From: Acheta domesticus
Taxonomy: Eukaryota > Arthropoda > Insecta > Orthoptera > Gryllidae
Reading direction: 5' to 3'
DNA length: 64,000 nucleotides
Assembly (NCBI GenBank): GCA_031308135.1
Contig: JAHLJT010009355.1
Span: forward strand, 4,401,217-4,465,216
This document shows positions 1-64,000 of this stretch, in pieces. Numbering within the stretch: position 1 is the first letter of the stretch; each line of letters begins with the position of its first letter. Below the pieces are notes generated by a model. The model was not told where the DNA came from. It did not search any database and saw only the letters and a program-made list of their open reading frames with translations. The translations under genes were made by a program, and so were the position numbers.

Positions 1-994
1 TTTATAAAAATTTCCTATACAAATTTGAAAAACAATGCAAACTTTTTAAAAATCATTTGGAAAGCACAGATTGATGTACACTTGCACCATACAACTGTCT
101 CATTAGGAGGAAAACCTTCACAAATTGTTATCCAGGAATGTAGTTTAGCAGACTAGACGCAATAGAAGCCATCGTACAAACTGGCGAAATCTACGACCAG
201 CAAACAATCACTCCAGCGCGGAATATTCTGATCGAAGTGTTCCACGACGGCGATCGTCAGAGTTTCTTGAAAATTAAGGTTAAAGGTCGCCAAACGCAGC
301 GTCAATGATACTCTTCACACCTAAAGTTGGGAATGATTTGTCGCTGACGCGCACTTCCCGCCACTAAGGGAACTGTAGTGGGTACATCGGACTGTGGTAA
401 TATCCGACCGTGTCTTCACGTATCTTCGAGTAGAGTAAGCAGTAGCATGCATAAATAACGTAGGAAAAAGTGCTGAACTTTTTCAAAGTACTTCTTTTCA
501 TAAAAATATGGAAGAAAATTGATAAAATAAAAAAAATGTTGAAAAAATAGCGAAATATGTAAAACATGTAATATAGTACCAAGTACGTAAAAATATGTGA
601 CGACAAAATTGGACATTGTGTTAGGACGGCGACAAATCGTCAAGAATAAAATGTTGAGAACGGTAAGTAGAAAGACAAAAAATATGTCATTACATAAAAA
701 TCTGGTCTCTATACATTACAAAGGTGGGGTCAGATAGACCCCAGGCTTATAAATTACAGTTATGGGTTTATTTTTCAGAATCCTATTCTGGAATTTTGTC
801 ATTAATGGTTTTCACAATAGGAAATCATCCTTTAATTACATTTTTTGCCGTTTAGATATACTTTTTTTCAGAAATTTAAAGTGTCCCCAATGAAGCAAGC
901 ACCATCATCAATTTGATGTTGATTCAGGAGTGAATTAATTAACAAATGTAACAGAAACTTATTGTATTAGCATAAAACATACAAAACATTTATT
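1..994. other. AT-rich 5' flank of PPO copy A, no gene
   Basis: This flank is nearly the same sequence as 47191-48180, so the duplicated block already extends past the left edge of the window. I see no credible coding region. A 19-bp near-palindrome of the form TGGGG...CCCCA lies at 725-743. A similar one lies at 2323-2341, so the pair brackets the piggyBac-like remnant between them. Confidence 0.6.
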
Positions 995-1498
995 TCATAC
1001 ATGCAAATTAAAGTAAGTTTTCAAATTGTTGGAAAGCATTTGTTGGGCTACTGTCATCATGCCACGAGCCGTTTCACTCGACGAATGCAAGATATTGTGT
1101 CCGCGCGTCTGACGAGGAGGAGGAGGAGGGTCGAAGGGCCACGAGCGACCACTCCTTTCTATTAGTTCTGACGCTATGCGATTCCTTTCATCAGAATCAG
1201 TTTTCTCTTCCTCTGTTTCCTCACTAGAACTCCAGACGATTCGGAAGAACTTGGCGCTATCACGAGGTTCGTAGAGATTGTCAGCGTCACTGTCTGATAC
1301 TTCACTTTCATTTGCAGTAGAGGCATATTCATGAAGACATCTTCTGTTCCCAGTTCGCCAAGCTGTTTCTACGCCAATGTTGACACTGTGATAGAGTAAC
1401 GCAAGTCCAACCAAACAATGCGATGTGAAAGTATCAAAGTCAAACGCAATTAAGCCTAAGTGTACATATTCAAACAATACTGGACGCATACTAAACAA
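995..1498 (-). pseudogene. piggyBac-like transposase N-terminal remnant
   Basis: A 167-codon minus-strand reading frame starts at 1498. It has an acidic Ser/Asp/Glu-rich stretch and then a segment containing GRSWPFDPPPPPRQTRGHNI. Family knowledge: an aromatic/proline patch followed by R-x-R-x-HNI is typical of the region just before the catalytic domain of piggyBac-like transposases. The catalytic domain itself is absent, and the copy at 48199-48668 is broken by indels, so this is a remnant and not a host gene. The TGGGG...CCCCA near-palindromes at 725-743 and 2323-2341 may be its ends (inference). The remainder of the frame, at the N-terminus, is unrecognised. Confidence 0.5.
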
Positions 1499-1804
1499 AA
1501 ATCATGATATACAAATCGTTTTGAAGTGTTACCACATTCCCCCAAACAAAAGGGACGAAATACGAACTACAAAAATAATTACATATCCGTAATGCAATAC
1601 ATAGACGGATAAGATAAGTGTGTCCCCACGATTGTAACCGCCTTCTTTTTTGTAAAAAGGCTTCAAACCAGCATTTAAAAATAGTGAAAGTGTACAAATA
1701 TTATTTTTTATAATAAATAAGAGATGCCGAATTTATAATAAATAAGATTTATAATAATAAATAAAAGATGTCACAAAGGCTCAGACCTCGGAGAAAAAAC
1801 TGTA

Positions 1805-2296
1805 GAATCTTCTTTGTAGAGAGTAATATAGTCAAAGACTGCCTTTTTAATGATTATAATTCCTATGTAGGTCCAGTAATTTTTAGGCAGACACAATATT
1901 AATATATTTATATTAAACAATCTTTCCCTTTCTTTTTTTTATTTGTTAATCTTGTACACCACTTTTTGGACCTCGTGGTTTTGAATATTCTTTGTAGAGA
2001 GTAATATTAATTATATTGATCAAAGACTGACTTTTTAATGATTATAATTCCTATGTAGGTCCAGTAATTTTTAGGCAGACACAATATTAATATATTTTTA
2101 TTAAACAATATTTCCCTTTCTTTTTTTTATTTGTTAATCTTGTATACCACTTTTTGGACCTCGTGGTTTTGAATCTTCTTTGTAGAGAGTAATATTAATT
2201 ATATTAATTGTTTAATAAAGATTGTTTAATAAAAATATATTAATATTGTGTCTGCCTAAAAATTACTGGACCTACATAGGAATTATTAAAAAACTG
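1805..2296. repeat. Local direct plus inverted duplication, copy A only
   Basis: An AT-rich segment beginning GAAT(C/A)TTCTTTGTAGAG occurs at 1805-1982 and again at 1983-2170 (178 and 188 bp), with the start of a third copy at 2171. Part of the unit then recurs in reverse complement at about 2213-2296. The corresponding part of the second block (about 48836-49170) is different sequence, so this arose, or was replaced, after the duplication. It has no coding content. Confidence 0.75.
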
Positions 2297-2344
2297 TAGA
2301 AGACACAACCAGAAATACATGCTGGGGTCAGATTGACCCCACGG

Positions 2345-3435
2345 TTGCATTCGAGGGTTTGTCCAGTAACGAACCGTTCACTGGAAAAAATGGGAACTTT
2401 CCGTGTGAAACCACGTTTCCAGTGCATTTTCTAGACAATCAGAGAATAACTGTTGATGTTGAAAACTTCACAATTAATGAAACTTTATCAAACTCACAAA
2501 ATTCATAAAATTTCATGAAATTTATATTTAAACAAACTTTCCGTTTTACTTGCAGATGTCTCATACTGTAAAGAAAGTTCTATAATGAAATAAATCTTGT
2601 CATAGTTTTGAATACGCAGACCGTCTATTGTTTATGTAAACAATTCCATCAAATTCTTACCGACGGTGAGAAGAAACTTTTATTTAACCTTAAATGATAT
2701 GCGTTGTCTTCACGAATTCCCATCTCATATATAGAGACATATTTCTCGATCATAAGAAACAAAAATCATCTTAATTTCGTGAAAGTCAGTTATCATTACT
2801 TACATACAAATGATAATAGTCGAATATCAGAGTTCGAAAGAAATTAAAGAGAAAAGGAATATTAAAGAGCTGTAACAAGAATTTGAACTAGATTCTTATT
2901 ATTTTTTAGATATCTTACTACTTTAAAACAACTGGCAGAATATATCATCACAGGAGAAACCATCACGACGATTATGTATATTCAAGTTAAGATAACACAA
3001 TTGTATTAATTACCTCAAAGAATACAATCATTTATTTTTGTTCTTACGGAGAACGTTTTGTTCTGGAAAATTAAATTATTTCACCATTGAGATTTTTATC
3101 TCACTGTTAAGGAATAATTACACAATTTGTATCAATTTGGTATTTAGTTTAAATGTTCTTCACATCCTCTTAAAAGAATGACAATTTCATGCCTTTTTGT
3201 CAGTGAAATTCAATATCTAGATCGTTTATTCAAACGTTTTTGTTTACTGGAAAGTTGCGGATAGAAAATTTTACAGAATGCAAGAGGAAATCAATTTTAT
3301 TCATTTGAAGAAATGAGCGCCTTTTGTTTTTCGTGTCTCCTTGATGAGTGCTGAAGCTTTTCACACGCGAATATATATTTTTTCTTCCTTGAATCATGGA
3401 CACGTAATTCATTACTTATATTTATTTAAAACAAC
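2345..3435. other. AT-rich upstream flank, nothing recognised
   Basis: This stretch is shared almost base for base with 49170-50300. I see no open reading frame of substance, no repeat family and no clear distal promoter element. The conservation reflects the recent duplication rather than demonstrated function. Confidence 0.5.
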
Positions 3436-3443
3436 ACATATTG

Positions 3444-3450
3444 TATATAT
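3444..3450 (+). promoter_or_regulatory. Possible TATA box of PPO copy A
   Basis: TATATAT lies 44 bases upstream of the chosen ATG at 3494, which would place transcription start near 3474. The same arrangement precedes copy B (about 50307). It is weak evidence in such AT-rich sequence. The alternative is that the CAG ending just before the coding start is a splice acceptor and the true promoter lies further upstream. Confidence 0.25.
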
Positions 3451-3493
3451 TAACACTTGATTTGGTTCCCGATGGCAGCAGCAGCGGCAGTCG

Positions 3494-3604
3494 ATGAGCG
3501 CGCTGGACAGCCTGCAGCTGCTGCTGGACCGGCCGGGCGAGCCCATCTTCTACCCGAAGGGCGACGACGGGCAGGTGCACTTCGACCTCCCCGACGACTA
3601 CGTG
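3494..3604 (+). CDS. PPO: PPO-A exon 1 (N-terminus)
   Basis: The exon has 37 codons, from [20 protein letters not shown] to ...LPDDYV, ending in phase 0 at GTG|GTGAGC. The LLLDRP...EP.F.PKG pattern is the classic PPO amino-terminus. An ATG at 3472 is in another frame. The chosen ATG is the only one in frame before the conserved block. Confidence 0.88.
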
Positions 3605-6600
3605 GTGAGCGCTCCTCATTTCCGCTCCGTTACTGCATTGTAACACTTTGTATGCGATGAGCCTGTACCGGGAGAGGTGGCTCTCTGCAGTGCCTCTGAC
3701 CGGGAGGTCCTAGGTTCCACTCCCGACAGCGGCAGGATTTTTCGACACTAGATTGTCAACGAGGTCGAATTCAGTCGCTGTCTGGAGGAGAATTCTAGCG
3801 GCTGGCTGCTCTGACCGGTAGTTTCCCGTGGTTTCTCCCATAAACACCAGGCGAATGCCGGAGCAGTACCCTAACTGGGCAGGGACCGCGCGCGATCTTT
3901 CCTTCCTCGTCCTTGTCCTATCCTCACTCCTTACACACGCTAACATGCACTACATGCCGGGAGATCGACCGGGAGCTGAGAGCTTGTAACGGCTGGTAAC
4001 ACACTTACGGGACTAATGACCTTAGCATGTGACGCGCCCCGAATCACTAACAAGTAATCAGCAGAAAGTCGTAGGCTTCCGCGGCCGGAGTCATGTGAAT
4101 GATCTTGGCTGTCCGGGTTACGCCGCATTGAAGGTTATGTTGACGACGTTTCGACCATCTTGTCGTGGTCTTCCTCAGGGCTGGTCTGCTGGTGGTCGCA
4201 GAGCAGCCCTGAGGAAGACCACGACAAGACGGTGGAGGCGGCGTCACCCTTCCAGCCAAGAGCAATGAGGAGGTGTGCGTGAATGGTGTGTGCGTTGCAG
4301 CCGGAGCGCTACCAGAGCAAGGCGTCGGAGATCTCTGACCGCTTCGCCGAGCGGGAGCCGGCGCTCGGGGTGCCGGCCAGCGCCTTCGCCGGGGCCGCCA
4401 ACGCCAGCGGCGGGGGCGGGGGCGCAGAGGGCGCGGGCGCGGCGCTCACCACGGTGCAGGTGCGGCGCGTGGCGCTGCCCGACCTGTCGCTGCCGCTGCA
4501 GCTGGGCCGCCGCGAGCAGTTCTCCATGTTCATCCCCCTGCACCGCCGCATGGCGCAGCGCCTCGTGCGCGTCTTCCTCGGTGAGTGGCTCGCGCTCCGC
4601 AAGGGGCGTCGTGGCCACGAGCGCCGCTCGAGAGTGGGGGACTCAAGGGGCCAGTTTCACCAACCAGGATCATATTCGTAGTTGATCCGAGTTTCGTGAT
4701 CCTGATCCGCAGAATCAATGCCGACTTGATCCCTGTGCGTTTCACCAACATTTTGAGTCCGTGAAGTTGATCTGGATCACATGATCCCCGAGCAGACGTG
4801 AAAATGCGCGGTTGGCAACAATTTTGCGATGCATTGTGGGTAATCGCGCGATCAGCTGTAGGAACCGATTTGTTTTGATTTCATTTCTTTTCGTAGTTGT
4901 GTGGTGTTCGGTTGCGTGTGACAGTTTTCTTGTTCGATAATGAATTCAACAGAGGTTGAAAAGAATGCGAAGTGAGCGGTAAATTCTTTTCTGGGGGGAA
5001 AAGAATTTCTTGTAACTATAATGTACAAATACAAAGAAATGTTTAATGATCGTTCCGAGAATTCAAAACAATCGCTTAGTTCGCGAATTATTCGTGATTT
5101 CTATACGTATGTCTACCCACAATAAGTATTCAATTTTCGAAAACAATCTCCATTCTTACGAAGAAAATTAACCTAACACGAATAAAAAATTCAAAGTACC
5201 ACTGCACTAAAAAAGTATTCAATAAAATTATCACACTCTAATTGCATTTCATATATCACAAAAATCAGCTAGAATTAGGAAAAATGTCGCTTTCAATAGA
5301 CTAAAACTAACCAAAGGCTATTTTAGTAATGTCATTTATAATCCATACTAATTTCAAGCAAAAATATATTTAAATTTTAATCCCAATACCGAGTATTCTA
5401 ACCTACAATTGTGATAACTCTACTTTTATTCACACATTTAAAAAAACACATTTTCCGAACAAACAATTACGCACAACCCTACTAGTTAGTGGAATAATTA
5501 TAAATTGAATATAAGTCCAACTAATGGCATTTATTTTAAAAAAAACACGAGAAACTGAAATAGTGGGACGAGAATTTGGTGCGGCCAAGCTGAGAAATAA
5601 CTCCTGATCCGGTCGTGATCCGCCGGTCGGCGACGGATCAATTTGCGAGTCAAATTTGATCCGAGAGAGAGACGTTGATTCGTTTCAAGTGCGTGGTGAA
5701 ACGTACAACGGGATCAACTGGAGTTGACTCGGATCAACTCAGGATCATCTTCTTGACTCCGGTTGGTGAAACCGGCCCAAGGTGGAGGCAGGGAGTAGGC
5801 CCCTGGCGCGTCCACCTCAAGGCAGGAGTGGGTGAAGGAGACCTTTCGGGGAATTCTGGAATCCACATATAGAAGTCCGGCGGGAAACTACCTACCGTCA
5901 GGTTGCCTTGGTGACGATCTGACCCAGGTCGGTAGCCTAAACGTGAAGGCAGTGGGGAGACGGGTTGGGGGCCCCGAGCCGCCCGGACCTCTATTCGGTT
6001 GGTCGCCGGTGGGCTCTTGGCTTTGTCGAGTCAGTGGCTCAATACTCTGGGCATAGAGGAGGGACGCGGTTGTCCCGGCGCATGTGAGTGGCGCATTATT
6101 GTGACTCCGGTACTATCCTGAACAGCAAGTACCTCTGAGCTGGCAGGGCGGCCTTAGACCCAGTCATTATATGGAAGGTTGACGTGAGGGCTAACTGCGT
6201 TCCGGCGGAATCCGGATTTTAGAGTGAGGGTGTCTTTGTACGCCCAAGGAGGGTGCGGATAGACGCTAGCGTCTAGCAGCCCACCCCAAGGCTAATAAAA
6301 TAAATAATAAAGTACAAGTGCTGCGGTGCCGTTCTGGCAAGGTAAGCTCACACATTGCACGCAACTCCCGAGGCGGGCGTCTCCCCCACGCGCCTATCAA
6401 ACACCTTCAAGGCGAATGAAATAGCAGGGGCAATCGCACGCGCACGTTACGTGTAGTCTCCACGCTTGCTGTGGGAGCTCCTTGGCGCGGACCGAATACT
6501 TGTCAGATACTATGTCTTCTTTCCCTGAGACACCCACTTTACCGCAGGCGGTGCTTCGCACAATTCAAAAATGTTCTGAATTCGCCCCGCTTCGGTCTCC

Positions 6601-8573
6601 CTCTTTTCTTTTCGTTGTTACTTCAGTGTAACGAGAAAGAGAGGGAGAGAAGTTGTAAATTAGCACTTAAGCTAAAGCTAGCACGTTGAGAGAGGTAACA
6701 TCACCATATCAAAAATCGTTCTGTTTAGTTTCTCTCCATACTACGATTTTACGGGATAAACTAGTGAAGCAGCACGTACTCTCTCACATTAATTGTGAGT
6801 ATCCGCAGTATTACACTACCTCATCAACCTGCAAAAGTGTTTCTAACCAGCAGAAAACGTTTTCTCCACACAGAAAATCGAACTCAGGTCCATCGAGTTA
6901 ACTCGTCCCAATCGTTAGTCTCTCCCATTGCTTCCAAAACGCAATTTTCGAAAATTCACAGAATTCAACGAAAAATTACACTTGCGCCGTTTTTAAAAGT
7001 TCTTTGCTCTATCCTTAGAAAACAAAGAAAAGTTTTAGGGGCTGTATGGGATATTTTTATGAATTACACTATCTTCATGCAGAAAATAACGCAAATGACA
7101 CTCGCTTTTTCACAAAAAATCATAACAAGCCTTTTTTTATAACAGATATATAAGGCAAAATATCTCTCAATATTGTAATTTTGCAATATAATTTTTGCAA
7201 CTTTATTACAGTGCAGAGTTGGTAGGCATTTGGGTCAATTACAGTTTTTTACCGACCTTTGACACGCCAGAGAGAAAATTTAAAGAAAAATTTGCAGAAT
7301 TTTTTAGATTCTTTTTTCTGTAAATTAAAGTAACTTCACGTAGAAATTACGCGATAAATACTGGTTTAAAATTGTCATTTATTGAAATCAGTAAGCCTTA
7401 ACAATAACACAGCTTATTTGAACCTTCGTCACAAATTTCCATTATCCAATAGTACCAGGCAACAAATTACACCAACATATTTTGCCAAGAAAGCACAACC
7501 ATGCTCTGAAATAATCACATCAGAAAATTTACATTGCGTAGCTCGAAACCGAAACAACAATAGGGCACAGCTCCGTGACATCTCTTCTGTTGACGAACTG
7601 CGAAAGGAAATGCGCACACGATGTGTCCGTTCACGACGACTCGGCGTTGCACACTTTGGCCAGAGGTGCCGACGAGTTCCTCTTATCCGAACTTTCATTT
7701 AAACATAGCTTCACTTGAAGGTCACGAGCCGGAAGGAGAGGGGAACACTGTCATCCAATCGGTAGCCTTGTTAGAACTTTATTGTTTGGTATTGGAGCCG
7801 TCGATTGCATCACAATGTCGTCCTGTACTTCCAGTTCGTGACTCGAAGTGCAGCTATGTTAGCCATCTAAAGCTAGCAGCGCACAAAAGCCAATCTCAAC
7901 CAAACAACCTCCAAATTTTTGGCTAATTTAATGCTCTATTCCAGAATTTTAGGTTCCTTTGGATTTCCCCAAAACGTGGGCGCTGCTAGCTTTAGACTAA
8001 ATTTTGAATTTTGTTGAAAATATGAGTATTCGTGACAAACATAGTAGCCCCTCCCAATGGACCGCGCTCCGTCATCGTAATGGAGCAGGGTGCTTCGTAA
8101 GTTGGAATTTGTGTGTTATTTCTTCCGCCCGCAGAGATGCCGACGGTGGAGGACTTCCTGTCGGCGAGCGCCTTCTGCCGCGAGCGGATGAACCCGTACC
8201 TGTTCGCGTACGCGCTGAGCGTGGCCATGCTGCACCGCAACGACACGCAGGGCGCGCCGCTGCCGCAGTTCGCCGGTCGCTTCCCGGAGAAGTACTTCGA
8301 CGGCGGCGTCTTCCCCGAGGTGCGCCGCGAGGCCAACCTCGTCAGCACCGAGCGCCGGGTACGAGTCACGCCCGGGCGCTTCCGGGCGCGCAGCGCTTCA
8401 CTCCCGTTACAGCAGTGAATGTTTAACCGCTGCTGGATGGTGAGATCGGGAGTCAACCTACACGTAGACCTCGGAATGTTTCCCCTTTCACGTGTCTCCC
8501 TCCAGCGGGGCACCGTCCCTGCGAGGACTAGCTCCCGAATGGTATTCCGGCATGTGTGGTAGTGTAGTGCATG

Positions 8574-8644
<71 letters not shown>

Positions 8645-11600
8645 GGGGTGAGAATAGGACGAAGAAGAGGAAGGAAAGATCACGTGCTGTCAGTGACCCG
8701 ATTGTTAGGGTTCTGCTTCAGCATTCGCCTGATATTGATTGGAGCAACTTCTGAAAACTACCAATCGTAGAAGCGAGCTAGTACAATTCTCCTCCAGAGG
8801 TCGAACACGACCTACTTGTTCAGGAATATGCACTACCGTCGTGGCTTCAGAGCGGGGTCGCATTGAACCACTGTCAGGAGAATAATTCGAGGATCCGGCT
8901 GCTGTGGTCGGTACTTCCGTGGTTTCTCCGATCAACGCCAGGCGAATGCCTAAGCAGCACCCGAACAAACGGGCCACGGACCGCGCGCGATCATTCCTTC
9001 TCCTTCCTTGTCCTCTCCTTACCCCTTAATTACACACACGCGTACATGCAGTACACTGCCACACATGCCGGGAGACCAGTCAGTGGCTTAAAGCTTGTCC
9101 AGACTGGGGCGGTGCCCGCTGGGGAGGTGCCGGGGGAGGAGACGAGGCGCCGTCGGGGCGGGGGCCACGCACGACTCTCGCGGCACCAAAGCCCCACGGC
9201 ATGCATAAACATTTATCGTTTAATGATCCATAAAACAGACATGGTCATTTTGTCACAATTTATTGATTGTTACACATACCTTACCGTTTCGACCCTGTTT
9301 CAGGTCTTTTTCAAAATCTAAAAATGAAAATTCAAATCAGATAATCGTGAATTAACAGTACAATTATATCCCATACCGTATCTAATAAGTGATTAAATTA
9401 AAAAGAATGAACATTTATAAAATGCAAAATTGCGACATACCTAATGTCCAGAATTTGTTGACATCAAAATAAAATGGTAGCATGTAGCTTTTTTTTAAAT
9501 TGAGTTTACATTTGTAGGTACTGTACAGATCATTGAATAAAATAAGCCAAAATACATCAGAGTTTACATATTCAAAAAGAAAGAGTAATTTTATACCATA
9601 GTGACAATTGCAAACGGAAGCTGTAAGGTGCATTTATTTGCAATTTTAGATAAAAATTCCTGATTCGTTTTTGAAATTCGTACGTCAATAAATCCAATGA
9701 CTACTCCAGTACAGTCGTCCTAATGATACAAGTAAGTTACATGTCTGCATGGCACTCTCAATCAATATTTATGCATCACAAATCCCATAACTTGACAATT
9801 CCTGACTTGCGGTGTTTTAACCCTTTGTACTCGGAAGCATTATGCGCGTCTTGCAGCTCGTACGGCATGTCAGAGATGCCACGACAATAATGTAGTAGCT
9901 AGCTTGTATCAGTACACAATGAGACACGTCCTACAACTCATAGGTAGTCGTAAGCAGTCTTAGTTGCCACCTCAAAACCCCTCGTAGATCATACCACAGA
10001 TGCCCACGTATTTTCCTGGTACGTAAAATAAAATTTTCATTGTTGAATCGATCCGGGCCACTATTCTATTTCTAAACAATGTTGACGCAATAATGTGAGA
10101 ACGAGCTGGAACGGGGGAATGTCGAGAATCGGCTTCGAGCTGTGCCGCCTCTTTCCATTGTCATCCTAGACATGCCTTACGAGCTGTAGGACCTCGCAGT
10201 GCTCCGACCGCAGAGTGCATTCTTGGATGGCATGTCGCACACGCCCTGCGAGTGCAAAGGGTTAAAGGGAACCGCTTCAAACTCTGATGGCTCGCGGGGG
10301 CAGGAGCCGCTGGAGATCCCGCTGGACTGGACGGGCACGGACCTGGACCCCGAGCACCGCGTGGCCTACTTCCGCGAGGACATCGGCGTCAACCTGTGCC
10401 ACTGGCACTGGCACCTCGTCTACCCGTTCAGCAGCGACATGGGCGTGGTGGGCAAGGACCGCCGCGGGGAGCTCTTCTACTACTTCCACCAGCAGATCAT
10501 CGCCAGGTATTCTTTCTTTTTTCCTCTCCCACTCGGGGCCGTCCATAGCAGATCACGCCAGGTGAACGCGCACACGCAACGCCCGCTCTTCAGCACTTTA
10601 GAGAGTGTTTCTGCTCCCATTGTACAATGCTGTCATTTGATGGCTGCAAGCCGTTGCGTAATGTTACTCATTACGTTACAGTTTTCATTATGATACATGT
10701 TCATGACCAATCACGGAGAGCCTGTATACCAAGTACTGACACTTAATAATAATTGACATTTGTTCTAGGAAATGTTTCATTCGTGTACATTAAATTACAT
10801 TTAATATTATACCTAGGTCATTCAATAATTAAAGAGATATGGAGAAAAAACAATTAAATTGATATGGAGAAAAAACAATGGGTAAGACAAGTTTGGAAAT
10901 TTTAGGACTTTAAGTTGGCATCACCGGGATGAGCCCTGACCACCAGGAGGATCAGCATGTTGTGTTCATAAACTCGAAATCAAGCTGAACGATGGCGAGT
11001 CCAGTTGAAAATTCTACATTGTTGAACATCGTTCTGCGATTTATTTTGAATTTGCTGAAGGTGAAAATCCAGCCAATATATACTCTATTATGACTCATGT
11101 GTATGGTGAAAGTTTTATAAATAGGTAGAACAGTTGAAACGCGGTCGAAACTTTCTGGCTGCATCAGCACGAAAACTCATGTTGACTGTGTTTGGGGACG
11201 CTGTAGGTGCGTTTTCTGTGATTATCACGAAGAACAGCGTATAATGAACAGCCAATACTGCTTAGATACGCTAATGAACGAGGCGAAGCCAGTTCGTGAG
11301 AGATAAACGCAGTTCTCCTTTGCAGGCGGACTGGTGGCCAGAGCCACGTACGGCAGCATGCGAGGGTAAGTTTAGGGTGTGTCCGCTAGGTGGCCTCGGG
11401 TGAATCTTGCATGTTGACTGCCACGTAACGATTCATTGTAAAAGTTTAAGTTATAAAAGTCGTAGAAAAGAACCGTATGAAACTCGATGTAATGGGAATT
11501 AACACATACTCGATCGTTCGTCGCTCGTATCGTAATATCACACTCGTGTATTACATCCATCGTTTCATAATGTAGTGGCCCGAACGAGCCGTTTTGTGTG

Positions 11601-14600
11601 TTGCAGGTACAACCTGGAGCGCTTCAGCAACCGCCTGGGCCGCGTGCGGCGCTTCCTGGACTTCCGAGAGCCCATGGACGACGGCTACTTCCCCAAGCTC
11701 ACCACGCTGCTCGCCAGCCGCAACTGGCCCCCGCGCCAGGCCGGCGTCAAGCTCAAGGTGCGACCCCCCTCTCTCTCTCTCTCTTGCCTTGCCCATGGAC
11801 GACGGCTACTTCCCCAAGCTCACCACGCTGCTCGCCAGCCGCAACTGGCCCCCGCGCCAGGCCGGCGTCAAGCTCAAGGTGCGACCCCCCTCTCTCTCTC
11901 TCTCTTGCCTTGCCCATGGACGACGGCTACTTCCCCAAGCTCACCACGCTGCTCGCCAGCCGCAACTGGCCCCCGCGCCAGGCCGGCGTCAAGCTCAAGG
12001 TGCGCCCCCCTCCCCCTCTCTCTTGCCTTGCCCATGGACGACGGCTACTTCCCCAAGCTCACCACGCTGCTCGCCAGCCGCAACTGGCCCCCGCGCCAGG
12101 CCGGCGTCAAGCTCAAGGTGCGTCCCCCTCTCCCTCTCTCCCTCTTGCCTTGCCCATGGACGACGGCTACTTCCCCAAGCTCACCACGCTGCTCGCCAGC
12201 CGCAACTGGCCCCCGCGCCAGGCCGGCGTCAAGCTCAAGGTGCGTCCCCCTCTCCCTCTCTCCCTCTTGCCTTGCCCATGGACGACGGCTACTTCCCCAA
12301 GCTCACCACGCTGCTCGCCAGCCGCAACTGGCCCCCGCGCCAGGCCGGCGTCAAGCTCAAGGTGCGTCCCCCTCTCTCCCTCTTGCCTTGCCCATGGACG
12401 ACGGCTACTTCCCCAAGCTCACCACGCTGCTCGCCAGCCGCAACTGGCCCCCGCGCCAGGCCGGCGTCAAGCTCAAGGTGCGTCCCCCTCTCTCCCTCTT
12501 GCCTTGCCCATGGACGACGGCTACTTCCCCAAGCTCACCACGCTGCTCGCCAGCCGCAACTGGCCCCCGCGCCAGGCCGGCGTCAAGCTCAAGGTGCGTC
12601 CCCCTCTCTCCCTCTTGCCTTGCCCATGGACGACGGCTACTTCCCCAAGCTCACCACGCTGCTCGCCAGCCGCAACTGGACACCGCGCCAGGCCGGCGTC
12701 AAGCTCAAGGTGCGTCCCCCTCTCTCCCTCTTGCCTTGCCCATGGACGACGGCTACTTCCCCAAGCTCACCACGCTGCTCGCCAGCCGCAACTGGCCCCC
12801 GCGCCAGGCCGGCGTCAAGCTCAAGGTGCGTCCCCCTCTCTCCCTCTTGCCTTGCCCATGGACGACGGCTACTTCCCCAAGCTCAACACGCTGCTCGCCA
12901 GCCGCAACTGGACACCGCGCCAGGCCGGCGTCAAGCTCAAGGTGCGTCCCCCTCTCTCCCTCTTGCCTTGCCCATGGACGACGGCTACTTCCCCAAGCTC
13001 ACCACGCTGCTCGCCAGCCGCAACTGGACACCGCGCCAGGCCGGCGTCAAGCTCAAGGTGCGTCCCCCTCTCCCTCTCTCCCTCTTGCCTTGCCCATGGA
13101 CGACGGCTACTTCCCCAAGCTCAACACGCTGCTCGCCAGCCGCAACTGGCCCCCGCGCCAGGCCGGCGTCAAGCTCAAGGTGCGTCCCCCTCTCTCCCTC
13201 TTGCCTTGCCCATGGACGACGGCTACTTCCCCAAGCTCAACACGCTGCTCGCCAGCCGCAACTGGCCCCCGCGCCAGGCCGGCGTCAAGCTCAAGGTGCG
13301 TCCCCCTCTCTCCCTCTTGCCTTGCCCATGGACGACGGCTACTTCCCCAAGCTCAACACGCTGCTCGCCAGCCGCAACTGGCCCCCGCGCCAGGCCGGCG
13401 TCAAGCTCAAGGTGCGTCCCCCTCTCTCCCTCTTGCCTTGCCCATGGACGACGGCTACTTCCCCAAGCTCACCACGCTGCTCGCCAGCCGCAACTGGACA
13501 CCGCGCCAGGCCGGCGTCAAGCTCAAGGTGCGTCCCCCTCTCTCCCTCTTGCCTTGCCCATGGACGACGGCTACTTCCCCAAGCTCACCACGCTGCTCGC
13601 CAGCCGCAACTGGCCCCCGCGCCAGGCCGGCGTCAAGCTCAAGGTGCGTCCCTCTCTCTCCCTCTTGCCTTGCCCATGGACGACGGCTACTTCCCCAAGC
13701 TCACCACGCTGCTCGCCAGCCGCAACTGGCCCCCGCGCCAGGCCGGCGTCAAGCTCAAGGTGCGTCCCCCTCTCTCCCTCTTGCCTTGCCCATGGACGAC
13801 GGCTACTTCCCCAAGCTCAACACGCTGCTCGCCAGCCGCAACTGGCCCCCGCGCCAGGCCGGCGTCAAGCTCAAGGTGCGTCCCCCTCTCTCCCTCTTGC
13901 CTTGCCCATGGACGACGGCTACTTCCCCAAGCTCACCACGCTGCTCGCCAGCCGCAACTGGCCCCCGCGCCAGGCCGGCGTCAAGCTCAAGGTGCGTCCC
14001 CCTCCCCCTCTCTATCTGTTGCCTTGCCTTCGTCTACAACAGACCTGCACAGCATTTTGCACTTTCACTGACCTCAGAAGCTGCGCGCGGGCAACTCGGG
14101 TGCAAATGAGAAAATCGATGAAGGGTGGGGATGAGACCCAATCTAGGAGTGGGGTCCGCCAATCAGAATGCGCAATTCGAAAGATTGCGCGTAAATTTAA
14201 AAAGCAATCGGCAAGAACATGACGGTCATATACAGTTCAAGTAATATTGTCTTTTGTATTATATTGCAAATGTTTGTTCTCGATATATGACAGGGCGAAA
14301 TATGAAACTACAACAAATTATACATATTAGATTTCGACACCAAGTATTATAATTGCTTGTAAGGCTTATAATGTAATTCGCTTTGCTACGATGTAACCAC
14401 AAATTTAGTGTTGTGCTAAACACAAAATTGTGATACTGAATTGTTTTTGTTTGATGATGACAGCAACAAACTATTTTTCATTAACTATGTTTAATTGAAT
14501 AAGACGGTTCTCTCAAAGCAAAAACATATTGTTCTTAAAAAAATCATGATTATTTTCTGCTCTAATTTCTGACAAGAATGTAGAGTCGTTTACTGCATCA

Positions 14601-17600
14601 TATAAAAATATAAAGCCCTTTGCATTCTACTTAACCAATACCCATGATTATCTTATGATTGTCCGTAACATATCGTGACAGAAGTTTGCTCGTTGATCTC
14701 TTTTATTCAGTTTCATAATGGGGAAAATGGTCACAAATGTGCTATTAAACATTACCCTTCTTGGAATTGCCACATATTCTATTTTATGTCAATCTTGATG
14801 TGAGACATTGCTCTCATGATTTTGTTCATTTTTCTATGATTTGGAGATTATACCATTCCTGGTGAACAATCAATTATTAAATTGCAATTTTGTGTTAGAA
14901 TTAAATAATATTTTTCTCTTCTATAAGCATAGCTATAAGCATTTTAAAACTATTGCTTTAAAATAATTCCTAAGAGTCCCAATGAGCATGTTATTTTCTT
15001 TAAAAAATTAAAAAATGAAAATACATACAGTGGTGGATACAAAGGTGGATATACAGTAGTGCACAGAACGTAAACAGTGAATTATGACCCTGGTAACTTG
15101 AAATACTAGACATAATCCATTTAAACAAATGGGCATTTAATTTTGAAGCATGGATCATTATTAGACGCCCAGACATTCAATCTACGCGCCACGTCGTGCT
15201 ACGTCAGACTTCTCCCCTCCCCGCAAAGCTTCCTACTCCCCACTACTTGCACTTTCGGCGCTGCCACGGGCAGGCGAGCGGCTCGCAAGTGCAGAATGCC
15301 CGCGGGAGCAGGCGTTGTGCAGGTCTGGTCTACAACATATAGCTGTTTTTCAGCTCCAACCACATCTACTGACACTGCCTCGTACTGTTGGAGAGCCAAC
15401 AAGGACTGTGCCTGCTAATTTCCAAACACCTAAAGAAAAAAAGAATTTAATTGCAATTTGCAGTTTTCATTTGACTAGTGACAACCCGTTCGATTAAATC
15501 GTATTTTGTATTCCAGCATTATAAACGACCTAACCTCACTGAGATCACTAACCTCTCATATTTCAAGATTTCTATTCAACGCAGAAAATCACGTTCACGT
15601 GCTTACACAACCTACACTAAACTGAAAGAAACAAAAATGCTTGAGATTGCAACATTCACTTGTCCCCCGCCACGGTTCGAGAGTGTAATTTTCTTCCGAA
15701 AGATCGCGCGGCAATAAGAAATTACAGATCCCGAATTACTACGTTTTATAATATTTACGTATTTTTAACGCCCTTTTTAATACGAATGTCCCATGTGCAG
15801 CTGAATAGAAACACCATTCTTTAATCCATTGCTTCTTTATACAGATCGGTTTCGTACTTCACCCAACTGATTGAAAAGACCAAACAGCACTTTGAGAAAT
15901 AGTATATAAGAAGATTCTGCCTTGCATATCAATTTGGTACTATGATTGAAACTGTCTCTGTTCAGGACATCCGGCGCTCGGACAAGCAGCTGGAGTTCGA
16001 CATCGCCGATCTGGAGCGCTGGCGCGACCGCATCTACGAGGCCATCCACAACGGCCGCCTGCAGCGGGTGAGTGCCGCCACGCAACGCCACGCCCGTGGT
16101 TTTTGGGTTATTCATAAATGAAGAATTTTCGTAATCACAAGTTTGAAAAACTTAAAGTATGAAATAATAACTGACTTTGTACTACAATCTTCTAGCACGC
16201 TATCCATCGCCCGAGATGATCCTCGTGACATTGTATTTCGTTCGTCATTCATCGTATATTTACGTGGAGAGGCGTTTTTAAAGTTAAATTTTAATAAATT
16301 AATATACACGGCCACTGTCAAATTATATTTTGTTGCGTACGATTTATCTCAATTTTGAGATAACTAAAGAAGCTTTAAAGCGTCGATGTTTAAAATCATC
16401 GATGGCGTTTGGTCGATGTTTTGTTAACATCAAAGTTCTAATTCTGAACATCGATGTTTAGCAACATGTGTGACGTGATACGGGTAGAAATGTATTCTGT
16501 ACAAGATTTCTTAATTCTGGGATCCTTACCCTCAGCCATATACAAGTTTAATTCTGAATACAGAAAGATATGAGCGTGTTTGGCGAGAATTGATAACAAA
16601 ATATTCGCTCCAATGTAATAAAGTCTATTTTTAAAAAAAAATCAGATATAGACTTGAACTCTTGTCCCTCATCTTGTCCTTCGTCAAGGAATATACTTCC
16701 TGCTGCGATAACATGGAGAACAATAATCTGAATTACTATACTTCCCACCGAACTCTAGAAGACGTGCACAGATAATGAATTTACATTTATGTCGAAAAGA
16801 GAAACAAGGTGCCACCTCAGCATTTGCTCAAAGGATCAGGAAAACTGGACACAAATCTGCTCGAAATGGGAGTCATTAACCCAGAAGGTACAATACAATA
16901 CTTGCTATAGGTTATTAGAATTACACAGTCCAAAAGGTAAAAAACACACTAAATATCATTTTTAAAATTAATATTACTTTCTTTTCGATGCTCGGTGTAG
17001 TCTCTAATTGTATAGAAACAGTTATGCAACAGAAAAGATTTTACTTGATGCTCAACAAAAATCTCAATCATTTTCCCATTATAGAATTCCCATTAAAGAA
17101 CCCCCTGCTGTTCATTGAAATAACAATAATATGAATTGTCGTAATTTGAATAATTTCTAATGTAATAATACTTTCTTTTGCAGGAAGATTCAAACGGAAC
17201 ATTTGTGCCCATCATAAATGAACAAGGAATTGATTTACTGGGAAACGTTATTGAAGCTTCAGATCTTTCAATCAACAAAAACTTGTATGGAGATATGCAC
17301 AACTTAGGTCATATTGCCATTGCATATAGTCATGATCCTGATCACAGACACCTGGTATGTTCAAAATTGTCTTAATTTTCTTACATGTATGTTTTGCTTT
17401 CAGATTTGTTGTACAACTCGTTATTTTATTTGTCCATTCCACAATACTTTATAAAATTGATTTGTAATCTCAGGAATGGTCATAATTTGGTAGCAAAAAC
17501 AAGGATATATAATCAAGATACGTCCTAAAGATACCTACTAATAATAAAATGATTTGAAAACATACGCATGTATAAATAAAGATTGACCAAATAACCACTG

Positions 17601-20600
17601 AGTAGAGCGTTGATAAAAATATATTATTAAATTAAAGGTCGCCAGAGTATTGACAACAGTTGTTGGTAGCTGTTAATTTTATTATGTTACATTGAAATTA
17701 ATCTATTGATATTTTGAATTGGAATGTAACAGAATAAAATGTTGATATCCACCAACAAGTGTTGCCAATAATTAACCCCTCCAAACTTCATATTTTCAGA
17801 ACATTTAATTATAATTAAACTATCATTTAATCATAATCATAACAATGAATGTTGTGACAATTATATATCACCATTCCACACAAACAAACATCCAAACTGG
17901 AATGTTGTTTTTCCGTGCACTATGGGCGTGATTTCACTAAGGAATCGCATCAAAGTTAACTATTTCAATTTGCAAAACAAACTCATCTTTTCCATTAGGA
18001 AATGTATTTTATTAATCAATATCTAATGGTGCTACATCAGCACGTACAACTTGCTGGCATGATTTCTAAATTTGCAATTTTCGAAAAATCAATGAGTTCA
18101 ACAAAAATGAGACCCACGCCTTTGTTTTCCTCGTCTCTTGTTTTATAAATGAAAAAAATTAAAGAAAATATTTGCAGCGGTTTTTGAGAAAATGCGTTTT
18201 TATATATTGCATTAATTTCATGGACAAATTATGAAAAAACAATTCGCTTTTTCAAAAAAATTGTGAATTACGTTTCTTGAAGGGCTGGTATTTTATAATA
18301 GATTTTGTTTAAAACAAAAATTTACTAATTTTGGTGTTTTGAAATTTTGCAATTTTCGAAAATACAGAGAATTGGCCAAAAAATGGGACAAGCAGTTATT
18401 TTACCGTCGTTTGGTGCATTATTTAAAATTTTCTAAAAATTACCTTTATTTCATACAAAATATTTTTTTCGAAAAATTGTAAATATTATTTCAAGAACTG
18501 TATTTAAAGAACAGATATCATCAAGGAAAAAATCTAAATCTTCAATACTGTAGTTGTAGGAAGACACCTAAAAATGTCACCTTTTTCAATTTTCGAAAAA
18601 TCGGGACTTCAACGAAAATTAGGTCTATACCATTCTCTTAAGAAGACTTTACGCTATTCGATAACAAGGTTTAGTCAAAATAGTGGGAGTCACTTTTGAG
18701 AAAATTTTGAAAATGTTAGCTTTATATAAGATAAACTAACCCCCAAATCAAAATATCCGTTTCAAACTAAGAGGGCCCCGAGTTCCTTGATCACGGAATA
18801 TCAATTTGGAAGAAAATTACCGGAAAGGTTTTGGCGCTAGCTTTTACCATGTACGGAAGGTCGGACGGAAAGACAGTTGATTTTCCGTTATCAAGGACCC
18901 ACAAAACACGAATTTTGGTTCCACTACTTGTCAGAGTTAGTAATTTACTATATAATGGATGAAGATTTATCCACTTTTCTTTATAAGGGCTCGTCAATAA
19001 GAGTTATTCTGTCGGAAATTCCCCGTTTTTCTGCACACAATTACGGTACTTTCTCCTTTTATAAAGAGCGAGAAAATAAAGTACTATGAAATTTATATGC
19101 AGTTGTATAAACACATGGATTTTATTTTTCAGGAAGATTTCAACATTATGGGAGACGGAGCAACCACCATGCGAGATCCCATGTTCTACCGTTGGCATGG
19201 GTTTGTCGACGACATGTTCCAAGAACACAAGAGAACTCTACCTCCTACACAGTCGAAGAGGTAACTTTCAATTAACAGAATACTTTCTTTCAAATAATAT
19301 TAAACTTAGTATTACACAAGGTTTCATTTATTGCCCTAAACACTCAAGTGTTATCGAGTTAATTTTGGAACATAAATTACATGCAGAGAGTTTTCGTTAT
19401 CGGAGAAACATATGGCCGCTAAGAATATAACATCTTTTCTTCTTTAGCGGCCATTCGCTAGTGCATTTTGAACGGTATCACCATAAAGAGGAAACCATTT
19501 CATTTCCAAAATAACGTTTTTATTGATCCCTAAATTATTTAATACAACGGTTTACTTCTTGATGAGATTATTTGTAACTTTCTACAGTGCAAAAGCGCCG
19601 CATTTGCGTGGCATTCATTCTTCATCTCGCTCTCCACTCGGTGCACTGCTCAGGTCACTCAGGGCATCACTGCAGTGGCTCTGATCGGGGGATCCCAGGG
19701 TTCCAGTCCCGACAGTGGCAATATTTTCGACAGCTTGTCAGCTGGGTCCAATTCAGTCGCTGTCTGGAGGAGAATTCTAGCGGCCGGCTGCTCTGATCGG
19801 TTGTTTTCCCTGGTTTCTCCCATCAACAGCCGGCGAATGCCGGAGCAGTACCCTAACAAACGGGCCACGGACTGAGCGCAATCTTTCCTCTGGGGGACGT
19901 CTGAGGACTAACATTTTTGGTTCACTATATCCATGATGTCAAAATTAAATAGAATGTATCAACGATAATTGATTTATAAATATAAAGATACGGCAATATT
20001 CATTAACAACAGGAACTGAAAATTTCAATAGCTTATTTGTACTTAAAAAAGGAATTATTTTCAATTGTTTGGTTCGTATATTTTTCATTAGTAATTTCTC
20101 TAGGTCCTTTAATGTAGTCTTACACCTTTCAATGCCTCTTGCTCAGTCGGAACACCGTCCCACTTTCCGAAGGCCTTTTTAATCGCCTAATGACAACGAG
20201 ATACAGTTAATTTTTAGGACTTATTTCCTGCGTTCACTACAGCCGAGGTTCAGCTTCACTATACCGAATCTTCTTAAGCTTATTTGTAGTGCAAGTGAAA
20301 CGAGGACCAGTTGACTATAGGTTCACTATAACCGAGGTTCACTATAACCGGAGTCGACTGTATCATGTTGAGATCCACGAGAGGAACATTCAGAGCACTT
20401 TGGTTCCAAGCTCATAAGAAACTCTTCTGGCTCTACCTCTCATACACCTGTTTTGAGATGCGCTAGTCAAAGCAAAACTCATTTCAACCTCAGCAACAGC
20501 AGTTCCTACAAGAACGACTTCGTCGTTGGGGATTCGTAGTCACCATAAGAAAATCATCCTATCTCAGAAACTATTCGTGCTACAGAAAATCTAAGCACAA

Positions 20601-23600
20601 ATTTAGAATGAGAATGTGACACTTTGTAAACATCACATATTATCTTTTCTGATTATTTTCTTTGTTGACTAGGTAAGTCCTTATTTTGGGGGATAATTAG
20701 CACTTCTGAAGTATTAAACCATCTCTTGACAAAAATGAAACGTGATAGAGAAATTGTAAGTATACTGAAACGTGATACTGAGTCAATCACAGTTTTTTTC
20801 AGAAGATTTTTCCATTATTAGCCTTCTCTCTTCGATGGTTTCTACCACTAAGAGTTTGCCGTTTTCGATTTCCATATTGTTGAGTCCTTCCATTGACCTT
20901 CTTCTAATACCTTCTCCTCCATTACTCCTGTACATAGTTCTTGCAAGTCAAAACAGGTCTGCCTCTTCTATGCCTTCTTTCAGGCATCCAATTTAAAATT
21001 GATTTTGGCCATCTCTCATTTTGCATCCTCTTGATATATCCATACCATTGCAGGGTGTAATTTTCTGTTCTTGTATGAACCCCACCTTTCCCATACCACT
21101 TTGTTCCCTGTCTTGTCCAACCTTGTTATCTGCAAGGATCTTCTCATAAATCGAGATCTACTGATCGTTTCTGTCCCTACGACGTTTTGTTAAAGGCCAC
21201 ATTTCTGCTCTATATAATATCATATTTTTCCATTACACTGTGGAATATTATTGTCTTTGTGTCTTTTTTGGGTCATTTGAGATCGCATCAACTTTCTAGG
21301 TTCTAGCGACTACTATTGGAGGATGGTTCGAGGATGAAACGGTGTGATGATAGGGGTGAAAGGACGAACACATACAACCATGCCAGAGGGGCTCGACCCT
21401 GCGACCCTTTGGTCCGAGACTGCTAGGCCTTAGCGACCCCGGCCATCGACATGGAGAGATGGCTCAGTGCACCAAGTGATGTCACTGCAGTTCCTCTGAC
21501 CGGGAGGTCCTAGGTTCGAGTCCCGATACACATTAGGATAAAATGCCTAAAACATGGCCGAAAAAACGTTTCTAGTTGAGATTTTTTAACTCTTCGGTTG
21601 GCTACATTATTGATGGGACTATGAAATCCCGTTGGTACGAAGGTGCTTGGAGCTTGTCCCGGCTGGGGCGTGTGGTGGGAGATACCTGGTTGCGGGAAAA
21701 GCCCGCTGCATGTGTGTCGTGTGTGTGGCAGCTGTCGTTCCCGGGCGTGCGCGTGGTGGCGGCGCAGGTGCAGGCGGACGGCGTGGGGCGGCCCAACGAG
21801 CTCCGCACCTTCTGGCAGCAGAGCGACCTCGACCTCAACCGCGGCCTCGACTTCACGCCGCGCGGCGCCGTCTACGCGCGCGTCACGCACCTGCAGCACG
21901 CGCCCTTCACCTACCTCATCCAGGTGACTGCACTAGCCGACCCCAACACACCGCCTTCTTCCTTATTTTTCCGTTTCCATATTAAGCCTGTAATTTAGTT
22001 TTTTCTTCAAGACCCTCTTACCTTTCGTCACTTGACGTATATGTCAAGTGACGGAGGGTAAAAGGGTCAAGTCACAATCTTCGTTAATAATTCCAAATGG
22101 TATCTGTGCATTAAATACAGGTAAACTATCGGGGGCCAAAACTGCCTCAAATACTGCACAGGTAAGTAATGGAGAAACAGAGTCGATGGGTTAATTTGTA
22201 AGTAATAGCGACATTTCCTCTTTCTAAATACAGAGTGTCTCGGAACCAATGTTACAAGCTCCTAGGGCATGTGCAGAAGTCGAAGATGATTAGAGTTTGT
22301 CAATAACTGTAGGGTGGTAAATGTCAAATTACGAAGTTACACTCGTATCATGTGCCCCTGACTGGTAGGCAACCCATCATTGATTTGTGTTCTGCGGGTT
22401 GCATTCGAAAGAGCCGCTATTCTGCGAACCGCCGAGCACGAGTGCACAAAGAGTTGCTTTCCACCACGGGCAGATGGCGCATCGGAAACCTCATTACTTG
22501 GGTGAGGTATCCGCCGGCGCCCCGCCCCGCCCCGCCCCGCCCCGCCCGCGCCCAGGGCGGCGCTCCCTGGGAGGGGGGCGGCGCACGTCCTCCTGCTGTC
22601 GCCCTCTCACTTGTAGCTAGGGGAGGGGGAGGAAGGTTCATCTTTAGGAGATATGGGGCGGTTTTGGAAAAGATCCCATACGTGTGTATATATGTATAGT
22701 CTTACGAACGATATGTATGAATACATACGGCCTTCGGTAAATATGTGCATGTAAATATGAAGCCACCTAGACGCGGGATTAATCATACGGGTGGTAAACA
22801 TTTAAATCATAAGTCAGTGAAAAGGTGCGTATGTATATTTAAATTATTAAAAGTATTATTACTGTTAACGGCTGGTTTTGCATGGGTCTCAAAGGGAGCT
22901 CTTGCATTTTGATGTAGTAATAGAAGTAATTTCTTTTATTGTGCTGTATTTTAAATTGTTTTGTACTGTAAACCAGTGGGCTTAAGTTTACCATTTGGCA
23001 ATTGGCCAGTTGTAGCCAACCAAATATTATCATCATAAGCCCCGACCACGCACACTCTGACATTCTGAGGCGAGTCGAGGCTACACTACCATGTCGTCTA
23101 CACTACAGCTGCCTCTGGAGGCCCGTCTTCACCAAGGAAATACATAACGGCATTTCGCCTCGGTCGTGCCGCTAGATGTCGCATGGTGGCGACGATACTT
23201 AGAGTCCCTAGACGCAGAGAGTAGCGCGACAGTCGCCATTTAATATCCTCGCACCCGACAACCCCGTCAGGCACCAATCAGGGACCGAAAGGATATTATG
23301 ACAGTTGTTGGCATTATGAAGATTTTCAAGAATATTAACATCGGTTTGAGGTAGGTTACATGGTTCACAACACCAGAACATCTCGCACTTCTAATTCTCC
23401 CCGTCAAGTGAATATAAAATGACGGGATCAGTGGAACAATGGAATGCGCTACTCTTTGTATGGAGGGACTCTAACCGTATCAAGCAGTGCTTGATCATAA
23501 ACATATAGAGCAGGACTGTCCAACTTATTAGGACTTATTGACCATTTATCAAATTCTAATAAGCACGGGCCGCATCGTCATTTAAGATGTTTTTTACCCT

Positions 23601-26600
23601 ACCTACTGAGATTATACTGAAACAATATACTGTGATATACAAAATATTATGTTTTGTCAATAACATTTGCTGTAAATGGGTTGGGTTAAAAGGGTCGGCA
23701 AATGGCAATACACAGCCTTAGCAACGCCGGCGTAGTGGTCGGCAAGTTAGAGATATATAATTATTTCCTTTCAGATTCCTCGCCATACTGTATAGTTGGC
23801 AGATCAAGTAATCGGCTATCTAGACGATAGCGATTATCTATTACGGGACCCATTGACCCAGCTAGCCGGCCATTTATCCATTCGTTAAAATTAGCTGTGG
23901 AAGTATTGGTTTCAATTATCGTAACCTGTTCCTGGCGCCCAAAATTTTACTATAAATTGGGAACGGGTCACGATTATAACCGTCCTAAGGTGAATGATGT
24001 CAACGATCTCGTAATAGTTTATGACGAGACATTGTTGGTACATTTCAATACATATATCATACTTAATGCTTAATAGGAGAAATGATTAAATGCGAATAAG
24101 CTGAGTTGGTGCGCAGGTGGAGAACGCGGGGGCGGCGCGGCGCGGGACGGTGCGCGTGTTCCTGGGCCCGCGCCACGACGAGCGCGCCAGCCCGCTCACG
24201 CTGCGCGACCAGCGCCTCTACTTCGTCGAGCTCGACAAGTTCTCCGTCCACCGTGAGTGCAGCACCCCACCACTCCACTTCTTTTATTAACACACAGCAA
24301 CGTTCATTAACAGCACCAACGGAACATTTCAATTTATTTGTTTGTACTTAGGAAATCAATTATTTTCAATTGTCTGCTTTATTCAATTGTCATTTTCGCG
24401 CCCTCTCCATACTTTATTCCGCCTTGTCCTCTGTCTCTTTAAGTATCGTGATTCAGTCTTGACACCTTTCAATGCCTTTTGCTCTGTTGGAATACCACCC
24501 CACTCTTCGAAGGCCCTTTTAATCGCCTAATGACTTAAGAGATTCAATTAATTTCCAAGACTCATTTCCTACTTTCGCTATAGCCGAGGTTCAGGTTCAC
24601 TACAACCGAGTCTTCTTATGCTTATTTGTAATGCGAGAGAAATGGGACCAGTGACTTAAGTTCACTATAACCGAGGGTTCACTATATTCGAGTTCACTAA
24701 AACCGGAGTCTTCTGTACATCGACCAAAAACCGTCGATTCGCATCCGCAACAAAGCATCAATGTTCCACCAAAACCATCGATGGTTTTCAACCTCGATAT
24801 TTTTATTAAATTACGAAACGATGATATAATGATGGGTATTAATACACGAGTGTGATATGACGATATAAGCGAGGAAGTGCAAGTATCGTTAACTTCACAT
24901 CAGTATGTTAATGCCCATTACATCGACTTCCTTACGGTACTTTTACTATAACTAATGGTAGCGTTTATAAACTACACATTTACATTGAATCGTTTCGTGA
25001 CAACTGACACGCAGGAATCAGCCAAGGCCACCTAGCGGACAGCTCCCTATCCACCGCACGTGGCTTTGTTTTACCAGAACGCCGGCGAGGGAGTACAGAA
25101 GTTGCTGCAATAATAATAAAATACATTTATTCTAAAGATTGTCAATGATTAATAAGTATCAATGCCACTGTGTAACAGGGAACTTTTTTCTGAAGTGAAA
25201 ATGTGTGTTCTTTAGTGATTTTTGCATTCTAAATTCAAATTTGAGGTTGAAAATTGCGTATCAGGGATAGTTTTACAAATACAGAAACATACCGTCATAG
25301 TTTCATATTAGGTTTCTAGTAAAGTGGTAATGTGTATATAGCAAAGTTGGATACATTGATTATGTGCTAAATATTCTGCCACTAGCTGCGTTGTTTCTTG
25401 CATCAGCAACGATCGTATGACTGTGTTAACTATATCTTATATTCCATTTCAAAATTAATCTAGTTTGTATAAGGATTTTGACTTACAGCACGCTCATCTG
25501 TAAATTTTCTTCAATCTCTTCTTGTGTTTATACGATGGTAAAATATTAAAGTTATTATTCCAATTGTCTTGAATATTGACATTACAAAGAATTTTAATCC
25601 TTACCATTTCTAACATCTGATAATGTAAGTAAACGTTAGTACAAACTCACAAATTTAAAAACAAAATAGTTCATAAACTATCCCTAATAGAAAAATATAA
25701 ACACAGATCTGAATTCAGCTTAAAATGTCTGTAAGAATCACGCTCTTATTATCCAGAAAAAATATTTTTTTGCGACACAATGCACTTAGTATGTAAGATT
25801 CTCTGTGATTGGTCAAGAACCTGTATCATAATGAAATCTGTATCGTAATGACTATAGTTATGCAATGGGTTACAGGCATCAAATGACAGAATTATACAAT
25901 AGGAGTAGAAAAAGTACGTTTTTTGTATTCCAGCATTATAACGACTTTTTATATTGCAAGAAATCGCCCATAATCGGGCTTTTTACGGCACAAATGATGA
26001 CGTATTAGATTTACGACATGAATGATTGCGTCATCACAAATCCAGCCAATAGCAGTGAGAGAATTAGGGGGAGGTTAGAGGTAAACAGAACAGTCGAACC
26101 ACAGTTTCTCGCACAGATGACAAATACCCGAGACATCACAGGAAAGTTGTTTCGCAAAATTAAGTTTGATTCTCTTATAAATTTACAATGCTCTCATACA
26201 AAAAAAAGCGTATGCAACTCGTTTACAATGTTAAGCTTTCTTGTGCGAGTACATGTTTTGAAAACGAGCGGCCTTAGGAGCGAATGTAACAAATTACTAG
26301 CCTTACGATACCCTTTTTGCGCGTTATATCACTACAGCATGCATGCAGTAGTAAAGATGTGCTTCTCAGAATTTTCACTCATGCATCTTTGTACGTTATG
26401 CAGTAGTTCTTCTGAAGGTTAATAGTCGGCCATGAAACATGAACAAAATGTACATCACAAATTACGTACGAGTATTGACAATATAAGAACAACGAGTGAA
26501 ACTAAATTGGTGAAGTAAAGTAGAACAAAACAAAATATTTATCAAGAATAAATTAAATGTTTTACATGTAAACCCTTGGTCTTAGCATTACAAATTATAA

Positions 26601-29010
26601 ACGTCAGTTGCGTTTAGCCGTTCTATAGAGTACGCCAGCAAACCTATATCAGATGTGACTAGTTTTTCTCCTCCTTCTTCCTTATCTTCGGTATTTCCCC
26701 TTCAGGAGTTCGCCGTTTTCCCAATCACCAGGTCTTAAACGTCTGTCCTCCATGGCTTCTTGATGTATTATCCCATTCCAGGGTTGGCCTTCCTCTCTTC
26801 CTTCTCCTTGATGGTTGCCATTCCAACATTTTCTTTGGCCATTTTCCTTCTGTCATCCTCTGGACGTGTCCATACCATTGGAGTGCTTTGTTTTCTAATA
26901 TTTTAGTAATTGAACAAATTCCCTCCCATTTGCTTCCACACGTCCTCATTTCGGACTTTATCATACCGTGTTAATGTAGACTCTTCTCACATAGTCCATT
27001 TCCACCGTTCGTATTTTGTCTCTGATTTATTTTGTTTGGATCTGGTTTGGTTTTTTTGTTTGGACCTCGGATATAGGGAACCCTCGGTTATAGTGAACAT
27101 AACTGATTGCTCGCGTTTCACTTACATTACAAATAAGCAAAAGAAAATTTGTTTTAGTGAACCTGAACCTCCACTATAGAGAACGTAGGAAGTAAATTCT
27201 GAAAATTAATTGGATCTCTTATGTTATTAGGCAATTTAAAAAGGCCTTTAGAATGTTGGACGAAATGTTTTAGACCAAACTTCTGTATTTTGTAGTGTAA
27301 AATCCGAATCTGCAATAAAAAGTGGGGATTCCATTTAAGATTTCAAAATTGTCTCCCGCCTCACCCCTCAAGGGGCGAGCGGAGAAGTTTGATTTTAGGT
27401 CTGAGAGATGTGCCCTTGGAGATATTCATTTTCTCGCCTTAGACATTTTTTGAACGTTGCACATTTTCAATTTTTTTTGTCAAGTTGAATGGGTCTAGGC
27501 GCGGGCCTCGTTTCCTTTGGAACGCTCCTTGCGCTAGTCCTTGCGAGCGGGGCGTTGGTGGCTGCGCAGTGCGCCCGGGGACGAACGTGGTGCGGCGGCG
27601 CAGCGAGGAGTCGACGGTGACGGTGCCGTACAACGTGACGTTCCGCGACCTGGCGGCGCGCCCCGCCGGCGGCGCCGACGAGCTGCAGTTCAACTACTGC
27701 GGCTGCGGCTGGCCGCACCACATGCTGCTGCCCATGGCTCGCGCGAGGGCTTCCCCGCGGAGCTCTTCGTCATGCTCTCCGACCACGCCGCCGACGAGGT
27801 GAGCGGGCAGCCTCCTCCGGCGACCTTCCCTCCCTCTTTTTGGTACTCCCACACTACCTTGTCAGCTGGGTTCACTTCCGGTACGGATTACGAGTATCTA
27901 TTTCCGACTGATTGTTCCACGCAGGTCAGTTGCTACGGCCCTTCCGTTAGGGTAGTTAGGTTCGAGACCCGACGGCGGGAGGATTTTCGCCACTCGCTTG
28001 TCAGCTAGATCGAATTCAGTCGCTATCTGGAGGAGAATTCTACCGGCCGGCTGCTCTGATCGGTAGTTTTCCGTGGTTTCTCCGATAAACACCAGACGAA
28101 TGCCGGAGCAGTACCCTAACAAACGGGCCACGGCCCGCGCGCGATCTTTCCTTCCTCTTCCTTGTCCTATCCTCACCCCTTACACACACACACACACACA
28201 CTAACATGCACTATACGTGCCGGGAGAACGGATGGGAACTTAGAGTTTGTCCGGCGAGGGTGGTGCCCCGCTGGTGGGAGATATCTGGTTGGGGTAAATT
28301 CCGTTAGTCGACGATAGATCGGCGCCGGATCTCGCAATCCAGAGGAGGAAGGTCTCCACCTCCATTTCCCGAGCAAACACTTACGGGACTAACGACCTCA
28401 GCAGTTGACGCTCCCGGAATTACGAACAATCAATCAATCTTTCTGCTCTATCCTCTCTCCTTTCTCAGACTCTACACTACCACACACGTGGGGAGACCAG
28501 CCTGGAGTTTAGAATTTATCCGGCTGGGGAGAGATATAGAGAGAGAAATCCCCCTGAGGGCCAGCAGAGCGAAGGGAGGGTGGCGCTTGTGCGCAGGTGC
28601 AGCAGACGGCGCCGGCGCCGGGGTGCCGCGCGGCGCCCGCCTACTGCGGCGTGCTGGGCCAGCGCTACCCCGACCGCCGCCCCATGGGCTTCCCCTTCGA
28701 CCGCAACCCGCGGCCCGGCGCGCAGACGCTGCAGCGCTTCCTCACGCCCAACATGGCCGCCACGCCCGTCGTGGTGCGCTTCACGGGCGACACGCGCGGC
28801 GCCCGCGGCGCCCGGCGGCACCACCCCGGCCCACCCCCGGCAGCGCCACTGGCAGCGCAACTGGCAGCACAACTGGAAGCGCCACCAGCAGCTTTACCGC
28901 GGTGCAACTGGAAGCGCTACCCGCAGCGGCACCACGACAGCTTCACCGGCAGCGCCAGTGGCAGCGGCGGCGCGTGCCGCCAGCACGGAGCGCCCCCTGG
29001 CCTCCCGTGA
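3494..29010 (+). CDS. PPO: Prophenoloxidase copy A, 12 exons, with two frameshifts
   Basis: Prophenoloxidase is a cytosolic hemocyte zymogen, activated by serine proteases, that oxidises mono- and diphenols to quinones for melanization. Exons: 3494-3604, 4301-4580, 8135-8358, 10304-10506, 11607-11757, 15966-16067, 17184-17354, 19133-19260, 21732-21923, 24117-24252, 27570-27798 and 28597-29010. All borders are GT-AG, and phases agree except in exons 8 and 11, each of which lacks one base. The domain order is hemocyanin N (exons 1-4), copper M (4-8) and C-terminal beta-sandwich (9-12). The start is [14 protein letters not shown] with no signal peptide, as in insect PPOs. The sum is about 780 codons against the usual 685-700; the excess is the C-terminal tail and a Gly/Ala-rich insert. 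As written the frame breaks after CuB, so it is either a young pseudogene or has assembly indels. Confidence 0.9.
3668..4056 (+). mobile_element. tRNA-derived SINE (family 1), intron 1
   Basis: This is a member of the most frequent repeat in the window. Its head has box A-like TGGCTCAGTGC and box B-like GGTTCGAGTCCC in better copies, followed by a body containing GAATTCAGTCGCTGTCTGGA. Here box A is shortened. Relative to its counterpart in copy B (50531-51059), the 3' part has lost about 130 bases. The 3' end carries the family's ACTTACGGGACTAA segment. Confidence 0.8.
4159..4228. repeat. Near-exon perfect hairpin in intron 1
   Basis: The arms 4159-4183 and 4204-4228 are perfect 25-base reverse complements around a 20-base loop. 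The sequence resembles the GTTTCGACC...GAGGAAGACC motif often seen in retroelement non-coding regions. It ends 72 bases before exon 2. Copy B has a longer, rearranged version (51150-51306). Confidence 0.85.
4301..4580 (+). CDS. PPO: PPO-A exon 2 (R-F activation site)
   Basis: The exon opens [20 protein letters not shown]. The Arg-Phe of SDRFA matches the conserved NRFG-type cleavage site of PPOs. It continues through a Gly/Ala-rich stretch ([13 protein letters not shown]) to [20 protein letters not shown], a strongly conserved hemocyanin-N block. It ends in phase 1. The copy B exon is 15 bases shorter because the five-Gly run is absent. Confidence 0.92.
4649..5777. mobile_element. 1129-bp inverted-repeat DNA element, copy A only
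   Basis: The ends are GGCCAGTTTCACCAACC and, inverted, GGCCGGTTTCACCAACC, flanked by CAAGG (4644-4648 and 5778-5782) as a 5-bp target duplication. Copy B at about 51708-51720 has the uninterrupted site. The subterminal regions are full of GATCC/GGATC motifs on both sides. No transposase is visible, so it is non-autonomous. I do not assign a superfamily. Confidence 0.9.
5783..6310 (+). mobile_element. GC-rich retroelement 3' end with A-rich tail, intron 2
   Basis: This GC-rich non-coding segment starts TGGAGGCAGGGAG and ends in CTAATAAAATAAATAATAAA (to about 6310). That shape is expected of the 3' untranslated end of a non-LTR retrotransposon. It is also present in copy B (51708-52220) with small indels. 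No reverse-transcriptase coding is left, so the class is an inference. Confidence 0.45.
6930..8125. repeat. TTTTCGAAAA-type dispersed repeat, intron 2
   Basis: This non-coding AT-rich repeat has recurring AATTTTCGAAAA and A(A/G)TTCAACGAAAA motifs. Related copies lie at about 18060-19080, 46080-46745, 60970-61825 and, inverted, 62215-63800. Its right part (8030-8125), which leads straight into the exon 3 acceptor, is recognisably related to 63815-63905, so the acceptor region may derive from the repeat. Confidence 0.5.
8135..8358 (+). CDS. PPO: PPO-A exon 3
   Basis: It completes the Glu codon begun in exon 2 and reads [20 protein letters not shown], then [18 protein letters not shown] and a [18 protein letters not shown] block. 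All are diagnostic of the PPO N domain. It ends phase 0 at CGG|GTACGAGT. Copy B (54558-54781) has the same length with a few synonymous changes. Confidence 0.93.
8475..9175. mobile_element. Inverted pair of family-1 SINEs, intron 3
   Basis: The left half (8475 to about 8868) is a minus-strand SINE body. The right half (about 8869-9175) is a plus-strand body including GATCAACGCCAGGCGAATGC. Together they form a long imperfect inverted repeat. An (AT)n(GT)n microsatellite at 8578-8642 sits in the left arm and is much longer than in copy B (54897-55525). Confidence 0.75.
9176..9816. other. Intron 3 stretch, nothing recognised
   Basis: This is AT-rich sequence shared with copy B (about 55526-56197). 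It includes a GTTTCGACCCTGTTTCAGG motif at about 9286 of the kind found in retroelement non-coding regions. There is no gene-like frame. Confidence 0.4.
9821..10261. mobile_element. 441-bp piggyBac-type non-autonomous element
   Basis: It is flanked by TTAA on both sides (9817-9820, 10262-10265) with inverted ends CCCTTTGTACTCG and CCCTTTGCACTCG. A TTAA target and CCC-starting ends are the hallmark of piggyBac-superfamily elements. It has no transposase. The same insertion is in copy B (56202-56644), so it predates the gene duplication. Its right end is 42 bases from the start of exon 4. Confidence 0.88.
10304..10506 (+). CDS. PPO: PPO-A exon 4 (CuA site)
   Basis: It reads [20 protein letters not shown], then [18 protein letters not shown] and [11 protein letters not shown]. 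The HWHWH outer histidines and the His of FHQQI are the three CuA ligands of the family. The residue before the first ligand is Cys, whereas insect PPOs usually have His (NLHHWHWH). It ends phase 2 at AG|GTATTC. The polypyrimidine tract before the acceptor is poor. Confidence 0.95.
11326..11365 (+). other. Exon-like 40-nt island in intron 4
   Basis: A good acceptor (CTCCTTTGCAG) and a good donor (AGG|GTAAGT) bracket 40 bases. Copy B keeps both signals (57697-57730 region). Inclusion would add 40 nt, not a multiple of three, and would shift the frame before exon 5. I therefore do not place it in the coding sequence. It could be a poison or decoy exon. Confidence 0.3.
11607..11757 (+). CDS. PPO: PPO-A exon 5 (first donor of a 20-fold array)
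   Basis: It completes the Arg codon from exon 4 and encodes [20 protein letters not shown], then [20 protein letters not shown] and ...AGVKLK, 50 codons, ending phase 0 at AAG|GTGCGA. The last 87 bases (11671-11757) are unit 1 of the tandem array. Using this first donor gives the normal protein, joining to DIRRSDKQ of exon 6. Confidence 0.93.
11671..14020 (+). repeat. 20-copy minisatellite of exon 5 end plus splice donor
   Basis: Units start at CCCATGGACGACGG at 11671, 11792, 11913, 12031, 12153, 12275, 12391, 12507, 12623, 12739, 12855, 12971, 13093, 13209, 13325, 13441, 13557, 13673, 13789 and 13905. Periods are 121, 121, 118, 122 and 122, then mostly 116. Each unit holds 87 exonic bases, the donor AAG|GTGCG and a pyrimidine-rich intronic spacer. 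Two variant sites recur: ACC/AAC in units 11, 13-15 and 19, and CCC/ACA in units 9, 11, 12 and 16. All three forward frames stay open across it because the unit has no stop in any frame. Copy B has one unit. Confidence 0.97.
14040..15327. mobile_element. 1288-bp non-autonomous hAT-type element, copy A only
   Basis: The ends CAGACCTGCACA are perfectly inverted. The 8-bp flanks GTCTACAA are identical (14032-14039, 15328-15335), as expected for the hAT superfamily. Copy B has the intact site at about 58168. It inserted about 20 bases beyond the last array unit. The interior is AT-rich and has no transposase frame. Confidence 0.92.
15336..15965. other. Intron 5 remainder, nothing recognised
   Basis: It is shared with copy B (58170-58856), which has an extra near-palindromic insert around 58329-58350. 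It ends in the exon 6 acceptor CTCTGTTCAG. No gene or repeat family is recognised. Confidence 0.4.
15966..16067 (+). CDS. PPO: PPO-A exon 6
   Basis: The exon has 34 codons, [20 protein letters not shown] then [14 protein letters not shown], phase 0 at both ends. The LERW.DRI.EAI block is conserved in insect PPOs between CuA and CuB. Confidence 0.93.
16375..16470. repeat. Cluster of CATCGATG palindromes
   Basis: GTCGATGTTT, CATCGATGG, GTCGATGTTT and ACATCGATGTTT occur within about 95 bases of intron 6 (repeated in copy B near 59278-59360). Similar clusters lie at 24717-24800 and 37665-37735. They may be terminal regions of a small transposon family or a protein-binding array. I cannot decide from sequence. 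Confidence 0.45.
16789..16887 (+). other. Short conserved reading island in intron 6
   Basis: In copy B (59694-59793) this reads [20 protein letters not shown] and then [13 protein letters not shown] before a GTACAA donor-like site. Copy A has one A fewer near the start, which breaks the frame. It is not part of PPO, where exon 6 and exon 7 join without a gap. I do not recognise the peptide; a transposon or processed-gene fragment is likeliest. Confidence 0.25.
17184..17354 (+). CDS. PPO: PPO-A exon 7 (CuB, first two histidines)
   Basis: The exon has 57 codons and includes [20 protein letters not shown], then [20 protein letters not shown] and HRHL. HNLGH supplies the first two CuB ligands (H-x3-H). 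It is phase 0 at both ends. Unlike most other exons it is AT-rich. Copy B (60090-60260) differs by Ser to Ala at the third residue. Confidence 0.95.
17355..18059. other. Intron 7 first part, nothing recognised
   Basis: This is AT-rich, shared with copy B (60261-60968), and holds no gene-like frame. Confidence 0.4.
18060..19080. repeat. TTTTCGAAAA-type dispersed repeat, intron 7
   Basis: It contains several AATTTTCGAAAA motifs, the run AAGGACCCACAAAACACGAA and a terminal ATTATTCTGTCGG-like region, and matches the sequence at 46080-46745. Homology with copy B ends inside it at about 18978 (= about 62238), 155 bases before exon 8. Confidence 0.6.
19133..19260 (+). CDS. PPO: PPO-A exon 8 (third CuB His), frameshifted
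   Basis: It reads [20 protein letters not shown], then [18 protein letters not shown]; the His of YRWH is the third CuB ligand. The exon is 128 nt. As written it continues TQSKR and ends in phase 2, but exon 9 requires phase 0. Reading one base differently after 19245 gives YTVEE, the residues expected before LSFPGV in PPOs. One base is therefore missing in the run CCTCCTAC (19241-19248). Confidence 0.9.
19655..19895 (+). mobile_element. tRNA-derived SINE (family 1), intron 8
   Basis: Box B-like GGTTCCAGTCCCGAC and the body motif GAATTCTAGCGGCCGGCTGC are present. The box A part is lost. The copy stops in the CGGACTGAGCGCAATCTTTCC segment, so it is truncated at both ends. Confidence 0.8.
19990..20362. 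mobile_element. Pogo/Tigger-like DNA transposon fragment
   Basis: It ends TTCACTATAACCGGAGTCGA, matching the CAGTCGACTCCGGTTATAGT style of pogo/Tigger inverted ends (established family pattern). The copy at 24305-24717 is clearly related. On the minus strand both retain a peptide trace AIK(K/R)AF..W.G(V/I)PTEQ.ALKG, so they derive from a coding element. Confidence 0.6.
20840..21290 (-). mobile_element. LINE 3' coding fragment
   Basis: The minus strand encodes [20 protein letters not shown] followed by [10 protein letters not shown]. This is the typical post-reverse-transcriptase 'WYGHV.RM...GRP' tail of insect non-LTR retrotransposons. Stops and gaps show it is dead. It is related to 26690-26975. 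Confidence 0.75.
21455..21532 (+). mobile_element. SINE family 1 head only
   Basis: This is a clean tRNA-like head: GAGATGGCTCAGTGCACC (box A region) and GGTCCTAGGTTCGAGTCCCG (box B region), then abrupt loss of the body. It is the best-preserved RNA polymerase III promoter of the family in this window. Confidence 0.8.
21732..21923 (+). CDS. PPO: PPO-A exon 9 (C domain)
   Basis: The exon has 64 codons, from [20 protein letters not shown] to [39 protein letters not shown] and LIQ. TFWQQSD.DL.RG.DFTPRG and HLQHAPFTY are near-invariant in insect PPOs. It is phase 0 at both ends and lies in a strongly GC-rich patch. Confidence 0.94.
22011..22068. repeat. 58-nt hairpin after exon 9
   Basis: The arms 22011-22036 and 22043-22068 are inverted with 22 of 26 positions pairing by eye; the inner CGTCACTTGAC part is perfect and the loop is 6 bases. 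It starts 88 bases after the exon 9 donor. It may be a tiny foldback element or a structured intronic RNA. Confidence 0.7.
22069..23062. other. Intron 9 stretch with GC-rich CCCCG repeats
   Basis: About 22519-22550 is a run of CCCCG repeats inside a GC-rich block (22380-22640) with no convincing coding potential. The rest is AT-rich. No gene is recognised. Confidence 0.4.
23118..23215. mobile_element. Fragment of a foldback MITE family
   Basis: The stretch with GGCATTTCGCCTCGGTCGTG and CCGCTAGATGTCGCATG resembles an arm of the complete foldback element at 42259-42485. It is only a partial copy. Confidence 0.4.
23511..23655. mobile_element. hAT-like MITE 5' fragment
   Basis: It starts CAGGACTGTCCAACTTATTA and continues with a shared interior (TATCAAATTCTA, ACTGA.ATTATACTGAAACAA). 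This is the same family as the fuller element at 38188-38497. The right end is not seen. Confidence 0.5.
24117..24252 (+). CDS. PPO: PPO-A exon 10 (C domain)
   Basis: It reads [20 protein letters not shown], then [20 protein letters not shown] and KFSVH, ending one base into a Leu codon (phase 1, C|GTGAGT). The VR.F..P..DER..PL..RDQR...ELDKF pattern is standard PPO. The G-rich start is only weakly conserved in the family. Confidence 0.93.
24305..24717. mobile_element. Pogo/Tigger-like fragment, intron 10
   Basis: It is homologous to 19990-20362 and ends TTCACTAAAACCGGAGTCTT. It shares the minus-strand peptide trace [25 protein letters not shown] (residues partly degenerate). Direct TATAACCGAGG repeats lie near its end. 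Confidence 0.55.
24801..26689. other. Intron 10 stretch, nothing recognised
   Basis: This is mainly AT-rich DNA with no open frame that looks conserved or exon-like. At about 25925-25945 there is a TTTTGTATTCCAGCATTATA segment also seen in intron 5 (about 15500 and 58393), so part of this is an old dispersed repeat. Confidence 0.4.
26690..26975 (-). mobile_element. LINE 3' coding fragment
   Basis: The minus strand encodes [20 protein letters not shown], then [19 protein letters not shown]. This is the conserved C-terminal tail after the reverse transcriptase of insect LINEs. There is no adjoining reverse transcriptase, so it is truncated. Confidence 0.8.
27058..27285. mobile_element. Pogo/Tigger-like fragment, inverse orientation
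   Basis: It has CCCTCGGTTATAGTGAACAT and then AGTGAACCTGAACCTCCACT and AGGCAATTTAAAAAGGCCTT. These are reverse-complement matches to the elements at 19990-20362 and 24305-24717. It is degraded. Confidence 0.5.
27570..27798 (+). CDS. PPO: PPO-A exon 11 (thioester-like motif), frameshifted
   Basis: It completes the Leu codon and gives [20 protein letters not shown], then [25 protein letters not shown] is the thioester-like motif of PPOs. After MLLPM the same frame becomes nonsense, while the next frame gives [21 protein letters not shown], the expected PPO continuation. One G appears to be missing near 27735-27737 (ATGGC). The exon is 229 nt; the expected 230 would restore phase 0 at GAG|GTGAGC. 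Confidence 0.9.
27925..28435 (+). mobile_element. tRNA-derived SINE (family 1), intron 11
   Basis: Box B-like GGTTCGAGACCCGACGGC, the central GAATTCAGTCGCTATCTGGA and a (CA)n at 28182-28201 are present. So is the 3' part with ACTTACGGGACTAACGACCT and GGAATTACGAACAATCAATC. It is nearly full length except for box A. Confidence 0.8.
28440..28555 (+). mobile_element. Partial SINE family 1 copy before exon 12
   Basis: It carries the internal family segment ending ...CGTGGGGAGACCAGCCTGGA and TTATCCGGCTGGGG. It is truncated at both ends and ends about 40 bases before the exon 12 acceptor. Confidence 0.55.
28597..29010 (+). CDS. PPO: PPO-A exon 12 with low-complexity C-terminal tail
   Basis: It starts [20 protein letters not shown] after GTGCGCAG and continues [18 protein letters not shown] and [20 protein letters not shown], the normal PPO end. 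Typical proteins stop within a few residues of this point. Here the frame continues about 85 codons through Pro/Ala/Gln- and Ser/Gly-rich repeats (for example [18 protein letters not shown]) to TGA at 29008-29010. The tail comes from GGCAGC/ACTGGCAGC-type repeats and may be an expansion or the result of another indel. Confidence 0.8.
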   Translation: MQQTAPAPGCRAAPAYCGVLGQRYPDRRPMGFPFDRNPRPGAQTLQRFLTPNMAATPVVVRFTGDTRGARGARRHHPGPPPAAPLAAQLAAQLEAPPAALPRCNWKRYPQRHHDSFTGSASGSGGACRQHGAPPGLP

Positions 29011-29143
29011 CGCGCTCCCCCTCGCTCGTCCGCCCAACGGCTCGCGCAGGCTGCGGGCGGACGAGCTCCTCACGGGCGTTTGGCCTGCAGCTGCACGAGA
29101 CCTGCCCGCTCACCGCTGACGCACACCAAACGTCCACATGACT

Positions 29144-29668
29144 TAGGGGTCGTCTATAAATTACGTAACGCTAAACAGGGGAGGAGGTGATTGAGGCAGC
29201 GTGACGCTGTGTTACATAGGAGTAGGGGGTGTTACGTAACATTTATTTTTTTCACCATTTGCTGAAAGAATTCCTTTTTTACGACTTGTTCTAAAACATT
29301 AAAATATTAAGTAATTAATTTAAAAACAAAAATAAATTAAAGTTATAGGCTTTATATTGGATCTGTAAGATTGCGAAGAAAATAGTCAAAACTGGTAAGT
29401 TTATACTAAAATCCATTTTAATTGGCACTGTTTACTCTTGCCCATTACGGAGTGTACATGGCTTGTGATCAAAAATTTTCTCGCCTTTGCGTCCTTTCTT
29501 TACTCACAACTTGCCCCCGCTTCTTGCATTCACAAGGGAGAGGGTGTTGTCGCAAGCGTTACGTAATTATCATGTGGGGGTTCAAGCGCGCGTTACGTGT
29601 GCGTTACAGGGGAAGAGAGGATATTGAAAATACTCCAATTTGCGTTACGTAATCTATGGACGGCCCTA
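29144..29668. mobile_element. 525-bp inverted-repeat DNA element 3' of PPO-A
   Basis: The ends are TAGGGGTCGTCTATAAATTA and, inverted, TAGGGCCGTCCATAGATTAC, continuing CGTAACGC in both. The flanking 3-bp duplication is ACT (29141-29143, 29669-29671). Additional GTTACGTAAC palindromes occur inside. No transposase is visible. The superfamily is not assigned. Confidence 0.8.
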
Positions 29669-29671
29669 ACT

Positions 29672-30269
29672 TCGATTTAATCACTGCCAGCCATCAAAGC
29701 TTGGAGAATTGTTTATATTTGAGGCAAGAGGCCCTCCTCGCCATCCGGCAACTCTGTAAATGGTTTCAACCTCAAATCAGAAATAAGTATATTTTATTCT
29801 CCTTGTATTATGTTTCATTTATTTACCACAAAAATACATGGAAACAAAAAAATCAGCGGAAAAGGAACCCAGAAATGCTATTTTCCCTTCTTGTTTAAGA
29901 TTCCCCGCCTATGGACACGGCCGTCAAATGTGCGCGTAATAAAATACTAGGCCGGCACTCATGAGCAACAAAGACAGGACTCGAAAAAATACGAATTTTG
30001 AGTTATAACAGTTATTTCTTAGCATTTTATAATGGCTATTGTTAACACAAATCCTGTGAAGCTTATTAGTAATATTTACTTCCTAGACTCCAAAACGCGG
30101 GATTCTTGCATTACAATTGTCTGTGAAATCTGTAAATCTGCATCTTGTAGCTTCAACTGTCAAGTTGTGACTGTATTACAACTCATTAACGATATAGCAA
30201 CCCTCCTGTCCATAATTTTCTTCTCTTTTTTAACTTTTTCGTCTAACTCCTCCTCGTCCTTCTTCGTAC
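29672..30269. other. Spacer downstream of PPO-A, nothing recognised
   Basis: This is AT-rich with no gene-like frame. A clear polyadenylation site for copy A could not be singled out among several AATAAA-like runs. Confidence 0.35.
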
Positions 30270-30552
30270 ACCGGGAGAGATTGCTCAATGCATCAACTGA
30301 TGTCACTGCAGTCCCTCTGACCGGGAGGTCCTAGTTTCCACTCCCAACGGCGGCAGGATTTTCGACACTAGCTTGTCAGCTAGGTCGAATTCAGTCGCTG
30401 TCTGGAGAATTCTAGCGGTCGGCTGCTCTGATCGGTAGTTTTTCTTGGTTTCTCCCATCAACACCAGGCGAATATCGGAGCAGTACCCTAACCAACGGGC
30501 CACGGACCGCGCGCAATCTTTCCTTCCTCTTCCATGTCCTATCCTCACCCCT

Positions 30553-30585
<33 letters not shown>

Positions 30586-30862
30586 ATATATACACACACA
30601 AGCACTACACTACTATGCTTGCCGGGAGACCGGTCGGGGGCTTAGAGCTTGTCCCGACCGGGGCGGTGCCTTACTGATGGGAGACACCTGGTTGGGGAAA
30701 CCCCGTTATCCGACAGTAGGTCGGCGCCGGATCTCACCATCAAGCTGGGAAGATCACCGCCACCGCCCGATAAAAACACACACACTACACTTACGGGTCT
30801 AACGACCTCTGAAGTGGACGCGCCCGGAATCACGAACAATAAATCTTCCTCCTACGTCGCCA
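30270..30862 (+). mobile_element. Nearly full-length family-1 SINE (about 590 bp)
   Basis: This is the most complete copy here. The head is GAGATTGCTCAATGCATC, box B-like, then the GAATTCAGTCGCTGTCTGGA body, a (CA)n tract at about 30563-30600 and a middle part GGTGCCTTACTGATGGGAGA. It ends GGAATCACGAACAATAAAT. The ends define the family length used for the other copies. Confidence 0.85.
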
Positions 30863-30902
30863 ACTAGAGGCGGTCCACGCAACTCTGCTTTTGATTCAGC
30901 AG

Positions 30903-31902
30903 NNNNNNNNNNNNNNNNNNNNNNNNNNNNNNNNNNNNNNNNNNNNNNNNNNNNNNNNNNNNNNNNNNNNNNNNNNNNNNNNNNNNNNNNNNNNNNNNNN
31001 NNNNNNNNNNNNNNNNNNNNNNNNNNNNNNNNNNNNNNNNNNNNNNNNNNNNNNNNNNNNNNNNNNNNNNNNNNNNNNNNNNNNNNNNNNNNNNNNNNNN
31101 NNNNNNNNNNNNNNNNNNNNNNNNNNNNNNNNNNNNNNNNNNNNNNNNNNNNNNNNNNNNNNNNNNNNNNNNNNNNNNNNNNNNNNNNNNNNNNNNNNNN
31201 NNNNNNNNNNNNNNNNNNNNNNNNNNNNNNNNNNNNNNNNNNNNNNNNNNNNNNNNNNNNNNNNNNNNNNNNNNNNNNNNNNNNNNNNNNNNNNNNNNNN
31301 NNNNNNNNNNNNNNNNNNNNNNNNNNNNNNNNNNNNNNNNNNNNNNNNNNNNNNNNNNNNNNNNNNNNNNNNNNNNNNNNNNNNNNNNNNNNNNNNNNNN
31401 NNNNNNNNNNNNNNNNNNNNNNNNNNNNNNNNNNNNNNNNNNNNNNNNNNNNNNNNNNNNNNNNNNNNNNNNNNNNNNNNNNNNNNNNNNNNNNNNNNNN
31501 NNNNNNNNNNNNNNNNNNNNNNNNNNNNNNNNNNNNNNNNNNNNNNNNNNNNNNNNNNNNNNNNNNNNNNNNNNNNNNNNNNNNNNNNNNNNNNNNNNNN
31601 NNNNNNNNNNNNNNNNNNNNNNNNNNNNNNNNNNNNNNNNNNNNNNNNNNNNNNNNNNNNNNNNNNNNNNNNNNNNNNNNNNNNNNNNNNNNNNNNNNNN
31701 NNNNNNNNNNNNNNNNNNNNNNNNNNNNNNNNNNNNNNNNNNNNNNNNNNNNNNNNNNNNNNNNNNNNNNNNNNNNNNNNNNNNNNNNNNNNNNNNNNNN
31801 NNNNNNNNNNNNNNNNNNNNNNNNNNNNNNNNNNNNNNNNNNNNNNNNNNNNNNNNNNNNNNNNNNNNNNNNNNNNNNNNNNNNNNNNNNNNNNNNNNNN
31901 NN
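30903..31902. other. Assembly gap (1000 N)
   Basis: There are exactly 1000 Ns, the usual placeholder for a scaffold join of unknown size. The true distance, and even whether PPO-A and PPO-B are neighbours, depends on the scaffolding evidence. Confidence 0.99.
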
Positions 31903-32284
31903 ATTCCAACTTGAACATTTTAGCAGATCGTTAGCTCCGTTGTCTCCCGAGTTCGGTTCCCAGGTGACGTGATTAAAGAAACGAAATATGTCGCTTACAG
32001 AATAAATAAATTAACGTAGTAGGACCAAAAGACGCACTCGCCAAGGTTCAAACCGGTAGCATTTCTCTGATCGCGAATGTTCGGAACTCGCGAATAGGGA
32101 ATTCGCGGATGTGGAGTATAAAATTAGAGTTCGGTACAAATTGTTCATTTGGGGCAAATGGCCTAAGAAAGAGGTAGTACATTGCCGCCACGCTCACTAG
32201 AAGTAAAACTTCAATGATAAAGGGACAAACTAGTGACACTAAATAATGGTACAGATTTCCTCGTATTATATTAATTGTTTATCA

Positions 32285-32810
32285 TCATCATCATCATAAT
32301 CTTCCTTTAAGGATTAGGCATATGCCTGTTCCAGCCTCTTTCCGTCTCATTCTTGGCCTTCCCAATGCTTCTTTTTCCTCGCAGCTTATGATTCAGAGCT
32401 TGCACTGGAAGTCTGTCTTGCGGCATATTTCCAATATGTGTCACCCTTTTGCTGGCTGTACTTCTTAATTTTGTCATGTACTGTTCCTTTCAGCCCTAGT
32501 TCCTCTCTTATTTTTTCACTTTTTATTTGGTCTCTTAATGTACAGCACCTTACTCCCTCTCAGAAATCTCATTTCTGCTGATTCAATCCTCCTACAATCT
32601 TCTTGTTTTTGAACCCAAGTTTCACATCCATATAGTAAAACTGGGGAGGGCCATTATATCATAAAATTTTAACGGTGTTTCTTTTCGTGCTTTCTTTTTA
32701 AATGTTCTATTTATGGTTCACATATTGCTTGAAACTTATGGATGTTGCTGGTGATATCCCAATCTCTTCCATATGTAATTTCGCACCCTAGGTAGTTAAA
32801 CGCGTCACTT
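32285..32810 (-). mobile_element. LINE reverse-transcriptase 3' fragment
   Basis: The minus strand encodes YLGCEI-like, then YGRDWDITSNIHKF, LLYGCETWVQKQED and RRIESAEMRFLRG, the well-known region after the reverse-transcriptase catalytic core of non-LTR elements. Internal stops show it is inactive. A (CAT)n run at 32282-32297 lies at its 3' side. Confidence 0.8.
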
Positions 32811-34762
32811 GTTCTAAAACAATATTTGAAGCACAATCTTTTTCCTTATCAATTATTTTCCTTTAAAAGACATTACTCGTAAAATAAATATTAATGCCGT
32901 GAGAAGAGATATTAAAAAAATGTTTAAGTTTTGAAAAAACAAAACAAAATAGTGTACTGAGTAGCATTTATGCCACATTGTTTGATTTCAGGGGCTGAGG
33001 AGGCCAAAGACTGGATGGAGAAGATGTCCACGCCAGGAAATAAATGAATAGTTTAGAAAACAACTAGTAGTTTAGCATTAACTCGTCTTTGACGGCAGGT
33101 TTTTCCCCCTTCAGGGGTTTTTTTCCTCAGCCGTACCTTATGGTCCCCTTTCCGCGCGCTTTGATGCGATGAAGAGACCATTAGGGGTCAATGCCAGAAT
33201 TCGAAAGGTTAGAATGCGGTAGGATGTAGGTATTGTAATGGCTTAAAGGCCTTCAGCCAGCCACATAGTTAAAAGAATTGAAATTATGTATCAATGTGTT
33301 ATAATACCTATTAAATAAAATAAAATTTATGCCACATGATTCACTTTTACGTCTATTCGAACAAAAACATTGGAACCACTTACGGGGCTTGAGCGTTAAT
33401 ACGGAAAATTTGTGAGCTCATTTTCACAGAAAAACTTTTGGGTTTTTGACTATAAAATCATGCACACATTTATCGATTTATTAACAGCAACATAACAGTA
33501 ATTATTATTTAATGAAAGCCTACTTCAGAGTGAAATCAGAAAGATATCTTACCATGAATCTGTTGGCTGAATGGAATTTGGTAACACTGGATATTTTGAC
33601 ATAAGGTAATTTGTTTTTGGCTGAGTCTAAAAGCAGTGGATTCTTTCTTTTGGCAGTATGAAGAGGAAAATACGTGTACGCCATTTCGGAATGGATCTTC
33701 TCCGGTTTTGGAATAAGGACCGAGTTCACAGTGGAGTGCGTGTGACTCCCGGAATCAATTCTCGTTCATAAATGAGGGGCGATCGCTGGCTCCTTCTCCG
33801 AGCTCCTATTGAGCGGTGCAAGTTGTGCTCCCCTTCGCGTTGGAAGACGAGAGAAGACTCGAGAAGTGCACCAGGGACAGGTACAAACACATTGGAAGTG
33901 CACTGCAATTACGAATGACCTCGAAAGCGAACTTAACTGGAGTGTACATTCGAGCGAGACTTGGTAAAACGAATGGATTTACTTTTGTTTCCGGATTTAA
34001 TTCCATCTTATTTCTGCACACCCAGTTCCATACATACACAGTTTAGATCGTTCTGTAAAATATTTCATATGCATACGAGCCAACTCTTCTGTATTATACG
34101 CAACCATAAGCCAAAAGTCTAACTTTCTATTTTATTCCAGTTGTAGTCATTAATGAACGCTAAGAATGGCATGGCCCTAACACACTCCCCTGGGAGACCC
34201 CTGAGGTTACATCGACTTTCGATGAATTCTCACTGTTCGGGAGTGCGCTCTGTAAGAAATTCTTTTATCCACATGATTTAATCCAATTTCTGATAATTTG
34301 GCAATTAAAAGGCCATGTGGAACAAGAACTTAGAAACCTTAGAAAAATCTAATATTATTGCATCGACCTTACTCCTTCGCCTAGTGAATCTGCTATGTTC
34401 TGATATAAAGCTATAGTCTGACTGTCGCACAAATACCCAGGTCGAAAACCGTGTTGGTTTTGAAACAGCCAATCAGTTTTCTTCCGAATTTATCTATTAT
34501 ACTCCGCAATTAAGTGTTCCATCTACTTGTAGACGACTGATGTCAACTCGTAGGCCTGTGAGTGTTGACAATCCTGCCGTCCCCCCCTTGGTGCATTGGC
34601 ACTTCCATTTGTTTCCGAGCTCTTCGCTTCGCGTGCTGAGAGCAGAGTCTGCCCAATACGTCCCCTCCATCTGCGACTGATCACTCACTGCAAGTGATTG
34701 CTAAAGGATTCCCCTAATCTTTAAGTGACGAGAACGAATTCGTCCCTCTTCCTCTTGGAGCC
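32811..34762. other. Spacer, no gene recognised
   Basis: AT-rich to mixed sequence. I see only short unsupported frames, with no splice-bounded exon candidates or recognised repeats. Confidence 0.4.
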
Positions 34763-35830
34763 AGCCCGCTGAGATGGCTCAGACCGACAACTGATGCCGT
34801 TGCTGCGTGTGTGACCGGGAGGTCCTAAGGTTCGAACCCCGACGGTGGGATATTTTCAGTGGCGTATATTGTGGGCTACCGGGGCTACCGGCGGTATCCC
34901 TAGATAATTCCGAGAACAAACACGTGTCAAGGTAAATCATATTAAAAATAATTACAGGGCACATTATTTTTGAGAGACACACGTTTTTCAAGATTCTGTA
35001 TAATATGCTCTGTTGAGATGTGTTGTTGAATCGCTCGGCCGTCCGCGCATCAGTCCTCTTAAGAGGCGGGCCGAAGCAGAAGGAACCGCTGGCCCCCAGC
35101 GGCGCTCGTTGCATGCTGCCACTCCCCCTCCTCCCAGGAGACTCGGGCAGCCGAGGGCTCAGGGTGCCCGTTTCCCCAGCGGATTCTTGACGCGCTCGGA
35201 GCAGTTCGGGTGCAACGGGCAGAGAATATTGGGTGTGTGCTGTTGTGCAAGACATACACGTTTGGTGAGTGTACATATACATAATATATTGTATTAAGCG
35301 CGTTTTAAGTGTTAAAATTGCAACATGTTAAGTATGTGATAATGACAAAGTTAACTTTTGTCAACTTGGTAAGATTCTTTAAAAATGTCGCCAGCACACA
35401 TACACATACATTTAATAATATAGTATAATAAAAATAGTACTAACTAGAAAAAAACTACATAATCGAAGATTTTTGTATAGTTATAAAGTAATTATTTCTA
35501 AAGTCAGCGGTAGAGCGGAGCATGAAAGCAGTATACGCCACTGGATACTTTGATACACTAACTACATAACTACATCGAATTCAGCCGAAATCTGGGGGAG
35601 AATTCGAGAGATCGGTGTCTGATGGTTGTTTTCCGCGGTTTCTCCATCAACACTTCTTGCAGTACTTCGGAGCAGTGCCCTTCCTAACAGGCCACAAATC
35701 GGTGCGCGATATTTCATTCCTCTTCCTTTAAACACACACACTCTAACTCACATGCGTTGCAGTATTAATGTCCATGGGCCGGACTCTTGTAGGAGAGATA
35801 CCTGGAGAGAGGAAACTTCGCAAGGGCGCC
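34763..35830 (+). mobile_element. SINE family 1 split by a hAT element
   Basis: The head at 34763-34856 has GAGATGGCTCAGACCG and GGTTCGAACCCCGACGGT. The body resumes at 35552 (GAATTCAGCCGAAATCTGGG, CAGTACTTCGGAGCAGTG) after the element at 34857-35543. The two halves join without loss when the insert is removed. Confidence 0.75.
34857..35543. mobile_element. 687-bp non-autonomous hAT element inside a SINE
   Basis: The ends CAGTGGCGTATA and TATACGCCACTG are perfect inverted repeats. The 8-bp flanks GATATTTT (34849-34856) and GATACTTT (35544-35551) differ at one base. Hence it is a hAT-type insertion into the SINE. The GC-rich middle has short frames but no recognisable transposase. Confidence 0.88.
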
Positions 35831-35834
35831 GGAT

Positions 35835-36195
35835 CTCACGTCCCTGTGGGACGGGAACACGACCCAGCCGGGACAAGCTCTACGCTCCCGACCGCTCTCC
35901 CGGCATGTGTAGTAGTGTAGTGCATATAACTGTAAGTGTGTGTGTAAGAGGAGAGGATAGGACAAGGAAGACGAAGGAAAGATCGCGCGCTGTCCGTGGC
36001 CCGTTTCTTAGGGTACTGCTCCGGCATTCGCCCGGTGTTGATGGGAGAAACCAAAGAAAAGTACTGACCAGAGCAGCCCGGCAGCTAGAATTCTCCCCCA
36101 GACAGCGACTGAATTCGACCCAGCTACTGCTCACCAACGTCGGAACGCGAATCCAAGGGCCTTCCGGCATAACAATCGACGCGCCCGGACAATTA
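35835..36195 (-). mobile_element. SINE family 1, minus strand
   Basis: It contains the reverse-complement family body (GGACAAGCTCTACGCTCCCG, a short GT run, then GAATTCTCCCCCAGACAGCG). It lies beside the plus-strand SINE that ends near 35830, making an inverted pair. Confidence 0.7.
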
Positions 36196-36261
36196 ATAAG
36201 GGACAAATAATAAACAATATATAATAATACATAATCACACATAATAATACATAATACACTA

Positions 36262-36300
<39 letters not shown>
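36262..36300. repeat. (TAA)n microsatellite
   Basis: About 12 uninterrupted TAA/AAT triplets directly precede a truncated family-2 SINE. Confidence 0.9.
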
Positions 36301-36302
<2 letters not shown>

Positions 36303-36303
<1 letters not shown>

Positions 36304-36560
36304 GGGCGAAAAAATCCTTCGTACGCCTTCCGGAGGGGAAGTAAGTCGGCTGTCCTATGTAGTAGATTTGCTGCATGTAAAATATCCCCAGTGGAAATGA
36401 AGCCTCTGAGCTAAATACAAACCGCCTGTTTGGTCGCCCAAGTAATACGTTCCTTCTCCACTAGTTGGTGAAAGGAGCGTAGCGGAATTTGCGTGGTGAG
36501 ACGGATGAGCAGGCCTCGCGGCCTGTGTCTCGCCACGTAAAATAAAGCAATTCAATTCAA
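36303..36560 (+). mobile_element. SINE family 2, 5'-truncated
   Basis: It shares the body AAAAAATCCTTCGTACGCCT through GCCTCTGAGCTAAAT to TCTCGCCACGTAAAATAA with the full copy at 61834-62192. It lacks the tRNA-like head. The tail is (CAATT)n rather than (ACTAA)n. Confidence 0.8.
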
Positions 36561-36689
36561 TTGAAATGAGGAAACAAAACGAACGCAGAGAAGCAAGCAT
36601 CCGAGCGAGCTCCTCCTGGAAAAGGCTCGGTGTCGCCCCGCGAGAAGCGAGCGGTTCACCTTCTGCTCGGGACGGCGCGTGAGCTACGG

Positions 36690-36770
36690 TCTCTGGGGGC
36701 GGGGGCGGGGGCGGGGCGGGGCTGCTTATAAGACGGCGCCGCCGAGAGAAGGGCGCAGGTTGCAAGTGCG
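36690..36770 (+). promoter_or_regulatory. GC-box and TATA promoter of an unknown gene
   Basis: Four to five overlapping GGGGCGGGG-type GC boxes (about 36697-36720) are followed by TATAAG at 36727-36732. An ATG lies 39 bases after the TATA box, which implies a very short leader or a start just before 36771. GC content drops sharply on both sides. Confidence 0.5.
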
Positions 36771-36846
36771 ATGTGGGTCGCCGTCGCTCGGAGCCCGCTG
36801 CTGGCAGCGGCCGCCTTGGCGGCGCTGGTCGCCGTCGTCTCTGCGG
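36771..36846 (+). CDS. Candidate signal-peptide first exon
   Basis: It reads MWVAVARSPLLAAAALAALV then AVVSA, followed by GCG|GTAAGC, a good donor. The short positive n-region, long hydrophobic core and small residues at the end make a textbook signal peptide. The rest of the gene is not found: no exon with a matching phase is obvious in the AT-rich DNA that follows. The product is therefore unknown beyond 'secreted or membrane protein'. Confidence 0.45.
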
Positions 36847-38187
36847 TAAGCCCTTTCTCTCTCTCTCCGCAGCTCCACAAAGCAGCCACGTTCAAAACCA
36901 AAACATCCATGTCAATAATCAAGGAGCGGATTTCTAGGATGTTGCATATTTGTATATGTTGCTTCAGGGCATACCCAAGTGAAATTTCTTGACATTTGGT
37001 TAGGATTGGATGCTACGTAGATTAACATGTTACTGCATATTTGACCGATTTTTTCTGTTGGTGCATATTTGTTTAATTATAGGTGCATAATTTGCATATT
37101 TCGTTAAAATAGAGGCATACGACATTACATATTTTCATAGAATCTATTTATTTGTGAGCGTTAAAAAATAAAGTGAAATCGAAAGATGTAAATACGTTGA
37201 CGTTATGCTATTGAGTTCTTTTTTTTCTATAGATCAAAACATCCATGTTAATAATACTTCGTACAAAAACCATCAATATTTTTAAACGTGTTTTAAAGTT
37301 TTGTTTAGGAAACTCGAACATTAAATTCGTGTGCAACAAAATTCAATTTGACCTCACCGTGATTATTAATTTGTAATTCAAATTTAACTAAAAAACAAAG
37401 TTATACAACGTCTCTCCATGTTCGAAATAAGACGAAGACAATACCAGGCCATCAGGATCATCTCGAGCAAGCGATGGTAGTCTGCTCGATGAAGATAGAA
37501 CAAACCACGTTTGTTTCGATAGAATACAGAAATCAGTACCTTCATTTATACGTATTTCAATTTTTAGAAAATTTTGATTATGGGCATCTTTCATCCACGA
37601 ACCGTACATTGAAATGAAAAAAACATCGAACTCAAAACACTGACGTTCAAAAAAGATCGGCTTGAATACATCAATGTTTAAAACATCGATATTTTTATAG
37701 AGACATCGATGTTTTGAAAACCCCGACATCGATGTCGCATTCTTAGCTCCGAGTGCCTGCCCATCAGGCGGGATCAGAGGAAACACTCAGTAGCATTCAA
37801 AGTTCCACGTAAAAGTATAGATTAAAATACTTGTTTAAATGTTTGCTTCATTTCAAAATGTTATTTAATTATCGCCAATCTAGTCAAATTCCTTTTGCAC
37901 TCTTTTCCCCACTTCGCTCTGCATTCAACGCACCTCTGTTCTCATCATTGTCTTTATATGACTTCTTAAATCAAGTCGTCACTATTTATATAAATGTCAC
38001 TACTTTAACTACTTTAAAAAACAGCAACAAACATTTTTTAGAGAAATTTCTTAGAGTTTTGTGGATGGATTCGCAGATAAAAATCAGATCTGCATCAGGA
38101 GACAGAAGCACACCGATTGATAGACCGGAAGTGAAGTAACTGGAAGAGACAGACAGACAGACCAGGCTGCTCTGGTTCCATTTAAGG
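36847..38187. other. Spacer or intron, no further exon seen
   Basis: This is AT-rich. It includes a CATCGATG cluster at 37665-37735 like those in introns 6 and 10. No exon continuing the signal-peptide frame is recognised. Confidence 0.4.
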
Positions 38188-38497
38188 CAGGGTTGTCCAG
38201 CTTAGAAGGGCTTAGGGGCCACATATCAAATTCTAGTTAAGCCGCGGGCCGGACCGCAATTTGAGATGGGTTTTACCCTAACTACTGACATTATACTGAA
38301 ACAAAGATGTATTGGATACAGCTTTTATTCAATATATTTAATGATTTACGTACATACGAGAAAATTAATATATAAATATATCAATAAATAAAATTAAGAT
38401 GAATTGTGCAATCGTATTGTTTGTGGATGGCATAATAAAATCGTTCAAAGCAGTCGCGGGGCACGTGCGGCCCGCGGGCCTGCGGCTGGACAGCCCT
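38188..38497. mobile_element. hAT-like MITE, about 310 bp
   Basis: The left end CAGGGTTGTCCAGC and the right end GCTGGACAGCCCT are inverted. TTAAGG occurs at both outer borders, overlapping the right terminus, so the exact target duplication is uncertain. The GCGGGCCGG / GCGGCCCGCGGGCC parts are typical of a widespread hAT MITE type. Confidence 0.6.
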
Positions 38498-38644
38498 TAA
38501 GGAGAGCGTCTTCATTTCATGATCAACGCCGAGGTTTGTCTTAGGGATCCTTCAATAATGACGTTCAGTTGTTATTGCGAGAGGAGAAGCTACTTTGTTG
38601 CATTTATTACTGCATTCAAGTAATCGTTCTGTAAGCCTTTTATG

Positions 38645-38735
38645 GCTGTCACTGCAGCCACTCTGACCCGGAGGTCCTAGAGGACGCGGACAGGACTTTC
38701 GACACGCGCTTCACAGCTGGGTCAGGGACGCATCC
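38645..38735 (+). mobile_element. SINE family 1 fragment
   Basis: A short piece of the head-body junction: GTCACTGCAGCCACTCTGAC, GGAGGTCCTAG, then TTTCGACACGCGCTTCACAG. Confidence 0.6.
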
Positions 38736-38772
38736 ACCGACCAATCTGGGAGGGTCATCGTAGATTTTCGTT

Positions 38773-38776
<4 letters not shown>

Positions 38777-38821
<45 letters not shown>
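38777..38821. repeat. (AT)n microsatellite
   Basis: About 22 uninterrupted TA units. Confidence 0.95.
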
Positions 38822-38824
<3 letters not shown>

Positions 38825-39186
38825 GTAAACTATGACACTGACCGATCTCCATGAAAGTTGGCACTTCTACATGTTTTTCACCCGCAAGGTTTATGTGCTG
38901 TTAATTCTGTTGTAACTACTTTACATGGCGCTGTAGAACAAAACTAAATATTCACGTCAAATACAACCTGCAACACTCTTTGAATGTATATCGTTAAATA
39001 ACTCCTAAATAATGCGTTCTTGGGCATTAAGAACTAAAATTGTAAGTCAAAGGCCTCAAAGAAACGTTTTTCACATCCTAATCTACAGAATACGACCATC
39101 ATGCACATTCTATTTCATTTTTGCTGATCCGGCGCTTCTGGATATTACCTCACCTGCTCAGAGACACAGAATCTGCAACTAAATGT

Positions 39187-39315
39187 GAAGGACAGAGAGA
39201 GGCAGAGACAGAGACACACCGAGACAGGCAGAGAGGGACAGAGAGACGGAGAGACAAAGAGAGAGTGAAAGAGAGAGGGGGGAGACAGAAAGAGAAATGG
39301 AATGGGAAAGAGGGA
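39187..39315. repeat. GA-rich low-complexity tract
   Basis: Purine-rich (GAGAGACAGAGACA-type) sequence. The open frames on both strands are low-complexity and not genes. Confidence 0.85.
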
Positions 39316-39524
39316 GGTGAAGGGCAGAACGTCTGCTGGGTTCCACTAGCATTGTATATTTCTGTACTGTAGATATGATACCATACAACAATATTGTTTA
39401 AATAATTACATAATTCGAAATATAAATAAATATTTAAATCAATGTTGCCAAATAAAGGAAGGTAAATGAAAACTCTAGCCCTGGGGGGGGGGGCATGGCC
39501 TCCTGGATCCGCCAGTGAGCTGCG

Positions 39525-39690
39525 TGGAGTTCAGTCGCAATTGGAGGGGAATTCCAGCGGCCGGCTGCTCTGATCGGTAGTTTCCCGTGGTTTCTCCCGT
39601 CAACACCAGGCGAACGCCGGAGCAGTACCCTAACATGGACCGGGCCCCACCTTTCCTTCCCATTTATTGTCCTATCCTACCCCTTACTAA
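39525..39690 (+). mobile_element. SINE family 1 fragment
   Basis: The body section from GGAGTTCAGTCGCAATTGGA through GCGGCCGGCTGCTCTGATCG to CCTATCCTACCCCTTA. The head is missing and a run of about 10 G precedes it at 39482. Confidence 0.75.
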
Positions 39691-42174
39691 CACTTTAAAA
39701 TGTTTGGTATCAAATTGTTCGTCGTGGGAAGGGTAAAGGAAGAAAAGACGATTTTTATGTTCGTAGGTATTGAACAACCTCTAGACACTTGTCTCAGTGG
39801 TTTTGTCACAGTCAAGCATGTTAATATTAATGTTCAGAAGCGGCGTCATTTGAATATAAAATTATCCGCTTGTCTAACTTGTCGAACCGGCTAGTCAAAC
39901 CGGCTAGATCTGTACACAGGTGCATAAAGTCATCTACGAATACATGCATGTGAGAGTAATGTGGAACAGGAGGTGCTGCAATTTTCCATTACAGTACTGT
40001 TAACATTAAGGATTACATTATTTGAATACAAATTCACCCGCTTCAATGTATATGAGCATTATATTGATAATCGTCCGTCAACACTGCACACTGCATGCCA
40101 TGGTCCAAGAATAGGGACAACCCCTCTAGAAGTGACAGTAGTCGAAGTGTTAAATTTGATTTTTTCTAATTTTTCCCCTCACACTCGAAACTATCTCTGT
40201 CCGAAGATTTAAAAAAGTAGAACCTTTACTACTATTAACAATTTAGTTTCGGTTGTAGAGAGTGTGTTTCATCCAATTGTCTCTGGACAAGTGGTGGACG
40301 TTGAACCAACGTGAAGTTTGAAATACTGTTTTGTAAATTTACTATCCAAGTTGTTGTGAACATACAAAAATAAAAAAACTTAGTCTCAAAACGTAAAAAT
40401 AAGTGAAAATTTACAGATATTACAGCAATAGGTGTATTTCTGTAGACAAATGTATAACTCCATAAATAATTCAAGCTTAATTTACACAGGGCAACAGCTT
40501 TTTTTTACACAGTCACAGTCAACAGTTAATTTACACAGTTGTAATGCAATATTTCAGTTAACTTGTTTATAATATGTCAATACATGTACTTTATTTAATT
40601 GCCTAATGTATTTATTTACAACTTACAAAATATATTACAATTTTGAAGGTTAATAAAACAGCTTTTAGAATTTGGCCGTCGGGTAGCTTTATTCTGGGGG
40701 GCTTGCATAGCCCGCTCCCTGAAACGGGGGACAGGTAGATGACGTTCTCTGCGAAGATACGAGAGAACAGTGCCACTAACAAATTCTATTTTCACTCAAA
40801 TTCATATTTGATGACTTAATTGGATGTTAACAAATGTTTCTTGTATTATAATGTTATCATAATAATTATGATAATTCAATTGAAACAACATTGATTTGGA
40901 CATCAAAACCTTCTTTGTAATCAAATGACTAGTAACTTTTTAATAATTCTCGGATCTCGTTGTTCACAGTCATTTTGATTTTTTGACTAAGGTTAATTTA
41001 TATAGCATTTTTTTATTTATGAACTAGTAGTATATGTACTAGTGTTAGTAGACTCTTTCAGGCCTTTATTGAGAACCATTTGTTGCGGACACGTTTTTGG
41101 GCCTTCGCATTTCATGCTATACTTTTTCGTCTGTTTCAATTTTATTTCTGTAACATTTCGCCCAAGCAATTTTAACTTTCACTTATTCAGAATCAGCAGT
41201 GCGTAGTTGTGCCAACTTTAACAGTATTTATGCAATGTATTTCATAGGGTAAACATTGTATATTACTTCAGTTAAATGAACGGTTTGCGGAGTTGCAAAA
41301 AATGTTGATTTATTTAAAAAACAACGCTTCGCTTAATTTTGTGAATTCAATTGATTTTTTAAAGACAGTGCGATAGTGTATGACATTTTCTTCCTTTGGT
41401 ATTACGTCTCTGCATGTACTTTGCACAAGGAAATCATACTTCCTTGCCTTGATTTTAGTTGTAATTCAATGGAACGATTAAGAAGGTACAAGTATATCCA
41501 GTTAGATTTTTATCTCAATGTATAAGAAATTCATTTGGTCATGGTTAATATTGGTCACGTGATCGGCAATAACGCTTCAAGCTTTTACCGCCACAGGCAT
41601 TGGCTCGAACAAACCAATTTTATAAAGGACAATTAAGCTCACGGACACAAGACTTGTCCTAAATTCTATGCCATCATGATTAGAAAGCAGTAATAACTAT
41701 TCTCATTGTGTGATCTTATAATTCCAAACACGTTCGTTGGTATGTTGTCCAATATAACCTTAAAGACGTAATTTCAATGACTATTTCACTCTTGGGCTAA
41801 ATGTCTTACAGCAAGAGAGAATATTAATTCAAACCTTCCACCAATAGCTGCTGGTTATCAGTAAGAAATTATCTAATTTTACCATCAGTGTTATGTACGC
41901 ACTTGCTTTTTTTCGTTAGTCACATCGTATTTTAATTACGTGATCAAGTTCACTTTTCTTGGGAAATTAAATATATTGACCCATTATTTGACAAAGAATC
42001 AAGCTAATATTACAAAACAATAACCTTCAAATAAGTTATAATTAACATGTAATCAAGTATGCACATCAAAACAAGTTGCGAGGAAATTAAGCCTTTAATG
42101 TTCTTTTTCAACACTTAAGTTGTGGACCTCCGCTACTTTTAGTGAATAAATCGACGACTCCTTGAAAATGCACA
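39691..42174. other. Long AT-rich spacer, no gene recognised
   Basis: There are only short AT-rich frames without motif or splice support. I see no recognised repeat family apart from scattered simple sequence. Confidence 0.45.
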
Positions 42175-42803
42175 CCTTTTGTGTCTCCCTCCAGCGAGTC
42201 ACGGCCCCAGCCGGGACAAGCTCTAAGCTCCCGACCGGTGCCCCGGCAGGTGGTACACTGCGATTTTTCTAACTCTGCGTCTGAAGACCCGTCTTCACAA
42301 TGGAATATGTCACGATAATTCGCGTCTTTCTCAGTCGCGCCGCTAGGTATCGCGTGATCGCAACTGTTTAAAACAGTGATTGCGATCTTGCCACTCCTAG
42401 CGGCTAGGACCGAGAAGACGCGAAATGCCGTGTGATATTTCATCGTGGCTAAAGGGGCTCGGGAGGTAGAGTTAGAAAAATCGCACTATAGTGTGGTGCA
42501 TGTTAGTGTGTGTGTAAGGGGTGAGGATAGGACAAGGAAGACGAAGGAAAGATCGCGCGCGGTCCATGGCCCGTTTATTAGGGTACTGCTCCGGCATTCG
42601 CCTGGTGTTGATCGGAGAAACCACGGAAAACTACCGATCAGAGCAGCCGGCCGCTAGAATTCTCCTCCAGACAGCGACTGAATTTGACCTAACTGACCAT
42701 CTAGTGCAGAAAATTATGCCGCCGTCGGGAGCGGAACCTAGGACCTCCAGATCAGAGCGACTGCAGTGACATCAGTTGATGCACTGAGCCATCTCTCTTG
42801 GTT
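42175..42803 (-). mobile_element. SINE family 1, minus strand, split by a MITE
   Basis: The 3' part lies at 42175-42258 and the remainder at 42486-42803, ending with the reverse-complement head (GACATCAGTTGATGCACTGA GCCATCTC). The two parts join across the foldback element at 42259-42485. The head is well preserved. Confidence 0.8.
42259..42485. mobile_element. 227-bp foldback MITE inside a SINE
   Basis: The ends TGCGATTTTTCTAACTCTGC and the inverted TGCGATTTTTCTAACTCTAC pair. Almost the whole element is an imperfect inverted repeat (TTCGCGTCTT...GCCGCTAGG against CCTAGCGGC...AAGACGCGAA) around AACTGTTTAAAACAGT. Confidence 0.85.
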
Positions 42804-45800
42804 TAGGTTTTTCGAAACTTCATGTGCAGAAATAGGCGAGATACAAGCAATTCAATGTCTCACAATACTGCAACAGGGAGAGCGTTTTGAAACCGCATCC
42901 GTGGTTCCGCTGTGGAAGAAATTATGAACTCTCATAACAAAACTCAAGTGCACAACTTCTATGTCTTACATGAAATCATTCCGCGAGGCATTGATTTTAA
43001 GACGATCCATAATGAACTAGTGTATTTTTCATTTCATTTATTTATGTAAACGAGTTTATTTAGTCGCAAAATAATCAAATAAAAATAAGCGAATTGATAA
43101 ACCTACTTGTTTCGCGATTCTCGGATTTAAGAAGATATTCCAACGTACTCGTCGTATTTCACATAACATGATTATGACGAATTGGGAGATCATGCTGTCG
43201 CACTTAAAACAAATAAGTCAAAATGGAATGCTATAGGCATTCTCATATTAATAACAAACATTTGTCATTTTAATTAATGGCGAATTTATTAGAATATAGA
43301 AGATTGGGTATCCATCAATAAGGTAGAAATATTTACTACACATTACACCTGGCAATAGAGAAAAAGGTTAAAAGCATTTCTTCAATCACTATAATTATTT
43401 ATTGTGAATGCATTTACTCTCTCCTAAAATCAGCCAAAAAGAGTTTTCAATTTGTCTTCAATTAAGATTGGAGTTTCAAATTTACAGAACCCGTCATTAA
43501 TTCATCCATATATATCAAATTGAGTTTTAAACATTTAATTGATCTGGTTAATGTGAAACTTTACATTAATAAAACAACTCAACATCTGCCGACCCTACCA
43601 CATCGTAAATAAGAAATTACATGATTTAGTGCGCAGTGAACCAAATGCATTTTCACTCTATCAACCGGATTTACTATTTTGCGTTCATTTAACCGAATAA
43701 TAGTGTTTAACCTAACGGATGTGTTTTTTTTGCAGGATTTGTGTCTTAAAAGTTTTTTAAAAAAACTGGAGCGTATCTTAAGTTGTAACTACAAACTAAT
43801 GCGTTGAAATTAACGACACGTATTTCATAGTGTACATTTTTTTCAAGTCAGGAGATTTTGTCACAAGATGTACATTCTGACTTAACACCTTGAGAAAATC
43901 GTTAACATTGACAGAAATAAACGGCCGAGGAAATTTTTAAATAAAAAGATAATAAAATTTATTGCAAGTTTGTTGAGGACTGTATGTAGACATTAAGTTT
44001 AAAATTAATTATTGTGATCAGACGTTGGAATTACTGAATTAGTATAATATTTCAGAAGTTAGCACTAAGAGAATGGGCTCCGTTACGCAAGAAGTTCTTC
44101 TCCTACAGCTGCATTGCTTTTTCCTCGGCCTTACTTAACGCGCGAGATCGTTCTCTACTGTTTTTCTTTCTTTCTCATCTTTCATTCTAAGGAATTATTA
44201 CTTTCACAATTTCCTGGCGAGGTTGTCTTCTCAGATTGCTTTGTCATCTCGTCAATATTTGCATTTATTATTTGCTAAGTAGATAATTAAGACATCAGAT
44301 TTTTTAAAACTCCAATAAATTTCACTTGGATAATACTTTCAAATGCAGTGATTTTCGCTTTCGTAATTTCGTTCTTTATTCTTGGGCCCCGCTTTTTCAT
44401 TTTCTTATTTTTTTAAAAATCATTTATTTCATGTTTAAGTACAATATAATTTTTCAGGAGTTTGAAAAGAAGAATTTACAAATAACATTTTGGAAAGGTA
44501 CCAGAGCTTTAAAATTTGGTAAATTATGTTTTTACTAATTTTGAAAATGAGTATGGTAAATAGGTCAATACATAAAAAGTAAACTAATTGAAATGATTAA
44601 GGGTATAATAAAAGTTAGAAAGAATAGTTAGAGGATAAATTTAGAACAATTGAATTAAACTGAATAAAGATATGTATATTTAGGGAGGGCGAAAAATGTC
44701 TTTGGGAAAGTGTGAACGAATGCGAATTCTCATTTTTGAGGGTAAGAATTACGTTATAATCATATAAACATCTCATCGCTCTATAACTCCACCAAGCGGA
44801 GTGCAGGACTGGCGATGCGAGCAGCACTGCGCTTTGTTTCGCTTCGGAGAGAAAGAGACAGAGCTATTGGTAAATTCAGTCGAACTTCCAGATTCCCATA
44901 AAATAGTACAACGTAATGGAGATGTGTCTCAAATTGTTAATGAGAGACCAAATTATTAAGTGCTTTCTGTGTGGTTAAAGTAATGATTCTATGGAAAATT
45001 ATGTAAAAGACTAATCGGGCTGATTAATTAGCATGACGTACTATGTAATGCAAAAATGCTTCATTACTTTGGAACAGAGATGAATGCATCAGGACTATAC
45101 AGTTCCGGCGCTAAAGCGTATTCCTACTCTTTGATTTTTATTCCTCAAGTAATCTCCTTCTTCCTCCTTTTCTAAGAATCTCTTTCAATGTAAACGTTAC
45201 TCTGTTATGCTTTACATATTTAGTTCCACCTTGTATCGTTACTAACTGGAGGACTAAAATTGATCTTAATGTTACTTCACCAACCGAGTCACCTCATGTT
45301 GTGCCTTTGCATCTTTACATTTGTATTTCGTTAAGAAAACGCTCGTCCAAATTAAAATGGGAATACTTAAAGCTACTTATATCCGCAGCAAAGTTTTCTT
45401 TCTGAATTACATTGTAAGCTTTTATGTTAAATGCTGAATTAAAAAAAATACTGTCTCGATGCCAACGATTGAGAAATAACGGAGAGTATTACAAGTGGAG
45501 ATTGAAGCTCCGATTTCCTCAAGCAATTTGCTGGAATGCTAACAAGACGTGCAAGGACCTTAGGGTCAATCCTAATTTACCCGCGGTTGCTGCAATTCTG
45601 CAAGCCAAATGATGCAGGCCAAATGCCGCCAATTACTCGGATTCGCATATTATCTAGCACGAAATGTTCAGGCACGCCACAGAATGGAAAGGAACTGGCC
45701 GTGATCTATATCTATTCGGGAACGTCCGCTAACTGACGGGTAATTTGCAGAAAGGTAAATGGAAAAATGTAAGAAGTGAAGGATGTATTGCTTGATAATG

Positions 45801-46079
45801 TTAGCTTATTGAGGGTCTAATTCTGATGTTTTCTGTAATTAGTTTTTTTAGTTGTTTATCTCTTTTTACTAGTTATGTTACCAAGTTTGCTAATTCTTGC
45901 TGAAATGTATTACAAGTATAAAACATTGAATTCATTTTTTTTGTTATAGTTCAAAAATAATTACTGCGTTGCACTTATTAACTTATTTTTTGATATCGCA
46001 TTCATTGCACTTACACACTAGGCACAAGTAAACGAAGGAATCGTGAATGAAAGACAGTTTAATGCAAAATTATGCAAAG
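42804..46079. other. AT-rich spacer, no gene recognised
   Basis: About 3.3 kb without a recognisable exon or repeat. Short frames such as that at 45424-45612 have no motif, splice or codon support. Confidence 0.45.
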
Positions 46080-46745
46080 AGTATTCAAATTTTTTGAAAA
46101 ATTGTAATGATCGTATTTCAGAATATATATTTAAGAACATATTTCATTAAGAGAAAGAATAACTGTCTTCTAATTGTAGTTCTAGGAACACGCCGATTTT
46201 TTTTCTTTCAATTTTTGCAAATTTTAGAAAAATCAGAGTTTTCAACAAACATGACACCTAAACCATTCTCTTAAACGTCCTCCACACTACCCAACAACAA
46301 AAAATCCAAAGCGATGAGGCCGTTTTTTTTGTTGGAAAATTGACCGGGGGGCTTCAAGTTGTGTACCACTTACAAAATAAAACCATCTGTTTCAAATTCA
46401 AGAGACCACGACATTGAGACATCGATTGGGAAATATCAATTTTAGAGAAAATCGGTCTGAACGGTTTAGCAGCTAGCGTTGACCGCAATAACGGACAGAC
46501 AAAGAACAAAGGGACGGACGGGCGGACGGACAGACGGTTTCGCCGTCATTTGATTTTTCGACATCGAGGACCCGCCAAAACATAGATTCTGGCTACACCA
46601 CATGTCAGAGGATTTTTCTTAAATTTAGCAACTGGCTTTATACACTTTTTCTTCATCAGGGCTCTGTAATACGAAGTTTTTCTGCCGACAATTCCAAGTC
46701 CATTCGCGCATCATTTCATAACTTCCTCTCTACTCCTCAGCGGGA
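46080..46745. repeat. TTTTCGAAAA-type dispersed repeat
   Basis: It matches the right part of 18060-19080 (ACCATTCTCTTAA, AAAACATAGATTCTGGCTAC, CATGTCAGAG, GGGCTCTGTAATACGAAG). The inverted copy at 62215-63800 contains GAAGCCCCCCGG, matching CCGGGGGGCTTC here. It lies just left of the second duplicated block. Confidence 0.6.
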
Positions 46746-46844
46746 AAGCGAAATGTATTTTGATACAGTGCTACTTCTATCAGGTGTCAAGTTGTACAGA
46801 GCAAATGCGCTTGCATCGCGATATTTCCGATCGCATCTCGCAGA

Positions 46845-47035
46845 AATGGAGAAGGGCGTGACGTCACGCGGGGAAAGCGGCGCGCGGCCTCCGCCCTGAC
46901 CCGCAGCGCTCCCCGCGCCGGGGCGGGGCACCAGGAAGCAGGCCAATGCCGCCGCCAGCAGCTGCAGCACGGAAGCGCTCTGCCGGCGGAGGCTACCCTC
47001 GGAGGCAAGTCGGCAGTTTACCTGCTCCATGACTA
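46845..47035. promoter_or_regulatory. GC-rich island with CRE, GC box and CCAAT motif
   Basis: The island contains TGACGTCA (46859-46866), CCGGGGCGGGGC (about 46919-46930) and GGCCAAT (46941-46947). On the minus strand an ATG near 47032 opens a frame with a hydrophobic stretch (VLQLLAAALACFLV), which might be a signal or anchor segment. It could be a promoter for copy B, a divergent gene start, or a GC-rich relic. Confidence 0.3.
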
Positions 47036-47190
47036 GAGTCCGGAAAAATATGTAGTATGAAACATCAAAATATGTACGGAAATATATATTGAAAATGGTA
47101 AGAGTATGTAATAAATATGTAAAATCAGAAATAATAAGTAATATTATAAATACTCTAATTATAAAACTCATTTACATAATACCAACTTAC

Positions 47191-48198
47191 TTTATAAAAA
47201 TTTCCTATACAAATTTGAAAAACAATGCAAACGTTTTAAAAATCATTTGGAAAGCACAGGTTGATGTACACTTGCACCATACAACTTTCCCATCAGGAGG
47301 AAAACCATTCACAAATTGTCATCCAGGAATGTAGTTTAAGCAGACTAGACGCAATAGAAGCCATCGTACAAACTGGCGAAATCTACGACCAGCAAACAAT
47401 CACTCCAGCGTTTAATGTTCTGATCGAATCCACGACGGCGATCGTCCAGTTTTCTTGGAAATTAAGGTTAGAGGTCGCCAAACGCAGCGTCAATGATACT
47501 CTTCACACCTAAAGTTGGGAATGACTTGTCGCTGACGCGCACTTCCCGCCACTAAGGGAACTGAAGTAGGCACTTCGGACTGTGAGAATATCCGACCGCG
47601 TCTTCACGTAGCGTACTTCGAGTAGAGTACGCAGTAGAATGAAGTAATAATGTCAGGAAAAAGTGCTGAACTTTTTCAAAGTACTTCTTTTCATAAAAAT
47701 ATGGAAGAAAATTGATAAAATAAAAAATGTTGAAAAAATAGCGAAATATGTAAACATGTAATATAGTATCAAGCACGTAAAAATATGTGACGAAAAAATT
47801 GGACATTGTGCTTAGGACGGCGACAAATCGTCAATAATGAAATTTTGAGAACGGTAAGTAGGAAAAGGCAAAAAAATATTTAATTACATAAAAATCCGGT
47901 CTCTGTCCATTACAAAGGTGGGGTCAGATAGACCCCAGGCTTATAAATTACAGTTATGGGTTATTTTTCAAAATCCTATTCTGGAATTTTGTCATTAATG
48001 GTTTTCACAATAGGAAAATCATCCTATAATTACATTTTTTGCTGTTTTAGATATACTTTTTTCAGATATTTAAAAAGTGGCCTCAATGAAGCAAACACTA
48101 TCATTACTATAATGTTGATTCTGGAAGTGAATTAATGAACAATTTTAATAGAAACTTATTGCATTAGCATAAAACATACAAAACATTTATTCCTCTAC
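47191..48198. other. 5' flank of PPO copy B, duplicate of 1-994
   Basis: It is colinear with the left edge of the window with a few percent differences. No gene. The TGGGG...CCCCA near-palindrome recurs at about 47921. Confidence 0.8.
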
Positions 48199-48668
48199 AT
48201 GCCAAATTTAAGTAGGTTTGCAAGTTATTTGTTGGGGATACTGTCATCATGCCACGAGCAGTTTCACTCGACGTACGCAAGATATTGTGTCCGCGCGTCT
48301 GACGAGGAGGAGGATCGAAGGGCCACGAACGACCACTCCTTTCTGTTAGTTCTGACGCTATGCGATTCCCTGCTTCATCTCTTCCTCTGTTTCCTCACTA
48401 GAACTCCAGACGATTCGGAAGAACTTGGCGCTATCACGAGGTTCGTAGAGATTATCAGCGTCACTGTCTGATACTTCACTTTCACTTGCAGTAGAGGCGT
48501 ATTCATGAAGATATCTGTTTCCAGTTCGCCAAGCGGTTCCACGCCAATGTTGACACTGTGATAGAGTAACGCAAGTCCAACCAAACAATGCGATGTGAAA
48601 GTATCAAAGTCAAACGCAACTAAGCCTAAGTGTACATATTCAAACAATACTGGACGCATACTAAACAA
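48199..48668 (-). pseudogene. piggyBac-like remnant, second copy
   Basis: This is the duplicate of 995-1498. The minus strand reads MFSMRPVLFEYVHLGLVAFD, but small deletions split the frame around 48380-48590. The DPPPPP segment is shortened. It confirms that the frame is not under protein constraint. Confidence 0.5.
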
Positions 48669-50300
48669 AAATCATGATATACAAATCGTTTTGAAGTGTT
48701 ACCACATTCCCCCAAACAAAAGGAATGAAATACGAACTACAAAAATAATTACATATCCGTAATGCAATACATAGACGTTTCCTTATGTAAAGAGAGATAT
48801 TAAAATAAATTTGTGAAAGACTGCCTTTTTAAGGTTAATAATTCTTTTGAAAGTCCAATAATTTGTAAGCAGACTCAAAATAACATATTTTTATTTTACA
48901 AATGTGCCAACGTTTCAAAGGTCAATTGCCTTCATCATCAGGGTCTATTAAAACAATATAATAAAATATAATACAGAACATTGTTTCATTTTGATCTAAT
49001 GTAGATGATATTTTTTAACAAAATCTATTGTTACAAAAACAAATTATAAAATATAAAATACAAAATACAACTTACAAGAAATCTGCATCCATGAATTTAC
49101 GTATAAATCTTTAGTTGAAATAATTATGTTTGTTTCTTTCCTTATTGAAAACAATTGATTAAATATTTATTCAAAGAACCGTTCACTGGAAAAAAATGGG
49201 AACTTTCCGTGTGAAACCACGTTTCCAGTACATTTTCTAGACAATCAGAGAATAACTGTTGATATTGAAAACTTCACAATTAATGAAACTTTATCAAACT
49301 CATAAAATTCATAAAATTTCATGAAATTTATATTTAAACAAACTTTCCGTTTTACTTGCAGATGTCTCATACTGTAAAGAAAAGTTAATATAATATGATG
49401 AATGATATAAATCTTGATGAATATGATGAAATAAATGAAATGAATATAATGAAATAAATCTTGTCATAGTTTGAATACGCAGACCGTCTATTGTTTATGT
49501 AAACAATTCCATTAAATTCTTACCGACGGTGAGAAGAAAACTTTTATTTAACCTTAAATGATATGCGTTGTCTTCACGAATTCCCATCTCATATATAGAG
49601 ACATATTTCTCGATCATAAGAAACAAAAATCATCTTAATTTCGTGAAAGTCAGTTACTATCACTTACATACAAATGATAATAGTCGAATATCAGAGTTCG
49701 AAAGAAATTAAAGAGAAAAGGAATATTAAAGAGCTGTAACAAGAATTTGAACTAGATTCTTATTATTTTTAGATATCTTACTACTTTAAAACAACTGGCA
49801 GAATATATCATCACAGGAGAAACCATCACGACGATTATGTAAATTCAAGTTAAGATAACACAATTGTATTAATTAACTCAAAGAATACAATCATTTATTT
49901 TGTTCTTACAGAGAACGTTTTGTTCTGGAAAATTAAATTATTTCACCATTGAGATTTTTATCTCACTGTTAAGGAATAATTACACAATTTGTATCAATTT
50001 GGTATTTAGTTTAAATGTTCTTCACATCCTCTTAAAAGAATGACAATTTCATCCCTTTTTGTCAGTGAAATTCAATATCTAGATCGTTTATTCAAACGTT
50101 TTTGTTTACTGGAGAGTTGCGGATAGAAAATTTTATAGAATGCAAGAGGAAATCAATTTTATTCATTTGAAGAAAATGAGCGCCTTTTGTTTTTCGCGTC
50201 TCCTTGATGAGTGCTGAAGCTTTTCACACGCGAATATATATTTTTTCTTCCTTGAATCATGGACACGTAATTCATTACTTATATTTATTTAAAACAACAC
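48669..50300. other. Upstream flank of PPO copy B
   Basis: It matches 1499-3435 except 48780-49170, which differs from copy A. That segment includes CGTTTCAAAGGTCAATTGCC, of a retroelement-like kind. No gene is recognised. Confidence 0.5.
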
Positions 50301-50356
50301 ATATTGTATATATTAACACTTGATTTGGTTCCCGATGGCAGCAGCAGCGGCAGTCG

Positions 50357-50467
50357 ATGAGCGCGCTGGACAGCCTGCAGCTGCTGCTGGACCGCCCGGG
50401 CGAGCCCATCTTCTACCCGAAGGGCGACGACGGGCAGGTGCACTTCGACCTCCCCGACGACTACGTG
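50357..50467 (+). CDS. PPO: PPO-B exon 1
   Basis: [20 protein letters not shown] to LPDDYV, the same 37 codons as copy A with one silent difference. Phase 0 end at GTG|GTGAGC. Confidence 0.88.
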
Positions 50468-53400
50468 GTGAGCGCTCCTGATTTCCGCTCCGTTACGGCA
50501 TTGTAAGACTTTGTATGCGATGAGCCTGTACCGGGAGAGGTGGCTCTCTGCAGTCCCTCTGACCGGGAGGTCCTAGGTTCCACTCCCGACAGCGGCAGGA
50601 TTTTCGACACTAGCTTGTCAGCGAGGTCGAATTCAGTCGCTGTCTGGAGGAGAATTCTAGCGGCTGGCTGCTCTGATCGGTAGTTTTCCGTGGTTTCTCC
50701 GATCAACGCCTGGCGAATGCCGGACATTACCCTAACAAACGGGCCATGGAACGCGCGCGATCTTTCCTTCGTCTTCTTTGTCCTATCCTCACCCCTTACA
50801 CACACACTAACATGCACTACACTACTACATATGCCGGAAGATCTGTCGGGATCTTGGAGATTGACCCGGCTGGAGCGGTGCCCCGCTGGTGGGAGATATC
50901 TGGTGGGGGAAAACGCTGCTATCCGACGGTAGGTGTGAATCGGATCTCGCCACCTAGCGGGGGAAGATCACCGCCACTTCGCTAGAAAACATTCAACACA
51001 CTTACAGGACTAATGACCTGAGCATGTGACGCGCCCCGAATCACTAACAAGTAATCAGGAGAAAGTCGTAGGTTTCCGCGGTCGGAGTCATGTGAATGAT
51101 TTTGGCTGTCCGGGTGACGCCGCGTTGAAGGCTATGTTGGCGACGTTTCGACCATCTTGTCGTGGTCTTCCTTAGGGCTGGTCTGCTGGTGGTCGCAGAG
51201 CAGCCCTGAGGAAGACCAGGACAAACGGTCGAAACGTCGGCAACACAGCTTTCGACGCTGGTCTGCTGGTGGTCGCAGAGCAGGCCTGAGGAAGACCACG
51301 ACAAGACGGTGGAGGCGGCGTCACCCTTCCAGCCAAGAGCAATGAGGAGGTGTGCGTGAATGGTGTGTGCGTTGCAGCCGGAGCGCTACCAGAGCAAGGC
51401 GTCGGAGATCTCTGACCGCTTCGCCGAGCGGGAGCCGGCGCTCGGGGTGCCGGCCAGCGCCTTCGCCGGGGCCGCCAACGCCAGCGCAGAGGGCGCGGGC
51501 GCGGCGCTCACCACGGTGCAGGTGCGGCGCGTGGCGCTGCCCGACCTGTCGCTGCCGCTGCAGCTGGGCCGCCGCGAGCAGTTCTCCATGTTCATCCCCC
51601 TGCACCGCCGCATGGCGCAGCGCCTCGTGCGCGTCTTCCTCGGTGAGTGGCTCGCGCTCCGCAAGCGGCGTCGTGGCCACGAGCGCCGCTCGAGAGTGGG
51701 GGACTCAAGGTGGAGGCAGGGGGTAGGCCCCTGGCGCGTCCACCTCAAGGCAGGAGTGGCTGAAGGAGACCTTTCGGGGAACTCTGGAATCCGCATTTAG
51801 AAGTCCGGCGGGAAACTACCTACCGTCAGGTTGCCTTGGTGACGATCTGACCCAGGTCGGTAGCCTAAACGTGTAGGCAGTGGGGAGACGGGATGGGGGC
51901 CCCGAGCCGCCCGGACCTCTATTCGGTTGGTCTCTTGGCTTTGTCGAGTCAGTGGCTGAATACTCTGGGCATAGAGGAGGGACGCGGTGTCCCGGCGCAT
52001 GTGAGTGGCGCATTATTTTGACTGCGGTACTATCCCGGGTAGCTAGTAGCTCTGAGCTGGCAGGGCGGCCTTAGACCCAGTCATTATATGGGAAGGTTGA
52101 CGTGAGGGCTAACTGCGTTCCGGCGGAATCCGGATGTTAGAGTGAGGGTGTCCTTATACACCCAAGGAGGGTGCGGATAGACGCTAGCCCACCCCAAGGC
52201 TAATAAAATAAATAATAAAGTACAAGTGCTGCGGTGCCGTTCTGGCAAGGTAAGCTTACACATTGCACGCAACTCCCGAGGCGGGCGTCTCCCCCACGCG
52301 CCTATCAAACACCTTCAAGGCGAATAAAAAAGAAGGGGCAATCGCACGCGCACGTCTCCACGCTTGCTGTGGGAGCTCCTTGGCGCGGACCGAATACTTG
52401 TCGGATACCATGTCTTCTTCCCTGAGACACCCACTTTACCGCAGGCGGTGATTCGCACGAATCACTCAAACATTTTCCGAATTGGCCCGCTCCGGTCTCA
52501 CCTTTTATTTTCATTGTTATTTCAGTGTAACGAGAAAGAGAAGAAGAGAAATGGTAAATTAGCACTTAAGCTAAAGCTAGCACCTTGAGAGGGGTAACCA
52601 CCGTATCAAAAATCGTTCTGTTTAGTTTCTCGCCATAATACGATTTTACGGGATAAACTAGTGAAGCAGCTGTAGCGTCATGCACGCTCAAACGCGCAGA
52701 CGGTAGAATTTCACCGGAAGCTGAACAAAGGGCTGGACATCTGGCGTGGTGACGCGCAATGACGCACCGGTTTTTCCGAGCGAGCGAAGCGTCGTCTCAG
52801 GTGCTGGGACGGGCAACGGTGGCGGCGGGCGACGCCATGGCGCCTTTAAAAGCCGGGTGACGAACGCGCCCCATTCTTCTTTTCTGTAGTTCGAGCTGTG
52901 TGAGTAGGAGGCTGTGCGTCTAGCACGCGAAGGGGAAGCCGGCATTAGTTTGTCGTCAGTCATGAGACATGTAGGTTTGTCTCGGCAGAGCGGTGCATCA
53001 CACTGAGGGGAAACGTTTGTTGTTTGGGCGGTGTGGTAGCCGCACTGTAATATCACTTCTTGTGGTGGGCTGTATTTATTTACTTAGTAGAAGGCAGTGT
53101 TATGGTGTTTTACGACTTCGGTCTGTGTTTTTTCATTAATAAACCAACTGTTTATTCTACCCACCCTCGTCTGTGTTTTAATATCCGTATGACGCCACAC
53201 AGCACGTACTCTCTCACATTAATTGTGAGTATCCGCAGTATTACACTAACTCATCAACCTGCAAAAGTGTTTCTAACCAGCAGAAAACGTTTTCTCCACA
53301 CAGAAAATCAAACTCAGGTCCATCGAGTTAACTCGTCCCAATCGTTAGTCTCTCCCATTGCTTCCAAAACGCAATTTTCGAAAATTCACAGAATTCAACG

Positions 53401-56400
53401 AAAATTACACTTGCGCCGTTTTTAAAAGTTCTTTGCTCTATCCTTAGAAAACAAGGAAAAGTTTTAGGGGCTTGTATAGGATATTTTTATGAGTTACATT
53501 ATCTTCATGCAGAAATAACGCAAATCACACCCGCTTTTTCACAAAAAAGCATAAGAAGCCTTTTTTATAACAGATACATAAGGCAAAATATCTCTTCAAT
53601 ATTATAATTTTGCAATATTATTTTTGCAACTCTGCTACAGTGCAGAGTTGGCAGGCATTTGGGCCAATTACAGTTTTTTACCGACCTTTGACACGCCAGA
53701 GAGAAAATTTAAAGAAAAATTTGGAAAATAATTTTTTAGATTCTTTTTTCTGTAAATTAAAGTAACTTCAAGTAGAAATTACGCGATAAATACTGGTTTA
53801 AAATTGTCATTTATTGAAATCAGTAAGCCTTAACAATAACACAGCTTATTTGAACCTTCGTCACAAATTTCCATTATCCAATAGTACCAGGCAACAAAGT
53901 ACACCAACAGATTTTGCCAAGAAAGCTTAACCATGCTCTGAAATAATCACATCAGAAAATTTACATTGCGTAGCTCGAAACCGAAACAACAATAGGGCAC
54001 AGCCCCGTGACATCATTTCTGTTGACGAACTGCGAAAGGAAATGCGCACACGATGTGTCCGTTCACGACCACTCGGCGTTGCACTTTGGCCAGAGGTGCC
54101 GACGAGTTCCTCTCATCCGAACTTTAATTTAAACATAGCTTCACTTGAAGGTCACGAGCCGGAAGGAGAGGGGAACACTGTCATCCAATCGGGAGCCTTG
54201 TTAGAACTTAAATGTTTGGTATTGGAGCCGTCGATTGCATCACAATGTCGTCCTGTACTTCCAGTTCGTGACTTTGAAGTGCAGCTATGTTAGCCATCTA
54301 TAGCTAGCAGCGCACAAAAGCCAATCTCAACCAAACAACCTCCAAAATGTTAGGCTAATTTAATGCTCTATTCCAGAATTTTAGGTTCCTTTGGATTTTC
54401 CCCAAACGTGGGCGCTGCCAGCTTTAGACTAAATTTTGAATTTTGTTGAAAATATGAGTATTCGTGACAAACATAGTAGCCCCTCCCAATGGACTGCGCT
54501 TCGTCGAGCAGGGTGCTTCGTAAGTTGGAATTTGTGTGTTATTTCTTCCGCCCGCAGAGATGCCGACGGTGGAGGACTTCCTGTCGGCGAGCGCCTTCTG
54601 CCGCGAGCGGATGAACCCGTACCTGTTCGCGTACGCGCTGAGCGTGGCCATGCTGCACCGCAACGACACGCAGGGCGCGCCGCTGCCGCAGTTCGCCGGC
54701 CGCTTCCCGGAGAAGTACTTCGACGGCGGCGTCTTCCCAGAGGTGCGCCGCGAGGCCAACCTCGTCAGCACCGAGCGCCGGGTACGAGTCACGCCCGGGC
54801 GCTTCCGGGCGCGCAGCGCTTCACTCCCGTTCGTGCAGTCAATGTTTAACCGCCGCTGGATGGTGAGATCGGGAAACAACCTACACGTAGACCTCGGAAT
54901 GTTTCCCCTTTCACGTGCCTCCCTCCAGCGGGGCACCGTCCCTGCGAGGACCAGCTCCCGAATGGTATTCCGGCGTGTGTGGTAGTGTAGTGCATGTTAG
55001 TATGTGTGTGTGTGTGTGTAAGGGGTGAGAATAGGACGAAGAAGAGGAAGGAAAGATCACGTGCTGTCCGTGACCCGTTTGTTAGGGTACTGCTTCAGCA
55101 TTCGCCTGATATTGATTGGAGAAACTTCTGAAAACTTCCAATCGTAGAAGCGAGCTAGTACAATTCTCCTCCAGAGGTCGAACACGACCTACTTGTTTAG
55201 GAATATGCACTACTGTCGTGGCTTCAGGGCGGGGTCGCATTGAACCACTGTCACGAGAATAATTCGAGGATCCGGGTGCTGTGGTCGGTACTTCCGTGGT
55301 TTCTCCGATCAACGCCAGGCGAATGCCTAAGCAGCACACTAACAAACTGGGCACTGACCGCGCGTGATCATTCCTTCTCCTTCCTTGTCCTCTCCTTACC
55401 CCTTAATTACACACACGCGTACATGCAGTACACTGCCACACATGCCGGGAGACCAGTCAGTGGCTTAAAGCTTGTCCAGACTGGGGCGGTGCCCGCTGGG
55501 GAGGTGCCGGGGGAGGGAGACGAGGCGCCGTCGGGGCGGGGGCCCCGCACGACTCTTGCGGCACCAAAGCCCCACGGCATGCATAAACATTTATCGTTTA
55601 ATGATCCATAAAACAGACATGGTCATTTTGTAACAATTTATTGATTGTTACACATACCTTACCGTTTCGAACCTGTTTCAGGTCTTTTTCAAAATCTAAA
55701 AATGAAAATTCAAATCAGATAATCGTGAATTAACAGTACAATTATATCTCATACCGTATCTAATAAAGTGATTAAAATTAAAAAGAATGATCATTTATAA
55801 AATGCAAAATTGCGACAAACCTAATGTCCAGAATTTGTTGACATCAAAATAAAATGGTAGCATGTAGCTTTTTTTAAAATTGAGTTTACATTTGTAGGTA
55901 CTGTACAGATTATTGAATAAAATAAGCCTAAGTACATCAGAGTTTACATATTCAAAAAGAAAGAGTAATTTTTATACCATAGTGACAATTGCAAACGGAA
56001 GCTGTAAGGTGTATTTATTTGCAATTTTAGATAAAAATTCCTGATTCGTTTTTGAAATCCGTACGTCAATAAATCCAATGACTATTCCAGTACAGTCGTC
56101 CTAATGATACAAGTAAGTTACATGTCTGCATGGCACTCTCAATCAATATTTATGCATCACAAATCCCACAACTTTACAACTCCTGACTTGCGGCGTTTTA
56201 ACCCTTTGTACTCGGAAGCATGATGCGCGTCCGGCAGCTCGTACGGCATGTCAGAGATGCCACGACAATAATGTAGTAGCTAGCTTGTATCAGTACACAA
56301 TGAGACACGTCCTACAACTCGTAGGTAGACGTAAGCAGTCTTAGTTGCCACCTCAAAACCCCTCGTAGATCATACCACAGATGCCCACGTATTTTCCTGG

Positions 56401-59400
56401 TATGTAAAATAAAATTTTCATTGTTGAATCGATCCGGGCCACTATTGTATTTCTAAACAATGTTGACGCAATAATGTGAGAACGAGCTGGAACGGGGGAA
56501 TGTCGAGAATCGGCTTCGAGCTGTGCAGCCTTTCTCCATTGTCATCCTAGACATGCCTTACGAGCTGTAGGACCTCGCAGTGCTCCGAGCGCAGAGCATG
56601 CATTCTCGGGTGACAGGTCGCACACGCCCTGCGAGAGCAAAGGGTTAAAGCGAACCGCTTCAAACTCTGACGGCAGGAGCCGCTGGAGATCCCGCTGGAC
56701 TGGACGGGCACGGACCTGGACCCCGAGCACCGCGTGGCCTACTTCCGCGAGGACATCGGCGTCAACCTGTGCCACTGGCACTGGCACCTCGTCTACCCGT
56801 TCAGCAGCGACATGGGCGTGGTGGGCAAGGACCGCCGCGGGGAGCTCTTCTACTACTTCCACCAGCAGATCATCGCCAGGTACTCTTTCTTCCTTCCTCT
56901 CTCCACTTTGGGGCCGACCGTAGCAGATCACGCCAGGTGAACGCGCACACGCAACGCCCGCTCTTCAGCACTTTAGAGAGTGTTTCTGCTCCCATTGTAT
57001 AATGCTGTCATTTGATGGCTGCAAGCCGTTGCGTAATGTTACTCATTACGTTACAGTTTTCATTATGATACATGTTCATGACCAATCACGGAGAGCCTGT
57101 ATACCAAGTACTGACACTTAATAATAATTGACATTTGTTCTAGCAAATGTTTCATTCGTGTACATTAAAATTACATTTAATATTATACGTAGGTCATTCA
57201 ATAATTAAAGAGACAAATTGATATGGAGAAAAAACAATGGGTAAGACAAGTTTGGTAATTTCAGGACTTTAAGTTGGCATCACCGGGATGAGCCCTGACC
57301 ACCAGGAGGATCAGCATTGTTGTGTTCATAAACTCGAAATTAAGCTGAACGATGGCGAGTCCAGTTGAAAATTCTACATTGTTGAACATCGTTCTGCGAT
57401 TTATTTTGAATTTGCTGAAGGTGAAAATCCAGCCAATGTATACTCTATTATGACTTAAGTGTACGGTGAAAGTTTTATAAGTAGGTAGAACAGTTGAAAC
57501 GCGGTCGAAACTTTCTGGTTGCATCAGCACGAAAACTCATGTTGGCTGTGTTTGGGGACGCTGCAGGTGCATTTTCTGTGATTATCACGAAGAACAGCGT
57601 ATAATGAACAGCCAATACTGCTTAGATACGCTAATGAACGAGGTGAAGCCAGTCGTGAGAGATAAACGCAGTTCTCCTTTGCAGGCGGACTGGTGGCCAG
57701 AGCCACGTACGGCAGCATGCGAAGGTAAGGTTAGGGTGTGTCCGCTAGGTGGCCTCGGGTGAATCTTGCATGTTGACTGCCACGTAACGATTCATTGTAA
57801 AAGTTTAAGTTATAAAAGTCGTAGAAAAAGAACCGTATGAAACTCGATGTAATGGGAATTAACACATACTCGATCGTTCGTCGCTCGTATCGTAACATCA
57901 CACTCGTGTATTACATCCATCGTTTCATAATGTAGCATTGTAGTGGCCCGAACGAGCCGTTTTGTGTGTTGCAGGTACAACCTGGAGCGCTTCAGCAACC
58001 GCCTGGGCCGCGTGCGGCGCTTCCTGGACTTCCGGGAGCCCATGGACGACGGCTACTTCCCCAAGCTCACCACGCTGCTCGCCAGCCGCAACTGGCCCCC
58101 GCGCCAGGCCGGCGTCAAGCTCAAGGTGCGCCCCCCTCCCCCTCTCTGTCTTGCCTTGCCTTCATCTACAACATACAGCTGTTTTTCAACTCCAACCACA
58201 TCTACCGACACTGCCTCGTACTAGCAGCTTGGAGAGACAACAAGGACTGTGCCTGCTAATTTCGAAACACCTAATGAAAAAAAGAATTTAATTGCAATTT
58301 GCAGTTTTCATATGACTAGTGACAACCCGTGCGATTAAATCGCACGGTTAGTCAAATAACAAAACTGTTTTCTGCTTAAATTCTTTTTCTTTTGTATTCC
58401 AGCATTATAAACGACCTAACCTTACGAACATCACTAACCTCTCATATTTCAAGATCTCTATTCAATGCAGAACACCACGTTCACGTGCTTACACAACCTC
58501 CACTAAACTGAAACAAACAAAAATGTTTGAGATTGCAACATTCACTTGTCCCCCCGCCAATCGAACAGTGTAATTTTCTTCCGAAAGATCGCGCGGCAAT
58601 CAGAAATTACAGAACCCGAATTACTACGTTTTATAATATTTACGTATTTTTAACGCACTTTTTCAATACGAATGTCCCATGTGCAGCTGAATATAAACTC
58701 AATTTTTTAAGCCATTGCTTCTTTATACAGATCGGTTTTCGTACTTCGCCCAATTGATTGAAAAGACCAAACAGCACTTGAGAAATAATATATATGATTC
58801 TCCCTTGCATATTAATTTGGTACTATGATTTGCTGTTTGAAACTCTCTCTGTTCAGGACATCCGGCGCTCGGACAAGCAGCTGGAGTTCGACATTGCCGA
58901 CCTGGAGCGCTGGCGCGACCGCATCTACGAGGCCATCCACAACGGCCGCCTGCAGCGGGTGAGCGCCGCCACGCAACGCCATGCCCGTGGTTTTTGGTTT
59001 ATTCATAAATGAAGAATTTTCATAATCACAAGTTTGAAAAACTTAAAGTATGAAATAATAACTGACTTTGTACTACAATCTTCTAGCACGCTATCCATCG
59101 CCCGAGATGATCCTCATGATCTTGTATTTCGTTCGTCATTCATCGTATATTTACGTGGAGAGGCGTTTTTAAAGTTCATTTTGAGTTAAATTTTAATAAA
59201 TTAATATACACGGCCACTGTCAAATTAAATTTTGTAGCGCACAAATTCAATTTTGAGATAACTAAAGTAGCTTTAATGCGTCGATGTTTAAAATCATCGA
59301 TGGCGTTTGGTCGATGTTTTGTGAACATCAAAGTTCTAATTCTGAACATCGATGTTTAGCAACATGTGTCACGTGCTACGGGTAGAAATGTATTCTGTAC

Positions 59401-60260
59401 AAGTTTTGTTAATTCTGGGATCCTTACGCTAAGCCATATACAAGTTTAATTCTGAATACAGAAAGATATGAGCGTGTTTGGCGAGAATTGATAACAAAAT
59501 ATTCGCTCCAATGTAATAATGTCTATTTTCAAAAAAAAAAAAAAAATCAGATACAGACTTGAACTCTTGTCCCTCATCTTGTGCTTCGTCAAGGAATATA
59601 CTTCCTGCTGCGATAACATGGAGAACAATAATTTGAATTACTATACTTCCCACCGAACTCTAGAAGACGTGCACAGATAATGAATTTACATTTATGTCGA
59701 AAAAGAGAAACAAGGTGCCACCTCAGCATTTGCTCAAAGGATCAGGAAAACTGGACACAAATCTGCTCGAAATGGGAGTCATTAACCCAGAAGGTACAAT
59801 ACAATACTTGCTATAGGTTATTAGAATTACACAGTCCAAAAGGTAAAAAAACACACTAAATATCATTTTTAAAATTAATATTACTTTCTTTTCGATGCTC
59901 GGTATAGTCTCTAATTGTATAGAAACAGTTATGCAACAGAAAAGATTTACTTGATGCTCAACAAAAATCTCAATCATTTTCCCATTATAGAATTCCCATT
60001 AAAGAACCCCCTGCTGTTCATTGAAATAACAATAATATGAACTGTCGTAATTTGAATAATTTCTAATGTAATAATACTTTCTTTTGCAGGAAGATGCAAA
60101 CGGAACATTTGTGCCCATCATAAATGAACAAGGAATTGATTTACTGGGAAACGTTATTGAAGCTTCAGATCTTTCAATCAACAAAAACTTGTATGGAGAT
60201 ATGCACAACTTAGGTCATATTGCCATTGCATATAGTCATGATCCTGATCACAGACACCTG
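50357..60260 (+). CDS. PPO: Prophenoloxidase copy B, exons 1-7 (partial)
   Basis: This is the tandem paralog of copy A with the same intron positions and phases. Exons: 50357-50467, 51378-51642, 54558-54781, 56677-56879, 57975-58125, 58857-58958 and 60090-60260. All are intact. It covers the start, the R-F activation site, all three CuA histidines ([15 protein letters not shown]) and the first two CuB histidines (DMHNLGH). It lacks five glycines in exon 2 and has Ala for Ser in exon 7; other differences are mostly silent. Exon 5 is single, without the array of copy A. Exons 8-12 are not in the window: homology stops at about 62238, so they lie further right or are lost. Confidence 0.9.
50531..51059 (+). 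mobile_element. SINE family 1, intron 1 of copy B
   Basis: This is the orthologous insertion to 3668-4056 but keeps about 130 bases of the 3' half (GGTGCCCCGCTGGTGGGAGA and neighbours) that copy A has lost. It predates the gene duplication. Confidence 0.85.
51150..51306. repeat. Rearranged hairpin repeat in intron 1 of copy B
   Basis: GCTGGTCTGCTGGTGGTCGC occurs twice, alternating with inverted GAGGAAGACCA(C/G)GAC segments and GGTCGAAACGTCGGC. Copy A has a shorter, perfectly paired hairpin at 4159-4228. Confidence 0.8.
51378..51642 (+). CDS. PPO: PPO-B exon 2 (R-F activation site)
   Basis: It contains [20 protein letters not shown] and [20 protein letters not shown]. It is 265 nt, 15 fewer than copy A, because the run of five Gly codons is absent (NASAEGAG). 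Phase 1 end. Confidence 0.92.
51708..52220 (+). mobile_element. Retroelement 3' end, intron 2 of copy B
   Basis: This is the counterpart of 5783-6310, uninterrupted at its left border, where copy A carries the 1129-bp element. It ends CTAATAAAATAAATAATAAA. The class is an inference from the tail. Confidence 0.45.
52671..53199. mobile_element. 529-bp solo LTR, copy B only
   Basis: It starts TGTAGCGTCAT and ends ATGACGCCACA (TG...CA ends, short inverted). The 4-bp target duplication is CAGC (52667-52670, 53200-53203). It contains a TATA-like TTTAAAAG (52845-52852) and AATAAA (53138-53143), as an LTR should. Copy A has the empty site near 6773. The orientation suggested by the signals is plus. 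A Gypsy- or BEL-type source cannot be decided. Confidence 0.85.
53340..54548. repeat. TTTTCGAAAA-type dispersed repeat, intron 2 of copy B
   Basis: This is the counterpart of 6930-8125 with small indels. It ends against the exon 3 acceptor. No gene. Confidence 0.5.
54558..54781 (+). CDS. PPO: PPO-B exon 3
   Basis: Same product and length as copy A exon 3 ([20 protein letters not shown] ... VSTERR). It is intact, phase 1 in and 0 out. Confidence 0.93.
54897..55525. mobile_element. Inverted SINE pair, intron 3 of copy B
   Basis: This is the counterpart of 8475-9175. The GT microsatellite is only about 16 bases here against about 65 of (AT)n(GT)n in copy A. Confidence 0.75.
55526..56197. other. 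Intron 3 stretch of copy B, nothing recognised
   Basis: AT-rich and colinear with 9176-9816. Confidence 0.4.
56202..56644. mobile_element. piggyBac-type element, copy B
   Basis: The same TTAA-flanked insertion as 9821-10261 with ends CCCTTTGTACTCG. Only about 28 bases separate its right TTAA from exon 4, because about 10 bases present in copy A are missing. Confidence 0.88.
56677..56879 (+). CDS. PPO: PPO-B exon 4 (CuA site)
   Basis: Identical in protein to copy A as far as I can read, including [12 protein letters not shown] and [11 protein letters not shown]. Phase 0 in, 2 out. Confidence 0.95.
57975..58125 (+). CDS. PPO: PPO-B exon 5 (single copy)
   Basis: [20 protein letters not shown] to AGVKLK and AAG|GTGCGC. 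Only one unit is present; the intron continues CCCCCCTCCCCCTCTCTGTC into unique sequence. This is the ancestral arrangement for the array in copy A. Confidence 0.94.
58857..58958 (+). CDS. PPO: PPO-B exon 6
   Basis: [20 protein letters not shown] and [14 protein letters not shown], phase 0 both ends. Only silent differences from copy A. Confidence 0.93.
59694..59793 (+). other. Short conserved reading island, intron 6 of copy B
   Basis: An intact 33-codon stretch from [20 protein letters not shown] to INPE before GGTACAATAC. Copy A's version has lost one A. The peptide is unrecognised and not part of PPO. Confidence 0.25.
60090..60260 (+). CDS. PPO: PPO-B exon 7 (CuB, first two histidines)
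   Basis: [20 protein letters not shown] to [22 protein letters not shown], phase 0 both ends. This is the last exon of copy B seen in the window. Confidence 0.95.
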
Positions 60261-60969
60261 GTATGTTCAAATTGTCTTAATTTTCTTACATGTATGTTTT
60301 GCTTTCAGATTTGTTGTACAACTCGTTATTTTATTTGTCCATTCCACAATACTTTATAAAATTGATTTGTAATCTCAGGAATGTTCATAATTTGGTAGCA
60401 AAAACAAGGATATATAATCAAGATACGTCCTAAAGATACCTACTAATAATAAAATGGTTTGAAAACATACGCATGTATAAATAAAGATTGACCAAATAAC
60501 CACTGAGTAGAGTGTTGATAAAAATATATTATTAAAATTCAAGGTCGCCAGAGTATTGATAACATTTGTTGGTAGCTGTTAATTTTATTATGTTACATTG
60601 AAATTAATCTATTGATATTTTGAATTGGAATGTAACAGAATAAAATGTTAATATCCACCAAAAACTGTTGCCAATAATTAACCCCTCCAAACTTTATATT
60701 TTCAGAATATTTCATTATAATTAAACTATCATTTAATCATAATCATAACAATGAATGTTGTGAGAATTATATATCACCATTCCACAAACAAACATCCAAA
60801 CTGGAATGTTGTTATTCTGTGCACTATGGGCGTGATTTCACTAAGGAATCATATCAAAATTAACTATTTCAATTTGCAAAACAAACTCATCTTTTCCATT
60901 AGGAAATGTATTTTCCATTAGGAAATGTAAATATCTATGGTGCTACATCAGCACGTACAACTTGCTGGC

Positions 60970-61825
60970 ATTATTTCTAAATTTGCAATTTTCGAAAAAT
61001 CAATGAGTTCAACGAAAATGAGACCCACGCCTTTGTTTTCCTCGTCTCTTGTTTTATAAATGAAAAAAAATATGCGTTTTTAAATATTGCATTAATTTCA
61101 TGGACAAATTATGAAAAAACAATTCGCTTTTCAAAAAAATTGTGAATTACCTTTCTTGAAGGGCTGGTATTTTATAATAGATTTTGTTTAAAACAAAAAT
61201 TTACTAATTTTGTTGTTTTGAAATGTTGCAATTTTCGAAAATACAGAGAATTGGCCAAAAAATGGGACAAGCACAGTTATTTTAACCGTCGTTTGGTGCA
61301 TTATTTAAAATTTTCTAAAAATTACCTTTAATTTCATACAAAATTACGCTAAAACGACTATTTTTTCGAAAAATTGTAAATATAATTTCAAGAACTGTAT
61401 TTAAGAACAGATTTCATCAAGGAAAAAATCCAAATCTTCAATACTGTAGTTGTAGGAAGACCTAAAAATGTCACCTTTTTCAATTTTCGAAAAATCGGGA
61501 CTTCAACGAAAATTAGGTCTATACCATTCTCTTAAGAATACTTTACGCTATTCGATAACACGGTTTAGTCAAAATAGTGGGAGCCACTTTGAGAAAATTT
61601 TGAAAATGTTTATATAAGATAAACTAACCCCAAAATCAAAATATCCGTTTCAAACTAAGAGGGCCCCGAGTTCCTTGATCAAGGAATATCAATTTGGAAG
61701 AAAATTACCGGAAAGGTTTTGGCGCTAGCTTTTACCATGTACGGAAGGTCGGACGGAAAGACAGTTGATTTTCCGTTATCAAGGACCCACAAAACACGAA
61801 TTATGGTTCCAGTACTTCCAGAGTT
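60970..61825. repeat. TTTTCGAAAA-type dispersed repeat, intron 7 of copy B
   Basis: Colinear with 18060-18940 with several small deletions, up to the SINE insertion at 61834. Confidence 0.55.
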
Positions 61826-61833
61826 AGTAATTT

Positions 61834-62192
61834 CGATGGTGTGACGGTTAGCGTGCCGGACTGTCATACCATATAAGTTCGCGGGTTCAAACCCGATCGA
61901 AGTCATGGATTTTTAAGGGCGAAAAAATCCTTCGTACGCCTTCCGCGGAGGGGAAGTAAGCCGGCTGGCCCATGTTAGTATATTACTAGCATGTAAAAGA
62001 TCCTCAAGCCCAAATGACGCCTCTGAGCTAAATTCAAATCGCCTGTTTCGTCGCCCGATATAATACCTTCTTTCTCCGCTAGTCGGTGAAAGGAGCGTAG
62101 CGAAATTTTCGTGGTCAGACGGAAGAACGGGCCTGATGGCCCGAGTCTCGCCACGTAAAATAAGGCATTAACTAAACTGAACTAAACTAAAC
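61834..62192 (+). mobile_element. Full-length tRNA-derived SINE (family 2), copy B only
   Basis: The head GATGGTGTGACGGTTAGCGT is the box A region. GCGGGTTCAAACCCGATCG (box B core 61884-61894) follows. It has a 250-bp body and an (ACTAA)n-type tail. The flanks TAATTT (61828-61833 and 62193-62198) are the target duplication. Copy A has the empty site near 18940. A truncated relative lies at 36303-36560. Confidence 0.9.
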
Positions 62193-62214
62193 TAATTTAC
62201 TATATAATAAATGA

Positions 62215-63800
62215 AGATTTATCCACTTTTTACTTTCCCGTATACGTACGTATACACGGAGTGATATACGTAGTATAGGGAAAGTTATGTAATGCTGCGC
62301 GAAAACAAATGGCCAATTTCGGCGGAAAAAAAATTAATTGCCGGGACGTGAAAACGAATAAGTGGATAAAACCAGTTGCTAAATTAAGAAAAAAATCCTC
62401 TATCTCGTGGTGTGGTCAAAATCCATGATTTGTTGCTTCTTTATACTTAAAAATCGATTGACGGCATTCCGTCCGTCTGTGGTCAACGTTAGCGCCTAAA
62501 CCGTTCGGTCGATTTTCTTCAAAATTGATATTCCCCAGTCGATCTGATTCTAGTCGAAGCTTTGTGATTTTGAAAAAGATTCTTTAAAATTTGGGGGTAC
62601 TTTATATGAAGCCCCCCGGGGATTTTCAACATTTTCTCAAAAACGGCTCCAAATTTTTTCTTTAAATTTCTTGTATGAATAGAGGAAAATACACTTTTTA
62701 ACATGGCATAGGTCCGATTTTCACGTACAGCTCTGAATTTTCGAAAATTGTGAAAGTGAATTTTTTCGGTGTCTTTCTCCAACTACAAAATTGAAGATAG
62801 AGATTTTTTCTTCAAATAAAATTTGTTCTGCATATTGAGTTCTTTAATAAAGGTCATGTAAATGTTTTTCACAATTTTGGTAGTTTTCGTGCAATATTGG
62901 TTCAATATGTGCAATTTTAAAAATTACAAAAACAAGATTTTCTCAAAAACGACTCCAAATTTTTTCTTTAAACTTTTGGTAGGGATAGTGGTAAATGTAC
63001 TCTATCAATGACATAAAAGCCATTTTGGTCTATCGGTTGGTTTTTCAAAAATTACAAAAATGTAAATCTTTTTACTTGTCTCTCACGTCGTTAATATTTA
63101 CATTATCGGCGATTTTTTTTACATTATTATATTTACGAGTATATATGCTTTAAATAATGTCAAGTAAAGTTTCTAGAAAACACTACCGTTTTCTGTGAAA
63201 AGTAGCTCAAATTTCGGCATTTTCAGAAATGCTCAAACGTCATTTTTTCGTATATGGCTGCAATTTTTTTCTTGAAACTTTTGTAACGGATAGTGCTAAT
63301 TACACTCATTAGTATAGCGTGAAGTTTATTTTGAGTTATTTTTTGTTTTTTTTCAAAAATTATATAAATATAAATTTTTTGAAAGATCTCTCACATCTTT
63401 AATATGCACATTATCCGCAATTTGTAAAGATGATTATATTTGTGAGTGTAATGTCAAATAACTTCAAATAAAGTATTTTGAAAACTCAAAAGTTTTCTGT
63501 GAAAATGAGCTTCAAATTTCGCATTTTTAGTGGTGCTAAAACGCCATTTTCTCTTAAACGGCACATAATTTTTAAAAGAAAATTGCCATTTACGGCTAGG
63601 TTTTTGTGTCTTTAATATTCTAAAATTAATGTTTCTGTTCTACCAATAGGAAACCGAAAAATTAAGAAAATGACCAAAAAAATGTACTTTTGGCGATGAT
63701 AGATGGTAGCTGGCAAGAAAGAGTATGTGGCAATTCCGAATATTGACAAATAAATAAATAAAATAAATACGGTCATGCTTAATTTTTTCAAAATACCAGT
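62215..63800 (-). repeat. Inverted copy of the TTTTCGAAAA dispersed repeat
   Basis: Reverse-complement similarity to 46330-46740 and 18460-19075 (for example GGCTTCATATAAAGTACCCC, TTAGCGCCTAAACCGTTCGG). Many repeated TTCAAAAATTACA-type motifs follow. It directly abuts the point where copy A/copy B homology ends. No gene. Confidence 0.55.
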
Positions 63801-64000
63801 AGTTTTTCTTTAATTTTGTGACAAACGTAATAGGCCGCTCTAAATTTACTGCGCTTCGGACAGCTGGATGCGTCGTAAATTAGAATGTGCAATTTTGTAT
63901 ATTATTTCTTTCTTCGTTTCTTACATTCGAACTTTGTTATAGACTTACACATTAATGTTTTAGAAATTGTTTATTTTGAAATATTTGAAATAAGTAAAAA
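63801..64000 (+). repeat. Relic related to the exon 3 acceptor region
   Basis: GTGACAAACGTAATAGGCCG, CTGCGCTTCGGACAGCTGGA and TCGTAAATTAGAATGTG align with 8030-8125 and 54460-54550, but no exon 3 follows before the window ends. It is therefore a dispersed repeat rather than a third PPO. Confidence 0.45.

Follow-up and report, generated by a model that had tools for sequence, protein, structure and literature searches.

A tandem array that repeats the end of an exon together with its splice donor, inside a gene predicted to encode a prophenoloxidase (PPO), raises three questions in the cricket Acheta domesticus: is the array genuine, how did it come about, and which of its donors is used? We call the 64,000-nt stretch of DNA that was analyzed the window. 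It holds the array in its first half and, 46 kb away, a form of the same gene with the repeated unit present once (Table 1). Arrays of this kind, in which tandem units lie across an exon/intron border, are already known from amphioxus as "mirage" minisatellites. As a whole, we consider it likely that such a minisatellite, polymorphic in length between alleles, is spliced from its first donor and turns over by exchange between units.

Table 1. Positions of the features discussed, numbered from the first base of the window.
Feature	Position	Strand	Remarks
Array-bearing PPO copy: exon 5 (151 nt up to donor 1)	11607..11757	+	
Tandem array of 20 units (exon end, donor, intron start)	11671..14011	+	TRF, direct count
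Donor 1 (GTGCGA)	11758..11763	+	U1 duplex -5.3 vs -6.3 for donors 4-20
Unit 20 (last) and native continuation of intron 5	13906..14028	+	
hAT-like insertion, absent from the single-copy form	14040..15327	.	8-bp target duplication GTCTACAA at 14032-14039 and 15328-15335
Exon 6, acceptor side for all 20 donors	15966..16067	+	
Scaffold gap of 1000 N between two overlapping contigs	30903..31902	.	
Single-copy form (probable other allele): exon 5 with one unit, donor GTGCGC	57975..58125	+	
Exon 6 of the single-copy form	58857..58958	+	

Structure of the Array in the PPO Gene

The array-bearing gene is a prophenoloxidase gene (arthropod hemocyanin superfamily), judging from the similarity of its predicted protein, along its length, to solved PPO structures. 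The rough conceptual protein of exons 1-7 is matched by Manduca phenoloxidase 3hhs_B (1.8e-117), and the closest proteins include cricket phenoloxidases (Gryllus). TRF describes the array (array A) with a period of 116, 19.9 copies and 97% matches. By direct count there are 20 unit starts from 11672 to 13906, spaced in order by 121, 121, 118, 122, 122, six times 116, 122 and seven times 116 bases. Every unit carries the final ~87 bases of exon 5. In units 1-19 an 86-nt exonic core is followed by 30-36 intronic bases in total, the donor GTGCG included, while unit 20 runs on into the native intron 5. The sequence-only reading had described a minisatellite that amplifies the end of exon 5 and the adjoining donor 20-fold, with a unit of 87 exonic bases, the 5' splice site and about 30 intronic bases; both points agree with our counts, and we share its view that such an amplification is unusual.

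All 20 units span the exon/intron border of the coding gene and repeat its GT donor, the exonic part ending CTCAAG/GTGCG in each. The exonic core is identical in 12 units, the others carrying a single change (four units), a double change (three) or both (one). The amplified segment, of about 121 bp, starts at the Glu-Pro codons of the exon and reaches some 35 bases into intron 5. At the unit junction (TTGCCTTGCC/CATGG) there is a 3-base overlap, GCC, common to both flanks, and the limits lie between -88 and -85 on the exonic side and between +32 and +35 on the intronic side of the donor. Chance is excluded as a source of the array, which is real sequence in this assembly. In 197,603 bases, mostly from the PPO region and thus no basis for a genome-wide rate, two arrays have a period of at least 30 and at least five copies, and both lie at PPO exon-5 borders.

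The hAT-like insertion begins 28 bp beyond the TRF end of the array and 11 bp beyond the end of its last unit. It has terminal inverted repeats with the ends CAGACCTGCACA, is framed by the target duplication given in Table 1 and contains no open frame longer than 77 aa. Two side observations concern both copies of the gene. Intron 4 contains a conserved 40-nt stretch (11326-11365 and 57685-57724), bounded by TTTGCAG and GTAAG, which could be a small unrecognized or alternative exon. Beyond the last PPO-like exon lie imperfect short tandem repeats (28839-28948; L014:693-838).

A Second Array in a Paralogous PPO Gene

Searching the cricket's own genome with unit A returned at least 40 places. 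Twenty are the units of array A, one is the single copy, 18 have an identity of 79-83% (4519034-4532931) and one lies at 106.53 Mb. The 18 places fall in another PPO gene, gene C, ~106 kb downstream. A search with the unit of gene C returned one further locus, the single-copy PPO locus E at 68.73 Mb; the counts of both searches are lower bounds. There are thus at least four PPO exon-5 loci (A/B, C/C', E, and F, with B the single-copy form in the window and C' a second contig carrying gene C), two of which have arrays, while E and F have the exon once.

Array C (L009:5032-8171) occupies the homologous exon-5/intron-5 border, where TRF gives 24.5 copies of 128 bp and we count 25 unit starts. Its limits, -90 to +36 relative to the donor, fall within a few bases of those of array A. 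The border is spanned in 24 of the 25 units, the exception being the last one, whose exonic part is incomplete, and there are 24 GTGAG donors, with TCG/GT or TCT/GT at the splice site. Over the exonic 90 nt, arrays A and C agree at 67 positions; their intronic halves look unrelated. Gene C pairs with protein P0001 of Gryllus longicercus. An element with inverted ends is also found directly behind array C (L009 about 8205-8967), and a short stretch that follows it (L009:8984-9017) resembles the intronic part of a C unit. We considered a transposon as the cause of the arrays; elements lie behind both, but the one behind array C has no clean 8-bp duplication, and we attach no causal weight to them.

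The Single-Copy Form: Allele or Paralog

The two halves of the window (1-30902 and 31903-64000) are largely the same sequence twice, around the 1000-N gap, and duplicate genes seen between the halves are suspect for this reason. Contigs A and B are collinear, with several length differences, over ~45 kb (4386870/4433119 to 4432118/4477990 of C6096): the first base of contig B (4433119) pairs with 4386870, and the last base of contig A (4432118) pairs with 4477990. In an alignment of 14 pieces, 849 of 39,026 columns differ, or 787 of 38,563 (~2%) without one off-line repeat piece. In the coding parts (11 of 12 exons, exon 12 being left out) there are nine substitutions in 1,913 nt, two of them amino-acid-changing. 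Exon 2 also differs by an in-frame, glycine-rich 15-nt indel (4301-4579 vs. 51378-51641). The exonic core of the single-copy form (58036-58125) is the same as that of the 12 identical units of array A. Compared with B, contig A lacks one base in a homopolymer run of exon 8 (19133-19260) and another in one of exon 11 (27570-27798). We take these two differences to be consensus errors because C and C' have different frame breaks; the losses may instead mark the decay of the array-bearing copy.

The second gap of the region, between C and C', repeats the end-to-end pattern. The alignment of gene C with C' extends right to the edge of the gap, ending on the base next to it, with 222 mismatches in 8,647 ungapped columns (the sum of four alignment rows), and C' starts in the middle of an array, without exons 1-4. 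Because the contig ends coincide with the limits of homology at both gaps, we favor the reading that the single-copy form represents the other allele, two haplotype contigs having probably been joined end to end by the scaffolding. One allele would then probably carry 20 units and the hAT-like insertion and the other one unit and no insertion, and, if A and B are indeed alleles, the difference between 20 and 1 units would be an allelic length polymorphism. The sequence-only reading had called this form a paralog containing the unit once. The single unit stands, whereas paralog status is doubtful, the contig overlap favoring the allele reading.

A true paralog would imply a tandem duplication of ~45 kb with its junction inside the scaffold gap and an array gained by only one duplicate. 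The coincidence of the contig ends with the bounds of the homologous stretch would fit this history as well, and a coding divergence (9/1,913) far below the non-coding one (~2%) is what two maintained genes would show, although it is equally expected of alleles. Against it stand the end-to-end overlap at both gaps of the region, the start of C' in mid-array with exons 1-4 missing, and the expectation that copies 2% apart would normally be assembled through their junction, so that we regard a duplication as improbable. Shortcomings of the assembly, its frame-breaking indels and unmerged contigs, could be held against the array itself, as if it had been inflated from a single unit. This is very improbable: the units hold ordered variants and distinct end units, unique sequence flanks array A on either side, and a second, different array exists and is present on two contigs (C and C'). 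Unmerged haplotypes may also make PPO genes look more numerous in this assembly than they are.

Turnover of the Units

The mean number of edits between units is 4.58 in array A, with 6.1 for the first unit and 8.7 for the last, and 7.19 in array C, with 9.3 for the first and 9.3 for the last of 24 units. Adjacent units are most alike in array A, array C has an echo in the form of a dip at lag 9, and in both the end units are the most divergent. This turnover looks like ordinary minisatellite evolution, concerted and with divergent end units. Unequal exchange or slippage would duplicate adjacent units and homogenize the interior of the array, and the end units would lag behind.

We also considered a DNA hairpin hotspot, but the border folds no better than shuffled sequences in A/B, C or F on both strands (six folds, z -1.19 to 1.24). 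In a 13-row tree of exons 5-8, C and G. longicercus (100/100) group with the array-free locus E (86/87), and A groups with G. bimaculatus (100/100). The tree omits a Timema row that came from another part of the protein than intended, and the F row, which is short and fills 28% of the columns. A search for translated arrays in other species returned only a G. bimaculatus phenoloxidase, with the exon once.

Donors and Reading Frames

The duplex energy with U1, computed for a U1 end without its modified bases, is -5.3 for units 1-3 and -6.3 for units 4-20 of array A. In array C it is -4.4 for unit 1 and -8.3 or -8.8 for the other 23. Donor strength alone would, on this calculation, favor the later donors. 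Since most of the later donors would form a more stable duplex with U1 than donor 1 does, effects on splicing are possible. Changes in isoforms, intron retention or expression, as raised by the sequence-only reading, are conceivable, with the indirect evidence on the side of donor 1. Array A has no stops in any of the three forward frames, and seven of its 20 donors (1, 4, 7, 10, 13, 16, and 19) are in frame. On paper, longer proteins could thus be made from the in-frame donors.

In array C, unit 1 encodes EPIEGGY...GARPS, the same as P0001, in which GARPS runs directly into exon 6 (DINRE) at a plain junction. Later full-length units have EPS instead (17 of 18 compared), and the reading frame of some is broken by indels, a part of which may be errors of the assembly. 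Because an in-frame TAG lies in the intronic part of the C units, later donors cannot give the normal protein. Donor 1 should therefore be the productive donor in C and, by analogy, in A. Recurrent codon changes in array C comprise four nonsynonymous and eight synonymous ones, with the nonsynonymous changes below expectation under three mutation models (P 0.005, 0.011, and 0.021). The copies may thus not be wholly unconstrained, and homogenization with unit 1 could give the same codon pattern. On the side of exon 6, the Gryllus bimaculatus phenoloxidase 1 model (P0003) joins exon 5 directly to exon 7, without the 34 residues of exon 6, which reflects either a model error or exon skipping.

The exon measures 151 nt at donor 1 and would exceed 2.3 kb if cut at donor 20, a length that exon definition would disfavor. 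We propose that exon definition in the pre-mRNA pairs the acceptor of exon 5 with the donor closest to it. The remaining units would be removed as part of intron 5, giving a normal protein, and the later donors would act as decoys whose effect is probably small.

Origin and Function of the Arrays

That arrays A and C have near-identical limits points to one cause behind both, be it descent from one array or a hotspot. Under common ancestry, a single array older than the split of A and C would have been lost by E, F and the single-copy form. The position of C next to the array-free E and apart from A (86/87) demands several losses, and the intronic halves of the two arrays are unrelated. Two gains are simpler because one gain needs losses at all three of these places, and we lean towards two arrays that arose separately at a break-prone border, leaving a single origin unlikely though far from negligible.

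The arrays might instead be splicing devices, in which later donors compete with a weak donor 1, lengthen exon 5 and either cut productive mRNA or make longer isoforms, so that the number of units tunes PPO output. Donor 1 is indeed among the weakest in both arrays, the stop-free frames and the seven in-frame donors of A would allow longer products, and the exonic copies of C lean synonymous. The expansion of exon 5 from 151 nt to more than 2.3 kb at donor 20 nevertheless argues against such a device, as do the stop met by any later donor of C and the plain exon 5/6 junction of the G. longicercus protein. Amphioxus mirages, too, are reported to splice regularly (PMC3087553). We give a splicing device little credence. 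About as doubtful is the most far-reaching account, in which the border is a recurrent amplification site. It would combine independent events in two paralogs, with cuts that coincide at both ends to within a few bases, long arrays of decoy donors that exceed the authentic first one in strength, and an allelic unit number that tunes functional PPO mRNA. Such borders would come and go repeatedly and might at times be taken up as new exons, an in-frame route on paper in A being a 20-residue mini-exon from CCCCAAG/CTC to CTCAAG/GT.

Comparison With Known Systems

The mirages of amphioxus are described as minisatellite-like tandem duplications of exon/intron borders, reported for Adh3, the globins BflGb6 and BflGb9, troponin C and PGBD5 (PMC3087553, PMC3902484). 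Many of their units carry AG/GT signals, and BflGb6 haplotypes have six and three units (PMC3087553). The same reports describe concerted evolution that spares the end units, RT-PCR results that suggest regular splicing, and a proposed role in intron gain, their authors suggesting that mirages may be general in cephalochordates (PMC3087553, PMC3902484). Somatic length instability has been reported for the Adh3 mirage. The cricket arrays likewise have units that span the exon/intron border and carry splice signals, and evolve in concert with divergent end units. If A and B are alleles, unit number would differ between haplotypes in the cricket too (20 vs. 1, as compared to 6 vs. 3 in BflGb6). 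They differ from the amphioxus mirages in their insect host, in their size (20 and 25 units vs. 3-6 in BflGb6), in the probable 20-vs-1 allelic pair, in the presence of arrays with nearly coincident limits at one border of two paralogs, and in later donors that are mostly stronger than the first.

A related model (Rogers, cited in PMC3087553) derives new introns from the tandem duplication of AGGT segments, and a potato RdRp gene is reported as a case of it (PMC4974935). Array A repeats such an AAG/GT segment 20 times (CAAG/GTGCG in 20 of 20 units) and so provides the substrate that the model requires, whereas array C has TCG/GT or TCT/GT in place of AGGT. Under the model, a new intron would further have to be spliced out between copies. 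Ordinary VNTR minisatellites share the unit length, the local duplication and a probable allelic length difference with the cricket arrays, but the unit of the latter takes in part of a coding exon and a genuine splice donor.

In the open-licence literature, judged mostly by titles and the opening lines of abstracts, no such array is recognized in PPO genes or in insects. The aspects that appear new are two unusual traits, the probable 20-vs-1 allelic pair and the recurrence at one border in two paralogs. Minisatellites at splice borders have been proposed as raw material for new introns and are, in the part of that literature seen here, described from amphioxus only. With 20 near-identical donors in a row, the large cricket case is a natural experiment on how the spliceosome selects one of them, and on whether some exon borders are prone to repeated breakage.
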